This document shows, piece after piece, positions 1-49,163 of a stretch of DNA of 49,163 nucleotides (position 1 is the stretch's first letter; each line of letters opens with the position of its first letter). The stretch is from Ruminococcus sp. Its GTDB lineage: Bacteria; Bacillota; Clostridia; Oscillospirales; Acutalibacteraceae. The position numbers and the translations under genes are program-made. The notes beneath the pieces are model-generated. The model saw only the letters and a list, made by a program, of their open reading frames with translations, did no database searches and was not told the DNA's origin. The stretch lies in NCBI GenBank assembly GCA_017404665.1, contig JAFRBX010000066.1, forward strand, positions 1 to 49,163, given 5' to 3'.

Positions 1-2220
1 GCGGTCTTGGTCGGAGTCTCGCCGGTGTAAGCGGGCGTCTCGCCGTAAGCTACCTGCTCAGTCTTCAGCGTATCGCCGTTGCCGTCGATCCAAGTGATGG
101 TGTACTTGTTGACGGTCGAATCAAACTGCGCGGTATAGGTCGCGTCCTCGGTCACCGCAACGATCTCGGGAGTCCAAGTGTTGTTGAAGGTGTAGGTGTA
201 CTGCGCGTCAGCCGCCTTGGTCGGAGTCTCGCCGTCGTATACGGGAATCTCGCCGTAAGCTACCTCTTCGGTCTTAAGCGTAGTATCCCCATTCTTCCAA
301 GTGACAGTGTACTTGCGCACGCTCTCAGTGAACTGCGCGGTGTAAGTCGCGTCGCCGGTCACAGGAGCAGCCTCGGGATCCCAGCCGCTGAAGGTATAAT
401 CTGTCGACGCGGTAGAATCCTTTGCCGGGGTCTCGCCGGTGTAAGCGGGAGTCTCGCCGTAGGCTACCTGTTCGGTCTTGATTATGTCTTCGCCGTTCTT
501 CCAAGTGATAGTATACTCGTTGACGGTAGAAGTGTAAGTCGCCTTATAGGTCGCGTCACCGGTTACCGGAGCAACAAACGGAGTCCATCCTGCAAAGGTA
601 TAGGTGTACTGCACGTCAGCTTCCTTGGTCGGATTTTCGCCGTAGCTCGGGATCGAGCCGTAGGCAACATTCTCCTTCTTTAACTCGGTGCCGTCCTCAT
701 CCAGCCATGTGATGGTATAGGTGTTGGTCGTGTTGCCGAAAACAGCGGTATAAGTCGCGTCACCGGTTACAGGAACAACAGCGGGCGTCCAGCCGGTGAA
801 GAAGTAGGTGTACTGATCGTCACCCTCCATGGTCGGGGTCTCGCCGGTGTATTCGGGAATCTCGCCGTAGGCTATCTCTTCGGTCTTAAGCGTTGTGTCA
901 CTATTCTTCCAAGTGATGGTGTACTTGCGCGCGCTTTCAGCGAACTGTGCAGTGTAAGTCGCGTCACCGGTCACAGAAACGATCTCAGGAGTCCAAGTGT
1001 TATTGAAGGTGTAGGTGAACTCTGCGGTCGCTGTCTTGGTCGGAGTCTCGCCGGTGTAGGCGGGTATCTCACCGTAAGCAACCTGCTCAGTCTTCAGCGT
1101 GTCGCCGTTGCCGTCGATCCATGTGATGGTATACTCGTTGACAGTCTGATCGAACTGTGCGGTGTAGGTCGCGTCGCCGGTCACTGAGATGATCGCGGGA
1201 GACCAAGTGTTATTGAAGGTATAGGAGTACTGTGCGGTCGCGGTCTTGGTGGGAGTTGCGCCGGTGTAGGCGGGAGTCTCGCCGTAGGCGACCTGCTCAG
1301 TCTTCAGCGTGTCGCCGTTGCCGTCGATCCAAGTGATGGTGTACTTGTTGACGGTCGAATCAAACTGCGCGGTGTAGGTCGCGTTCTCGGTCACTTCTGC
1401 GATCTCGGGAGACCAAGTGTTATTGAAGGTGTAGGTGTACTGTGCGGTCGCGGTCTTTGTCGGGGTCTCGCCGTCATATGCGGGAGTCTCGCCGTAGGCT
1501 ACCTGCTCAGTCTTCAGCGTATCGCCGTTGCCGTCCTTCCAAGTAATGATGTACTTGTTGACGGTCTCGGTATAGGTAGCTTTGTATGTCACATCGCCGG
1601 TGACGTCGGAAACTGCAGGATCCCAATCCTTGAAGGTGTAGGTATACTGGGCGGTCGCCGCCTTAGTCGGGGTTGCGCCGTCATAGCTCGGGGTCGTGCC
1701 GTAAGGAACATACTCGTCCTTTTCGAGCTCGGTGCCGTCTTCGTTCTGCCAGATGACCGTATAGGTGTTGGTAACATCTTTGTAGACCGCGGTATAGGTC
1801 TGATCACCGGTCACCTCAGGCAGCGGATCGTCTTTGCCGTAGGTGGTTGTATTGTCTTTCCAGCCATCGAACGCATAGGTGTACTGCGCGGTCGCTTCCT
1901 TAGTCGGGGTCTCACTGGTGTAGACAGGCACGGCGCCATACTCGACCTCGCTGCTTTGCAGCTCGGTGCCGTCTTCATCCACAAATTGGATCGTGTACTT
2001 GTTGACTGTAGGAGTGAACTCTGCCCTGAATACCATATCGCCTTGCACGGTAGTAGGAACAGGATACCAACCGTCGAAGGTGTAGGTATACTGCGCGGTC
2101 GCATCCCTTGTCGGGGTCGCACCGTTGTATTCCGGCGTCATGCCGCGAAGCATATTCTCGTCGGTTTCGAGAACTTCATTGTTCCAGTTTCTCCATATAA
2201 CGGTATAAGGCGTCAGATCC
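1..2220 (-). repeat. C-terminal tandem repeat array of the giant protein (10 units plus a partial)
   Basis: Ten complete units and one cut by the window edge, each 204-225 nt (68-75 residues). The consensus begins YTITWKDGNGDTLKTEQVAY, followed by GETPAYTGETPTK, then YTYTF and VTGDATYTAQF. The pattern matches the InlB B-repeat / Listeria-Bacteroides repeat class of beta-grasp surface repeats. Some units are nearly identical at DNA level: bases 73-134 equal bases 1312-1373 over 62 nt. Units nearest the binding modules are the most diverged. Confidence 0.85.
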
Positions 2221-5200
2221 TGCGCGAAGATATAGTCATGGAACCAACCGTCCTGACCATTCGGACGGAAGTAGATATCATATGCGGCGTCGACCGGGAT
2301 CTCGCCGTTCTGACCGTAGTTGTTGCCCATGCCGGAGGGATACCATGTGTTGGTCTCGTAACCGTTAGAGGTATAAACGACCTTGAACATATCTGTCGTG
2401 TCATCTGTCTTCGTGAGATGAATGTTGCGAAGCACATACTCTGTGACATCCGCGTCCTCATTCAGGGTCATCATATAATCCTGATCGAGCTGCCAATCGG
2501 TGAAGGTGCCGATGACGTAATAGCCCGGAGTCACAGGGACAAAGTTGCCGGGAACCTTGATATAGCCGTTGTACCACGCGCCGTCGCCGTTGCCGTCGGG
2601 ACGGAAGTAGACGGTATAGGTATCGTCGGACTTGATCTGACCCCATGCGCCGTAAGGATCGGCATACGCGCCGGGATAGGTGGTCTGATTACCGTTTTCA
2701 TCAACGCCTACGACCTTGAATCTTGCGTCGGTGGTAAGCGCAAGGTCGGTGAATACATACTCGGTATAATCGGTCTGATCCTCGTTGAGGGTCATCATAT
2801 AGGTTTCATCGATCTCATTATCGGTGAAGGTGCCCACGATGTAGTAGCCGGGCGCGATCGGAGGATCGGTGGGTGCGGGCGGCTCTGTGGGAGGCTCGGT
2901 CGGGAGCTCTGTGCCGGCAGGGATCGCCAAGATGTAGCCATAGTGCCAGCCGTCATCAGTGGAGCCTTCTCCATCCGGACGGAAGTAGACGTCATAGGTG
3001 CCGTCAGCGGTGATCTCGCCGCTCTCGCCGTAGTTATTCCACATGCCGCTCGGATACCAAGTCTGACTTGTTCCGTTCGGGGTATATACGACCTTGAACT
3101 GAGAGGTAGTAGTCAGTTCGAGATCACGGAAGACATAAAGGTCGGGATCAGCGCCGTCGACCTGCGTCATCAGATACGCTTCGTCGAGGCCCCATGTGGT
3201 AAAGTTACCGACGACATAATAGCCTGCCGCGGGAGGCTCGGTGGGTTCGGGCTCAGTCGGGAGTTCATCACCGGCGTTGAGTACCATAATGTATCCCTCA
3301 TACCAGCCGAGATTGGTGTTGCCGTCACCATTCTTGCGGAAGTAGATGTCATAGCTGCCGTCAGCAGTGATCTGACCGCCTGCGCCGTAGTTATCGCCGC
3401 CCGGATACCAAGTCGTTCTGTCGGTGCCGTCATAGGAGTATAGGATCTTGAACTCGGAGCTGGTAGTCAGCGCAACATTGCGGATCACATATAACTCATT
3501 TTCTTCGATCGTATCCAGCTTAAAGTCTGTGCCGGGACGCCATTGTCTGCCGTCAGGATCGGAGGTGAAGTTGCCGACGACATAGTAGCCCTCGGTCGGC
3601 TTCAGCTTAGAGGTGAACTTTGCGGTATAGATCTTGTCGCCGCCGACGCTTTCGACTGCGGGATCCCAGCCGTCAAAGGTGTAGGTGTACGTGTCGTCAG
3701 CCGGTCTGGTCGGGGTGTCGCCGTTATACTCGGGCATGGTGTCGAAAGGTACGTTCTCGTCCTTTTCAAGCAGCGAACCGTCCCAGTTGTTCCACGTAAT
3801 GGTATAGGTGTTGAGCGTTGCTGTAAACGCCGGTCTGTAGGTCGCTTCGCCGGTCACGGCGGGCAGCGGATCGATCACGGTCTCGCCGTCGGTGCTCCAG
3901 CCCGCGAAGTCGAAGAAATAAGCAGCGACCGCTTCCTTGGTCGGCTCCTCGCCGGTATAGACGGGAACCGCACCGTATTCGACCTCTGTGCTCTGCAGTA
4001 CATGATCTTCAAACTCATCAGCGAGGAAGGTGATCATGTACTTTCTGAGGGTCTGAGTAAACTGCGCGGTGTAGGTGACATCTTTGGTAACCTCAGGCAA
4101 CGGATTGATTACATTCTCGCCGTCGGTGCTCCAGCCCGCGAAAGAATAGGTATACTGCTCGGTCTGATCCTTGGTCGGCGCCATGCTGTTAAAGATAGGC
4201 ATCGTGCCGTAGGGAACATTGTAATCTGTTTCAAGCTCAGAGCCGAATTCATCGGTCCAAGTGACAGTATAAGTTCTGGTGGTCTCAGTGTAGACCGCGA
4301 TATAGGTCACGTCGCCGGTAACCTCAGGCAGCGGATCGATCACGGTCTCGCCGTCAGTGCTCCAGCCCGCAAAGGTATAGCTGTACTGAGCGGTCGACTC
4401 CTTGGCCGGTGTCTCGCCGCCATAAGACGGAGTTGCGCCTTCGGCAACGTCTGTGTCGGTTTCGAGGACCGTTCCGTCATCATTCTTCCATGTGACGGTA
4501 TAGGTCTCGGCAGTTTTCTCGGTCCACTCGGTCCAGTAATACGCGAAACGGATCGCCTCGAAGCTGTCACCGGGTTTGTAGGTGTCTTCCACATCGGATC
4601 CGTTCACCCATGTGAGTTTATAGCCTTCCTGCGTCCACGTGGGAGCCGTAACGGTATCGCCGTAGTTCGCCTCGATGAATTCATAATGCTCTTCATCATC
4701 ACTGTCGACAAAGTAGATGCTCACAGTGTCGGTATGCCAGATGTCGCGTGTTTCGTCATAGCTGTACGCCATACCCATCGCCTCGATATCGTCGCACTGG
4801 GTATCGTTCTCACCGGGATCGGGCTCCTGCTTGCCAGCCTGTCTCTTCTTATCGGTGTCATAATAGAAGGAAATCAGCTTGATATCTCCCGGCGAAACTG
4901 AGTCGGCGGCATTGTTGGTGATCGTACCGGTACCGGTGATAGTGCCGCCCTCTCCGACAAGGTTCAGGGAACCGACAGTGTCGTTACCCTTCGCTGTCGG
5001 ATTGATGGTAACCTCACCGTCGTTAATAATATACGGCTCATCCAGCGAATTCGCAGTACGATGGCTTGCGCCGTCGCCGGTCTCTATGTAACGAGTTGCA
5101 GAAAAGACCATCGGTTTGACGCTGACATTGCCCATGACATGCCCGTCGATCGTCGCTTTGTCCGCGACATAAACGTTGCAGTTGATATCCAGAGAGCTAT

Positions 5201-7073
5201 TCTCATCGAGCGTTACATAAGAATCGGGGAACAGCTGCAGATCCTGATTGATCTCAACCGTACTGTTGCCGGCGATCTCGACGCCGATGTTGCTGATGGG
5301 AAGCTGGAAATTCGCGGTATTCAGCTCGATGCCGACATTCAGCGCCATGGGGTTGATCGCGGCGTCGGCGTTCTCATCCAAGCGGCAGATCAGCTTGTCT
5401 TGTTCATAATCATAATATTTGATCGCGCAGCCCGCGTTCAGCGTGAACATACCGGCGTCGCCGATAAACATCAAGCCGGTGGAGATAGCGCTGCCTGCGG
5501 CGGTCAATGCGCCGACAACATACTCGCGCGAGCCCGCGTTCAACTTCATCTTCGCTTCAACGTTCTGCACATAATACTGCGAGAAGGGGAAAATGCATCC
5601 TCCGGTGGAGGGAACAATATCCGAAATGATCGAGCCGCCGGAGTAGTCGGTGATCTGGAACATTTCATAAACGGTAGCTCCGGACTCACAAATGACGGAA
5701 GGCTCGGAGTCGGACGTCGCGGGAGGATCGCTGACAACAAAGCCCCACGCATACAGGAAAGCGCCGTTGTTGATATTCAGCTTAGCGCCTTCTTTCATGA
5801 TGATGAGACCGTAGCCGCCCTTGACGCATGCAGAGCCGCCGCCGTTGGGAGACCACTGGATACCGCCTACGCTGACCTCAGCGCCGCTAGCGACGTTGAT
5901 GATAACGTTCTCGCTCACGGTCATTGTTACATAAGGAACAGTCGGACCGATCTTTGCGAGCGTAGTCGCTCGGCTGGGGTTCTTTGTATAGTATCCGCTG
6001 CTATTGTAGAGGATATTAGGCTCTGTTCTGTATACATTACGCTCGGCGTCGTTGGGAATCACAAGCGTTACGCCGGACGGAATATCGTAAGAACCGTTAC
6101 CGTCGTCGGGTACAGTAATATCTGTGATCGGGATGATATATTGGTAACCGTTCTCGTTTGCCTCGTTGACCGCCTCACGCAGCGTCGAAACCATCTTGTA
6201 ACCGGTCGTATTGCCGACAAGAATGCTCGGCTCGGTCGCCGGGATAAATACCGCCTCGACGGTGCTGTCGTCCACATCGGGGAAGTAAGTGTAGTCTGCG
6301 ACCGTGGGAGCGATGAGCAGCTCGCTGTCATTGATCTTGTATCCGGCAAAAGTATATCCGGAGTCGGGAGCAGGTGTAAGCTTCAGACCGGAAGAGCTGC
6401 CCACCTCAGGAAATACGACATCTCCCGTTGTGGCGCTAACCTCAGAATCGTTTGCAGTCACAGAACCGCCCGTGGGCGCCTTGACCGTAACCGATCTGTA
6501 AACGGCTTTTTCCAGCGTGATATTAGTCAAATGAGCCTTATGGGTCTTTTGGCTGCTGTCAAGATAAAAGCGGAATACAGACTTATTGTTGGAGCTGCCG
6601 CTGGAAGACAAAGAGCCGGCTACCATATATGAGTTGCCGTCCTCCAGATCAGCGTATATCATTTCAGTTGATCCCGGAGGAACAAAGCCGCAGGTCTGGG
6701 TGTGAATCCCGTCAGTGCTCTCGACCTGATAATCGAAGCGCATGATATAACCGTTCGGGATCTCTACCTTAAACGTCAATTCCATATCAGCCTGACTTCT
6801 GGAACTTACTGTGACGTCAACCGTTTTCTCGGTATTGTCATTGACGTTGACGGTTGCGTATTTTGTTAAACCTGCATTAGCAAATTTGCTGCTTGCCTCA
6901 CTGAACGTGACCGTCTTCGAGGTGCCGTCCTCGAGCTGGAAGGTCAGAGTCTTTGTGGTAGTGCTTTTGCCCCAAATCCATGAGGCCGCCGAACCGCTCA
7001 CCGTAAAGAGGGAAGTGATCAGCAAAAACACCAGCAGCAGAGAGATGAACGATCGTCCGCATCTTTTTAGCAT
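1..7073 (-). CDS. Giant repeat-rich exported protein, 3' end outside window
   Basis: The frame is open from the ATG at 7073 to the window edge (about 2357 codons, no stop), so the C-terminus is missing. The start follows AACGGAGG at 7081-7088. Residues 5-25 are a hydrophobic signal or anchor. Residues ~30-275 are beta-rich. Residues ~278-740 are a repetitive core shared with the two other giants of the island (phrases such as IPSGVTLVIP, YVQNVEAKMKLNAG, FIGDAGMF). Then come four InlB-like repeats (~857-1155), four glycan-binding-like modules (~1159-1616) separated by TEPPTEPP-type linkers, and at least ten more 68-71 residue repeats. I infer a cell-surface adhesin or glycan-binding protein. 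No catalytic motif is visible. An anchor or the shared C-terminal module would be beyond base 1. Its own promoter is at 7219-7247. The exact function is unknown. Confidence 0.9.
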   Translation of the reverse strand, partial: MLKRCGRSFISLLLVFLLITSLFTVSGSAASWIWGKSTTTKTLTFQLEDGTSKTVTFSEASSKFANAGLTKYATVNVNDNTEKTVDVTVSSRSQADMELTFKVEIPNGYIMRFDYQVESTDGIHTQTCGFVPPGSTEMIYADLEDGNSYMVAGSLSSSGSSNNKSVFRFYLDSSQKTHKAHLTNITLEKAVYRSVTVKAPTGGSVTANDSEVSATTGDVVFPEVGSSSGLKLTPAPDSGYTFAGYKINDSELLIAPTVADYTYFPDVDDSTVEAVFIPATEPSILVGNTTGYKMVSTLREAVNEANENGYQYIIPITDITVPDDGNGSYDIPSGVTLVIPNDAERNVYRTEPNILYNSSGYYTKNPSRATTLAKIGPTVPYVTMTVSENVIINVASGAEVSVGGIQWSPNGGGSACVKGGYGLIIMKEGAKLNINNGAFLYAWGFVVSDPPATSDSEPSVICESGATVYEMFQITDYSGGSIISDIVPSTGGCIFPFSQYYVQNVEAKMKLNAGSREYVVGALTAAGSAISTGLMFIGDAGMFTLNAGCAIKYYDYEQDKLICRLDENADAAINPMALNVGIELNTANFQLPISNIGVEIAGNSTVEINQDLQLFPDSYVTLDENSSLDINCNVYVADKATIDGHVMGNVSVKPMVFSATRYIETGDGASHRTANSLDEPYIINDGEVTINPTAKGNDTVGSLNLVGEGGTITGTGTITNNAADSVSPGDIKLISFYYDTDKKRQAGKQEPDPGENDTQCDDIEAMGMAYSYDETRDIWHTDTVSIYFVDSDDEEHYEFIEANYGDTVTAPTWTQEGYKLTWVNGSDVEDTYKPGDSFEAIRFAYYWTEWTEKTAETYTVTWKNDDGTVLETDTDVAEGATPSYGGETPAKESTAQYSYTFAGWSTDGETVIDPLPEVTGDVTYIAVYTETTRTYTVTWTDEFGSELETDYNVPYGTMPIFNSMAPTKDQTEQYTYSFAGWSTDGENVINPLPEVTKDVTYTAQFTQTLRKYMITFLADEFEDHVLQSTEVEYGAVPVYTGEEPTKEAVAAYFFDFAGWSTDGETVIDPLPAVTGEATYRPAFTATLNTYTITWNNWDGSLLEKDENVPFDTMPEYNGDTPTRPADDTYTYTFDGWDPAVESVGGDKIYTAKFTSKLKPTEGYYVVGNFTSDPDGRQWRPGTDFKLDTIEENELYVIRNVALTTSSEFKILYSYDGTDRTTWYPGGDNYGAGGQITADGSYDIYFRKNGDGNTNLGWYEGYIMVLNAGDELPTEPEPTEPPAAGYYVVGNFTTWGLDEAYLMTQVDGADPDLYVFRDLELTTTSQFKVVYTPNGTSQTWYPSGMWNNYGESGEITADGTYDVYFRPDGEGSTDDGWHYGYILAIPAGTELPTEPPTEPPAPTDPPIAPGYYIVGTFTDNEIDETYMMTLNEDQTDYTEYVFTDLALTTDARFKVVGVDENGNQTTYPGAYADPYGAWGQIKSDDTYTVYFRPDGNGDGAWYNGYIKVPGNFVPVTPGYYVIGTFTDWQLDQDYMMTLNEDADVTEYVLRNIHLTKTDDTTDMFKVVYTSNGYETNTWYPSGMGNNYGQNGEIPVDAAYDIYFRPNGQDGWFHDYIFAQDLTPYTVIWRNWNNEVLETDENMLRGMTPEYNGATPTRDATAQYTYTFDGWYPVPTTVQGDMVFRAEFTPTVNKYTIQFVDEDGTELQSSEVEYGAVPVYTSETPTKEATAQYTYAFDGWKDNTTTYGKDDPLPEVTGDQTYTAVYKDVTNTYTVIWQNEDGTELEKDEYVPYGTTPSYDGATPTKAATAQYTYTFKDWDPAVSDVTGDVTYKATYTETVNKYIITWKDGNGDTLKTEQVAYGETPAYDGETPTKTATAQYTYTFNNTWSPEIAEVTENATYTAQFDSTVNKYTITWIDGNGDTLKTEQVAYGETPAYTGATPTKTATAQYSYTFNNTWSPAIISVTGDATYTAQFDQTVNEYTITWIDGNGDTLKTEQVAYGEIPAYTGETPTKTATAEFTYTFNNTWTPEIVSVTGDATYTAQFAESARKYTITWKNSDTTLKTEEIAYGEIPEYTGETPTMEGDDQYTYFFTGWTPAVVPVTGDATYTAVFGNTTNTYTITWLDEDGTELKKENVAYGSIPSYGENPTKEADVQYTYTFAGWTPFVAPVTGDATYKATYTSTVNEYTITWKNGEDIIKTEQVAYGETPAYTGETPAKDSTASTDYTFSGWDPEAAPVTGDATYTAQFTESVRKYTVTWKNGDTTLKTEEVAYGEIPVYDGETPTKAADAQYTYTFNNTWTPEIVAVTEDATYTAQFDSTVNKYTITWIDGNGDTLKTEQVAYGETPAYTGETPTKT
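2225..3600 (-). repeat. Four tandem CBM-like modules within the giant protein
   Basis: Four copies of a ~100-residue module at about 3600-3270, 3240-2920, 2858-2545 and 2535-2225. Each starts GYYVVGNFT or GYYVIGTFTDW, passes through FKVVY and a TWYPSGMGNNYGE-like segment, and ends YDVYFRP, aromatic residues and GYI. Linkers between the first three are rich in Thr, Glu and Pro. Conserved Trp and Tyr and the beta-strand pattern suggest a starch- or glycan-binding beta-sandwich like those in SusE/SusF or CBM-bearing ruminococcal proteins. This is inference from pattern, not a family match. Confidence 0.6.
3610..4503 (-). repeat. N-terminal block of four InlB-like repeats in the giant protein
   Basis: Four longer units (72-78 residues) of the same class as the C-terminal array, each starting YTVTW or YTITW and containing a FAGWSTDGE-type segment followed by PLPEVTGDVTY. 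The extra STDGETVIDP insertion in three of them separates this subfamily from the C-terminal array. They sit between the beta-rich core and the binding modules. Confidence 0.75.
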
Positions 7074-7212
7074 AAAAATTCCTCCGTTTATATTGGTGTA
7101 TCCTTTGCCTGACGCCGGATACCTCGCGCATTTGCCCCGGTAATATCAGCGAAAAAAAGACAAAACGTCGGAAAAAGGGCAATAAAACCCACATCCAACT
7201 ACTACACCTATT
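7074..7212 (-). promoter_or_regulatory. Long 5' leader of the giant gene with a hairpin before the RBS
   Basis: About 140 nt lie between the inferred transcription start (~7212) and the ATG at 7073. A stem with arms GTATCC and GGATAC (7098-7122 on the plus strand) sits just upstream of the AACGGAGG RBS. A second small hairpin (CGAC/GTCG) lies near 7166-7180. I do not recognise a known riboswitch class. The rest of the gap, 7248-7357, is A/T-rich with no gene seen. Confidence 0.4.
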
Positions 7213-7218
7213 TTACTT

Positions 7219-7247
7219 AGCATAACACAGAAATACTGTGATTGCAA
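7219..7247 (-). promoter_or_regulatory. Promoter of the giant gene with an internal palindrome
   Basis: On the minus strand a -35 TTGCAA (7242-7247) and a -10 TATGCT (7219-7224) are separated by exactly 17 bp. The spacer contains a perfect inverted repeat CACAG-N5-CTGTG (7226-7240), which looks like an operator for a repressor or activator. Confidence 0.65.
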
Positions 7248-7357
7248 TACCATAAAAACAAAAAAGCGTTGCTTCAGGAAAAAAAGATGTACAAATTATA
7301 CAAACTGCATACAGCGGCTTTGATATACCGTTTTTATGCATCCGGCGAATAATGTAC

Positions 7358-7388
7358 AAAAAAGGGGACCGTACTGTGACAGTCCCCT
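7358..7388 (-). terminator. Rho-independent terminator of unit B
   Basis: On the minus strand a stem GGGGAC...GTCCCC is followed by six T residues, starting 13 nt after the dockerin stop codon. The loop contains the near-palindrome ACTGTCACAGT, which also occurs in the terminator at 11065-11104. Confidence 0.85.
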
Positions 7389-7401
7389 CTCATAGGTTCA
7401 T

Positions 7402-7752
7402 TTATCTCATTATCGGAAGCTGATTATCCTCAGTGGGGTCAACGGACGGTATGACGATCGTTTCCCCAACATGATAACCGTCGGCAAGTCCTGCCAGATA
7501 ACGCTGGATCGCAGTCACATCCGGCAGCGACAGCCCGTCGCAGGTCACATCAGCGCGCTGCGCGATCAGCCCGCCCGTATCGGGAAGGATACCCGCGATC
7601 ACACGCTGTGCCGTCGTGACGTCGATCGAAGTAATTTCTCCGTCTCCGTCAGCGTCGCCCTTCACATATGTCAGAGCGGAAACCGTTAGACACGACGCGG
7701 CAGCGACAGCCGCCAATACGAACCCGACAAAGACGCAGAACGCCTTATTCAT
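7402..7752 (-). CDS. Small secreted dockerin-only protein
   Basis: 116 residues. A signal peptide (~1-27, hydrophobic VGFVLAAVAAASCLTVSA) is followed almost at once by a type I dockerin. Repeat 1 has a canonical calcium loop DADGDGEITSID. Repeat 2, DVTCDGLSLPD, is one residue shorter than the usual 12 and has Cys at position 4. A ~25-residue tail follows. There is no enzyme or binding domain, so the protein could plug a cohesin site or act as an adaptor (inference). Dockerins bind cohesins on scaffoldins; no cohesin is seen in this window. The start codon overlaps the stop of the upstream peptide gene (TAATG), so translation is probably coupled. It is the last gene of unit B, with the terminator just behind it. 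Confidence 0.85.
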   Translation of the reverse strand: MNKAFCVFVGFVLAAVAAASCLTVSALTYVKGDADGDGEITSIDVTTAQRVIAGILPDTGGLIAQRADVTCDGLSLPDVTAIQRYLAGLADGYHVGETIVIPSVDPTEDNQLPIMR

Positions 7753-7904
7753 TATCTGTTCGGCATCATTCTGTCGTTATCGCCGAAAAGGAAAGAGAAC
7801 AGCGTATCTTCGCCGGACGTCACGATCACATCTTCCTTTGCAAACTCTGTTACGATCAGAGAGCTTCTCTCATATTCTTCCTTTTTCAGGATCTGTTTGT
7901 TCAT
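7752..7904 (-). CDS. Small peptide of the DVIVTSG family (50 aa)
   Basis: 50 codons from ATG 7904, with AGGAGGG overlapping the stop region of the 969-residue gene. Its stop overlaps the dockerin start (TAATG). Residues 7-31 (EEYERSSLIVTEFAKEDVIV then TSG) closely match the peptide at 11154-11336, while the tails are unrelated. There is no signal peptide, transmembrane segment or cysteine. A conserved front half with a variable tail, placed directly behind a giant surface gene, resembles a leader-core or adaptor arrangement, but I know of no assigned function. The same Y-x-F-x-(E/D)DVI-x-SG style occurs in unnamed short proteins of gut Clostridia (recollection, not checked). The pairing, RBS and conservation make it a real gene. 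Confidence 0.75.
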   Translation of the reverse strand: MNKQILKKEEYERSSLIVTEFAKEDVIVTSGEDTLFSFLFGDNDRMMPNR

Positions 7905-7916
7905 GATTCACCCTCC

Positions 7917-10826
7917 TCAGTCTCTTAAGCTGCTGAAGAATACATCCGCGCTCTGATTATAACCGTACAGTGCCGTAACTGTCTTATACAGCTGATCAGT
8001 CGCGTTCTTGTTCTCCAGTACCTTTTTGATGTAAGCGCCTGCGTTCACCGTAACGGTCGCGCCGTTGATGGTCAGCTTGACGCTGTCGGTCACTTTTGCC
8101 GCTGCGAGATTCTCGACTCTTACGACGTAAGCGATATCGTTATTTCTGACCGAAGCGGCTACGGCTGTTTCCTCTTCATCATCGAACGCGGCGGAAACCG
8201 TAAGCTCCGTCTTGTCCCTATTGATCAAGCAAATGTCATACGAAGTCTTGGTACCGAGGTTCAAAGAGGTGCCGTAGAATTCGAGACCGGCAGGCAGATT
8301 CGCTAAATCATCATCGGTCAGATCAAACAAGCTCACGGATTTGAGGTTCTTCTGCGCGTCAGTCAAGCCGTCGTTCGCGTGAGTATCCGTATTGTATTTG
8401 AATTCATCCTGCGCGGCGGAGCAATAGTTGAGCATGGATTCGACGAGAGCTCGGAGCTTAGCGCCGTAATTGATATAATTCAACGCAGCCGGATCCTGAT
8501 ACTCGTCTATCATATGAGTAAGATCCACATCGGTCTTTGCCAGCAGCTTATACGCGTAAGTCATTCCGCTGTAGGTTTCAGTCTCGATTTCTGTGCCGTC
8601 GTTATACTTCAGCGTTGCGGTGATGGTGTCGTTGAGCTCCTTCGCGGCGATCGGAAGGGTAAACTTATACAGGGAAGCTTCATCATCGTACGCTCCCGTA
8701 ACGTCATTCAACGTATAGGGTTCCTCGGGATCGTATTCATCGGTACTGACATACTTGTTGCCCCAGCTGAAGTCCATCTTGACGTCATCGGCAGTTGAGC
8801 CCGCAGGAAGATCAACATAGAAGTTTACGCCGATATCGCCGTTAAGCGACAGGGAATGCTTCTTGAAATACTCAGAGGGTGTATCAAATACGGCGGTATA
8901 AATAATGGCGCCCCAAACGGGATCAGGTGCTACAACTTTCGGGAAAGAGCGACCGTACAGATAATCAACTTTTTCCAAGTTTTCCATTTCCGGATCTTTA
9001 GATATGTCGTGCCAGCCGATACATTCTCCTGATTCCTCGGGAGCCTCCGGACCGGTGTACACCGGCGTATCTCCTAAGTCATATGCTTTTTGGAAAGAAA
9101 GGTCACTCCCAGCACCGGCATAATACCACATCACATAGTACATAGGTGTAGTCGCTTCGCCGGTTGCCATATCATAATGATTCGGGTCAGAGGTTCCGCC
9201 TAACTGGACATATGTCCCGTCAGCTTTTTTGATATAGGCAATATCATACATCTCATCAGTTTTTTGCCCTGTGTTCGAGTTGTAAAAAGGAACCGAACTG
9301 GTATCTGAATCAGGACAATATATGATCTCACCTGTTCCGTGAACGTTGGAGGTACCATCTGAAGGAGCCTTTGTCAGAAAAGCGCCGTAAACCTCCGCGG
9401 TACCGTTGATCTCAACGTCAGCGTCCTTGATGGCGTCAGCCGTGCCCTCTATGGTAGGCCCATATTGATTCACGCCAATTGAAACGCGCTGCATCGGCAT
9501 ACCTTCAAAAACACCTTCATAAGGAGTGCCTGCATACGGGTCTGTATCTGTAGCCGTGGTATAAGCTACGGGAAAGATCTCAGAATTCGCCATCGCGCTG
9601 CCCACATTCCAGTCAGACGCTGACATGACATAAACGGTTTTTTCCTCGGCAACGCTCACCGTCGCGCCCTCGGCGACAGTCAACTCGGTGCCGGGGAGAA
9701 GCGCAATATTTTCGGCAACATCAACCGTTCCCTCAGCGACCGTAATGGAAATATTATTGGTCAGAGGCAAATACGGGAAACGGGTAGTCGACAGGTCGAT
9801 ACCTGCCATATTTAACGAAAGCGAGCCCAAGGTCGCATCGCAGTGCGACTCGATCGACAGGCGGTCTGTGGCTTCGATATAATCCTTGATCAGATAACCG
9901 TTATCCTCGATCTGGAACATACCTCCGTCGCCGATAAAGGTGATCAGGGTGGAGGAAATATTAAACAGGGTGGCGTATACGATTTCCTTAGCTCCTTTAT
10001 TGACCTTCAGCGGCACTTCGATGTTCTGGATATAATACTGATTAAAAGGAAATACTATATCATCATTCTCTTCTGTATTATTTTTGTTCAATGCCGCAAT
10101 AGTCGCGTCTTTTCCGCGCCAGCCGGTGATCTGGAAATACTCGTAGACTTCGGCGTGGTCGTTTGCCTCGACTACAATATCGTCCTCAGTGCCTGCACCG
10201 TAAATATATCCGAAAGCATACAGCTTTCCGCCGTTATCGACGGTGATCTTGCTGCCGCTGTTCATATGGATACGTCCGTCGGGACCGCTGGGAACACTCT
10301 GTCTGTTTTCCTCTAACCCGCTACCCGGCATCAATTGGCTTTCACCGCCGAGAGCGGATGTAAACGCTTTACCGCCGAGATAGAGAGCGCCGCCGTTTTC
10401 AATCGTCAGCGAAGAGTTGCCTTGCATATCCAAGGTCATATAATTTTCTGGCTTCTTATAAGTGCTCATAGCGGTTTGAGCGCATTTTGAATTATCACTT
10501 AAGACGTCATCACCAAAGATTGTATGATCATCATCAAAGGGAATCAGCAGCGTCGTACCGGACGGGATGGTGCATTGCTCATTGTATGCCAGTGATTTCT
10601 CCGCATTTTGCAGTACGGTGATCACTCTGCCCTGAACAGCAGCAGTTCCGGCAAGGGCAGCTGATAAGGTCGTGAATGTTTGATCCTCTTCACCGGGGAT
10701 CGTCACAAGATAATTTGCTTCACCTTCGGCAGACGCAGGAAAAACAGCCACCGACATGAATGTCGACAGCACCAGTATCAGCGCCAGCAGAAACGACAGC
10801 GTTCGTTTTTGCTTTTTCAAAAACAT
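7917..10826 (-). CDS. Exported beta-rich surface protein, island paralog (969 aa)
   Basis: It starts at ATG 10826 behind TTAGGAGG. A signal peptide covers ~1-33 (LSFLLALILVLSTFMSV, cleavage near ASAEG). Residues ~40-440 are the shared core (IPSGTTLLIPFDDDH, YIQNIEVPLKVNKGA, FIGDGGMF, then strand-rich segments with AEGATVSVAEEKTVYV), a layout suggesting a beta-helix or stacked beta solenoid. Residues ~450-650 are unassigned. Residues ~656-969 are the C-terminal module shared with the 1954-residue protein, starting HSLSLNGDIGVNFYV and ending ALYGYNQSADVFF. Unlike its neighbours it has no InlB-like repeats. No LPXTG, SLH or catalytic motif is visible, so the way it is held at the surface is unknown. 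It heads unit B with the small peptide and the dockerin. Confidence 0.9.
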   Translation of the reverse strand: MFLKKQKRTLSFLLALILVLSTFMSVAVFPASAEGEANYLVTIPGEEDQTFTTLSAALAGTAAVQGRVITVLQNAEKSLAYNEQCTIPSGTTLLIPFDDDHTIFGDDVLSDNSKCAQTAMSTYKKPENYMTLDMQGNSSLTIENGGALYLGGKAFTSALGGESQLMPGSGLEENRQSVPSGPDGRIHMNSGSKITVDNGGKLYAFGYIYGAGTEDDIVVEANDHAEVYEYFQITGWRGKDATIAALNKNNTEENDDIVFPFNQYYIQNIEVPLKVNKGAKEIVYATLFNISSTLITFIGDGGMFQIEDNGYLIKDYIEATDRLSIESHCDATLGSLSLNMAGIDLSTTRFPYLPLTNNISITVAEGTVDVAENIALLPGTELTVAEGATVSVAEEKTVYVMSASDWNVGSAMANSEIFPVAYTTATDTDPYAGTPYEGVFEGMPMQRVSIGVNQYGPTIEGTADAIKDADVEINGTAEVYGAFLTKAPSDGTSNVHGTGEIIYCPDSDTSSVPFYNSNTGQKTDEMYDIAYIKKADGTYVQLGGTSDPNHYDMATGEATTPMYYVMWYYAGAGSDLSFQKAYDLGDTPVYTGPEAPEESGECIGWHDISKDPEMENLEKVDYLYGRSFPKVVAPDPVWGAIIYTAVFDTPSEYFKKHSLSLNGDIGVNFYVDLPAGSTADDVKMDFSWGNKYVSTDEYDPEEPYTLNDVTGAYDDEASLYKFTLPIAAKELNDTITATLKYNDGTEIETETYSGMTYAYKLLAKTDVDLTHMIDEYQDPAALNYINYGAKLRALVESMLNYCSAAQDEFKYNTDTHANDGLTDAQKNLKSVSLFDLTDDDLANLPAGLEFYGTSLNLGTKTSYDICLINRDKTELTVSAAFDDEEETAVAASVRNNDIAYVVRVENLAAAKVTDSVKLTINGATVTVNAGAYIKKVLENKNATDQLYKTVTALYGYNQSADVFFSSLRD
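7920..8862 (-). other. Shared C-terminal module in the 969-aa protein
   Basis: About 313 residues matching the end of the 1954-residue protein. Shared landmarks in order: HSLSLNGDIGVNFY against HSITLDGEIGVSFY; a Lys-rich strand segment with AAKELNDTITATL; a helix pair with LRALVESMLNYCSAAQ followed by YN; FYGTSLNL; and LYGYNQSA...F. I do not know a named family for it. Its terminal position in two paralogs suggests attachment or assembly (inference). Confidence 0.65.
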
Positions 10827-10986
10827 TTTAACATTCCTCCTAAATCAATTTGGGGTTTATGCAAACGCGATCCAAAGGACCGCAAAAAGTACCAAAACGT
10901 AAAACAGGAGCTTACTATTCTGTGAATATCGCTCAAATATCCCGGTCTTTCGAAAGAAGGACATACTTCTCCCCTATTGTAATTAC
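10827..10986 (-). promoter_or_regulatory. Structured 160-nt 5' leader of unit B
   Basis: Between the inferred start (~10986) and the RBS the leader can form several stems: CTTTCGAAAG near 10945-10956, and GCGGTCC-TTT-GGATCGC (about 10866-10882). A GGGG run near the 5' end could pair with a CCCC run just before the RBS. No known riboswitch signature was recognised. The remaining gap up to 11153 holds the promoter and the terminator described separately. Confidence 0.4.
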
Positions 10987-10992
10987 CATAAC

Positions 10993-11021
10993 ATTATGCC
11001 ATTGATCCGATCAAAAGTCAA
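10993..11021 (-). promoter_or_regulatory. Promoter of unit B with an internal palindrome
   Basis: On the minus strand a -35 TTGACT (11016-11021) and a -10 CATAAT (10993-10998) have a 17-bp spacer. The spacer contains the perfect inverted repeat TTGATC-N-GATCAA (11002-11014). The palindrome differs in sequence from the one in the promoter at 7219-7247 but sits in the same place. Confidence 0.7.
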
Positions 11022-11064
11022 TCTATTTTAAAGAATTATAATTAATTTTTTGTGTTTAATAGAC

Positions 11065-11104
11065 AAAAATCCCCGCACAGGACTGTCACAGTCTTATGCG
11101 GGGA
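11065..11104 (-). terminator. Rho-independent terminator of unit A
   Basis: On the minus strand a stem CCCCGCA...TGCGGGG with an inner stem GACTGT/ACAGTC is followed by TTTTT. It lies 50 nt after the stop codon of the 60-residue peptide. Confidence 0.85.
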
Positions 11105-11153
11105 ACTGTCAATTCACGTTATTGCCTATCATTGCCTATCATCCGTAGATAAA

Positions 11154-11336
11154 TCAATACCATGACCCGGGCAGGCTCCTCGAACCGCCGGAGGGTATAC
11201 CGCCGGAGCCTAATAGAGGTATGCCGTTATTTTCTTCGTTAGCGGGAGCGGACACGCCGGAGGTAACGATAACATCATCTTCAGCGAACGCGGTAATGAT
11301 GAGAAGTGTTCTCTGATATGATTCTTTCAAATGCAA
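11154..11336 (-). CDS. Small peptide of the DVIVTSG family (60 aa, TTG start)
   Basis: It starts at TTG 11336; GGAGGAG lies about 6 nt upstream and no in-frame ATG exists. It begins 16 nt after the stop of the 1954-residue gene. Residues 3-27 (LKESYQRTLLIITAFAEDDV then IVTSG) align with the 50-residue peptide at 7752-7904 with roughly two thirds identity, and both share the run DVIVTSG. The tail (~28-60) is rich in Gly, Ser and Pro, has a PSGGSRSLPGSWY end and no counterpart in the paralog. There is no signal peptide, membrane segment or cysteine. Function unknown. A secreted or modified peptide with a conserved leader, or a chaperone or adaptor for the giant protein, are both open. It is the last gene of unit A. 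Confidence 0.72.
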   Translation of the reverse strand: MHLKESYQRTLLIITAFAEDDVIVTSGVSAPANEENNGIPLLGSGGIPSGGSRSLPGSWY

Positions 11337-11352
11337 TGCTATCTCCTCCTTC

Positions 11353-14300
11353 TTACGAGCCGGAGCCGAAATAAGTTACAGCAGCCTGATTATAGTTGTA
11401 AAGCGAAGTAACGGTATTCTCCAGCGTAGCATTACCGCTGACCAAGGCAAGATAGAAATATGTCTTAGCATTATACTTTGCCGTTTCGGCGTTATTATAA
11501 CTCACAGTGATATCCTCTGTCAAGAGGTTTGCAGGCAAATTCATGATATTATAGCGGACATAATAAGCGTCATAGCTGCCCGATACCTTCACTGTGTCTA
11601 CCGTGACGGATTGTCCCTTGACGGTCGCAGTCGCTGCAGGCGGCTCATAGCTTTGATCCGTGTAGCGGAGCCATACGGTGTAGGTGGTCTCGGCTTCGAG
11701 CTGCATGGACGAACCGTAGTAGGTCATACTGTCGGCGCCTGACGCATATTCGGCGGTGTAGAAGCTTTCAAAATCAGCAGCAGTAGCGGCGGTGTATGTG
11801 TAATCCGTCAAATCCTTATCCGCAAGCCCGTCAGCATCCGCATTGTAGCTGAACTGTACCTGCGCCTTTGAACCGTAAGTCAGCAACGCCTTGCACAGCT
11901 CCAGAAGATCCTTGAACTTCTCCGCTGTCATCGTATTGTCGGCTGCATACATCCTTTGATAGATGTCGCTGTTTTCAATAGCGGTATCATCCGCACAATC
12001 CTTGGCGCCGTTGATGACCTCGTAGCAATAATCCGCTACGCAGTAGGTATCAGTCAAAACAGCCTGATGGTCGGTGTCATAGATATTCAAGGTAATGTCG
12101 TCCGCCATCTGCTTCGCCGCGACAAAGGCGGTGAACTGATAATATCCGCCGTTGATCTTCGCCTTGGCGAGCGGCGTCAGGCCGACGCTCGCTCCATTGT
12201 CGGTCCCATGGAAAACGACGTTGGTATCATTCGCGTTGCTGTCCGTCAGATCCGAGATGCTGAACGTCGCTTCACCGTGGTCGGGACCGGTTGCGGGACC
12301 CCATGACAATGCAACCGTGCTGTTAACCGGATCGTCGACGCTTACTGTGGGGATGTAGAAGCTGACGCCGATCTCACCGTCCAGCGTAATAGAGTGCTTG
12401 ATCGCGAGCGAAGTGGTGCTGAACTGCGCGGTATAGGTCACGTCGCCGGTCACGGCAGTGATCGCGGGCGACCAGCCGGAGAAGGTATACGCATACTGAG
12501 TATCCTTATCCTTGGTCGGTGTCGAGTCGTAGGACGGGGTATCGCCGTATGAATACGTTGCCGTCGAAGTCTCACCGTCGACGACCCATGTGACGGTGTA
12601 CGTGTTGACGGTAGAATCGAACTGCGCCGTGTAGGTCGCAGCACCGGTCACGGGAGTGATCGTGGGCGACCATGTGTTATTGAACGTATAGGTATACTGT
12701 GCGGTCGCGGTCTTAGTCGGAGCAGCGCCGATATAAGAAGGCGTACTGCCGTAGGCGACCTGATCGGTCTTGAGCGTGTTGCCGTCGCCGTCCTTCCATG
12801 TAATGGCGTACTCGGTCAGCGATTCGGTGTAAGCAGCCGTAACCGTCATTTCACCGTGAACTTCAGGAAGATCATCAATAACGTCGGCGTGTCCGGAGAT
12901 CTTCCACAGACCGGTGGAAGCCGCCCCGCCAAGCTCAGCGCCGGAAGCGGCAAGCTCGCGCTTATAGCCGGAGCCGGTCGAAGCTCCTCCCTCTTCAACC
13001 TTGACCTTTGTTGCGCCCGCGGGGATCTCTTCGTCTTCATCTATGCAGAAGTACTCATAATCCCAGCCGTCGAAGGAGTAGGTATACTGACCGGTAATGT
13101 CGACCTTGGCCGGTTCTTCGCCGTCATATGTCGGGTCGGTACCGTAGTCTACCGTGTCGGACTTTAATACTGTATCGCCGTTTTTGAACGTATACTGATA
13201 CTGATTGACGGTTTGCTCATAAATCGCGGTATAGGTCGTATCGTCGTTAACCACAACCACCGTACCGGCTGTCAGCGAAGAATCGACTGTTCCGTTTTCA
13301 CCCCCGGTCGACCAGCCTTGGAATGTATACGTATACTGAGCGGTTTTCTTACCGTCGGGATCATCGGGGATGGTCACCGTTTCATTGTCGGCGACATATT
13401 CCTCTTCTTCAGTATTGACGACGCTGTTTTCAAAGACGACCGTGTTGACCTGCGTCCACTTTGCATAGATGGTGGTAGCGCCGGTGACCGTATCGGTTCC
13501 GAAGTTCCACGCGTTGGTGCAGGCAGCTTCCTTATACCAGCCGTCGAAGCGGTATTTGTCACTGCCGACGTCTATGGTGGTGACAGAAGCTTCCGGATAT
13601 GCGGGAGCGGATATCGTGCTTCCCGATTGGACATTCTCGATCGGAGATACGTCGTTGCCCTTACCCTGCTTATCGAATGTCACGGTGTAGAAGCCCGTCC
13701 ACTTGGCGTATACGGTGGTATTGCCCGTTATCTTAGTATTGAAATCAAACGCGGTGTTGAAGCTCGTGTCGGTGTACCAGCCGTCAAAGCGATACTTGCC
13801 GGAGGCTTCCGATACCTCGTCGCCGACCGTCGGCGATGCAGGACGAGTCGCCGTTGTATTGTAATCAACGTTCTGCGAAGCGGGCGCTGTGCCGTGTCCC
13901 TGCATGTCGAAGGTCACGGGGTATTGGCGCACACTCTCAGTATAAGTCGCGGTGTAGGTTTTGTTCGCCGTTGCGGCAGTCGGCGCGGGAGACCACGCTT
14001 TGAAGGTATAGTTTTTAGAAACGGTCGAATAAGCCGGAGCTTCCGCATGCGTCGGTACATCGCCCTGATATACGGTCGTGGTATCACTTGCCGCGCCGCT
14101 TGCGGTCTGCCATGTCCATGTGATGGTGTACTGCGGCTTCGCCTGCCACTTGGCATACAGGGTAAGGTCGGCTTTCTCGTGGAGGGTCACTGAGGCCTTG
14201 TCGGCATAGCTGGTGCCGGTGCCGTCCGCCTTGGTGTTCCAGCCGCTGAAAGTATATCCGTCTCTGGTGAACGTATTTGCAGTAAGAGCCGTAGCCGTCG

Positions 14301-17217
14301 CGCGGATGATGCTCTGAGCGGTCATCGTACCGGTGCCGCCGTTGGCGTCAAAGGTCACCTTCACCGGCGTCTTCTCCCACTGGTTATGGGTCGAGCAGTA
14401 GATGAACTGATTGTCCTTGACAGCGCCGGCGGTGTCGGTCGTGCCGCTGCTGTTTTGCAGCACTGCAGGCTTTATGGTAACTGCCGTTGCGGCAGTATTG
14501 GATGATTTCACTTTTAAAGATGTCGCAGTACCGGCGGCAGTATTAAAAATCACCTTTCCCGTCTTTCCGCTGGACATTACATTTGCGTTGTTCGCAGATG
14601 TATAAAATGCGCCTGAAACACTGATAGTACCATTAATATCGAGTTTTGCATCTGCCAGGCCGGAGGGAAGATTGGGATGTTTATCGTCTGAGGCATCCAG
14701 CACATAGAGATTTTTGCTGCTGTTGATTGCAAGCGTAGCTCCGCTGTTGAGGGTACCGGTCGAGCCCTTGCAGAAAATCAGGTTTTCAGCAAGCGTCGTC
14801 GTTCCGCTGCCTATAGTTATATCAAAATTATACGGTATCACCACACCATTCAATGAAGAAGTATTAACACTATATCCGCTGATACTGATACTCATAGAGT
14901 TAATACTGGAATTACCGTTGATAACTACTTTTTGTCTGGCGTTAGAGATATCAGTAACACTGCTTGTGTTGCGTACAAAAGACTTTGTTAATGATGAACC
15001 GGTACTTGTAGAGAAAAGGTAACTGGTGGAATTGCCGACAAAGTTGACAAACGTACTTTTATAACCAACAACAGTAGAAGTACCGTACATATTGAAATAC
15101 ACTTGCTCTGTGGCGCCGTGATTCAACGTCATAGGCGCCTCAACATTTCGCACGGTGAATTTTGCGAATGGAAATACACCTGCGTTTGTTAAAGAATTGG
15201 TGCTAGACGCGCTGCCGGGATAGTCGGCAACAAACATACTTTCATAAACTTTTGCGCCGCTGTTGACCGTCACCGTACCTGTACCGGTAATATAACCGAA
15301 AGCATATAGGCTTGAACCGCTATTAAATGTAATATTCGATCCGGCTTTCATGTCTATCGAGCCATATGCTCCGTTTTGACCTGTACTCATACAGTAAACT
15401 CTTGAAGCAACACTGACCTCACCGCCGTTAACATACATCATCTTCCCTTGGGGTAATGTCAAAGTACAATATCGCACGACAGTTTCTGTTTTTTGATATT
15501 GTATATAATTGGTTTTTACCGAAGAGTTATCGATAAATGTATGCGCGTCATTATACGGGATCAGCAGCTTTACTCCGCTCTTGACGGTATAGCCATTGTT
15601 GTTCGTCGCCCAATCCAAGCGAGGTTTGCTGCCGGTATACATCGTGTAGTCACGAAGTAAAACAACTGTATTACCGCTGACAGAAGCCTTTAATGCATCC
15701 TCCAGAGTATAATAATCTGTACTGCCTATCTGAGCAACGGGCTGACCAGATCCGGTAATGGTATAAGTCATTGTTTTTTCTGTTTCGCCGCAAACAGCGG
15801 TGAACGTCACCGTAAGATTATCAAACGACGCAACAAGAGAAAAACTGTTATTTGACGCCGTCAGCGATCCGGACGTATTGATACCGGTCGTGCTCCCCGT
15901 TACAGCATAACTGAGGGTTGAACCGCTCTCAGCCTGTGAGAAATCAGCTGTGAAAGTAAAGGGGGTATCCGTACCAATCGGGAAGTTTGTTGCAGCATCC
16001 GGATTAAAATAGGCATCCAATGTGGTTCCGCTAACACTAACCTTTGGCAAAGCGACAAGCTGCTCAAATCTCGCAGTCAACGTTATGGTCCCTTCAAAAT
16101 CATAACGATATAAATTCTCTGTGCCTTCAACAGGATTGACGGAGCATTCCTCAACACCGGTAAACGAATTTGTTCCCACGGGTGTCGCGCTGAAGAACAA
16201 CGGCATATGAACTCCGCTGTAGGAATGACCTACGTCTGCGCCGAAAATGTTTTTGACAGTTACGGTTCCTTTTGTTTCGTCACAGTTTAAAGTAAACGTA
16301 CCGCTCGCCTTCGTAATCGGTCCCAATTTGACCGTTGAAGGAAAACTCAGACACAGAACCGTATCAAAATTTGCTTGTGTATAACTCCATTTATTGTAAT
16401 AGTAATACGTTGTACTTAATGTAGTCCTATTCAGTGTTCCGGCGGAAAAAGGGCCTGTACCCTCATCGCTTTTTTGATTGCTTGCATTCTGATTACCGCT
16501 TTGAACACTGGGCATTAATGCATACCAACCGAGACGACTAATACTGACGCTGGAACTATACCACCCTTCAGCGCCATCGACCGAAGAGAACGAGAGTGCA
16601 GTAGATGGGGATCCGCTATAACCGTTCGCATCCGAACAAGAATTTATCAGTGAATACTTCACGTTACTCGGTGTGCCGGAGGGAGAGTATACATAAACCA
16701 CATAAGTTCCCGTAGAAGAAGGAACGACGCTATAGACGCCCGTCGACGTAGTTGTTGCTACCGGTATCGAAACATTACTGTCTATAGGAGCTGTTACAGT
16801 CCCCATTGAAATATTATTACGGAACTGAGTAAACGAATCATGAGCCGTCATACCGGCTTTTTCCGGAGCAGCATGATCATTAAAAGTAATCGAACTTACG
16901 TATGCAGGAAAGTTACTATCAGATGTCGTTGAAGAGGACGTACTGCTTTTATTATTCTCATAATTCAGCGTTGTCTTATCGCCCAAATGCTTATAGGTCG
17001 CATTAAACGCAGCTTCATCAAAACTGTAGATGTCACCCCAAGAAAGGTCATCGGGAACATAATCAGTATACGCTGAAATCGTCGATTCTTTCGGAGACTC
17101 CTGCGCTACCGCGACCGTGATCGTCAGATAGCAGACGGTCAGCAGGACAACCGCTAATCCGATCAGGAGCTTTTTGTTCATCAAGTACTTTTTGCCTTTT
17201 TCCTTTAAAACCTGCAT
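11353..17217 (-). CDS. Giant exported repeat protein, island paralog (1954 aa)
   Basis: I chose ATG 17217 because GTGAGGT lies 7 nt upstream; longer in-frame starts overlap the preceding gene and lack an RBS. ATG 17179-17181 is a weaker alternative. A hydrophobic segment (~15-40) exports or anchors it. Residues ~60-490 are Ser/Thr-rich beta sequence. Residues ~500-840 are the shared core (VKSGVKLLIPYND, FVGNSTSYLF, YVLDASDD). Residues ~949-1602 hold eight InlB-like repeats, the first a classic VTFDANGG...GYTFSGW...LYAKW unit. Residues ~1608-1954 are the shared C-terminal module, ending LYNYNQAAVTYFGSGS. No LPXTG, SLH, dockerin or catalytic motif is seen. The likely role is surface attachment or glycan binding (inference). 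It follows the acyltransferase gene by 31 nt and precedes a small peptide gene. Confidence 0.9.
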   Translation of the reverse strand: MQVLKEKGKKYLMNKKLLIGLAVVLLTVCYLTITVAVAQESPKESTISAYTDYVPDDLSWGDIYSFDEAAFNATYKHLGDKTTLNYENNKSSTSSSTTSDSNFPAYVSSITFNDHAAPEKAGMTAHDSFTQFRNNISMGTVTAPIDSNVSIPVATTTSTGVYSVVPSSTGTYVVYVYSPSGTPSNVKYSLINSCSDANGYSGSPSTALSFSSVDGAEGWYSSSVSISRLGWYALMPSVQSGNQNASNQKSDEGTGPFSAGTLNRTTLSTTYYYYNKWSYTQANFDTVLCLSFPSTVKLGPITKASGTFTLNCDETKGTVTVKNIFGADVGHSYSGVHMPLFFSATPVGTNSFTGVEECSVNPVEGTENLYRYDFEGTITLTARFEQLVALPKVSVSGTTLDAYFNPDAATNFPIGTDTPFTFTADFSQAESGSTLSYAVTGSTTGINTSGSLTASNNSFSLVASFDNLTVTFTAVCGETEKTMTYTITGSGQPVAQIGSTDYYTLEDALKASVSGNTVVLLRDYTMYTGSKPRLDWATNNNGYTVKSGVKLLIPYNDAHTFIDNSSVKTNYIQYQKTETVVRYCTLTLPQGKMMYVNGGEVSVASRVYCMSTGQNGAYGSIDMKAGSNITFNSGSSLYAFGYITGTGTVTVNSGAKVYESMFVADYPGSASSTNSLTNAGVFPFAKFTVRNVEAPMTLNHGATEQVYFNMYGTSTVVGYKSTFVNFVGNSTSYLFSTSTGSSLTKSFVRNTSSVTDISNARQKVVINGNSSINSMSISISGYSVNTSSLNGVVIPYNFDITIGSGTTTLAENLIFCKGSTGTLNSGATLAINSSKNLYVLDASDDKHPNLPSGLADAKLDINGTISVSGAFYTSANNANVMSSGKTGKVIFNTAAGTATSLKVKSSNTAATAVTIKPAVLQNSSGTTDTAGAVKDNQFIYCSTHNQWEKTPVKVTFDANGGTGTMTAQSIIRATATALTANTFTRDGYTFSGWNTKADGTGTSYADKASVTLHEKADLTLYAKWQAKPQYTITWTWQTASGAASDTTTVYQGDVPTHAEAPAYSTVSKNYTFKAWSPAPTAATANKTYTATYTESVRQYPVTFDMQGHGTAPASQNVDYNTTATRPASPTVGDEVSEASGKYRFDGWYTDTSFNTAFDFNTKITGNTTVYAKWTGFYTVTFDKQGKGNDVSPIENVQSGSTISAPAYPEASVTTIDVGSDKYRFDGWYKEAACTNAWNFGTDTVTGATTIYAKWTQVNTVVFENSVVNTEEEEYVADNETVTIPDDPDGKKTAQYTYTFQGWSTGGENGTVDSSLTAGTVVVVNDDTTYTAIYEQTVNQYQYTFKNGDTVLKSDTVDYGTDPTYDGEEPAKVDITGQYTYSFDGWDYEYFCIDEDEEIPAGATKVKVEEGGASTGSGYKRELAASGAELGGAASTGLWKISGHADVIDDLPEVHGEMTVTAAYTESLTEYAITWKDGDGNTLKTDQVAYGSTPSYIGAAPTKTATAQYTYTFNNTWSPTITPVTGAATYTAQFDSTVNTYTVTWVVDGETSTATYSYGDTPSYDSTPTKDKDTQYAYTFSGWSPAITAVTGDVTYTAQFSTTSLAIKHSITLDGEIGVSFYIPTVSVDDPVNSTVALSWGPATGPDHGEATFSISDLTDSNANDTNVVFHGTDNGASVGLTPLAKAKINGGYYQFTAFVAAKQMADDITLNIYDTDHQAVLTDTYCVADYCYEVINGAKDCADDTAIENSDIYQRMYAADNTMTAEKFKDLLELCKALLTYGSKAQVQFSYNADADGLADKDLTDYTYTAATAADFESFYTAEYASGADSMTYYGSSMQLEAETTYTVWLRYTDQSYEPPAATATVKGQSVTVDTVKVSGSYDAYYVRYNIMNLPANLLTEDITVSYNNAETAKYNAKTYFYLALVSGNATLENTVTSLYNYNQAAVTYFGSGS
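11356..12395 (-). other. Shared C-terminal module in the 1954-aa protein
   Basis: About 345 residues from HSITLDGEIGVSFYI to LYNYNQAAVTYFGSGS, colinear with the end of the 969-residue protein. The middle part contains a helix with LLELCKALLTYGSKAQVQF, then YNADADGL and YYGSSMQLE. I expect the third giant protein to end with a copy beyond base 1. Confidence 0.65.
12412..14372 (-). repeat. Eight InlB / Listeria-Bacteroides-like repeats
   Basis: Units of 66-95 residues. Three end in YAKW (the Flg_new type); the others resemble the YTITWKDGDGNTLKTDQVAY type of the giant protein at 1-7073. One unit (about 12850-13195) carries an insertion with CIDEDEEIPAGA and a Gly/Ser-rich stretch. The two terminal units share the phrasing YTAQFDSTVN with the other giant, which points to exchange or common descent between the two arrays. 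Confidence 0.75.
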
Positions 17218-17247
17218 TTTCGATACCTCACTATTATACTTCAAATA

Positions 17248-17256
17248 ATTATAACA
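17248..17256 (-). promoter_or_regulatory. Possible extended -10 promoter before the 1954-aa gene
   Basis: TGTTATAAT on the minus strand overlaps the stop codon of the acyltransferase gene and would give a short leader of about 24 nt. No good -35 is present at 16-18 bp. It could give the giant gene extra transcription independent of the operon promoter. Confidence 0.35.
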
Positions 17257-18088
17257 AACCAAATATATATCCAATGCCGCAGAACACGGCAGTATATACC
17301 ACGATATGGCTGACGTAGATCACGCCGCTCCACCGCCCGCACCACTGCAGGGGCTTCGTCAGCTTATCCGCCAACGGCGACGGGATCAGCGTCTTTTTCT
17401 CCGGATAGAACCTGCGCCCCAGCACGACGCCGAGCAAAAACCACCCGAGCATCGGGAACACCGGCCAGAAATCGCTCGACTGATCGCCGATCTGCGGCAC
17501 GCCGAAGATATAGAAGATAGGAAACCGCATCGCGGGTACGCCCACATAACGAATATAGTAACCGATCGCAAAGATCGGGATGATGCTGATCAGCAAAAAC
17601 TTATTACTTCTTTTTTCAAATAGATACACATATGCCAGTTGACAAAACGCGTAGCACAGCAGTACGCCGAAGCGGATGAACCGTGTCGGATCGCCGGTCC
17701 AGATCGCAAGTCCCTTAGTGAACAATGCGACGAATAATCCCGCTCCCAACACGGTCAAAGCTCTCTTCAGATTGTTCCGGCTGAACATACAGGAGATACC
17801 GGACAAGACAAAAAAGGCGTTGACGCAAGAACATCTCCACAATTCTCTGATCGTAGGCGTCAGGAAAGCTCGATATATGACGCCGTCCCCGCCCCAATTG
17901 AACCAAAAATGGAGAGGATCGGTCGTATTGACCCATTGGTAGGAATCGATATGATAGTAACCGTCTATACAAAATACATATACGCAGGCGTACAGATGAT
18001 ACGCCAGCACCATCAGTATCAGCAATCCGCGCAATGCGTCGATCTCCCACACACGCTGTTTTTTCAGCGTTGTATTTTTTGAACTCAT
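17249..18088 (-). CDS. DUF1624 / HGSNAT-type membrane acyltransferase
   Basis: 279 residues, multi-pass membrane protein. It opens with RVWEIDALRGLLILMVLAYH, the hallmark of the DUF1624 (heparan-alpha-glucosaminide N-acetyltransferase catalytic) and acyltransferase-3 relatives, with the His near residue 31 a likely catalytic residue. It also has NAFFVLSGISC and, near the end, FPMLGWFLLGVVLGRRFYPE, typical of bacterial DUF1624 proteins. Members are believed to move acetyl or acyl groups from cytoplasmic CoA donors to extracytoplasmic sugars. It overlaps the ligase gene by 4 nt (ATGA), so the two are translated together. The ligase could supply the acyl-CoA donor (inference). The acceptor could be a wall glycan, an exopolysaccharide or a product of the adjacent surface genes. 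Confidence 0.8.
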   Translation of the reverse strand: MSSKNTTLKKQRVWEIDALRGLLILMVLAYHLYACVYVFCIDGYYHIDSYQWVNTTDPLHFWFNWGGDGVIYRAFLTPTIRELWRCSCVNAFFVLSGISCMFSRNNLKRALTVLGAGLFVALFTKGLAIWTGDPTRFIRFGVLLCYAFCQLAYVYLFEKRSNKFLLISIIPIFAIGYYIRYVGVPAMRFPIFYIFGVPQIGDQSSDFWPVFPMLGWFLLGVVLGRRFYPEKKTLIPSPLADKLTKPLQWCGRWSGVIYVSHIVVYTAVFCGIGYIFGLL

Positions 18089-19653
18089 TCCATACGCTCC
18101 AGAACCTTACGATCTACCTTTGCCATGTTATTTCGGGGGAATTGATCCATAAAACATATCTGACGGGGATATGCAAAACGAGGAAGTCGATCTTTACAGG
18201 CAACCATGATCTGTTCTTTCAAAGCAGTTTCTTTTATCTTCCCGGGTACCACATACGCACGGATGAACTGCGTCTTTTTCTTCTTATCCCATACACCTAC
18301 CACACATACGTCGGTAACACCCGGAACGGATCGGATCACCTTTTCCACCTCAGCAGGATAGACGTTGTAACCGTTATGAATGATCGTGTTTTTGACGCGT
18401 TCCAAGAAATAAACATAGCCGTCTTCATCAATTGAACCGATATCGCCGGTACGAAACCATTTTACGCCATCCTGAAAGATAAATGCTTCTTCCGTCTCTC
18501 TTTGATTCTTTAGGTAGCCCATCATCATTGTATTTGTCGCAACCAAAAGTTCGCCGTCTCCGACAGTGCGGATGGCGCCGTCGGATGATAAGACAGCCGC
18601 GCGGCAATCTTCTTGGATCGGATAACCCGATGATCCTATTCTATCGTGATACTGACCGCACGAAAAGCAAGCTGTAACGATTTCGGTCATGCCGTAACCT
18701 TCATATAGACAGGAATCTCTGTTTAATCGCTTGCTGAACGCTTTCTTTAACTCAGCTCCAACATAATCACCTGCTACATAAGCGTGACGGATCGTCGTGC
18801 TTGTAAACGACGGAACGCTCAACAAATCTATATAAATGCGGGGAACGCCTATTAAGATCGTCACCCCATATTGATGAATAAAACGAACTGCTTGCTTCAC
18901 GTTCCATTGCGCCATCGTCACAATCGTAGCTCCGCCGGTAATAAACTGATGCAGATTCAATGCCAAACCGGTACCGTGAAAATAAGGAAAAATCTCTAAC
19001 AGGACTTCATCAACTATCGATTTACGGTGAAAGAATTCCTGTGCATCATAGACAAGATTATTGATCGCACGGTGAGAATGCATGACCGTCTTCGGCGTAT
19101 CGGTGGTACCGCTGGAGTGAAAATACGCGGCGCATTTTTCCGAAAGCGACTTGCTGTCCGGAACGACAGCCCTGCTCTCACACGGTTGCTCCAGCTTCTC
19201 AAAGCTGTGCGCATCCGCCTTGTTTCTCTTATTCTTCAAACGGAAGCCTGTGCGGTAAAGCCATCCCATATGATAGGAAATGTCCGCCAGCAGGTATTTT
19301 TCCGCAGCTTGGGTACAATCAGACTGATAAGTGATCAAAAACGCACTCTCGGCGAATTCCATATCCTCTTTCAGTCCCTTTGCGGGGATCAGCGCATGCA
19401 CCATGTTGCAGATCCCGCCGAGCTTTGCCACGGCATAGATCGCCATGACTGCCTGCGGACAGTTGGGCAGGTGGATCGTAACGACGGTGCCCTCTCTGAC
19501 GCCAAGCGCATAGAGGTGATCGGCTACGTTGTCGATCTTTTCGAACAGCTCGCGATAGGTGATGCTTGTGCCGTAAAACCAGATCGCCGGTTGATCGGCA
19601 GAAAGCGCAAGCCCCTGCTTCGCATATTCGTAAATACCGGTTTCGGTCGTCAA
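18085..19653 (-). CDS. AMP-dependent acyl-CoA synthetase / ligase
   Basis: 522 residues. It activates a carboxylic acid with ATP to an acyl-adenylate and probably the CoA thioester. The ANL-superfamily motifs are present in order: A3 HSSGTTDTPKTVMHSH (~residue 190), YEGYGMTEI (A5, ~320), TGDIGSIDEDGYVYFLER (A7/A8, ~415), NGYNVYPAEVE, and the A10 lysine in NNMAKVDRK near the C-terminus. It reads as a fatty-acid or aryl-type ligase; the substrate cannot be told. The start is TTG at 19653, 4 nt after the stop of the protease gene with GGGGTGA upstream; no ATG fits. It ends in a 4-nt overlap with the acyltransferase gene. No carrier protein is encoded nearby, which favours CoA as acceptor. Confidence 0.88.
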   Translation of the reverse strand: MTTETGIYEYAKQGLALSADQPAIWFYGTSITYRELFEKIDNVADHLYALGVREGTVVTIHLPNCPQAVMAIYAVAKLGGICNMVHALIPAKGLKEDMEFAESAFLITYQSDCTQAAEKYLLADISYHMGWLYRTGFRLKNKRNKADAHSFEKLEQPCESRAVVPDSKSLSEKCAAYFHSSGTTDTPKTVMHSHRAINNLVYDAQEFFHRKSIVDEVLLEIFPYFHGTGLALNLHQFITGGATIVTMAQWNVKQAVRFIHQYGVTILIGVPRIYIDLLSVPSFTSTTIRHAYVAGDYVGAELKKAFSKRLNRDSCLYEGYGMTEIVTACFSCGQYHDRIGSSGYPIQEDCRAAVLSSDGAIRTVGDGELLVATNTMMMGYLKNQRETEEAFIFQDGVKWFRTGDIGSIDEDGYVYFLERVKNTIIHNGYNVYPAEVEKVIRSVPGVTDVCVVGVWDKKKKTQFIRAYVVPGKIKETALKEQIMVACKDRLPRFAYPRQICFMDQFPRNNMAKVDRKVLERME

Positions 19654-19657
19654 ACAA

Positions 19658-20284
19658 TCACCCCGTTAAGCAGAATAGGAAGGACAAGATGTCCCAATAG
19701 GTATGCACAACCATGTTCAGCGCCAGATTGCGCCATTTGCGGTATGTCCAGCAGAACAGAACACCCATAACGAAAATCAGTATACTGCGCAGGGATATCA
19801 GCCCCTGCCATTGTCCCAGCAAGAGCTCCGGGTAATGATACAGGGTGAACATCGCGCCGTTGAGGAGCGCCGCTCCCCAAAAGCCGAGCCTGTCCTCCGT
19901 CATGGCAAAAAAGCCGCCGCGAAAAGATAATTCCTCCAAAACTCCCGCCGACAACGACAGTACGATCATCATCCGGTCAAATATGACATGCGTGTTCTGT
20001 AAACCGTTGAGCAGTCGAACCGTGAACAGGAACGCTGTAGAAGCACACAGCAGGATGAGACACGGCAGCCACGGAAACGGTGCGCCGAAAAGCGTTTTTG
20101 GCTTGAGCAATTCAGCAAAAAAGATAAACGGAACAACCCATACCAGCGCTTTTACCACTACACCGTCAACGATCTCAAAGAGGATACTTTGGGGGAAATG
20201 CGGAAGAACAAACGCCCGGTACGCAGACCACAGGACCCACATCAGGAAATAAAGGAGTATTGCTTTTAGTACTGTTTTTTTCAT
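19658..20284 (-). CDS. CPBP-family intramembrane metalloprotease
   Basis: 208 residues with about six hydrophobic segments. The CPBP (Abi/CAAX-protease-like) motifs are present: GVLEELSFRGG (EExxxR, ~residue 115), FTLYH (FxxxH, ~145) and NMVVHTYWD (HxxxD, ~190). The Glu and His residues are the expected metal ligands. Family members cleave peptides in membranes or act in bacteriocin self-immunity, toxin processing and signalling. As first gene of an operon with a ligase, a membrane acyltransferase, a giant surface protein and a small peptide, it is a candidate for processing one of those exported products (inference). Its RBS is weak (AGAAG), and its start codon falls inside a 9-bp leader stem. 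Confidence 0.85.
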   Translation of the reverse strand: MKKTVLKAILLYFLMWVLWSAYRAFVLPHFPQSILFEIVDGVVVKALVWVVPFIFFAELLKPKTLFGAPFPWLPCLILLCASTAFLFTVRLLNGLQNTHVIFDRMMIVLSLSAGVLEELSFRGGFFAMTEDRLGFWGAALLNGAMFTLYHYPELLLGQWQGLISLRSILIFVMGVLFCWTYRKWRNLALNMVVHTYWDILSFLFCLTG

Positions 20285-20337
20285 ACTGCTTCTATATAAA
20301 TGTGATAATACTCTTTCTAGGTATAAGAAAGCAGTAT
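20283..20337 (-). promoter_or_regulatory. Leader stem that can sequester the protease start codon
   Basis: Perfect 9-bp inverted repeat in the 5' leader of unit A: ATACTGCTT (20337-20329, minus strand) and AAGCAGTAT (20291-20283). The second arm contains the first two bases of the ATG (20284-20282) and the RBS region. A competing hairpin CTTTCT/AGAAAG lies in the loop. The layout would allow translational control by switching between the two structures. Confidence 0.5.
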
Positions 20338-20364
20338 ACTTTCATAATACACCTATTCTAATAT

Positions 20365-20393
20365 AGAATATCATATTTCACATTTTCATGCAA
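20365..20393 (-). promoter_or_regulatory. Promoter of unit A with a palindrome over the -10
   Basis: On the minus strand a -35 TTGCAT (20388-20393), a 17-bp spacer and a -10 TATTCT (20365-20370). A perfect inverted repeat TATTCTA-ATA-TAGAATA (20354-20370) covers the -10 and start region and would suit a repressor site. Confidence 0.65.
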
Positions 20394-20456
20394 TAGGGGA
20401 TAATAGCCAAATACTTTCAATAATCGGGGTGCTTTGCTGACAAATCTCACGAATTA

Positions 20457-20472
20457 TTGTGATTTTTCACAA
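20457..20472. promoter_or_regulatory. Operator-like palindrome TTGTGA-N4-TCACAA
   Basis: Perfect inverted repeat TTGTGATTTTTCACAA, about 65 bp upstream of the unit A promoter. It resembles Rex or CRP/FNR half-sites, but the spacing is 4 rather than 6, so I do not assign a regulator. Confidence 0.3.
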
Positions 20473-20548
20473 AGATTTTCTCAGAATATAGCGATTTTGC
20501 AAAAAACAACCGTTTGCAAAGAAAAGGGCTGTAAAAAATCACAAAAGT

Positions 20549-20816
20549 GTCATTACGAGGCATTTATGCCGCGCCAATCCCACAAATACTCGCTGTCATT
20601 ACGAGCCCCTTTAGGGGCGTGGCAATCCCACAAATACTCGCTGTCATTGCGAGCCCCTTTAGGGGCGTGGCAATCCCACAAACAAGGACTGAAACGTTGG
20701 ATTACCACTTTGTGGAATTCCCACGTCGAGACAAACACGCATGTCTGTCTCTCCTCGGAATGACAGTGTAAAGGATGGAGATTGCCGCGTCGCGTCGCTC
20801 CTCGCAATGACTGCGT
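20549..20816. repeat. Cluster of dispersed GTCATTGCGAG...GGCAATC palindromic repeats
   Basis: Three tandem direct copies of a 46-48 bp unit start at 20549, 20595 and 20643. Each begins GTCATTRCGAG; the second and third contain the hairpin GCCCC-TTTA-GGGGC, and the cycle closes with GGCAATCCCACAAATACTCGCT. Two further, diverged copies in the opposite orientation lie at about 20707-20763 and 20780-20811. Single relatives occur at 29953-29986 and 46205-46240. They look like REP/MITE-type noncoding elements. The 572-bp gap 20285-20856 otherwise holds only the unit A control region and no gene. Confidence 0.75.
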
Positions 20817-20856
20817 TTTTTCACCGTCCCTTAAACGGTTTATTTGTATTATTATG

Positions 20857-22986
20857 TCAGGCGATCGCATCCTGCTCCGCCTGCATGATATCGTTGATAG
20901 CTGCTTTATCCAGCTCGAGCGTATCGTCCGCCGCCTTGCTCTCGTCGGCAAAGGCGTCGAATTCCTTTTGCTTTTCAGCCAGAATATTGATGATGCGTTC
21001 GTCGACCGTGTCGTCGCACAACAGGCGATATACCAGCACACTCCGCGCCTGACCCATGCGGTAAGCGCGGGAGATCGCCTGATTCTCGATACTGGGCTTC
21101 AGCTGCGGCTCGCACAGGATCACCACGGAGGCGCTCTGGATGTTCAACCCGGTGCCGCCGGACTGGATCTGCGCGACCAGCACCGCTCCGGCGGGCGCTT
21201 TGTCGAACTCGTCGATGATCTCCTGTCGTCTTGCGGGGCTGACCGAGCCGGTGATCGGCTCCATGCAGCTCTCGCCCAGCAGGTTCGCCACCTTCGCGAC
21301 GGTATCGAGAAAGAAGGAGAAGATCAGCACCTTCCGTCCCTCTTCCTTTGCCTCTTCGATCAGCCCCGTCATGCGGATCGCCTTGGAGGAACGGCTGAGA
21401 TCATCCACGTTCCACGAAACACGCCGCGCCGCCATAAAGTTCTGCTCCGCGATCGCGTCTTTATATACCTTCTTTTCCTCGGGCAGCAGATCGCACCATT
21501 CGTAGCTCTCCACCAGCTCGGGCAGCTCGGTCAGGACGTCCTCACGCTTGCGGCGGTAGTAGACGGGCGCGACCGCCTCACGGAACTGCGGCGCAGATGA
21601 CAGCGACAGCATCGGCTGTATCTCTTTGGATACACTCTGATTGAGGATCGTGATCAGCGTCGCCATCTCCCCTACCCTGTTCTCCAGCGCGGTGCCGGTC
21701 ATGAACAGCAGCCTGTCGGCATGGGCGCAGAGCTTTTTGACGTTCTGCGTACGCTGTGCGGAGGGGTTTTTGATGTAATGCGCCTCGTCTACCGTCAGCA
21801 TAGACAGCCGGAAGGCGGGATCAAGCTCAAAAACAGCGGTCGTTTCATAGGTCGTCACCGCCACGCCGCCCTTATCGATCCAATCCTGCAAAGCGGCAGT
21901 TTTATCGTTTCCGTGTACCTTGATGACGCGCAGATCGCTGTGCTTTTCGATCTCTCGGCACCAGTTGGTCAGCACCGACGCGGGACATACCACGGCAAAA
22001 TGCGTCGAGCCGCCGTTGCGCAGATGCACCATCGCCGCGATCGCCTGTACGGTCTTGCCCAGACCCATTTCATCGCCCAGCAGTACGCGCCGCTGCGCGA
22101 TGATGTACTTGACGCCCCATTCCTGATAACGGCGCAGGGTGCAGTTCAGACCCCTGAGATCCGGCTCCACCTCGGTGATACTCTGCGCCAGCTCCTCCGG
22201 TAATCCGTAAACCTCGTCGCCCGAACCAACGACGTCCGGCATGACGGCTTCGAGAATATTGATGTAGCTGATGCTGTCGGCGGCAAAATCCTCCCACACG
22301 TCCTTCGGCGTGACATAAACCGCTCCCGAAGCTGAGCCCAGCATGTTTTCCAGCTCGACGGTATCGGCATTTGACAGAATAGACGAGAGCGTCTCATATG
22401 CGGACCGCGCCCGTTCCTTCTTATCCGCAGACGTAAACAGCCACCGCAGCCCGCCCGTCGCGGGCTTGATATCCTTTGCGGAGGACACTACCGCCGACGC
22501 GTATCGCTTGCGGAAGCGATCGGCGCACTGCACCGCCGGCAGGATGCGCTTATACTGATAGATCGCGGTCACCAGCACGGTCGCGTTCGGATTCTGATCA
22601 TCGGCGCTCAGTCGGATCCTTGCGCCGTTTTTCGCTGTGGCGGCAAGCGCCTTTGCCGCTTCCTTGATCATACGGGCGCCCTCTGGACTGATGCCGTTGA
22701 TAGCTGATATCCGATATTCCGGCGCGGCAATCACGTCCGCTACAGTATGCAGCCCCGCGTCATGCAGCATTTTGACGCGGATACCCTTTTTGTCGCGGTT
22801 GAGCTCATCAACGGGGATCGTTTTGAGAATATCATTTGAGCTGTCGTCCGTCATCGCATCGGAAGCCGACCGGATCGCGGTGCGGAGACGCTGTTCGGCA
22901 GAATAGAGCTGTTTCAGCTTCGAGGTCAGCTCCTCATAACGCCTGAACAGGCGTTTCGCGTCGCCGGATGAAAAATCTCGTGCCAT
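20857..22986 (-). CDS. SNF2-family DEAH helicase with an HhH domain
   Basis: 709 residues. Residues ~65-118 form a helix-hairpin-helix-type DNA-binding segment (MLHDAGLHTVADVI, then INGISPEGARMIKEAA). The SNF2 motor starts near 285 with LRRYQEWGVKYI; motif I is GDEMGLGKTVQA (~305), motif II DEAH, motif III LLFMTGTALEN, and the helicase C domain ends with QSGGTGLNIQSA and SRAYRMGQ. It should be a dsDNA translocase powered by ATP. The role is not evident; the protein stands alone, without methylase or nuclease partners, so a phage-defence system is not supported. The RBS is AAGGAG, 7 nt from ATG 22986. Confidence 0.9.
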   Translation of the reverse strand: MARDFSSGDAKRLFRRYEELTSKLKQLYSAEQRLRTAIRSASDAMTDDSSNDILKTIPVDELNRDKKGIRVKMLHDAGLHTVADVIAAPEYRISAINGISPEGARMIKEAAKALAATAKNGARIRLSADDQNPNATVLVTAIYQYKRILPAVQCADRFRKRYASAVVSSAKDIKPATGGLRWLFTSADKKERARSAYETLSSILSNADTVELENMLGSASGAVYVTPKDVWEDFAADSISYINILEAVMPDVVGSGDEVYGLPEELAQSITEVEPDLRGLNCTLRRYQEWGVKYIIAQRRVLLGDEMGLGKTVQAIAAMVHLRNGGSTHFAVVCPASVLTNWCREIEKHSDLRVIKVHGNDKTAALQDWIDKGGVAVTTYETTAVFELDPAFRLSMLTVDEAHYIKNPSAQRTQNVKKLCAHADRLLFMTGTALENRVGEMATLITILNQSVSKEIQPMLSLSSAPQFREAVAPVYYRRKREDVLTELPELVESYEWCDLLPEEKKVYKDAIAEQNFMAARRVSWNVDDLSRSSKAIRMTGLIEEAKEEGRKVLIFSFFLDTVAKVANLLGESCMEPITGSVSPARRQEIIDEFDKAPAGAVLVAQIQSGGTGLNIQSASVVILCEPQLKPSIENQAISRAYRMGQARSVLVYRLLCDDTVDERIINILAEKQKEFDAFADESKAADDTLELDKAAINDIMQAEQDAIA

Positions 22987-23011
22987 GTTTTACTCCTTAT
23001 ATATAGTATAG

Positions 23012-23062
23012 AAAGGGGCTGTGAAAAACGAAGCTATACGTTCGTTTTTTATCAGCCCCTTT
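23012..23062 (-). terminator. Long hairpin terminator behind the DUF4358 gene
   Basis: Outer arms AAAGGGGCTG and CAGCCCCTTT and inner arms AAAAACGAA and TTCGTTTTT give a near-continuous stem. The inner stem is followed by TTTTT on both strands, so it could act in either direction. It separates the lipoprotein operon from the helicase gene. Confidence 0.7.
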
Positions 23063-23078
23063 AACATCAATCAAATCA

Positions 23079-23546
23079 TCAATTGATCCCAATCGCGTTT
23101 TTGTAATCCGTTTTCATCGCGTCGCAATTCTCGGAAATAAACAGCGACACATAGTTGTTATCGGTATCAACCGTTGCTTTTTCCACGATCGCATACTGCT
23201 CGGGATTATAGTTCTTGGTTTCGTTGAGCTTGGAATTCAAGCGGTTCGTCAAAGCGGTCGCGATACGCTCTGCGGCGTCTGCATCGGACGCGAGCACCAT
23301 GACGATCTCCTCCTGCTTGACGCCGGAGTTGTTGATGCCGCCCGCGAACTCCTTGACGTCCTCCGCCGCGATACCGTAAAAACGGTTCAGATCGGATACT
23401 TCCGAGAATTCTACCAGATCGGTCACGCTGTAGGTTGTTTTGATCTCGCTGAAAATGTCGCTCAAAGGCTTTGCCGACTGACCGCAGGCGCAAAGCATGA
23501 CTGCCAGCAAGGCGATCAATGCGGCAGCGCAGATGATTTTTTTCAT
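23079..23546 (-). CDS. DUF4358 lipoprotein
   Basis: 155 residues from ATG 23546, chosen because GGGAGG lies 6 nt upstream; a start at 23591 has no RBS and gives a charged N-terminus before the signal. A lipoprotein signal ends at the LCACG cysteine (~20). The rest is one DUF4358 domain (SDIFSEIKTTYSVTDLVEF, then DADAAERIATALTNRLNSKL, KNYNPEQYAIVE and NYVSLFIS). DUF4358 proteins are short lipoproteins of Clostridia with unknown role. A paralog is encoded on the other strand at 26335. It lies 49 nt behind the SGNH hydrolase and probably shares its promoter. Confidence 0.85.
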   Translation of the reverse strand: MKKIICAAALIALLAVMLCACGQSAKPLSDIFSEIKTTYSVTDLVEFSEVSDLNRFYGIAAEDVKEFAGGINNSGVKQEEIVMVLASDADAAERIATALTNRLNSKLNETKNYNPEQYAIVEKATVDTDNNYVSLFISENCDAMKTDYKNAIGIN

Positions 23547-23595
23547 ATAGACCTCCCAAAATCTTTGTACGACGTCGCTTCTGCGCGGCATCTGA

Positions 23596-24363
23596 TTACG
23601 CGTTCTCTTTCAGATAATTCGCCCAGATTTCGCAAGCGGCGTCGGTAAAGTGCAGTCCCATCGAATCGGGATCGCTGCAATACTCGTCGGGCAGATTGCC
23701 GTCCGTGTCCGCCACGGCGGAAAAAACGTCCAGATACTTATAATGGTTTGCTTCACAGTATTCCTTCAGCATGCCGTCGAATTCCTTGACCAGCGTATTG
23801 TTGAAGGTCTCCATCTCGGCGGATTTAATCATCGGCGTGACCGACTGGATATAGATATGCGCATCGGGCGTTTTCGCCATGATATCGGATACCAGCTGCT
23901 TACAGCTGTCCATTGCGCCGTTTGTACCGTAAAGCCCGATATCGTTCATGCCCAGCATGATGAAAACGTTTTTCTTGCCGGTCAGTTCGGCGCAATCCTC
24001 CACACGGTGCGTTTCGCCCTGATAATAGGGATGCACCGCCTCGGGATCGTCGATCGCCCACAGCGCGTTGGTATAACCCAGACTGCCCGCGCAGAAAAAT
24101 TCTGTCGAGCCCAGCGCCTCGGGATGAGAAGCGCAGTAGTAGCTGAGCTTCAGGGTAACGCTGTCGCCGACAAACACCGCGTCATTGAACCACTCGGCAG
24201 TCTTGGGCGAGGTCTCGTCATACCCGTAATCCGGTTCCTCGGTAGCGGCAGGCTCCGTCGGCGGCTCGGTCGCGTTCTGCCGATCGACGATCGACTTGCA
24301 GCCGCCGAACAGCATCGCCACGCACAGGATCAACACCGGCACAAAAAGATTGATCTTTTTCAT
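23596..24363 (-). CDS. SGNH/GDSL-family hydrolase lipoprotein
   Basis: 255 residues. Lipoprotein signal with lipobox LFGGC (Cys 22), followed by a TEPPTEPAATEEP linker typical of ruminococcal surface proteins. Catalytic blocks: FVGDSVTLKL (block I Ser), an Asn-bearing LGMNDIG (block III) and DSMGLHFT with the block V Asp/His. It probably removes ester groups (acetyl or acyl) from surface glycans or lipids; the substrate is unknown. It leads a two-gene operon with the DUF4358 lipoprotein and has a promoter at 24412-24440. Confidence 0.88.
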   Translation of the reverse strand: MKKINLFVPVLILCVAMLFGGCKSIVDRQNATEPPTEPAATEEPDYGYDETSPKTAEWFNDAVFVGDSVTLKLSYYCASHPEALGSTEFFCAGSLGYTNALWAIDDPEAVHPYYQGETHRVEDCAELTGKKNVFIMLGMNDIGLYGTNGAMDSCKQLVSDIMAKTPDAHIYIQSVTPMIKSAEMETFNNTLVKEFDGMLKEYCEANHYKYLDVFSAVADTDGNLPDEYCSDPDSMGLHFTDAACEIWANYLKENA

Positions 24364-24411
24364 ATTATGATGCTCATCTCCAAAAAATATCCAAAAAAGA
24401 CATACTTCTAC

Positions 24412-24440
24412 ATAATGTGGAAAAAGTATAGCACATGCAA
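24412..24440 (-). promoter_or_regulatory. Promoter of the SGNH-DUF4358 operon
   Basis: On the minus strand a -35 TTGCAT (24435-24440) and a -10 CATTAT (24412-24417) with a 17-bp spacer; a second -10-like TATACT lies inside the spacer. Confidence 0.5.
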
Positions 24441-24465
24441 AACGCCATATACTTCTTCTATAGAA

Positions 24466-25407
24466 TTATAATAATTCTGTTTCGGAATATTTTTTACTGT
24501 GATGCGCAAGCCTTCCCTGTTTGATATTATTTTCATCCAGCGTGCGGTTTATGAAATTCAGCACCCTCTTTTTGTCAGCGCTCCATAAGGGCGCGATCAG
24601 GCTGCGCTTGTCTCCGTCGCCTGTCAGTCGGGCAATCACCACGTTTTCGGGCAGCAGCTCGACGCATCGGCACAGGATCCGCGCGTATTCCTCCATTGTC
24701 AGCGTCTTAAACTTTCCCATGCGGTATTCCCGCGCCAGATCTGTCCCTTCGATCACGTGTAAAAGCTGCAGCTTGACACCGTCGGTCAGCCGACCGACAT
24801 AGGATACCGACTCGTACATCATTTCTTCCGACTCACCGGGTAGCCCGAGGATCACATGGGTGATGACCTCGATACCCGCACCGTGAAGCACCTTTACCGC
24901 CTCCTCATAGACCGTCAGCGGATAGCCGCGTCGAATATAGCGCGCGGTACTTTCGTGGATCGTCTGCAAGCCCAGCTCCACCGTCACGGGCTTCTTTTCA
25001 TTCATCTCCGAAAGCAGTGCAATCACTTCAGCGGGCAGACAGTCCGGTCTCGTGCCGATCGCCAAACCGACGATATCATCCGGCGCGATCGCTTCTTCAT
25101 ACAACTGCCTCAATGTATCAACGTCTGCATACGTATTGGTAAAGGGCTGAAAATACGCGATATACAGCTGATCGGAGGTTTTCGCCTGTACTCTTTTCTT
25201 TGCCTGCTCCAGCTGCTCTGTGATGGGCAGCGCCGCACAGGCGGCAAATTCACCCGAGCCGCCCGCACTGCAAAAGATACAGCCGCGCGTGTCGAGCGTT
25301 CCGTCGCGATTCGGACAGATCATGCCGCCGCTGATGGCGAGACGATATACCTTCTTCCCGAATTTTTGTTTATAATATTCGTTCAAAGAAAAATAATGTT
25401 TCATCAT
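24466..25407 (-). CDS. TIGR01212-family radical SAM protein
   Basis: 313 residues. The iron-sulfur cysteines are in CPNRDGTLDTRGCIFC (~31-46), the long-spaced CX10CX2C layout specific to the TIGR01212/YhcC group rather than CX3CX2C. Further radical SAM features are AYFQPFTNTYA, GTRPDCLP, ELGLQTIH and HVILGLPGE. It should bind a 4Fe-4S cluster and SAM. The reaction is not settled for most members of this family. It starts 12 nt after the hydrolase gene, with weak SD, so coupling is likely. ATG 25407 or ATG 25404 could be used. Confidence 0.9.
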   Translation of the reverse strand: MMKHYFSLNEYYKQKFGKKVYRLAISGGMICPNRDGTLDTRGCIFCSAGGSGEFAACAALPITEQLEQAKKRVQAKTSDQLYIAYFQPFTNTYADVDTLRQLYEEAIAPDDIVGLAIGTRPDCLPAEVIALLSEMNEKKPVTVELGLQTIHESTARYIRRGYPLTVYEEAVKVLHGAGIEVITHVILGLPGESEEMMYESVSYVGRLTDGVKLQLLHVIEGTDLAREYRMGKFKTLTMEEYARILCRCVELLPENVVIARLTGDGDKRSLIAPLWSADKKRVLNFINRTLDENNIKQGRLAHHSKKYSETELL

Positions 25408-25419
25408 GGAAAGAGCCTG

Positions 25420-26208
25420 TCACTGATGAAAAAAGTCAAGGATACGCTGTTTATAGTCCGGCGCTTCGTCAAATACGCAGTGACCGTACTCGTTCCCATA
25501 CAGATACAGCTCGCAGCCGAGCTTTTCGGCGATACGACGGGAGTGCTCACAGGGCAGCACCTTATCCCCTTTGACGCCGATGACCAGTACGGGACAGGTG
25601 ATCTTGTCCAGCTCATCCATGATATCAAAGCCGTCGATCGCCCGCGTCTGGATGATGAAGCGCTCGATGTCGCGCGCGCTGACATGATCGTTCATATGAA
25701 TCAGCAAATCCTTATACTTGCCGATGGTCTCTTCGGAGTACAGACAGTCAATGAATTCAGCGGTCAGCGCAGTCATATCGCCGCTTTGCGCGAGCGTGAT
25801 CCATCTCCGGGTGCCCTCTCTGACCGCTTTATCCGCCGACGCAGCGGTCGAGCCCAGCACCATTCTGTGCACCAGCTCAGGAGCGTCGATTGCGATGCAC
25901 ATCGCCATCATCCCGCCCTGCGAAGCGCCGAAGATATCCGCGTCTTTGATGCCGATCTCCCGCATGACCGCTGCGGTATCCGCTGACATCTGCCGCACGG
26001 AATACGGGTCGGGCATATTCTTTCGCCTGTCAAACACGTAAACCTTGTACCCTTCACCGAACATCCGATACGCCGCCTCGATCGCCTTGGCAGACGCCAT
26101 GATGCTTTTGGTATCCACCCCCGGCAGGATCACAAAGGGACGCTCCCCCGTGCCGAAGCAGAAATATTCCATCTCGATATCGTTGACCTTGACATATTTT
26201 ATTTCCAT
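25420..26208 (-). CDS. Alpha/beta hydrolase
   Basis: 262 residues, alpha/beta hydrolase fold. The nucleophile elbow is GASQGG (Ser ~96), the acid is in VIGVKGDKVLP (~210) and the catalytic His in YGHCVFDE (~240). An oxyanion-type strand ILPGVDTKS lies near the N-terminus. It is cytoplasmic, since no signal is seen. Substrate unknown; esterase, lipase or peptidase would all fit. It is the first gene of a pair with the radical SAM protein and has a clear promoter at 26247-26275, divergent from the DUF4358 gene. Confidence 0.85.
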   Translation of the reverse strand: MEIKYVKVNDIEMEYFCFGTGERPFVILPGVDTKSIMASAKAIEAAYRMFGEGYKVYVFDRRKNMPDPYSVRQMSADTAAVMREIGIKDADIFGASQGGMMAMCIAIDAPELVHRMVLGSTAASADKAVREGTRRWITLAQSGDMTALTAEFIDCLYSEETIGKYKDLLIHMNDHVSARDIERFIIQTRAIDGFDIMDELDKITCPVLVIGVKGDKVLPCEHSRRIAEKLGCELYLYGNEYGHCVFDEAPDYKQRILDFFHQ

Positions 26209-26246
26209 AGGATCACCGCCTCTTGTTCTCTGTTATTTCGACTGTC

Positions 26247-26275
26247 AGTATAGCATAATCGGTCCGAAAACTCAA
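26247..26275 (-). promoter_or_regulatory. Promoter of the alpha/beta hydrolase gene
   Basis: On the minus strand a -35 TTGAGT (26270-26275), a 17-bp spacer and a -10 TATACT (26247-26252). Its -35 is only 3 bp from the -35 of the divergent promoter at 26279-26307. Confidence 0.65.
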
Positions 26276-26278
26276 TTG

Positions 26279-26307
26279 TTGATTTTTCACTGCCGATACG
26301 CTATAAT
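26279..26307 (+). promoter_or_regulatory. Promoter of the plus-strand DUF4358 gene
   Basis: A -35 TTGATT (26279-26284), a 17-bp spacer and a perfect -10 TATAAT (26302-26307), 27 nt before the ATG. It is back to back with the hydrolase promoter, so RNA polymerase binding at one may affect the other. Confidence 0.75.
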
Positions 26308-26334
26308 ATACAAAAAGAAAGAGAGGCGATTATT

Positions 26335-26799
26335 ATGAAAAAAGTATTGACCATCCTTACCGCACTTATCCTTACCGTTGCGCTCTGCACCGCCTGCGGT
26401 TCCGCGAAGGACGTCGATCTGAAACAGGTGATGAACGACGTCAACAGCACATACAGCCTGACGGATATGAAAAGCATCGACGATACCGACAGCCTGAACC
26501 GCTATTATCAGATCGACGCGGACAGCGTCAAGCAGTTTGCGGCGCAGCTCCCCTCCTCGGCGTCGAGCTTTAACGAGATCATTCTGATCGAAGCCGTTGA
26601 CTCGTCGGCAGCCGATGATATCAAAACGAAGCTCGACGCGCGCCTGAGCTCCCAGCTGAGCAGCGCGAAAAGCTATAACGCGGAGCAGGTCGGCATGATC
26701 GAAGCCTGCGAGGTCAAGGAAAGCGGCAATTATGTGTACCTCGTCATCGGCGATCAGCACGACGAGATCGAAGCGGCGATTGAAACAGCTTTGAAGTAA
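26335..26799 (+). CDS. DUF4358 lipoprotein (paralog)
   Basis: 154 residues from ATG 26335, with GAGAGGCG upstream. The lipoprotein signal ends near LCTACG (Cys ~21). One DUF4358 domain follows: VDLKQVMNDVNSTYSLTD, DADSVKQFAAQLPSS, DDIKTKLDARLSSQL, KSYNAEQVGMIEACEV, NYVYLVIGD. It is the only plus-strand gene between base 1 and 48400. It aligns end to end with the protein at 23079-23546 and probably arose by duplication. Role unknown. Confidence 0.87.
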   Translation: MKKVLTILTALILTVALCTACGSAKDVDLKQVMNDVNSTYSLTDMKSIDDTDSLNRYYQIDADSVKQFAAQLPSSASSFNEIILIEAVDSSAADDIKTKLDARLSSQLSSAKSYNAEQVGMIEACEVKESGNYVYLVIGDQHDEIEAAIETALK

Positions 26800-26835
26800 T
26801 ACATACACAATCTACACAATCAATAACAAACTATA

Positions 26836-26862
26836 GCAGCGGCTGCCCGAAAGGACAGCCGC
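26836..26862 (+). terminator. Terminator of the plus-strand DUF4358 gene
   Basis: Stem GCGGCTG(C)CC-GAAA-GG(A)CAGCCGC followed by the T-rich ACTTCTTT. The tetraloop GAAA and strong arms support it; the T-run is imperfect. Confidence 0.6.
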
Positions 26863-26888
26863 ACTTCTTTGCGTAAATACAGTAAACA

Positions 26889-26917
26889 GAAAAGAGCCGA
26901 CAGTCGCCTGTCAGCTC
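26889..26917 (-). terminator. Terminator of the HU gene
   Basis: On the minus strand a 10-bp stem GAGCTGACAG/CTGTCGGCTC with loop GCGA is followed by TTTTCTGTTT, 22 nt after the HU stop. Confidence 0.85.
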
Positions 26918-26939
26918 TCTCATTTGCGGGAATCAAAAA

Positions 26940-27215
26940 TTACTTGTTAACAGCGTCCTTGAAAGCCTTGCCAGCCTTGAAAGCGGGAACCTTGGATGCA
27001 GGGATCTCAATCTTCGCGTTCGTTCTGGGGTCAACGCCGGTACGAGCGTTTCTCTCTCTTCTCTCGAAGGTACCGAAGCCAACAATCTGGATCTTGTCGC
27101 CGGCAGCGATGGTATCTACGATGGTGTCGAAGGTAGCGGCTACAGCAGCCTCAGCGTCCTTCTTGGAAATAGCAGCCTTCTCGGCAACAATTGCGATGAG
27201 TTCAGACTTTTTCAT
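26940..27215 (-). CDS. hup: HU-family DNA-binding protein
   Basis: 91 residues, full family length, starting [20 protein letters not shown]. The start is ATG 27215, with TTGGAGG 8 nt upstream; a 5-codon longer start would place the RBS inside the gene. The HU signature is present: [15 protein letters not shown], then NPRTN-like [13 protein letters not shown], then [11 protein letters not shown]. It is a histone-like protein that bends and coats DNA. A hairpin GCGAAA/TTTCGC in its leader (27241-27255) may stabilise the mRNA. It lies behind mazG, as in several Clostridia, and has its own terminator. Confidence 0.97.
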
Positions 27216-27292
27216 TTTAATTTCCTCCAATAATTTTTTTGCGAAATGCTTTCGCTTGGTATTTATTTAACTTCTTCTCTGCAGAATCGGGG

Positions 27293-28075
27293 TCATTTTA
27301 CTTGTTCCCACAGAGAATCGATTAACGAACTTGGGGCGTTTTTCATATCGACACCGCGCTCCTGCGCGAGCTTTTCCACGGCACGAAAACGCTTAGCAAA
27401 TTTGTCGGTCGAGCGGGTCAGCGCCTGTTCGGCGTCCACTCCCGCGAACCGCGCCACATTGACGACGGAAAAGAGCAGGTCGCCCAGCTCCTCTTCAATC
27501 TTTTCATGATCGCCGCTGTCGATGGCGGCGAACAATTCCGCCTGCTCCTCGGGCACCTTCGCAGCAGCGTCGGCGGCATCCCTGAAATCCATGCCGGACT
27601 TTGCGGAGCGCTTCTGCACCTTCTGCGCCCGCATGAGCGCCGGCAGCGACCGCGCGACGTCGTCGACCGAATCGGCGATGCTCTGCGCCTTTGACTGCAT
27701 CTTGATGGCGTCCCAATTTTTGAGCACCTCTTCAGGCGTATCTGCTTCGATATTACCGAACACATGGGGATGGCGGATGATCAGCTTTTTGCACACCTCG
27801 TCACAGACGTCGTCAAAATCAAAGCGGCCCGCTTCTTCCTCCATCAGCGAATGGAAGATCACCTGCATCAGCACGTCGCCCAGCTCTTCTCTGAGCAGCG
27901 CCGCGTCGCCCTTGTCGATCGCGTCGACAACCTCATAGGTCTCCTCGATGAAATTCAGGCGGATGCTCTCGTGCGTCTGCACCCTGTCCCAAGGGCAGCC
28001 GTCGGGAGCGCGCAGGATCCGCATGATGCGGATCAGATCCGTGATTTGATAAGCGTCCTTATACTGAAAATCCAT
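27293..28075 (-). CDS. mazG: Nucleoside triphosphate pyrophosphohydrolase MazG
   Basis: 260 residues from ATG 28075, preceded by GGGAGAG; the usual MazG length. It hydrolyses NTPs or dNTPs to the monophosphates and pyrophosphate, a house-cleaning role. Two tandem all-alpha MazG domains are visible. The N-terminal one has CPWDRVQTHESI and the metal site EETYEVVDAI...REELGDVLMQV. The C-terminal one has EEELGDLLFSVVNVARF. It lies 44 nt downstream of the flippase gene. Confidence 0.95.
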   Translation of the reverse strand: MDFQYKDAYQITDLIRIMRILRAPDGCPWDRVQTHESIRLNFIEETYEVVDAIDKGDAALLREELGDVLMQVIFHSLMEEEAGRFDFDDVCDEVCKKLIIRHPHVFGNIEADTPEEVLKNWDAIKMQSKAQSIADSVDDVARSLPALMRAQKVQKRSAKSGMDFRDAADAAAKVPEEQAELFAAIDSGDHEKIEEELGDLLFSVVNVARFAGVDAEQALTRSTDKFAKRFRAVEKLAQERGVDMKNAPSSLIDSLWEQVK

Positions 28076-28119
28076 ATTCTCTCCCAAAAAACGGCGCAAA
28101 ACCGCTTATATTCTATATA

Positions 28120-29931
28120 TTACCGTATTAAGTGCAGTTTTGCAAGGATTGTTACAATATTGTTGCCTTTTGGCAGCATCAGCAGTTCTTCTTTTCTGAA
28201 CGTCCTGATCAGCATCAGCGTGAGGATGTAAACGATCACTGCCACAATGATCGCGGCAATCAGCGCGATAAAATAACTGACGAACCTGTTCAGCAGCGTA
28301 TAAACGCCGAACGCGGTCGCGGCGCACAGCACCGCGCCGATCAGGGGCTTTAAGATCGTGCTGACGAGATCGGGTCTGACCTTGCTGTATTTCACCAGCA
28401 GGAACAGTCCGACGATGAACACAAAGGTAAAAGATACCAGCGTGCCGATCGCGGCGCCGGTCACATTCAGCTCGACCATGCTGACGAAGAGATAATTGGT
28501 CGCGATCTTGATGACCATCGAGATACAGCTGAGAATCAGCGGGATCGACATCTTGCCGATGCTCTGCAGCATACTCATGACGGGCGTGGACGCCGCCACG
28601 GCGATACAGGAAAAGCCCATGATCCTGAGGATCGAGGTCTCTACGTCCGCTTCAAAGCCGCCGCCGTACAGCAGCGTGATGATCGGTCTCGACAGCGCGA
28701 ACATCGACAGACCCGCGGGGATGGTAAACATCATCGTCAGCTTGAGCACCGTCTCCATGCTCGTTTTCAGCTCATTTTTATCGCCCGAGGTATAGGCGGT
28801 GGTGACGTTTGGCAGCGCAGAGGTGCCGAACACCTGCGTCACAGTCGTGACCAGCTGCAGCAGCGGCAGCGCCGCGGCAAAGCAGCCCCACAGCGAGGTA
28901 TGGATGTTGACCTCCTCGCCCGCGGCGGGATGGATCATCGCGTAGATCATATCCTTATACTGCGGATCAAACTGCGCGATCAGCCCGTCGGGGTTGGTTT
29001 GCGAGGTGTTGTACAGTACGTTCTGGATGACCACGGAGTCGATCGTGGTGGAAACGTTGACGATAAATGCCGAGATAATGATCGGGATCGCGGTTCTAAT
29101 CAGGATCTTGAAGGTTTCCCGCTGGGTGCGCGCGTCGATGGAATCACGCATCATTTCATCGGGAACGCTGAACTTGTGGCGCGCGTAATAGATGCGCAGG
29201 AACAGGAACGCGAACAGCGATCCCAGCGCAATACCCGCGATCGCCGCCGCGACCGAGTAGGCGAGCAGCGTCTGCATCGCGATCGTCATCGAGCTGAAGC
29301 TCTGACCGAACACGGTGCCCTTATCGAGCAGCTCGTTCATGCCGATCTTCATCACCAGCCAGCCCATCAGCAAGCCGGTGACGACCTTGACCAGCATCTC
29401 GATCACTTCGCTGGCGGCGGAGGGGAACATATTTCGCTGTCCCTCGTAGTAGCCTCTGTAGATAGACACCAGACAGCCGATAAAAACGGACGGCGCGAGC
29501 GTCATCATCGCGTAGATGGAAAGCGGCTGGCTGATCATTTGTACATAAATAAAGCTGACGCCGATCATCAGCGCGAAGCAGACCGTACCCATGACGAGGA
29601 AGAATTTTTTGGAGGTCTTATAGACCACCTCCACGTCACGGTAGCGTTTCTGGGCGATGCTCTCGGCAATCAGACGCGATACCGCAATCGGAAAGCCCGC
29701 GGTCGCCAGCGCGAACAAAGGGGTATACACCTCATACGCGTTGCTCAAAAGACCGTTGCCGACGCTTTTCATCGAAAAACCGGCGATATCGTCGTAGCCC
29801 GCGTACATCCTGTACAAAAATATCTTGTAGAACATGCCCAGCAGCTTGACGACGACCATACTGACGGTCATGATCATCGCGCCCTTGACAAAGGTCTTTG
29901 ACGTATTCTTGCTTAAACTGTCATTATTCAT
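28120..29931 (-). CDS. SpoVB/MurJ-type MOP-superfamily flippase
   Basis: 603 residues from ATG 29931 with GGAG 7 nt upstream; a longer start at 29988 would read through a dispersed repeat. About 14 hydrophobic segments make up a MATE/MOP fold. The N-terminus (FVKGAMIMTVSMVVVKLLGMFYKIFL) is typical of the polysaccharide biosynthesis and stage V sporulation protein B group. It probably flips a lipid-linked cell wall or polysaccharide precursor. It may be the peptidoglycan lipid II flippase or a sporulation-specific version; the sequence alone does not decide. Promoter at 30019-30047. Confidence 0.88.
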   Translation of the reverse strand: MNNDSLSKNTSKTFVKGAMIMTVSMVVVKLLGMFYKIFLYRMYAGYDDIAGFSMKSVGNGLLSNAYEVYTPLFALATAGFPIAVSRLIAESIAQKRYRDVEVVYKTSKKFFLVMGTVCFALMIGVSFIYVQMISQPLSIYAMMTLAPSVFIGCLVSIYRGYYEGQRNMFPSAASEVIEMLVKVVTGLLMGWLVMKIGMNELLDKGTVFGQSFSSMTIAMQTLLAYSVAAAIAGIALGSLFAFLFLRIYYARHKFSVPDEMMRDSIDARTQRETFKILIRTAIPIIISAFIVNVSTTIDSVVIQNVLYNTSQTNPDGLIAQFDPQYKDMIYAMIHPAAGEEVNIHTSLWGCFAAALPLLQLVTTVTQVFGTSALPNVTTAYTSGDKNELKTSMETVLKLTMMFTIPAGLSMFALSRPIITLLYGGGFEADVETSILRIMGFSCIAVAASTPVMSMLQSIGKMSIPLILSCISMVIKIATNYLFVSMVELNVTGAAIGTLVSFTFVFIVGLFLLVKYSKVRPDLVSTILKPLIGAVLCAATAFGVYTLLNRFVSYFIALIAAIIVAVIVYILTLMLIRTFRKEELLMLPKGNNIVTILAKLHLIR

Positions 29932-29952
29932 ATCATCGCTCCAATAGAAATC

Positions 29953-29986
29953 GTCATTGCGAGGGGCGTTGCCCCGCGGCAATCTC
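29953..29986. repeat. Single copy of the GTCATTGCGAG palindromic repeat
   Basis: GTCATTGCGAG, then a GGGGCGTTGCCCC hairpin and GGCAATCTC. Same family as the cluster at 20549-20816. It lies in the leader of the flippase gene. Confidence 0.7.
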
Positions 29987-30018
29987 AACTGATTATTGCC
30001 ACTGATTTCTGAATTCGT

Positions 30019-30047
30019 ATTCTAGCACAGTAAATATGAGAATTCAA
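30019..30047 (-). promoter_or_regulatory. Promoter of the flippase gene
   Basis: On the minus strand a -35 TTGAAT (30042-30047) and a -10 TAGAAT (30019-30024) with a 17-bp spacer, directly behind hemZ. Confidence 0.65.
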
Positions 30048-30056
30048 CCGTTTTAC

Positions 30057-31490
30057 TCACGATTTGTTGTATTCACCATAAAATGTTTTCACACGCTCTT
30101 TGCGCTGTATCATCTCGTCAAAACGGCTGATATATTCATACGGATATTTAAAGTTAAATATGCGCTCTAAAAAGTCGGAATCGGTATCTCTGAGCTTTGT
30201 CACCGCCCCCGCGCCGCAGGCGAGGATGCTGTGCGTCTCCTCCATGATATATACATTATACGGGCTGAAATACCCCGGCTTCGCCCAGCCGATGTTTTCA
30301 AGATTGCTCAGCATCTTGCTCTGGCGATAAAGATAATAGGGCTCGTATCCGCCGTCACTAAGCGCGATTTTCGCGCACTCCAGCATCCGTGTGGTATACT
30401 CCTGTTCCTTTACGGCGTCCTCTGAATTCAGCCGCGCGCTGCGCTTGACGGCGAGGGTATGCACCGTCACGCTCTCGGGATCCAAGCGGCGCACCGCTTT
30501 TATCGTATCCTCAAAGCTTTCCGGAGTATCCGTTGTCAACCCCGCAATCAGATCCATATTGATGTTATCAAAGCCCATCTCCCGCGCCAGATGAAACGCG
30601 TCGATCGTCTGCCGGGCGCTGTGCCTGCGCCCGATATGCTCGAGCACGCTGTCGTTGAAGGTCTGCGGATTGATCGAGATCCGCGTCACCCCGTGCTTTT
30701 TCAGCGTCTGCAGCTTTTCTCCCGTAACCGTATCGGGACGTCCCGCCTCCACGGTGAATTCCGCGCAGCCGCTCAGATCAAAATCCGCTTCTATCTCAGA
30801 CAAAAGCAGGTCGAGCTGTTCGGCGCTCAGGGTCGTGGGCGTTCCGCCGCCGATATAGACGGATTCGAGCCTGAGGTGCAGCTCCTTCGCCAACCCAGCG
30901 GTATACCGTATCTCGGACAACAGCAGGGGAATATACTGCTCGATCAGCTTTTTCGCCTTTTCCACGGTCCGGCTGACAAAGGAGCAGTAATTGCATCTGG
31001 TCGGACAGAAGGGGATGCTCACATACAGCGAGAACGATTGCCGATCCGACCGCGACAGGATCATCTGCTGGTTATCACGCACCTTTTGTGCGAGAGCGGT
31101 CTTTTCTTCGCTGACATACAGCGTCTCCCGGAACCAGCGGCATGCCGCTTCCTCTCCGTCTCTGTCGCACAATCGCGAGAATAGCTTGATCGGACGCACG
31201 CCGGTCAGGATGCCCCACGGCAGCGTTTTATCATACGCCTTGCTCAGCAATCGGTACAGAAGCTGCCCCATACACAGCTCGTTGTCGTCACACAATGGAG
31301 CACAAAGCGCGTCCGTCCTTTCGTCCGTACAGAATACTACCCTGACCTCGTCGTGAACAGAGGTCAGGATATACGGCTTTTCCAGGGTATTATATTCATG
31401 GATGACCGCGACGTCCTCGGTAAAGAGAAACGCACGGCACAGGTTTTCCATCTCGTAATGGAACTGGTGGTTATCGATATAAAGATTCAT
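30057..31490 (-). CDS. hemZ: Coproporphyrinogen dehydrogenase HemZ (radical SAM)
   Basis: 477 residues. The radical SAM cluster motif is CPTRCNYCSF (~residue 170), followed by YIGGGTPTTL, ISINPQTFND and DLIAGLTTDTPESF, as in oxygen-independent coproporphyrinogen III oxidases. The long N-terminal region (~160 residues, with LPWGILTGVRPIKLF) marks the HemZ subgroup rather than HemN/HemW. The expected role is in haem biosynthesis or a related radical SAM reaction; no other haem gene is in the window, so the substrate is inferred. It lies 98 nt after the MBL hydrolase gene, separated by a short repeat-like spacer. Confidence 0.92.
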   Translation of the reverse strand: MNLYIDNHQFHYEMENLCRAFLFTEDVAVIHEYNTLEKPYILTSVHDEVRVVFCTDERTDALCAPLCDDNELCMGQLLYRLLSKAYDKTLPWGILTGVRPIKLFSRLCDRDGEEAACRWFRETLYVSEEKTALAQKVRDNQQMILSRSDRQSFSLYVSIPFCPTRCNYCSFVSRTVEKAKKLIEQYIPLLLSEIRYTAGLAKELHLRLESVYIGGGTPTTLSAEQLDLLLSEIEADFDLSGCAEFTVEAGRPDTVTGEKLQTLKKHGVTRISINPQTFNDSVLEHIGRRHSARQTIDAFHLAREMGFDNINMDLIAGLTTDTPESFEDTIKAVRRLDPESVTVHTLAVKRSARLNSEDAVKEQEYTTRMLECAKIALSDGGYEPYYLYRQSKMLSNLENIGWAKPGYFSPYNVYIMEETHSILACGAGAVTKLRDTDSDFLERIFNFKYPYEYISRFDEMIQRKERVKTFYGEYNKS

Positions 31491-31495
31491 ATTTT

Positions 31496-31588
31496 AGTGA
31501 ATAGTGAATGGTGAATAGTGGTGGGCGGGACACCCGCACCCGATTAAAAGTAATCAACTAACCACTGGTCACTTGCCACTTGATACTG
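31496..31588. repeat. Spacer repeat with GTGAATAGTGAAT and CCCGCACCCGATT
   Basis: Short direct repeats (GTGAATAGTGAATGGTGAATAGTG) lead into a GC-rich GGGCGGGACACCCGCACCCG segment and CAACTAACCACTGGTCACT. Related words recur at 42895-42956 (CAACTAACCACTAGCCACT) and at 47180-47200 (inverted AATCGGGTGCGGGTG). A dispersed noncoding family of low sequence constraint. Confidence 0.5.
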
Positions 31589-32209
31589 TTATTGCATAAA
31601 CGGATTATACTTTCTCTCTTTTTCCAGCGTCGTAAAGATATCATGTCCCGGATAGACGTCATAGTCGCCCTCCAGATGCTTCAATCGCTCGACGGAGCGC
31701 ATCATATCGCGCATCGACGAGGTCGGGAAATCAGTGCGCCCGACGCTGGTGCAGAACAGCGTATCTCCTGAAAAAATGATGTCGTCAACGATGTAGCAGC
31801 CGCTTCCCATGGTGTGCCCGGGGGTGAGGATGAAACGGATCTCACTCTTCCCCAGCATGACCGTGTCGCCGTCCTTCAACGGTCGATCCACCGTAAACGG
31901 CGTGATCGTCAGCCCGTGGTTCTTCGAAAGATTCCAGCTCGGCTCGGCAATCAGATTCAGCTCCTTTTCGGACGCGCAGACCGCGGGATGATACTTTTCG
32001 CACAGCTCGGCAGTGCCCATGATATGGTCGTAGTGACCGTGGGTCAACAGGATATATGCGAGCTTGCCGCCGCGGTCGTCGATCGCTTTGAGCAGCGCGT
32101 CGCAGTGGTCGGCGGGATCGATCACCGCCAGCTCGCCGGTCGCTTCGTCCTCTATCAGATAACAATTGGTGTCGATCATACCGACAATAAAACACATGAT
32201 TTTAATCAT
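31589..32209 (-). CDS. MBL-fold metallohydrolase (glyoxalase II-like)
   Basis: 206 residues. Metal ligands are in THGHYDHIMG, PGHTMGSG, FSGDTLFCT and the last His in YPGHD. This is the YqgX/GloB-like group of metallo-beta-lactamase-fold enzymes. It should hydrolyse a thioester such as S-lactoylglutathione or a bacillithiol analogue; the substrate is not shown. The start overlaps the dtd stop by 4 nt (ATGA). Confidence 0.9.
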   Translation of the reverse strand: MIKIMCFIVGMIDTNCYLIEDEATGELAVIDPADHCDALLKAIDDRGGKLAYILLTHGHYDHIMGTAELCEKYHPAVCASEKELNLIAEPSWNLSKNHGLTITPFTVDRPLKDGDTVMLGKSEIRFILTPGHTMGSGCYIVDDIIFSGDTLFCTSVGRTDFPTSSMRDMMRSVERLKHLEGDYDVYPGHDIFTTLEKERKYNPFMQ

Positions 32210-32661
32210 TTCTTCAAATCTCCGCTGTCAATCATAATGGTAACAGGCCCGTCGTTGAGCAGCTCGACCTTCATATCCGCGCCGAAAATGCCCTTTTGCA
32301 CATCTTTTACTCCTGCGGTTTTGATTCTTTCACAGAAATATTCGTACAACTCATTCGCAATATCCGGCTTTGCCGCTGAGAAGAAATCGGGACGTCTGCC
32401 GTGAGAACAATCGGCGCAAAGCGTAAACTGCGACACCACCAGCGCCGCACCCCCGACGGTCAGCAGACTGAGATTCATTCTATCGTCGCTGTCGCTGAAA
32501 ATCCGCAGGTTAGCGATCTTGTCGGCAAGCACCTCGGCGTCACGGCGATTATCGCCCCCTGCCACGCCGAGAAAGATCAGCAGACCGTTATCGATGGCGG
32601 AGATCGCTTCTCCGTCTACGGTCACGCTCGCGCGCGTCACACGCTGTAATACTGCTTTCAT
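32206..32661 (-). CDS. dtd: D-aminoacyl-tRNA deacylase
   Basis: 151 residues, full length. It removes D-amino acids, and mischarged glycine, from tRNA. Signature motifs are SQFTLCAD, GRRPDFFSAA and NDGPVTIMID; the last contains the Gly-cisPro motif that gives chirality proofreading. The N-terminal MKAVLQRVTRASVTVDGE is canonical. The relA-dtd-MBL-hemZ order is conserved in Clostridia, and it is coupled to the MBL gene by ATGA. Confidence 0.97.
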   Translation of the reverse strand: MKAVLQRVTRASVTVDGEAISAIDNGLLIFLGVAGGDNRRDAEVLADKIANLRIFSDSDDRMNLSLLTVGGAALVVSQFTLCADCSHGRRPDFFSAAKPDIANELYEYFCERIKTAGVKDVQKGIFGADMKVELLNDGPVTIMIDSGDLKK

Positions 32662-32707
32662 AATAACAGACCTCCCAAATATTCAAGCACACTTTATTCA
32701 CTGGTCA

Positions 32708-34900
32708 CTATATCCTCGTGATGGACACGATGCCGTTGATCTGCGCCAGATGCGCCATGACCGCCCGCAGATGGTCCATGTTGTTGATCTCGATGGTAAC
32801 GGTCACGATCGCCTGATTGTCCTTGATCTCGCGCGAGTTCAGCGTATGGATAAAGATGCGCATATTGAACAGCTCGCGGGTCACGTCGGCGAGGAAGCCG
32901 GTGCGGTCGTTGCAGACGATCTCCAGCGTGCTCTGGAAGCTCTCGTGGATCTCGTCGTCCCAGCGCGCGCTGACCCAGCGCTCAGGTTCCTCGCACGCTT
33001 CGATCACAGCGGGCACATTGGTGCAGGAGCGCTTATGGATGCTCACGCCGAAGCCGCGGGTGATAAAGCCGATGATCTCATCGCCCGGCAGCGGATTGCA
33101 GCAGCGCGAGAATTTGATCAGGCAGTCGTCCAGCCCCTCGATCGTCACGCCGGAGCCCACATGCTTTCTTTGCTTGGGAGAGCGTTCCTCGTTGATCGGT
33201 TTCAGCGTCTCGTCGGTTTTCTTATATTTCTTGGTATAGATCTCCTTGACGCGCGGCATGATCTTCCAGAGCTGGATACCGCCGTAGCCGATCGCCGCGT
33301 AAAAATCATCGATCGAGTTACAGTGCTGGCGCTGGATGATCGGCTGCATGCATTCCTCCAGATCCTCGTCCGCGAACTGCATACCGCCCTTTTTGAGCTC
33401 ATGCTCAAACATGCTCTTGCCCTCGGCGATATTCTCCTCGCGGCGCTCCTTCTTGAACCACTGACGGATCTTCGTGCGTGCGGAGTTGGTCTTGACAATC
33501 TTCAGCCAATCGCGCTTGGGACCGGTGCCTTCCTTCTGTGTCAGGATCTCGACGATATCGCCGCTCTTGACCTGATAATCGATCGAAACAATGCGCCCGT
33601 TCACCTTCGCGCCGACCATACGGTTGCCTACTCCGGAATGGATCGCGTAAGCCATATCGATGACCGTTGAGCCCGAGGGCAGGTTGATGATATCGCCCTT
33701 CGGCGTAAAGACATACACCTCGTTGGGCGAGAGGTCGTATTTGATGGACTTGACGATATCCGTCGCGTCCTCTGAGTCGTTCTGCACCTCGAGCATTGTG
33801 CGGATCCACTGGAGGTTTTCCGCCAGATTATCCTGCTTGCTGCCGCGCAGCTTGAGCTTGTATTTCCAATGCGCCGCAATACCGTACTCGGCGGTGTGGT
33901 GCATCTCATAGGTGCGGATCTGCACCTCGAAGGGGATGCCGTTCTTATCGAACACGGTGGTGTGCAGACTCTGGTACATATTTGCCTTCGGGGTCGAAAT
34001 ATAATCCTTGAAGCGATTGGGCAGCGGCGTAAAGATATCGTGCACCAGACCGAGCACATTGTAGCAGTCGCCGATGGTATTCACGATGACGCGCACCGCA
34101 AAGACGTCAAAGATCTGATCGATATCGCGCCCCTGCATGATGGTCTTGCGATAAATCGACACCACGGATTTCACTCGTCCCGATATGGTAACGTGCGAGA
34201 TCGAAAAGCCGATCTTGTCCATGATCTTGCGCTTGATCTCCTCGATAAACGCGTTGCGCTCATTCTCGGTCAGGCGCAGCTTGTTTTCTATCTCGTTATA
34301 AGCAACGGGATCGAGGTAGCGCATCGACAGATCCTCGAGCTCGTCCTTGATCGCCTTCATACCCAGACGGTGCGCGATGGGAGCGTAGACCTCCATGCAT
34401 TCGAGCGCCTTGTCGCGGCGCTTCTGGTCCTTGACGCACTCGATCGTGCGCATATTGTGCAGCCGATCGGCGAGCTTGACGATGATCACGCGGATATCGT
34501 TGCTCATGGCAATCAGCATCTTGCGGACGTTCTCCGCCTGACGCTCCTCACGGTCAGTGAATTTGATCTTGCTGATCTTGGTCAGACCGTCTACGAGATT
34601 CATGACCTCCTCGCCGAACTGCTGACCGACCTGTTCGAGCGTGACGTCGGTATCCTCTACGGTGTCATGCAGCAGACCCGCCACGATCGAATCCGTATCC
34701 ATCCCCATTTCGGCGAGGATACACGCGACCGAGGTCGGATGCAGAATATACGGAACGCCGGAGATGCGGCGCTGGTCGCCGTGAGCAAGATTGGCGAATT
34801 CATACGCCTTTTTGATTTTACGCTTATTGTACCTGACGCTGCTTTTGTCAATGATCGACAGTAATTCATCAAAGTCCTGATAATGGATCACCTCGCTCAT
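32708..34900 (-). CDS. relA: Bifunctional (p)ppGpp synthetase/hydrolase RelA/SpoT
   Basis: 730 residues; makes and degrades (p)ppGpp in the stringent response. The HD hydrolase domain has HGDQRRISGVPYILHP and LLHDTVEDTD (~45-75). The synthetase has VSIYRKTI, FAVRVIV and YIAAHWKYK-type EYGIAAHWKYK (~230-345). TGS covers ~385-450 (VFTPKGDIINLPSGSTVIDMAY), with a later zinc-finger-like CCNPLPGDEI and a C-terminal ACT domain. I chose ATG 34900 because AAGGAGG lies 7 nt upstream; the GTG at 34906 sits too close to it. The start overlaps the recJ stop (ATGA). Confidence 0.97.
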   Translation of the reverse strand: MSEVIHYQDFDELLSIIDKSSVRYNKRKIKKAYEFANLAHGDQRRISGVPYILHPTSVACILAEMGMDTDSIVAGLLHDTVEDTDVTLEQVGQQFGEEVMNLVDGLTKISKIKFTDREERQAENVRKMLIAMSNDIRVIIVKLADRLHNMRTIECVKDQKRRDKALECMEVYAPIAHRLGMKAIKDELEDLSMRYLDPVAYNEIENKLRLTENERNAFIEEIKRKIMDKIGFSISHVTISGRVKSVVSIYRKTIMQGRDIDQIFDVFAVRVIVNTIGDCYNVLGLVHDIFTPLPNRFKDYISTPKANMYQSLHTTVFDKNGIPFEVQIRTYEMHHTAEYGIAAHWKYKLKLRGSKQDNLAENLQWIRTMLEVQNDSEDATDIVKSIKYDLSPNEVYVFTPKGDIINLPSGSTVIDMAYAIHSGVGNRMVGAKVNGRIVSIDYQVKSGDIVEILTQKEGTGPKRDWLKIVKTNSARTKIRQWFKKERREENIAEGKSMFEHELKKGGMQFADEDLEECMQPIIQRQHCNSIDDFYAAIGYGGIQLWKIMPRVKEIYTKKYKKTDETLKPINEERSPKQRKHVGSGVTIEGLDDCLIKFSRCCNPLPGDEIIGFITRGFGVSIHKRSCTNVPAVIEACEEPERWVSARWDDEIHESFQSTLEIVCNDRTGFLADVTRELFNMRIFIHTLNSREIKDNQAIVTVTIEINNMDHLRAVMAHLAQINGIVSITRI

Positions 34901-36936
34901 CGGCACACCTCCTTCAGCTTTGTGATGATCACGGACGAGTCGAGATCGACCTTCCCTTCAACCTCGCGCATCCCGATCTCAAAATCGATCAGTCCTTCGT
35001 TGATCGATATCAGCCCCAGCTCGTTCATGCATTCTAAGATCACGCGAAGCTTGCCGCAGCTGATATGACCCGGCAGCCTGTACAGCAGGCTGTCAAAGGA
35101 ATAGTGATATCCGCCGGGCCGCAGAAAGCGGTAGACGACCGCGAACTCGTCGCGCGTCGGCGTCAAAGACAGCGCCTCGTCACGCGTCAGCCTGTCGCCG
35201 CGGCAGAACCGTTCAAACAACTCCTTAGACGCGAGCATCTCGTCCGCGTCCGTATCCGAAAACCGTATATCCTTTACGATCACGGAAAGGGTCTCGTTAT
35301 TATTATAGTAATTGATATCCAGCGTGACCGCCAGATCGAGCACATCGCCCGCACGGTAAGGGAATTCGTCAGGCGTCATGTTAAAGCGCATCGCGAATAC
35401 CGTGCTGTCCTCGCGCGCCAAGGTCAGCCGCAGGTGCCTGCCGCTGCCGAGAGCGCGGATATCGCGCAGTGTCATGTTATACAGTCCGAAAAGCGGGGTC
35501 GGATTGCCCGCGCCGAACGGTTCGAGCATCGACAGCCCGCGCACCAGCTCCACGCTCAGCTGCGCGGGATTGAGCTTGCAGTCCAGCGTCAGCGAGGGAA
35601 CGGGTACCGGATGCGAGAGCGTATAGCGGTTGATCCGCTCGATGAATTCTTCGATATTCTCCCGTCGGATGCCGAAGCCGACCGCCATCGGATGCCCGCC
35701 GCACTGCATCAGCAGATCACTGCAGGAAAAGACGGCTTCAATCAGCGAGAAGCCCGTTACCGACCGTCCCGAAGCGCGGCATTCACTGCCGTCGCAGGAA
35801 ATGATGATCGCGGGCTTTCCGTACACCTCTTTGATGCGGGAAGCGACGATCCCGATGACGCCCTTGTGCCAGCCGTCGCCGCAGATAACGATCACGTCGT
35901 TATTGACCGGCGAAGGGTCGCGGCGGATCATATCGTCGATATCGCTCAGGATATCGCGCTCGATCTGCTGACGCTCAGTGTTGTCAGCGGAAAGCTCCGC
36001 GGCAATCGACAGCGCGTAGTCCTCATCCTCCGTCAGCAGCATGGAAACGGTTTTCTTTGACAGCCCCATTCTGCCGCCGGCATTGATGCGGGGCACCAGA
36101 TTGAAGCTCAGACTGCCCGATGCGATGCGCTTGCCGCTCAGTCCTGCGTCCTCGATCAAGGCTGCGATACCGAGCCGATCACCGTTGTTGATATGTCTGA
36201 GTCCGTTTTTCACCAGCACGCGGTTCTCGCCGCGCAGGGAAACGATGTCGCCGACGGTGCCGATCGCGGCAAGGTCGGAGTAATTCTCCAGCAGCCCTTC
36301 CACATCGGCGTACTCGCCCTCGATCGCCTGCACCAGCTTGAACGCCACGCCGACACCTGAAAATTCTTTGAAAGAACTATTACAGTCAGGGCGGTGCGGA
36401 TCCACCACCGCGACCGCGTCGGGAAGCATCGCGGGTACGGCGTGATGGTCGGTCACGACCGTATCGATGCCCAGCTCCTTGGCGTACGCGATCTCGTCCA
36501 CGGCGGCAACGCCGTTATCGACGGTGACAATCAGCTTCACGCCGCGCTGGTACAGCTTGTCGATCGCCGAGCGGTGCATGCCGTAGCCCTCGGCCTCGCG
36601 GGAGGGAATATAATACATCGCGTCCGCGCCGGTATCGGAAAGGTAGGAGTACAGCAGGGCGGTCGACGTCACTCCGTCGGCGTCAAAATCGCCGTATACA
36701 CAGATGCGCTCGCCGTCCTCGATCGCCTTCCGGATACGCTCAGCCGCGATGTCCATGTCCTTGATCTCAAAGGGAGAAGCGGTCATCGTCTCGCCGTCGA
36801 GAAAAGCGACGATATCCTCATCGGCGTTGATCCCGCGGATATCCAGCAGCATCGCGGTCAGCATCGGCAGCTCATAGCGCTGAGAAACAGCGACCGCGTT
36901 TTCTCTATTCAGTTTTCGGGTCACCCATTTCTTCAT
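34897..36936 (-). CDS. recJ: Single-stranded-DNA-specific exonuclease RecJ
   Basis: 679 residues. DHH phosphoesterase motifs: YGDFDADGVTS (~80), a conserved Asp in VDNGVAA, TDHHAVP and VDPHRP. The DHHA1 domain has GGHPMAVGFG (~410). It degrades ssDNA 5' to 3' in repair and recombination. It is about 100 residues longer than the E. coli enzyme because of a C-terminal extension (~560-679), a helical, probably winged-helix region seen in many Firmicutes RecJ. It lies upstream of relA with a 4-nt overlap. Confidence 0.96.
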   Translation of the reverse strand: MKKWVTRKLNRENAVAVSQRYELPMLTAMLLDIRGINADEDIVAFLDGETMTASPFEIKDMDIAAERIRKAIEDGERICVYGDFDADGVTSTALLYSYLSDTGADAMYYIPSREAEGYGMHRSAIDKLYQRGVKLIVTVDNGVAAVDEIAYAKELGIDTVVTDHHAVPAMLPDAVAVVDPHRPDCNSSFKEFSGVGVAFKLVQAIEGEYADVEGLLENYSDLAAIGTVGDIVSLRGENRVLVKNGLRHINNGDRLGIAALIEDAGLSGKRIASGSLSFNLVPRINAGGRMGLSKKTVSMLLTEDEDYALSIAAELSADNTERQQIERDILSDIDDMIRRDPSPVNNDVIVICGDGWHKGVIGIVASRIKEVYGKPAIIISCDGSECRASGRSVTGFSLIEAVFSCSDLLMQCGGHPMAVGFGIRRENIEEFIERINRYTLSHPVPVPSLTLDCKLNPAQLSVELVRGLSMLEPFGAGNPTPLFGLYNMTLRDIRALGSGRHLRLTLAREDSTVFAMRFNMTPDEFPYRAGDVLDLAVTLDINYYNNNETLSVIVKDIRFSDTDADEMLASKELFERFCRGDRLTRDEALSLTPTRDEFAVVYRFLRPGGYHYSFDSLLYRLPGHISCGKLRVILECMNELGLISINEGLIDFEIGMREVEGKVDLDSSVIITKLKEVCR

Positions 36937-36969
36937 GAAATACTCCTGTTAAAAAACTTGCTGTTACTG

Positions 36970-37180
36970 AATCCCTTCCCCTTGAGGGGTGTGCCGATTA
37001 TCAGGTAAGCGATCAGTAAGCCTTCCCCTTGAGGGGAAGGTGGGCAATTTGCCATTAAGGCAAATTGGTCGGATGAGGTGGAAACCTTTCCGATCTATCA
37101 ATTCGCGAGATGAGGCAGAAACGTTTCCACCTCATCCGCCTCGCTTTGGGCGAGGCACCTTCCCCTTAAGGGGAAGGCTT
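36970..37180. repeat. MITE-like palindromic element with 25-bp terminal inverted repeats
   Basis: Terminal arms at 37018-37042 and 37156-37180 match as inverted repeats at 24 of 25 positions; each arm is itself a hairpin (CCTTCCCCTT-GAGGGGAAGG). Inside, GGATGAGGTGGAAAC (37070-37084) and GTTTCCACCTCATCC (37123-37137) form a second inverted pair. A partial third copy of the arm lies at 36972-36995. No target duplication or protein is seen. It fills the recN-recJ gap (246 bp), and its hairpins could also end recN transcription. Confidence 0.7.
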
Positions 37181-37182
37181 GT

Positions 37183-38850
37183 TCACTCTTTTGCCGCTTG
37201 CAATAACTGTCTTGCGTGATTCAGCGCGCTGTCGGTGATCTGCTCACCGCCTACGATGCGCGCAAGCTCTGTAACTCTGCCGTCCTCGCTGAGCGATTCG
37301 ACCTGCGTATAGGTGCGATCATCACGCACACTCTTGCTGATGAACAGATGGTTATCGGCAAAGGCGGCGATCTGCGCCTGATGGGTCACGCAGAGCACCT
37401 GCCTGTCCGCGGACAGCTGACTGAGCTTTTTGCCCACCCTGTCGGCGGCAGAACCGGAGATACCGGTGTCGATCTCGTCAAAAATCAGTGTTTGTACAAA
37501 ATCCGAGCGGGACAATACCGTCTTGATCGCCAGCATCATGCGTGAGAGCTCGCCGCCCGAGGCGATCTTGCTGACGGGCTTCGGTTCCTCGCCGGGGTTG
37601 GTCGAGATAAGGAACTCCATCTGATCGACGCCGCGGGGATTGAGCTCGACCTCTTCGTGCGCAATCTCCAACCGCACGTTCGGCATCTGCAGGAATGCCA
37701 TCTCGCGCTCCACCGACGCGCGGAATTCCTCGCCGACCTGCCGGCGGATTGTCGATATTTCTTTTGCGGAAGTATATGCATCGTGATACAGCTTTTCTCT
37801 GCGTTTTTCCAGCTGTTCACGGTTGTAGGCGTAATCTTCTAAGTCTTTTAATTCTTTTTTAGCACTATCCAGAAATGCTAGTATCTCTTCCTCGCTGTCG
37901 CCGTACTTATGGCGCAGGCGGTACAGCAGGTCGAGCCGCTCCTCGATCTCTTCGAGTCTGCCGGGATCGGCGTCGATATCGTCCATCGCAGATTCCAGCT
38001 CGCGGGAGATCTCCTGCAGCTCGTACAGCGTGGATGAAAGTCGGTCGGCGGTCCCTTCGAGGGAGCTCATATACTGCGAGGCGTTCATCACACAGGTTGA
38101 CGCGTCATCTGTCATCCGCAGCGCCCCGTCCGTATCCCCGTCGCCGTCCAGCGCGATACGCGCGCGCATCAGCTCCTTTGCGATCTTCTCACGGTTCTGC
38201 AGGGCGTTGCGCTCCTGCGTCAGCGCGTCATACTCACCAACGGTGATCTCGGCGTCTTCTATCTCTGTAATCTGAAAAGACAGAAGATCGATTTTTCGCA
38301 GACGCTCCGCTTCATCGGTATCGGCGATGTCCAGCTCCTCCTGAACCGCCTTCAATTCCCGGTAGAGCTTCCGATATGCGGAGAGCTGATCATTGAGCTG
38401 AGCCAGCGCGTCGATATAGACGATGTGCAGCGCGGGATTCATCAGCTCAAGATTATCGTTCTGGCCGTGGATGTTGATCAGATACTCGCCGATCTTCTTC
38501 AGGGCGGCGACTGTCGCGGGACGGGAGTTGACGCGGCAGGTGTTTTTGCCCGACGCGTTCAGCTCGCGCGACAGGATCAGCATGCCGTCCTCGGCGTCGT
38601 ACCCCATCGTTCTGAGCTTTTTCAGCGTCAGCTCGGAGACGTCCTCAAAGGTCGCGCTGACAAAGGCGGCGTCGGCGCCGGAGCGGATGATCCCGTGCGA
38701 GGAGCGCTTGCCCAGCACCGCGTTGATCGCGTCGATCACGATGCTCTTGCCCGCGCCGGTCTCGCCGGTCAGCACATTCAGCCCGCTTGTAAAGTCAATA
38801 TTGCTTTTTTCAATAACCGCTATATTCTCGATATATAGGTTTGTCAGCAT
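37183..38850 (-). CDS. recN: DNA repair protein RecN
   Basis: 555 residues. SMC-like ATPase for double-strand break repair. Walker A GETGAGKSI (~30), RVNSRPATVAAL and INIHGQNDN in the N-terminal lobe, a central coiled coil (~160-370, rich in Glu/Arg/Leu), then the ABC signature ASGGELSRMMLAIK (~450), Walker B TLIFDEIDTGISG and VTHQAQIAA. Full length for the family. The argR-recN order is the classical Firmicutes arrangement. Confidence 0.97.
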   Translation of the reverse strand: MLTNLYIENIAVIEKSNIDFTSGLNVLTGETGAGKSIVIDAINAVLGKRSSHGIIRSGADAAFVSATFEDVSELTLKKLRTMGYDAEDGMLILSRELNASGKNTCRVNSRPATVAALKKIGEYLINIHGQNDNLELMNPALHIVYIDALAQLNDQLSAYRKLYRELKAVQEELDIADTDEAERLRKIDLLSFQITEIEDAEITVGEYDALTQERNALQNREKIAKELMRARIALDGDGDTDGALRMTDDASTCVMNASQYMSSLEGTADRLSSTLYELQEISRELESAMDDIDADPGRLEEIEERLDLLYRLRHKYGDSEEEILAFLDSAKKELKDLEDYAYNREQLEKRREKLYHDAYTSAKEISTIRRQVGEEFRASVEREMAFLQMPNVRLEIAHEEVELNPRGVDQMEFLISTNPGEEPKPVSKIASGGELSRMMLAIKTVLSRSDFVQTLIFDEIDTGISGSAADRVGKKLSQLSADRQVLCVTHQAQIAAFADNHLFISKSVRDDRTYTQVESLSEDGRVTELARIVGGEQITDSALNHARQLLQAAKE

Positions 38851-38910
38851 ATTACAAATTCCTTCGTATGTTCGATATCGTACCGATCAGGGGTACGTGT
38901 TTACATGAAA

Positions 38911-39360
38911 TTATGAGAGGTAAGTTTTGAATTCTTCTACGCATGCGGCGGCAAGCTGAGGATCCTTACAGACGACCATGATGGTATCCTCGCCCGCCAG
39001 CGTGCCGACGATGCTGTCAAAGGACATCATATCCAGCGCGGCGCACGCTGCCTGCGCCATACCGCTGAAGGTCCTGATCACCACGATATTCATGGCGCTC
39101 TCAACAGAAATGACCGAGGACGAGAAGATGGCAGCAAAATTATTCTTTGCGCCTTTTTCCGAACTGGGCGACGCCTGATAGCGGTACTTGCCGTCAGGCA
39201 GAAGGGTCTTGGTCAGGCGCAGCTGCTTGATGTCGCGCGATACGGTACTCTGGGTCACGTCATAGCCCTCCTTGCGCAGATAATCGATCAATTCCTCCTG
39301 TGTGGTGATCGGATACTTGTTAATCAGCTCCAGGATCTTGTTGTGTCTTGTCGTTTTCAT
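38911..39360 (-). CDS. argR: Arginine repressor ArgR
   Basis: 149 residues. N-terminal winged helix (ITTQEELIDYLRKEGYDVTQ then STVSRDIKQLRL), C-terminal arginine-binding/hexamerisation domain with GTLAGEDTIMVV. It represses arginine synthesis and activates catabolism when arginine is bound. It starts 5 nt after nadK and has AAAGGAG about 11 nt upstream, inside the end of nadK. Confidence 0.97.
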   Translation of the reverse strand: MKTTRHNKILELINKYPITTQEELIDYLRKEGYDVTQSTVSRDIKQLRLTKTLLPDGKYRYQASPSSEKGAKNNFAAIFSSSVISVESAMNIVVIRTFSGMAQAACAALDMMSFDSIVGTLAGEDTIMVVCKDPQLAAACVEEFKTYLS

Positions 39361-39365
39361 GTCAA

Positions 39366-40205
39366 TTAGAACTCCTTTAGTTTTTCGTTGAGAAGCGTGT
39401 AAAAATTCTTCTCCTTCAATATGATCATCTGTAATTCTTCCGGCGATCTCTTCACCTTAATGATATCGTCAGAGGAGATAGGGATATGGTTCTGACCGTC
39501 CACCGTCAGATAGCATCTGAGGGTAGACATAGGATGGACCCGCGCGGACAGCACTGCGTCCTCTCCGAACACCACCTGCCGCGAGGAAAGTGCGTGCGGA
39601 CAGACGGGCGTCAGCAGGATACAGCGCAGATCCGGCTCTATGACCGGACCGCCGGCGGAAAAGGAATACGCTGTCGAGCCCGTAGGCGTCGAAAACATCA
39701 TGCCGTCGGCGCGGTAAGAAATGATACGCTCGCCGTCGAGCTCGACCGACATATCGACCATATTCGCCAGCGAATCGCGGTGCAGCACCGCTTCATTGAC
39801 CGCGGTAAAATGCTGTTCCTCACCGTTCTGGAGAACGGCGATATCAAGCAGCATTCGCTTCTGGATGCGGTAGTCGCCCGTCATGAGCTTTTTCAGCTCA
39901 CAGGTCTCGTCCGGCTCTAGGTTGGCGACAAAACCGACCCTGCCGAGATTGATGCCAAGCAGCGGCTTTGAGAATCGGGCGGCGTATTTCGCGTTGTGGA
40001 TAATGGTACCGTCGCCGCCGACCGTTACCGCGATATCGCACGCGCGGATGACGTCCTCTGTCGAGTCCATCACCGTTGTCCCGTCAACGGGACATTCCGC
40101 GCTTGAGAGAAGCTGCGCGCCCAAAGGCGTCAGCTCCCGTATCACGCTTTGCGCCGTTTCCAAGGCGCGTGTCTTGTTGTTGTTCACGATCAGGGCTATT
40201 TTCAT
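39366..40205 (-). CDS. nadK: NAD kinase
   Basis: 279 residues from ATG 40205, with GGGGTGA 5 nt upstream; a longer start at 40235 lies within tlyA. It phosphorylates NAD to NADP. Motifs: GGDGTIIHNAKYA (~55), LGINLGRVGFVANL and STPTGSTAYSFSAGGP (~170). It lies 4 nt behind tlyA, in the xseB-ispA-dxs-tlyA-nadK-argR-recN operon. Confidence 0.96.
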   Translation of the reverse strand: MKIALIVNNNKTRALETAQSVIRELTPLGAQLLSSAECPVDGTTVMDSTEDVIRACDIAVTVGGDGTIIHNAKYAARFSKPLLGINLGRVGFVANLEPDETCELKKLMTGDYRIQKRMLLDIAVLQNGEEQHFTAVNEAVLHRDSLANMVDMSVELDGERIISYRADGMMFSTPTGSTAYSFSAGGPVIEPDLRCILLTPVCPHALSSRQVVFGEDAVLSARVHPMSTLRCYLTVDGQNHIPISSDDIIKVKRSPEELQMIILKEKNFYTLLNEKLKEF

Positions 40206-40209
40206 GCTG

Positions 40210-41019
40210 TCACCCCTGCCGATCCAGCGCTTCATGCGAGAGCCGCGTCACCTCGGCGGCTGTCGCCGTCAGGGCGTTTTCAGGCTCATCCGAGCGCTGG
40301 ATATATAATAAGTATTCAATGTTTCCCTGCGGGCCCTTGATCGGAGAATAGTCAAGACCCAGCACGGAAAAACCGTTGTTCAGACAAAAGTCGATGATCT
40401 CTTCAACCACGGCGGTATGCACTTTGATGTCGCGCACCACGCCGTTTTTGCCGACATTCTCGCGCCCCGCTTCAAACTGCGGCTTGATCAGACACACCGC
40501 CTGCGCATTGTCGGCGCACACGCTGCGCGCCGCGGGCAGGATCAGCTTCAGCGAGATGAAGGCGACGTCCACCGAGAAGAAGTCGATCTCTTCGGGCACC
40601 TGCTCATGCGTCACATAGCGCATATTGGTGCGTTCGAGGTTGACGACGCGTTCGTCGTTTCTGAGTCTCCACGCCAGCTGTCCATAGCCGACGTCCACGG
40701 CATAGACCTTTTTCGCGCCGTTCTGGAGCATGCAGTCGGTAAAGCCGCCGGTCGAAGCGCCGATATCCATCGTAATCTTACCCTCAAGTGTGATCGGGAA
40801 GACCTGCATTGCCTTTTCGAGCTTATACCCGCCGCGGGAGACAAAGCGCATGCGGTTATCGCGCACCTCCACGGCGGCGTTCTCGTCAAAGCTCGCGCCC
40901 GCCTTATCCGCCTTCTGGTTGTTGACAAAGACACAGCCTGACATGATGACCGCCTTCGCCTTTTCGCGGCTTTCGAAAAAGCCCTTTTCTACCAGCAGGA
41001 CATCCAGCCGCTTCTTCAT
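40210..41019 (-). CDS. tlyA: TlyA-family rRNA 2'-O-methyltransferase
   Basis: 269 residues. N-terminal S4 RNA-binding domain (RLDVLLVEKGFFESREKAKA), then a FtsJ-like Rossmann methyltransferase with the SAM loop MDIGASTGGFTDCML (~88) and AVDVGYGQLAWRLR. TlyA/YqxC proteins methylate cytidines of rRNA (characterised in mycobacteria); the Firmicutes targets are less certain. It starts in a 4-nt overlap with the dxs stop. Confidence 0.93.
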   Translation of the reverse strand: MKKRLDVLLVEKGFFESREKAKAVIMSGCVFVNNQKADKAGASFDENAAVEVRDNRMRFVSRGGYKLEKAMQVFPITLEGKITMDIGASTGGFTDCMLQNGAKKVYAVDVGYGQLAWRLRNDERVVNLERTNMRYVTHEQVPEEIDFFSVDVAFISLKLILPAARSVCADNAQAVCLIKPQFEAGRENVGKNGVVRDIKVHTAVVEEIIDFCLNNGFSVLGLDYSPIKGPQGNIEYLLYIQRSDEPENALTATAAEVTRLSHEALDRQG

Positions 41020-42884
41020 ACGCTCACCCCGCTGTCCTTCAGGATGCAGTCAGCCATCGTCTGTGCGTAGAGCCCAAGCGTATGCAGCGAGCTTTTCACC
41101 GACGCTTGCTGTACATAGATTTCGTCAACGGCGCTCACCTTGTAACTGCCGCCGTAGCCTTGTTGATCAAGGAGATCGCGGAAGCGTTCGGCGACAGAAC
41201 CGCTGCGCATGCCCTCTTCAAAGAACCGGATGTTTTTGAAGCCCGAAGCGAGCCTGACCGCCCTGTCATCAATAGGCTTGACGCGGCACAGCTTCAGGAT
41301 GCAGAGCTCTTTGCCGTTCTTCTTTAATATTTCACGCGCCCGGACCGCCTCGTTGAACAGCCTGCCGTAGGTGATCAGCAGGGCGTCCGCGTCCCGGTCG
41401 CCGTACAATTCATAGTTGATGTTTTCAGTCGTATAACCCGCGGGCTTATCTCCCTCGCCGCCGCGGGGATAGCGTACCGCGACGAGCCCCTCGTCCTCAA
41501 ACAGCGCAGCTGTCAGGGCGTTTTCCAGCCCGTCGAAATAACACGGCGAATAGACGGTAGTGTCGGGAATCGCGTTCAGCATAGAGACGTCAAACAAGCC
41601 CTGGTGGGTCTCGCCGTCCTCGCCGACCACGCCGGCACGGTCGATCGCGAGCACCAGATGCGCCCCCTGCATCGACGCGTCGTGAATAAGCTGATCGTAG
41701 CTCCGCTGCAAAAACGTCGAATATACCGCGAACACCGGCAGCATGCCGCTGAGCGCCAGCCCTGCGGAAAAGGTCACCGCATGCTCCTCGGCGATGCCGA
41801 CGTCAAAGAAGCGGTCCTTGTACAGCTTGACAAAATCCTGTAAGCCCGTGCCCGTGCGCATCGCGGCAGTCACCGCGCACACACGGCTGTCTTCGGCGGC
41901 AAGCTCGCACAGTCTGCGTCCGAATACAGCGGAGAAGTTCTCTTTTGCGCTGATGGGTTCTCCCGTATCGATGTTAAACGAGCCGATCCCGTGATAGGAA
42001 GCCGAATCATCCTCGGCGTACTTGTAGCCCTTACCCTTTTTGGTGACCACGTGCAGCAGGGCGGGATCCTTGCTCTGCTTGACCGTGTTCAGGGCGTTGA
42101 TCAGATCCTCCATGTTGTGACCATCGACGGGACCGTAATAGGACAGTCCCAGCTTGTCAAAGATCGTGTGACGGTACATCACGTGCTTGACCTTTGATTT
42201 GGAGCGCTTGAGCACCTCGCCGATCGGCTTGCCTAAGAGCGGAAGCTTTGAGAGAGCGCGCTCGGTGCCGCGCTTTAAGCGGCGATACCACGGCTGCATG
42301 CGGATCGACGACAGATACCGCGCCATCGCGCCGACGTTGCGGCTGATAGACATGCGGTTGTCGTTGAGGATCACGATGAAATTCTTTTTGTGCTGACCGG
42401 CGTTGTTGAGCCCCTCATAAGCGAGCCCGCCGGTCAGGGAGCCGTCGCCGATCACGGCGATGGTGTAGGAGGGATCGCCCGCAAGCTGCTTCGCCTTCGC
42501 GATGCCCAGCGCCGCGGAGATCGAGGTGGAAGCGTGACCCGCGTTGAAGGCGTCGCAGTCGCTCTCACTGCGCTTGGGAAAGCCCGAAAGCCCGCCCTCG
42601 CGGCGGATGGTGTCGATCGCACCGCAGCGGCCGGTGAGCATCTTGTGCGTATAGCTCTGGTGCCCGACGTCAAAGACCACGCTGTCTGCAGGACAGTCAA
42701 AGACCCGATGCAGCGCCACCGTCAGTTCCACCACGCCGAGGTTAGAGGACAAATGACCGCCGTTGACCGAGATCACGTCGATGAGCTTTTCGCGGATCTC
42801 TGCGCACAGCTGCGGGAGCTGTTCTTCATTGAGCGCCTTTACATCGGCGGGAGATTCAATTTTCGATAAAATCTCGTAAGACAT
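41016..42884 (-). CDS. dxs: 1-deoxy-D-xylulose-5-phosphate synthase
   Basis: 622 residues. First enzyme of the MEP isoprenoid pathway: pyruvate plus glyceraldehyde 3-phosphate gives DXP. The thiamine diphosphate site is GDGSLTGGLAYEGLNNAG (~145-162); HLSSNLGVVELTVALH is at the N-terminus, and the transketolase pyrimidine domain has GIAEEHAVTFSAGLA and DRAGVVGEDGETHQG. Full length. It stands next to a prenyl diphosphate synthase, its downstream pathway partner. Confidence 0.97.
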   Translation of the reverse strand: MSYEILSKIESPADVKALNEEQLPQLCAEIREKLIDVISVNGGHLSSNLGVVELTVALHRVFDCPADSVVFDVGHQSYTHKMLTGRCGAIDTIRREGGLSGFPKRSESDCDAFNAGHASTSISAALGIAKAKQLAGDPSYTIAVIGDGSLTGGLAYEGLNNAGQHKKNFIVILNDNRMSISRNVGAMARYLSSIRMQPWYRRLKRGTERALSKLPLLGKPIGEVLKRSKSKVKHVMYRHTIFDKLGLSYYGPVDGHNMEDLINALNTVKQSKDPALLHVVTKKGKGYKYAEDDSASYHGIGSFNIDTGEPISAKENFSAVFGRRLCELAAEDSRVCAVTAAMRTGTGLQDFVKLYKDRFFDVGIAEEHAVTFSAGLALSGMLPVFAVYSTFLQRSYDQLIHDASMQGAHLVLAIDRAGVVGEDGETHQGLFDVSMLNAIPDTTVYSPCYFDGLENALTAALFEDEGLVAVRYPRGGEGDKPAGYTTENINYELYGDRDADALLITYGRLFNEAVRAREILKKNGKELCILKLCRVKPIDDRAVRLASGFKNIRFFEEGMRSGSVAERFRDLLDQQGYGGSYKVSAVDEIYVQQASVKSSLHTLGLYAQTMADCILKDSGVSV

Positions 42885-42956
42885 AGCAAAAATAAATAAA
42901 AACTAAGAAATAAGAAATAACAACTAACCACTAGCCACTACCCATTAACCACCGGA

Positions 42957-43829
42957 CTACTTTCTTCTGTTCGCAAGCTTTTCTGCAAAATCAGCAAGAC
43001 CGCTTGTGTCACCCTCAAACGCGGAGAGCGCCTCGACCGCTTCGGCGGTCAGCAGTTTAACCAGCGCGCGGCAGCGCTCCATCCCGAGCAGCGACATGAA
43101 GGTATTCTTCTCATTTTCCTGATCACTGCCGATGGGCTTACCCAGCTCTTCGGCGGTGGAGGTAACGTCCAATATATCGTCAACGATCTGGAAAGCGAGC
43201 CCGATCGCGTGCGCGTACTGCCCGGCGGCTTTGATCTGCTCCTCGCCGCCTCCGCCGACGACGCATCCCATCATGCAGGCGGCTTCGATCAGGTTGGCGG
43301 TCTTCTTTTCCTCCATCAGACGGACAAGGTCGATACCGACCTCTCTGTGTTCCATGGACAGGTCGATCGCCTGACCGCCGACCATGCCGATCAGACCGGA
43401 TTTTTCCGCCAGTATCCGCGCGGCGCGGGCTGCTCTCTCGCCGCCGACAGCGGCGACAGCCTCGTCACCGAGCATCGCGGCATACGCCATGCTCTGCAGC
43501 GCGTCGCCCGCTAAAAGGGCAATGTCCTCGCTGTACACCTTATGGTTGGAGAGCTGTCCGCGGCGGTAATCGTCATTGTCCATGCACGGCAGATCGTCAT
43601 GGATCAGCGAGTAGGTATGCACCATCTCCACCGCGCAGGCAAAGGGGATGGCAGCTTCAACACTGCCCCCGCACAGCTCGGCAAAAGCCAGCGTCAGCGA
43701 GGGACGCACCCGCTTTCCGGGAAGCGCCAGCGAATAGCGTACCGCGTCGATCAGCCGCTGCTCCGCATAGTCACCCTGCGGCAGATACCGCTCTAAAGCT
43801 GCTTCGATCTCTTTGATATAATCCTTCAT
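42957..43829 (-). CDS. ispA: Polyprenyl (farnesyl/geranyl) diphosphate synthase
   Basis: 290 residues. Aspartate-rich motifs FARM DDLPCMDNDDYRRG (~80) and SARM DDILDVT (~220) with GKRVRP near the N-terminus. The two-residue insert in the first Asp motif is typical of short-chain bacterial farnesyl synthases. It makes farnesyl diphosphate for undecaprenyl and quinone synthesis. It starts 2 nt after the xseB stop, so the two are coupled; 72 nt of repeat-like spacer precede dxs. Confidence 0.94.
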   Translation of the reverse strand: MKDYIKEIEAALERYLPQGDYAEQRLIDAVRYSLALPGKRVRPSLTLAFAELCGGSVEAAIPFACAVEMVHTYSLIHDDLPCMDNDDYRRGQLSNHKVYSEDIALLAGDALQSMAYAAMLGDEAVAAVGGERAARAARILAEKSGLIGMVGGQAIDLSMEHREVGIDLVRLMEEKKTANLIEAACMMGCVVGGGGEEQIKAAGQYAHAIGLAFQIVDDILDVTSTAEELGKPIGSDQENEKNTFMSLLGMERCRALVKLLTAEAVEALSAFEGDTSGLADFAEKLANRRK

Positions 43830-43831
43830 GT

Positions 43832-44071
43832 TCAGTCCTCAAAAACGTTGGTGCCGCTGCTTTTCAGCTTCTTGATGCGCTCGTTGACATCGGTGATCTG
43901 CATCCTCGCATCATCGAGCTTACGGCGGCACAGCAGCACCAGCCTGCATGCCTTTTCATACAGGGCAATGGTATCTTCGATCTTGTTCTTCGGATCTTCG
44001 AGCTGCGTTACAATCTCGCGCAGCGCGGCGTATGCCTGTTCAAAATCCATGTTGTCGTTCAGTTCGGTCAT
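43832..44071 (-). CDS. xseB: Exodeoxyribonuclease VII small subunit
   Basis: 79 residues with the family pattern MDFEQAYAALREIVTQLED, then LYEKACRLVLLCRRKLDDA. It joins the large subunit XseA to degrade ssDNA and repair DNA. The large-subunit gene is normally just upstream, but here only a repeat and whiA are there. The RBS is AAAGAGGT, 8 nt before ATG 44071. Confidence 0.93.
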   Translation of the reverse strand: MTELNDNMDFEQAYAALREIVTQLEDPKNKIEDTIALYEKACRLVLLCRRKLDDARMQITDVNERIKKLKSSGTNVFED

Positions 44072-44098
44072 TGTATTATACCTCTTTCGGTTGCGTTT

Positions 44099-44160
44099 AG
44101 CCTCCCTTTTCTAAGGGAGGTGGGCTCGCCGCAAGGCGAGGCCGGAAGGTTGTCGCCTCA
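44099..44160. repeat. Palindromic repeat with two hairpins
   Basis: CCTCCCTTTTCTAAGGGAGG followed by CTCGCCGCAAGGCGAG and CCGGAAGGTTG. It resembles dispersed intergenic elements of gut Clostridia. It lies in the whiA-xseB gap and could help end whiA transcription. Confidence 0.55.
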
Positions 44161-44220
44161 GATACCGATGACGATTTCAATAAACTATCATCATATTACT
44201 TATCAACCCTCAGTCACTTC

Positions 44221-45138
44221 TTACTCCTCCTCCGCCATGCGGATGATCTTCTCCAGCCGGTGGTTGACGCCGCTGCGAGAGATCGGCGGATCGAGCATCG
44301 CGCCCAGCTCACGGAGCGTCAGCTCGGGGTAGTCGTATCGGATCTCGGCTACTGCCTTCAGCTCGTCGGGCAGCAGGTTGTATCTGCCGTCCTTTCTGAG
44401 CTTCTTGATCGCCTTGATCTGGCGCGCTGACGCGGACGCGGTCTTCTGCAGGTTCGCGATCTCGGAGTTAGCGCGGCGATTGGCGTTGCCGCGCACCTGC
44501 TTGAGCGCCTTCATCCCCATCACGTTCATCGACGCTGTCACGGCGCCCATGTAGGTCAGCAGATCGGTGATCTGCTCGCTGTCCTTGACATAAGCGATAT
44601 AGCTGCCCGAGCGGGACGTCATCTTGATCGTGATATCGCACTCCTGAATCTCATAGACCAGACGGCAGATATCCATGCACAGGTTGCGGCGGCTGACCGC
44701 AAACTCCAGATGATAGCCCTTTTCGGGATCGGTCACGGAGCCGCAGGCGAGGAACGCGCCGCGGATAAAGGCGCGCAGCTCGTCCTCGCTGTCGATGTTG
44801 GCGCGGTTGACGCGCAGGTTCAGGTCGCGATCCTCGTGACCGTAATGCTCAAAAATCGCGCGGCACTTCTCGGGAGAGATCACCGTGACGGTGTAGGCGC
44901 GGTTGCGTCCGCTCTCGCCCTTGTTCGGCGCGATCACCTCGCACTTTGCCTTGAACAGTCGGCTGAGCAGAAAGACAAAATGCGAGAAAGTATCTTCGTT
45001 TTCGGTTTTGAATACAATACTGCGGGAGGAAAACTCCTTCCCCAGCAGCAGCATCGCGTACAGCTCGCTGTACTGCAGCGAGCGAACGGTCGAGAGCTTC
45101 TGACAAATCTCTTGTTTGGTATCAGAGGAAAAGGACAT
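44221..45138 (-). CDS. whiA: DNA-binding protein WhiA
   Basis: 305 residues. N-terminal LAGLIDADG-like domain (SFSSDTKQEICQKL, LRAFIRGAFLACGSVTDPEK) and C-terminal helix-turn-helix (ELTLRELGAMLDPPISRSGV). WhiA is a transcription and chromosome-segregation/cell-division regulator that sits beside rapZ and yvcK in most Firmicutes. Here rapZ is adjacent, but no yvcK is found in the 152-bp gap. Confidence 0.96.
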   Translation of the reverse strand: MSFSSDTKQEICQKLSTVRSLQYSELYAMLLLGKEFSSRSIVFKTENEDTFSHFVFLLSRLFKAKCEVIAPNKGESGRNRAYTVTVISPEKCRAIFEHYGHEDRDLNLRVNRANIDSEDELRAFIRGAFLACGSVTDPEKGYHLEFAVSRRNLCMDICRLVYEIQECDITIKMTSRSGSYIAYVKDSEQITDLLTYMGAVTASMNVMGMKALKQVRGNANRRANSEIANLQKTASASARQIKAIKKLRKDGRYNLLPDELKAVAEIRYDYPELTLRELGAMLDPPISRSGVNHRLEKIIRMAEEE

Positions 45139-45290
45139 AATGTTTATTCAGATAACAGATATCAGATAATAGATAACAGTGATGGGCAGGCGCTGCCCGC
45201 GCATGATTTCTGTTATGATTGATCGAGTGAAGCGAGAAACCTTCACTATTCTCTGTTCTCTATTATCTATTCTCTTTTCTCAGAAAGCCG
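45139..45290. repeat. A/T-rich repeat spacer between rapZ and whiA
   Basis: Short words GATAACAGATATCAGATAATAG on one side and CTATTATCTATTCTC on the other are inverted relative to each other around GGGCAGGCGCTGCCC. No coding potential is seen. It occupies the place where yvcK is usually found. Confidence 0.4.
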
Positions 45291-46157
45291 TCAGGCTTTC
45301 CAGATATCTCTATGATGTATCGCGGACTTCTGTCCGTTTTCTAACAAATGGGTGTTCAGCAGGCGGGCGACGGTGACGGAACGGTGCTTGCCGCCGGTAC
45401 AGCCGACGCCGATCACCAGCTCGCTCTTGCCGTCCTGACGGTAGAGCGGCAGGGTGAAGTCAATAAAGCCGCACAGCTTCTCCATGAACTGCTGCGTGAC
45501 GTCGAACGAAAGGATATAATTCTTCACCTTCTCGTCCAGCCCTGTGAGGGTCTTGAGCTCTTTGATGTAAAAGGGATTGGGCAGACAGCGCACGTCTATC
45601 ACCAGATCCGCCTCGGGCGGGAGACCGTATTTGTAGCCGAAGGACATGCAGGTCACCAGCAGCGAATCGACTGCGCCCGCCGAAAACAGCGTGGTCACGC
45701 GCTCCTTGAGCTCGTTGGGGTTCATGAAGGTGGTGTCGATCACATAATCCGCCATCGCCCTGACACCGTTCATCAGCTCGGTTTCGAGCTCGACCGCCTC
45801 TTCAATGGAGCCGGAGATAATCTCGCCGATCAGGGGATGCTTGCGTCGGGTGCCCTTGTAGCGCACCAGCAGCACGTTGGGCTTCGCGTCCAGAAAGAGG
45901 ATCTTGAACTGCTTGCCGTCCAGCCTGAGCTTACCCAGCACATCGGGGATATCGGCGAACATCTCGCCCGATCGCGCGTCTGCAACCACGGCGACCTTTT
46001 TCAGCCGGTTGTCGTCGGAGGTATCGCACAGGTCATAGAAGGTGTCGAGCAGCAGCGGCGGCAGGTTATCCACACAGTAAAAGCCGCTGTCCTCCATCGC
46101 ATGCAGGGCGTTGGTCTTGCCCGCGCCCGAAAGTCCTGTTACAATGACAAATTCCAT
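45291..46157 (-). CDS. rapZ: RNase adapter / nucleotide-binding protein RapZ
   Basis: 288 residues. Walker A GLSGAGKT (~8-15), FYCVDNLPP, FLDAKPNVLLVRYKGTRRKHP and the C-terminal GCTGGKHRSVTVARLL. In Enterobacteria RapZ controls glmS small RNA decay; in Firmicutes the YvcJ homologue binds ATP/GTP and signals nutrient state. Full length. The order hprK-murB-rapZ-whiA places it in the envelope and carbon control cluster. Confidence 0.96.
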   Translation of the reverse strand: MEFVIVTGLSGAGKTNALHAMEDSGFYCVDNLPPLLLDTFYDLCDTSDDNRLKKVAVVADARSGEMFADIPDVLGKLRLDGKQFKILFLDAKPNVLLVRYKGTRRKHPLIGEIISGSIEEAVELETELMNGVRAMADYVIDTTFMNPNELKERVTTLFSAGAVDSLLVTCMSFGYKYGLPPEADLVIDVRCLPNPFYIKELKTLTGLDEKVKNYILSFDVTQQFMEKLCGFIDFTLPLYRQDGKSELVIGVGCTGGKHRSVTVARLLNTHLLENGQKSAIHHRDIWKA

Positions 46158-46204
46158 ATGTTTCTCCTTGATAAAGGGTTGTGGCTGCCAAACGAATAAG
46201 ATGT

Positions 46205-46240
46205 TGAGATTGCCACGGCTCCTTCAGAGCCTCGCAATGA
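46205..46240. repeat. Inverted copy of the GTCATTGCGAG palindromic repeat
   Basis: Reads GAGATTGCCACGGCTCC...CTCGCAATGAC, the reverse complement of the family at 20549-20816. It lies in the murB-rapZ gap. Confidence 0.7.
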
Positions 46241-46249
46241 CAATTTGTA

Positions 46250-47149
46250 CTACCTTCCCGTGCGGATGATCTCCCGCTCCAGCACAAAGCCTGTTTTCTC
46301 TTTGACGGTATCCTGCACGAGCTTGACAAGCTCCATCACATCGTCGCAGGTCGCGCCGCCGATATTGATGATAAAGCCCGCGTGCTTCCGGCTTACCTGC
46401 GCGCCGCCGACGGTTTTGCCCTTGAGTCCGCACTGTTCGATCAGCGTTCCCGCGAAGGCGCCCTCGGGACGCTTGAATACCGAGCCCGCGGAGGGGAATT
46501 CCAGCGGCTGCTTGCTTTTGCGGCGGTTCATCACGTCGTCCATGCGCGCTTTGATGGCTTCTTTATCGTCCTTATGTAATTGAAACCGGGCATCCATGAT
46601 GATTTCGCCGTTGGTTTTGAAAACACTGGTGCGGTAGCCCAGCTGCATTTCGTCAGCCGTATAAAGGCGCTCGCTGCCGTCGGACGTGAGAGCTCTCGCG
46701 CTGATAATGACGTCCTTGATCTCGCCGTTGTACGCACCGGCGTTCATATAGACCGCGCCGCCGACCGTGCCGGGAATGCCGTAGGCGAATTCCAGACCGC
46801 TCAGCCCATGCTCCATCGCGATCGTACACAGCCGGCTGAGCTTCATGCTCGCACCCGCTTCGATCGTATCGCCGCTGACGGAGTGGCTCTTGAAGACGCA
46901 GTCGAGCGTGATCACAGCGCCCTCGATGCCGTCGTCGGACACCAGGAGGTTAGAGCCGTTGCCGAGGATCATGTACGGGATGCCGTACTCTCTGCACGCG
47001 CCGGTCACAATCCGCAGGTCGCCGATGCCCGTGACGTTGATCATGATATCCGTCGCGCCGCCGATCTTGAAGGTCGTGTGCGCGGACATGGGCTCGTTCA
47101 GGGTGTAGGATATATTGTTGTCGTTTAATAGTTCAATCAATTGCTTCAT
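46250..47149 (-). CDS. murB: UDP-N-acetylenolpyruvoylglucosamine reductase
   Basis: 299 residues from ATG 47149 with GTGAGGT upstream; the longer start at 47203 would translate a repeat spacer. It reduces UDP-GlcNAc-enolpyruvate to UDP-MurNAc for peptidoglycan. FAD-binding motifs GNGSNLLVSDDG and GIPGTVGGAVYMNAGAYNGE, the catalytic Ser in PSAGSVFKRP, and AGFIINIGGAT near the end. This is the short (type II) form. Confidence 0.97.
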   Translation of the reverse strand: MKQLIELLNDNNISYTLNEPMSAHTTFKIGGATDIMINVTGIGDLRIVTGACREYGIPYMILGNGSNLLVSDDGIEGAVITLDCVFKSHSVSGDTIEAGASMKLSRLCTIAMEHGLSGLEFAYGIPGTVGGAVYMNAGAYNGEIKDVIISARALTSDGSERLYTADEMQLGYRTSVFKTNGEIIMDARFQLHKDDKEAIKARMDDVMNRRKSKQPLEFPSAGSVFKRPEGAFAGTLIEQCGLKGKTVGGAQVSRKHAGFIINIGGATCDDVMELVKLVQDTVKEKTGFVLEREIIRTGR

Positions 47150-47164
47150 AAAAACCTCACGTAA

Positions 47165-47310
47165 CAGATAATGCATAGGAATCGGGTGCGGGTGGACACG
47201 CATGTCATGCCCCCTTCACTGTTAACAGTTCAATTGAGCACATGACACGCCGTTAATGAAGCGCAGTTGAAATGCAGCGTTATTAATAGGCGGAAAAAGA
47301 CACGCGTGTC
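47165..47310. repeat. Repeat-like spacer between hprK and murB
   Basis: It contains AATCGGGTGCGGGTG (inverse of the word at 31526-31548), GACACGCATGTC, TGTTAACAGTT and AGACACGCGTGTCT palindromes. No gene was seen. Confidence 0.4.
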
Positions 47311-48279
47311 TCACCAGTTGGTATCGATCTTCTTCTTACCGATGTCCTCGGGGCTGATATCCATACCGAGGTTCTGCAGCAGCTCCTGTGCGCCGTTGTA
47401 GCCCATCTTCTTCTGGCGATGGTTCATGGCGGCGACCTCGATGATGACCGCAAGGTTCCTGCCGGGCTTGACGGGAATGGTCACGACGGGGATCTCAATG
47501 CCGAGGATCTCCATGTACTCGTCGTCCATGCCCATGCGGTCATAGACCTTCTTAGAGTTCCACAGCTCGAGGTTGATGACGAGGTCGATCTTCTCAGATA
47601 CCTTGACCGCGCCGATACCGAAGATGCGGCGAGCGTTGATGATGCCTATGCCGCGCAGCTCGATGAAGTGACGGATATTCTCGGGCGAGGAACCGACCAG
47701 CGACCTTTTCGAGACGCGTTTGATCTCTACCGCGTCGTCCGCAATCAGCCGGTGACCGCGCTTGATCAGCTCGATGGCGGTCTCGGACTTGCCGACGCCG
47801 CTGTCGCCGATGATCAGGATACCTTCGCCGTACACCTCCACCAGCACGCCGTGGCGCGTGATGCGCTGCGCCAGCTCCACATGCAGGTAGGATACGATCG
47901 CCGCGTGCACGTCGGAGGTGTTGTCAGTCGTGGTCAGAATCGGCACCTTGTATTTGCGCGCGAGCTCCATCATGGAGGGCAGCGGCTCCAGACCGCGGGC
48001 GACAATCATCGCGGGCGGGATGCGGCTGATGATCGGCTCGAGCTGGCTGATCTGCTTGTCGTGATTCTCCATCTCGAGGAAGGACATTTCCGTCAGACCG
48101 AAGGCAATCAGATAGCGGTTATCATAGTATTTCAGATGACCGACCAGCTCCAGACCAGGACGGTCAATATCCGAGACCGTGACGAGCACATCCTCGGGAT
48201 CAACAGGCATATAGTATGCCGATAAGCCGATCTCCTCGATCAGCCGTTTCAGGGTAACGGAATACGGACTGCTGCTCAT
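47311..48279 (-). CDS. hprK: HPr kinase/phosphorylase
   Basis: 322 residues from ATG 48279 (AAGAAGG 6 nt upstream); a longer start at 48354 lacks an RBS. It phosphorylates HPr at Ser46 and so drives carbon catabolite control in Firmicutes. Walker A GDSGVGKSE (~155), LIADDAVEI and the HprK signature ELRGIGIINARRIFG; C-terminal PVKPGRNLAVIIEVAAMNHR. The leader has an 8-bp inverted repeat CCATATAT/ATATATGG (48310-48336) and a -10-like TATAAT at 48341-48346. Confidence 0.97.
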   Translation of the reverse strand: MSSSPYSVTLKRLIEEIGLSAYYMPVDPEDVLVTVSDIDRPGLELVGHLKYYDNRYLIAFGLTEMSFLEMENHDKQISQLEPIISRIPPAMIVARGLEPLPSMMELARKYKVPILTTTDNTSDVHAAIVSYLHVELAQRITRHGVLVEVYGEGILIIGDSGVGKSETAIELIKRGHRLIADDAVEIKRVSKRSLVGSSPENIRHFIELRGIGIINARRIFGIGAVKVSEKIDLVINLELWNSKKVYDRMGMDDEYMEILGIEIPVVTIPVKPGRNLAVIIEVAAMNHRQKKMGYNGAQELLQNLGMDISPEDIGKKKIDTNW

Positions 48280-48309
48280 AAGACGCCTTCTTTCTAAAGA
48301 TACGGAAAT

Positions 48310-48346
48310 CCATATATCGTTTTTTACATATATATGGTTTATTATA
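48310..48346 (-). promoter_or_regulatory. hprK leader hairpin and probable -10
   Basis: Perfect inverted repeat CCATATAT-N11-ATATATGG just downstream of a TATAAT (48341-48346, minus strand). No clear -35 at 17 bp. The hairpin would lie at or near the 5' end of the mRNA. Confidence 0.4.
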
Positions 48347-48409
48347 CTCCTCAACCCTATATTTATAATCCTTTGAAAGAAATATGCAGATTTTCATGCA
48401 GGATTTGCA

Positions 48410-48423
48410 TACAGATTTCTGTA
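48410..48423. promoter_or_regulatory. Palindrome in the hprK-DUF421 intergenic region
   Basis: TACAGA-TT-TCTGTA, a perfect 14-bp inverted repeat between divergently transcribed genes, beside TTGCAT (48405-48410). A possible operator; no regulator assigned. Confidence 0.3.
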
Positions 48424-48486
48424 AATATTTTTATCAACTTTTCACATAATGAAAACAGTGACATTACTGATACGAACGGTGATACT

Positions 48487-49008
48487 ATGCTGACATTACT
48501 GATACGCACCGTGCTGATCTACCTCATCGTCACGGCAGCGGTACGGATCATGGGCAAGCGGCAGGTCAGCGACATGCAGACCTCTGAGCTGGTGATCACG
48601 ATGATTATTTCACAGATCGCGTCGCTGCCGCTGGAGAACGCCGAGCGCCCGCTCTTAAGCTCTCTCGTACCCATCATGATGATCGCGGCAATCGAGCTGC
48701 TGATCTCTATGCTGATGATGAAGAGCCGCAAAGTGCGCGCGCTGATCTGCGGGCATCCGATCGTGGTGATCAGGGACGGCAAAATACTCGACTCCCAGCT
48801 CAGGCTCCTGCGCATCAGCCGCGAGGACCTCTACTCCCTGCTGCGCCAGAAGAACTACAGCGACGAGAGCGAGGTCAGATACGGCGTGATCGAGCCCAAC
48901 GGCTCTTTGAGCATCCTCACCGATGAGGACGTCAACTCAGACGGGATACAGAGTGAGGAGTTGAAAAAGCAGATCGAAAAAAGAGAACGGTTAACGGAGA
49001 ACAGTTAA
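48487..49008 (+). CDS. DUF421 (YetF/YcaP-like) membrane protein
   Basis: 173 residues from ATG 48487, with GGTGAT 4 nt upstream. The N-terminal membrane segments contain the family phrase MGKRQVSDMQTSELVITMII (~20-40). The cytoplasmic DUF421 part has PIVVIRDGKILDSQLRLLRI, DLYSLLRQKNY and VRYGVIEPNGSLSI. It is somewhat short for the family because of a reduced C-terminus. Function not settled; family members are associated with sporulation or stress. It is divergent from hprK. Confidence 0.9.
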   Translation: MLTLLIRTVLIYLIVTAAVRIMGKRQVSDMQTSELVITMIISQIASLPLENAERPLLSSLVPIMMIAAIELLISMLMMKSRKVRALICGHPIVVIRDGKILDSQLRLLRISREDLYSLLRQKNYSDESEVRYGVIEPNGSLSILTDEDVNSDGIQSEELKKQIEKRERLTENS

Positions 49009-49085
49009 CGGTTGCGGAAGGCCTGCGCCCTCACCCATTTATAGTACGTTAGTCAGAGACAGGAAAGGCACAAGCGCCGCCGTTT

Positions 49086-49160
49086 ATGAAGCGCCGTAAA
49101 AAGCCAATTCAGCAAAAGGCGGACAAAAGCGGCGCGCCGCCGAAAGGAGGAAAAACATGA
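49086..49160 (+). CDS. Possible 24-residue basic peptide coupled to the next gene
   Basis: ATG 49086 to TGA 49160. The product starts MKRRKKPIQQKADKSG and ends in KGGKT; it is strongly basic and its stop overlaps the next start (ATGA). No convincing RBS precedes it (the nearest AGGAAAGG is about 20 nt away), so it may be a chance reading frame or a weakly translated coupling peptide. Confidence 0.3.
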   Translation: MKRRKKPIQQKADKSGAPPKGGKT

Positions 49161-49163
49161 AAC
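49157..49163 (+). CDS. Start of a further plus-strand gene, cut by the window edge
   Basis: ATG AAA at 49157 with an ideal AAAGGAGG at 49144-49150. Only the first two codons are present, so the product cannot be named. It probably belongs to the same unit as the DUF421 gene. Confidence 0.6.

Follow-up and report, generated by a model that had tools for sequence, protein, structure and literature searches.

The closest described relatives of the peptides analysed here are lasso peptide clusters that encode a kinase and a nucleotidyltransferase, such as those of paeninodin (PadeK), pseudomycoidin (PsmK/PsmN) and BsfB1/BsfK. As set out in the available text of PMC9266682 and PMC10368454, these clusters contain PqqD-type, HPr-kinase-like and nucleotidyltransferase genes, and their precursors carry a YxxPxL-like stretch and a Thr-x pair before the core; the family described below has the same gene kinds and similar leaders. 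According to the accessible part of PMC7533575, HPr kinase, PqqD and nucleotidyltransferase genes accompany ruminal lasso clusters (R. albus 8, R. flavefaciens), and LasB homologues are present in the R. albus 8 and R. flavefaciens genomes. These too are Ruminococcus of the rumen, but the clusters are true lasso clusters, unlike the present family, and the leaders shown there (three, e.g. MTYNKPSFEKISSFKESTM) lack an EDVIxTS stretch. In the portion available of PMC7470986, the presence of a PqqD-like protein close to regulators, enzymes and transporters counts as a strong sign of an RRE-dependent RiPP cluster, and that of PMC12710340 gives W/Y/LxxP/L/I as a recognition sequence of many RREs. 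Two further systems invite comparison: HPr-rel-A (TIGR04352/TIGR04353), in which a PqqD-like protein accompanies an HprK-related kinase as it does here, and the radical SAM/SPASM RiPPs (sactipeptides and ranthipeptides; TIGR04463, PapB family).

The window is the whole 49,163-nt stretch of DNA analysed, the complete contig JAFRBX010000066.1 of a Ruminococcus sp. assembly (GCA_017404665.1). It encodes two small peptides which, judged from sequence, are probably precursors of an undescribed RiPP-like pathway with a PqqD-bound leader, a modified tail, maturation in trans and a role at the cell surface. Peptide 1 (7752..7904, minus strand) is 50 aa long with an ATG start and reads MNKQILKKEEYERSSLIVTEFAKEDVIVTS / GEDTLFSFLFGDNDRMMPNR; its leader part (7812..7886, minus strand) matches leader profile A5. 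Peptide 2 (11154..11336, minus strand) is 60 aa long with a TTG start, belongs to the ..PGSWY tail class and matches the same profile at 11256..11327 (minus strand). Peptide 1 starts 12 nt after the stop of a 969-aa gene (7917-10826) and peptide 2 starts 16 nt after the stop of a 1973-aa gene (11353-17274), each preceded by a ribosome-binding site that is clear by eye. The front parts of the two match at 62% of 26 residues. Neither peptide contains cysteine, neither shows a signal peptide by eye, and neither matched a family in Pfam or NCBIfam. The original prediction had placed two peptide genes at these coordinates, with these gaps, strong ribosome-binding sites of their own, an aligned N-terminal stretch of about 27 residues and no cysteines or signal peptides, and all of this held. 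The shared C-terminal domain of the surface proteins, the remote maturation genes, the dockerin partner and the tail classes go beyond it.

There is a 1-nt overlap between the end of the peptide 1 gene and the beginning of a gene for a small dockerin-like protein (7402..7752, minus strand; 116 aa, with a signal-peptide-like start by eye), giving a unit of large protein, peptide and dockerin protein. After the dockerin gene lies a third large protein (3-7073, minus strand; 2357 aa), which has many repeats and is open at the contig end. Terminator-like hairpins with a T run were found behind peptide 2 (11062..11107, minus strand; z -6.15) and behind the dockerin gene (7353..7396, minus strand; z -3.94); both came from folding, and a simple terminator scan gave neither. 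A perfect TTGACA-18-TATAAT match (11523-11494, minus strand) falls within the 3' terminal part of the 1973-aa gene, about 160 nt before peptide 2. It might drive peptide 2 separately, though the region has 8 promoter matches of any strength against 6.7 in shuffled sequence.

A profile built from the peptides of this genome (G000) recovered 12 of them there; the family of two that had been predicted is thus real and larger. Across 98 genomes, this one included, 138 peptides were found in 44 genomes at E <=0.01 for one genome; chance may account for a few of the weakest matches, two of which sit in open frames of 303 and 640 aa. The 59 named loci are assigned to Ruminococcus, Ruminococcaceae, Clostridiales or Clostridia, with one in Lachnospiraceae. 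They come mostly from metagenome assemblies, several of them from rumen, abomasum or ileum, with R. flavefaciens ND2009 and Ruminococcaceae bacterium P7 also carrying the family. When 299 genomes sampled evenly from the phylum were searched, the leader profile matched only this genome and one other of the same order, so the family is either narrow or fast-changing. This narrowness (2/299) counts against a RiPP assignment.

The leader spans about 26 residues and reads Y-x-x-[T/P/L]-x-[L/M/I] ... F ... ED-V-I-x-T-S; behind it comes a tail that changes fast. Among 99 distinct peptides from the fetched loci, 96 fit one pattern of fixed spacing, by which the absence of gaps in the leader is partly a matter of construction. 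Within these 96, Y holds the first place in 93, L/M/I position +5 in 92, F position +10 in 89, D position +14 in 95, I position +16 in 91, T position +18 in 83 and S position +19 in 94; a G follows the leader S in 56. Short precursors with a conserved leader and a variable core are what is expected of RiPPs, and the peptides have this form.

Codon-level comparison points the same way. In 27 pairs of equal tail length, pN was 0.08 and pS 0.56 for the leader, and pN 0.34 and pS 0.70 for the tail; the leader pN is biased low, because all 179 pairs of the test, these 27 among them, were selected with a leader pN below 0.12. Synonymous sites in the leaders of the pairs are far from identical. Two paralogues on contig C73 of this genome differ at 8 synonymous and 0 non-synonymous sites in 20 leader codons. 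On these comparisons, leaders change slowly and tails fast. Lack of codon-level conservation had been named as grounds for giving up the family; the leader shows such conservation, within the limit set by the selection of pairs.

The surface proteins that precede the peptides have a C-terminal domain (CTD) in common. It occupies 7917..8870 (minus strand) of the 969-aa protein (7917..10826, minus strand), which has a signal-peptide-like start by eye and lies directly upstream of peptide 1, and 11353..12405 (minus strand) of the 1973-aa protein (11353..17274, minus strand), which carries List_Bact_rpt repeats and lies directly upstream of peptide 2. The two copies are 27% identical; the description of the large proteins as paralogous stands for the CTD, the part that was compared. 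The domain is about 310 residues long over 27 aligned rows. No Pfam family covers it, with only scattered weak matches (best E 0.0062), and no sequence relative was found in the PDB. Its AlphaFold model is confident (pLDDT 87.6, pTM 0.88) and is read as two repeats, each of strands followed by helices.

Pairing of CTD genes with peptides recurs well outside the window. A peptide follows seven of the eight CTD genes of this genome, the exception being on contig C48. Across the 98 genomes, 58 of 92 CTD matches have a peptide within 200 nt behind them on the same strand (median gap 24 nt); this rule scores the C41 pair of this genome as a miss, because further protein sequence follows the CTD there. 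Among the named loci and those of this genome, 46 of 76 distinct peptides lie within 150 nt behind a CTD-protein gene. Peptides are present in 28 of the 29 genomes with a CTD, as against 16 of the 69 without. With 12 peptides in the genome and at least one in 44 of 98 genomes, the repeated pairing with giant genes is not chance, as had been supposed. Profile hits scattered without any link to giant surface genes would have spoken against it; the 58 of 92 CTD matches with a peptide behind them show such a link.

The same gene order can be read differently. The whole, unprocessed peptide could serve as an adaptor or chaperone that binds the CTD of the preceding surface protein and aids its folding or export, with PqqD concerning only some copies. 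Besides the tight order behind CTD genes, in this genome and in the wider sample, the short gaps and strong ribosome-binding sites would suit such a role. We consider it distinctly unlikely: no CTD match lies within the 200 nt ahead of 80 of the 138 peptides, leaders do not differ in kind between peptides that have a CTD partner and those that have none, and the cysteine tails near radical SAM genes and the doubled tail motifs, both described below, argue against it. Hardly credible is a third reading, in which translation of the peptide, rather than its product, would tune expression of the surface-protein operon. The close spacing behind the large gene and the hairpin just after peptide 2 are compatible with it; against it stand the conservation of leader amino acids over synonymous change, the copies that follow dockerin genes on contigs C42 and C73, and the link to PqqD.

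The PqqD link supports a precursor function. A PqqD gene lies downstream on the same strand within 5 kb of at least 24 of the 138 peptides in the 98 genomes, against about 0.46 expected from gene numbers and a flat 2-Mb genome. Peptide-PqqD pairs also occur in other families of the order (G067, G077, G081). For the named loci and those of this genome, PqqD lies no more than 5 kb downstream of 22 of the 76 peptides and upstream of one; within 8 kb of the 76 are 18 NTP_transf_5 (NTP5), 11 S26-like and 7 HPr-kinase-like genes. This genome has three PqqD genes, on contigs C41, C73 and C55, and two of the three matches begin 377 and 393 nt downstream of the point where a peptide match begins. The family leaders, with Y-x-x-[T/P/L]-x-[L/M/I], compare to the RRE recognition sequence. 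An RRE of the PqqD family encoded with the precursor, a mark of RiPP pathways, is found at these loci of the family, and not at the two window loci.

Several observations count against the RiPP reading. There is no PqqD match on the window contig. PqqD was not seen within 5 kb downstream of 54 of the 76 peptides, though many of the flanks are short, and it is common in the group regardless (77 of 98 genomes). Beside the window peptides, no modifying enzyme, leader protease or exporter was seen; the window does encode, about 19 kb away from the closer of the two peptides, a radical SAM protein (30060-31490, minus strand) and, about 36 kb away, an ordinary HPr kinase (47314-48354, minus strand).

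A candidate maturation cluster, locus L123, combines CTD proteins, two peptides, PqqD, NTP5, an HPr-kinase-like protein, an S26-like protein and an ABC exporter. Most of this gene set recurs in L098, L102 and L104. Among the genes of such clusters, Pfam identifies PqqD (3e-18), NTP_transf_5 (8e-42) and ABC exporters (2.7e-34). In L155, from another family, a CTD protein, a peptide, a lipoprotein-like protein, an HPr-kinase-like and an S26-like protein occur together; L156 has CTD, peptide, HPr-kinase-like, S26-like and NTP5 genes, and L154 a peptide with HPr-kinase-like, ABC and NTP5 genes. For these three loci, PqqD comes from a separate search of the genomes and not from gene picking at the locus. 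On contig C55 of this genome (L036, 7951-10320), PqqD and S26-like genes are followed by a protein with a dockerin-like end by eye, and no leader peptide was seen there. The front of that protein looks CotH-like.

Two of the enzyme kinds, the HPr-kinase-like and the separate S26-like proteins, fall below cut-off against their nearest models, which counts against the RiPP reading; for the S26-like proteins these are signal peptidase models. On C41, where the S26-like part is joined to NTP_transf_5, its match to Peptidase_S24 clears the cut-off (29.1 vs 23.3 bits), and six S26-like sequences retain SMxP, HR and GDN and have no membrane spans predicted from hydropathy. With 18.4 of 33.3 bits, the HPr-kinase-like protein encoded in L123 stays under the Hpr_kinase_C cut-off. 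A structure model of the HPr-kinase-like protein is fair (79.2, pTM 0.76). The P-loop is retained in four of five such proteins and absent from the copy of this genome on C73 (L016, 5332-6000), which has also lost other residues kept in the four relatives; this too counts against the RiPP reading. HPr-rel-A models fall far below cut-off here, the highest scores being 19.1 for a cut-off of 35 bits and 14.9 for one of 200 bits, so the set is not assigned to that system. The terms S26, S24 and signal peptidase do not occur in the available text of a leader-protease review (PMC10885120), and an S26-like leader protease is without precedent in the portion of the literature seen, a further point against the RiPP reading.

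With PqqD, kinase and nucleotidyltransferase genes near the peptides, lasso precursors deserve a comparison of their own: the leader would supply YxxPxL, Thr would stand at -2 and Gly would be core residue 1, with PqqD as B1. The leader does resemble the lasso leader shown in the accessible part of PMC10368454. The PqqD proteins match lasso PqqD models best, though below cut-off, and the nearest PDB sequences of one of them are the B1 proteins TbiB1 and TfuB1 (E 0.05-0.08). We nevertheless regard this reading as very improbable. The B2 protease (PF13471) has 0 matches in this genome and exceeds cut-off in four of the 98, in none of them beside a peptide. The four Asn-synthetase matches of this genome all lie on peptide-free contigs; with three of the matched proteins as queries, none turned up in loci L001-L127. 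Taking Gly as residue 1, peptide 1 has no Asp or Glu at core positions 7-9 and does not suit a lasso ring, whereas peptide 2 has Glu8 and Glu9. The family differs from the lasso kinase clusters further in that some of its clusters have an S26-like protease and that many precursors are dispersed behind surface-protein genes. Lasso membership was dropped, with no B2 protease or cyclase beside the peptides as far as these searches reach.

A minority of tails contains cysteine, and here the neighbourhood changes with the tail. Among 84 peptides, all six with a cysteine tail lie within 5.5 kb of a radical SAM gene, as recognised by the motif CxxxC-x-[YF]-C, compared with two of the 78 without cysteine. 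L055 was added after its radical SAM gene had been seen; without it the count is five of five (Fisher 7e-7), and by independent loci, of which there are only three (L098, L104 and L159), about 2.5e-4 with the locus count rounded to 60. One of the two L159 peptides is encoded on the opposite strand. Of the radical SAM genes, those of L098 and L159 match Pfam Radical_SAM over cut-off and SPASM RiPP maturase models below it, and the calls in L104, L055 and the two loci of cysteine-less peptides depend on the motif. The cysteine-bearing minority thus resembles the sactipeptide and ranthipeptide systems in its radical SAM neighbours and differs from them in the weak maturase matches of the two checked genes; the window peptides have neither core cysteines nor a SPASM radical SAM maturase beside them and are not placed with those systems. 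Since one leader is found with cysteine tails near radical SAM genes and with cysteine-less tails elsewhere, the front half is hard to explain unless it is a leader.

The tails fall into classes: ..EDDELPFxPNR, ..ENAYGSFDSF..PGSWF, ..NPWEMPVGM and ..YEGWNPH, the last occurring twice within a single precursor in L087 and L058, with a Gly/Ser-rich stretch between the two copies. The two window tails had been called unrelated; they do differ, but each falls in a class found elsewhere. Peptide 2 ends in PGSWY, of the same class as copies on contigs C42 and C73 (PGSWF), and peptide 1 ends in MMPNR, which resembles the ..PNR tails of C35 and some relatives. Of the two designs originally proposed, leader-core or adaptor, the first is well supported by the linkage to PqqD and tailoring genes, the association of cysteine with radical SAM, the doubled tails and the contrast of a constant leader with a fast tail; the unprocessed adaptor has the low probability given above, and the mature product may still have an adaptor role.

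Similar tails also occur on other carriers. The window dockerin protein (Dockerin_1, E 7.7e-5, 23.3 bits vs a cut-off of 22.9) ends in ..TEDNQLPIMR, a tail of the peptides' class. In L080 the peptide ends in YEDDELPFMPNH, the next gene, a dockerin protein, in YDEYELPFIPSH, and a lipoprotein further on in TDEYELPFIPAN; these three carriers share one gene run with PqqD and NTP_transf_5. In L112 a lipoprotein and a peptide have DDGLDWSPL[V/T]PVN in common, and in L155, from another family, the lipoprotein-like neighbour ends in DVELPFVPFD. DNA-level repeats were rejected as the source of tail sharing in L080 and L112, where codons differ at synonymous sites. Of 99 peptides, 31 carry a C-terminal motif ([ENQ][LMI]P plus 2-6 residues). 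So do 7 of 14 small dockerin proteins and, in addition, the dockerin protein of the window, which was counted in this class and not among the lipoproteins, where the script had sorted it. Elsewhere it is found in 3 of the 31 other lipoproteins, in 1 of 121 further exported proteins and in 3 of the 571 proteins that remain. Fisher values for this motif are overstated, because it was chosen after the tails had been seen and proteins were sorted by regular expressions. A strict test of tail sharing gave a weak signal overall: 5 of 74 peptides reached p <= 0.02 where 1.5 were expected (binomial P 0.017), with much of the signal from L080 and L112 and a case in L106 that looks like chance. As far as these sequences indicate, tail sharing across carriers is a real but partial pattern.

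A tentative and rather doubtful proposal is that one tail serves several carriers: a DEYELPFIPxx-type motif on a leader-guided peptide, an exported dockerin protein and a lipoprotein would form a system for labelling or recognition at the surface of gut fibre degraders. If this were true, matured peptide, cellulosome-docked proteins and membrane-anchored proteins would show the same modified or recognised tail beside the CTD at the surface. A second gene set, in L012, L016, L080 and L107, consists of a lipoprotein ending in DNAEV[DN][IF]NDL, a dockerin protein, a PGSWF peptide and a multi-span membrane protein; its dockerin protein ends in [ED]GWGxxxFxP in L012, L080 and L107.

For the favoured precursor reading, a pathway can be outlined. 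The PqqD protein would bind the leader through its Y-x-x-x-x-[LMI] stretch, tailoring enzymes would act on the tail, the S26-like protease would cleave after the ..I-x-T-S end of the leader, and the ABC protein would export the core. Since the window contig has no PqqD, maturation enzymes would have to come from other contigs, and the window precursors may be served in trans by the clusters on C41 and C73, the third PqqD being on C55. According to the accessible part of PMC10368454, a lasso B1 protein speeds precursor phosphorylation and aids leader removal, so such a gene set can act before any cyclase. The mature peptide may then act at the cell surface with the CTD protein, as partner or signal, a role suggested by the precursor being encoded directly behind a CTD-bearing surface protein.

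The enzyme kinds around the peptides are already known. The part of the literature seen describes neither this leader family nor its dispersal behind CTD genes, and neither an S26-like protease in this setting nor the shared tails; six seven-letter motif strings did not occur in the literature searched, a search that left subscription journals mostly outside. If the precursor reading is right, Ruminococcus and its near kin would have a RiPP-like family that has gone unnoticed, with precursors spread through the genome and linked to genes for large surface proteins. With precursors scattered behind surface genes in this way, cluster mining centred on enzymes would miss most of them. The leader profile is ready for use, and the soluble S26-like protein is a candidate for a new type of leader protease. 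The family would further provide a natural set in which one leader goes with more than one chemistry, and a direct route to the role of the product at the cell surface.
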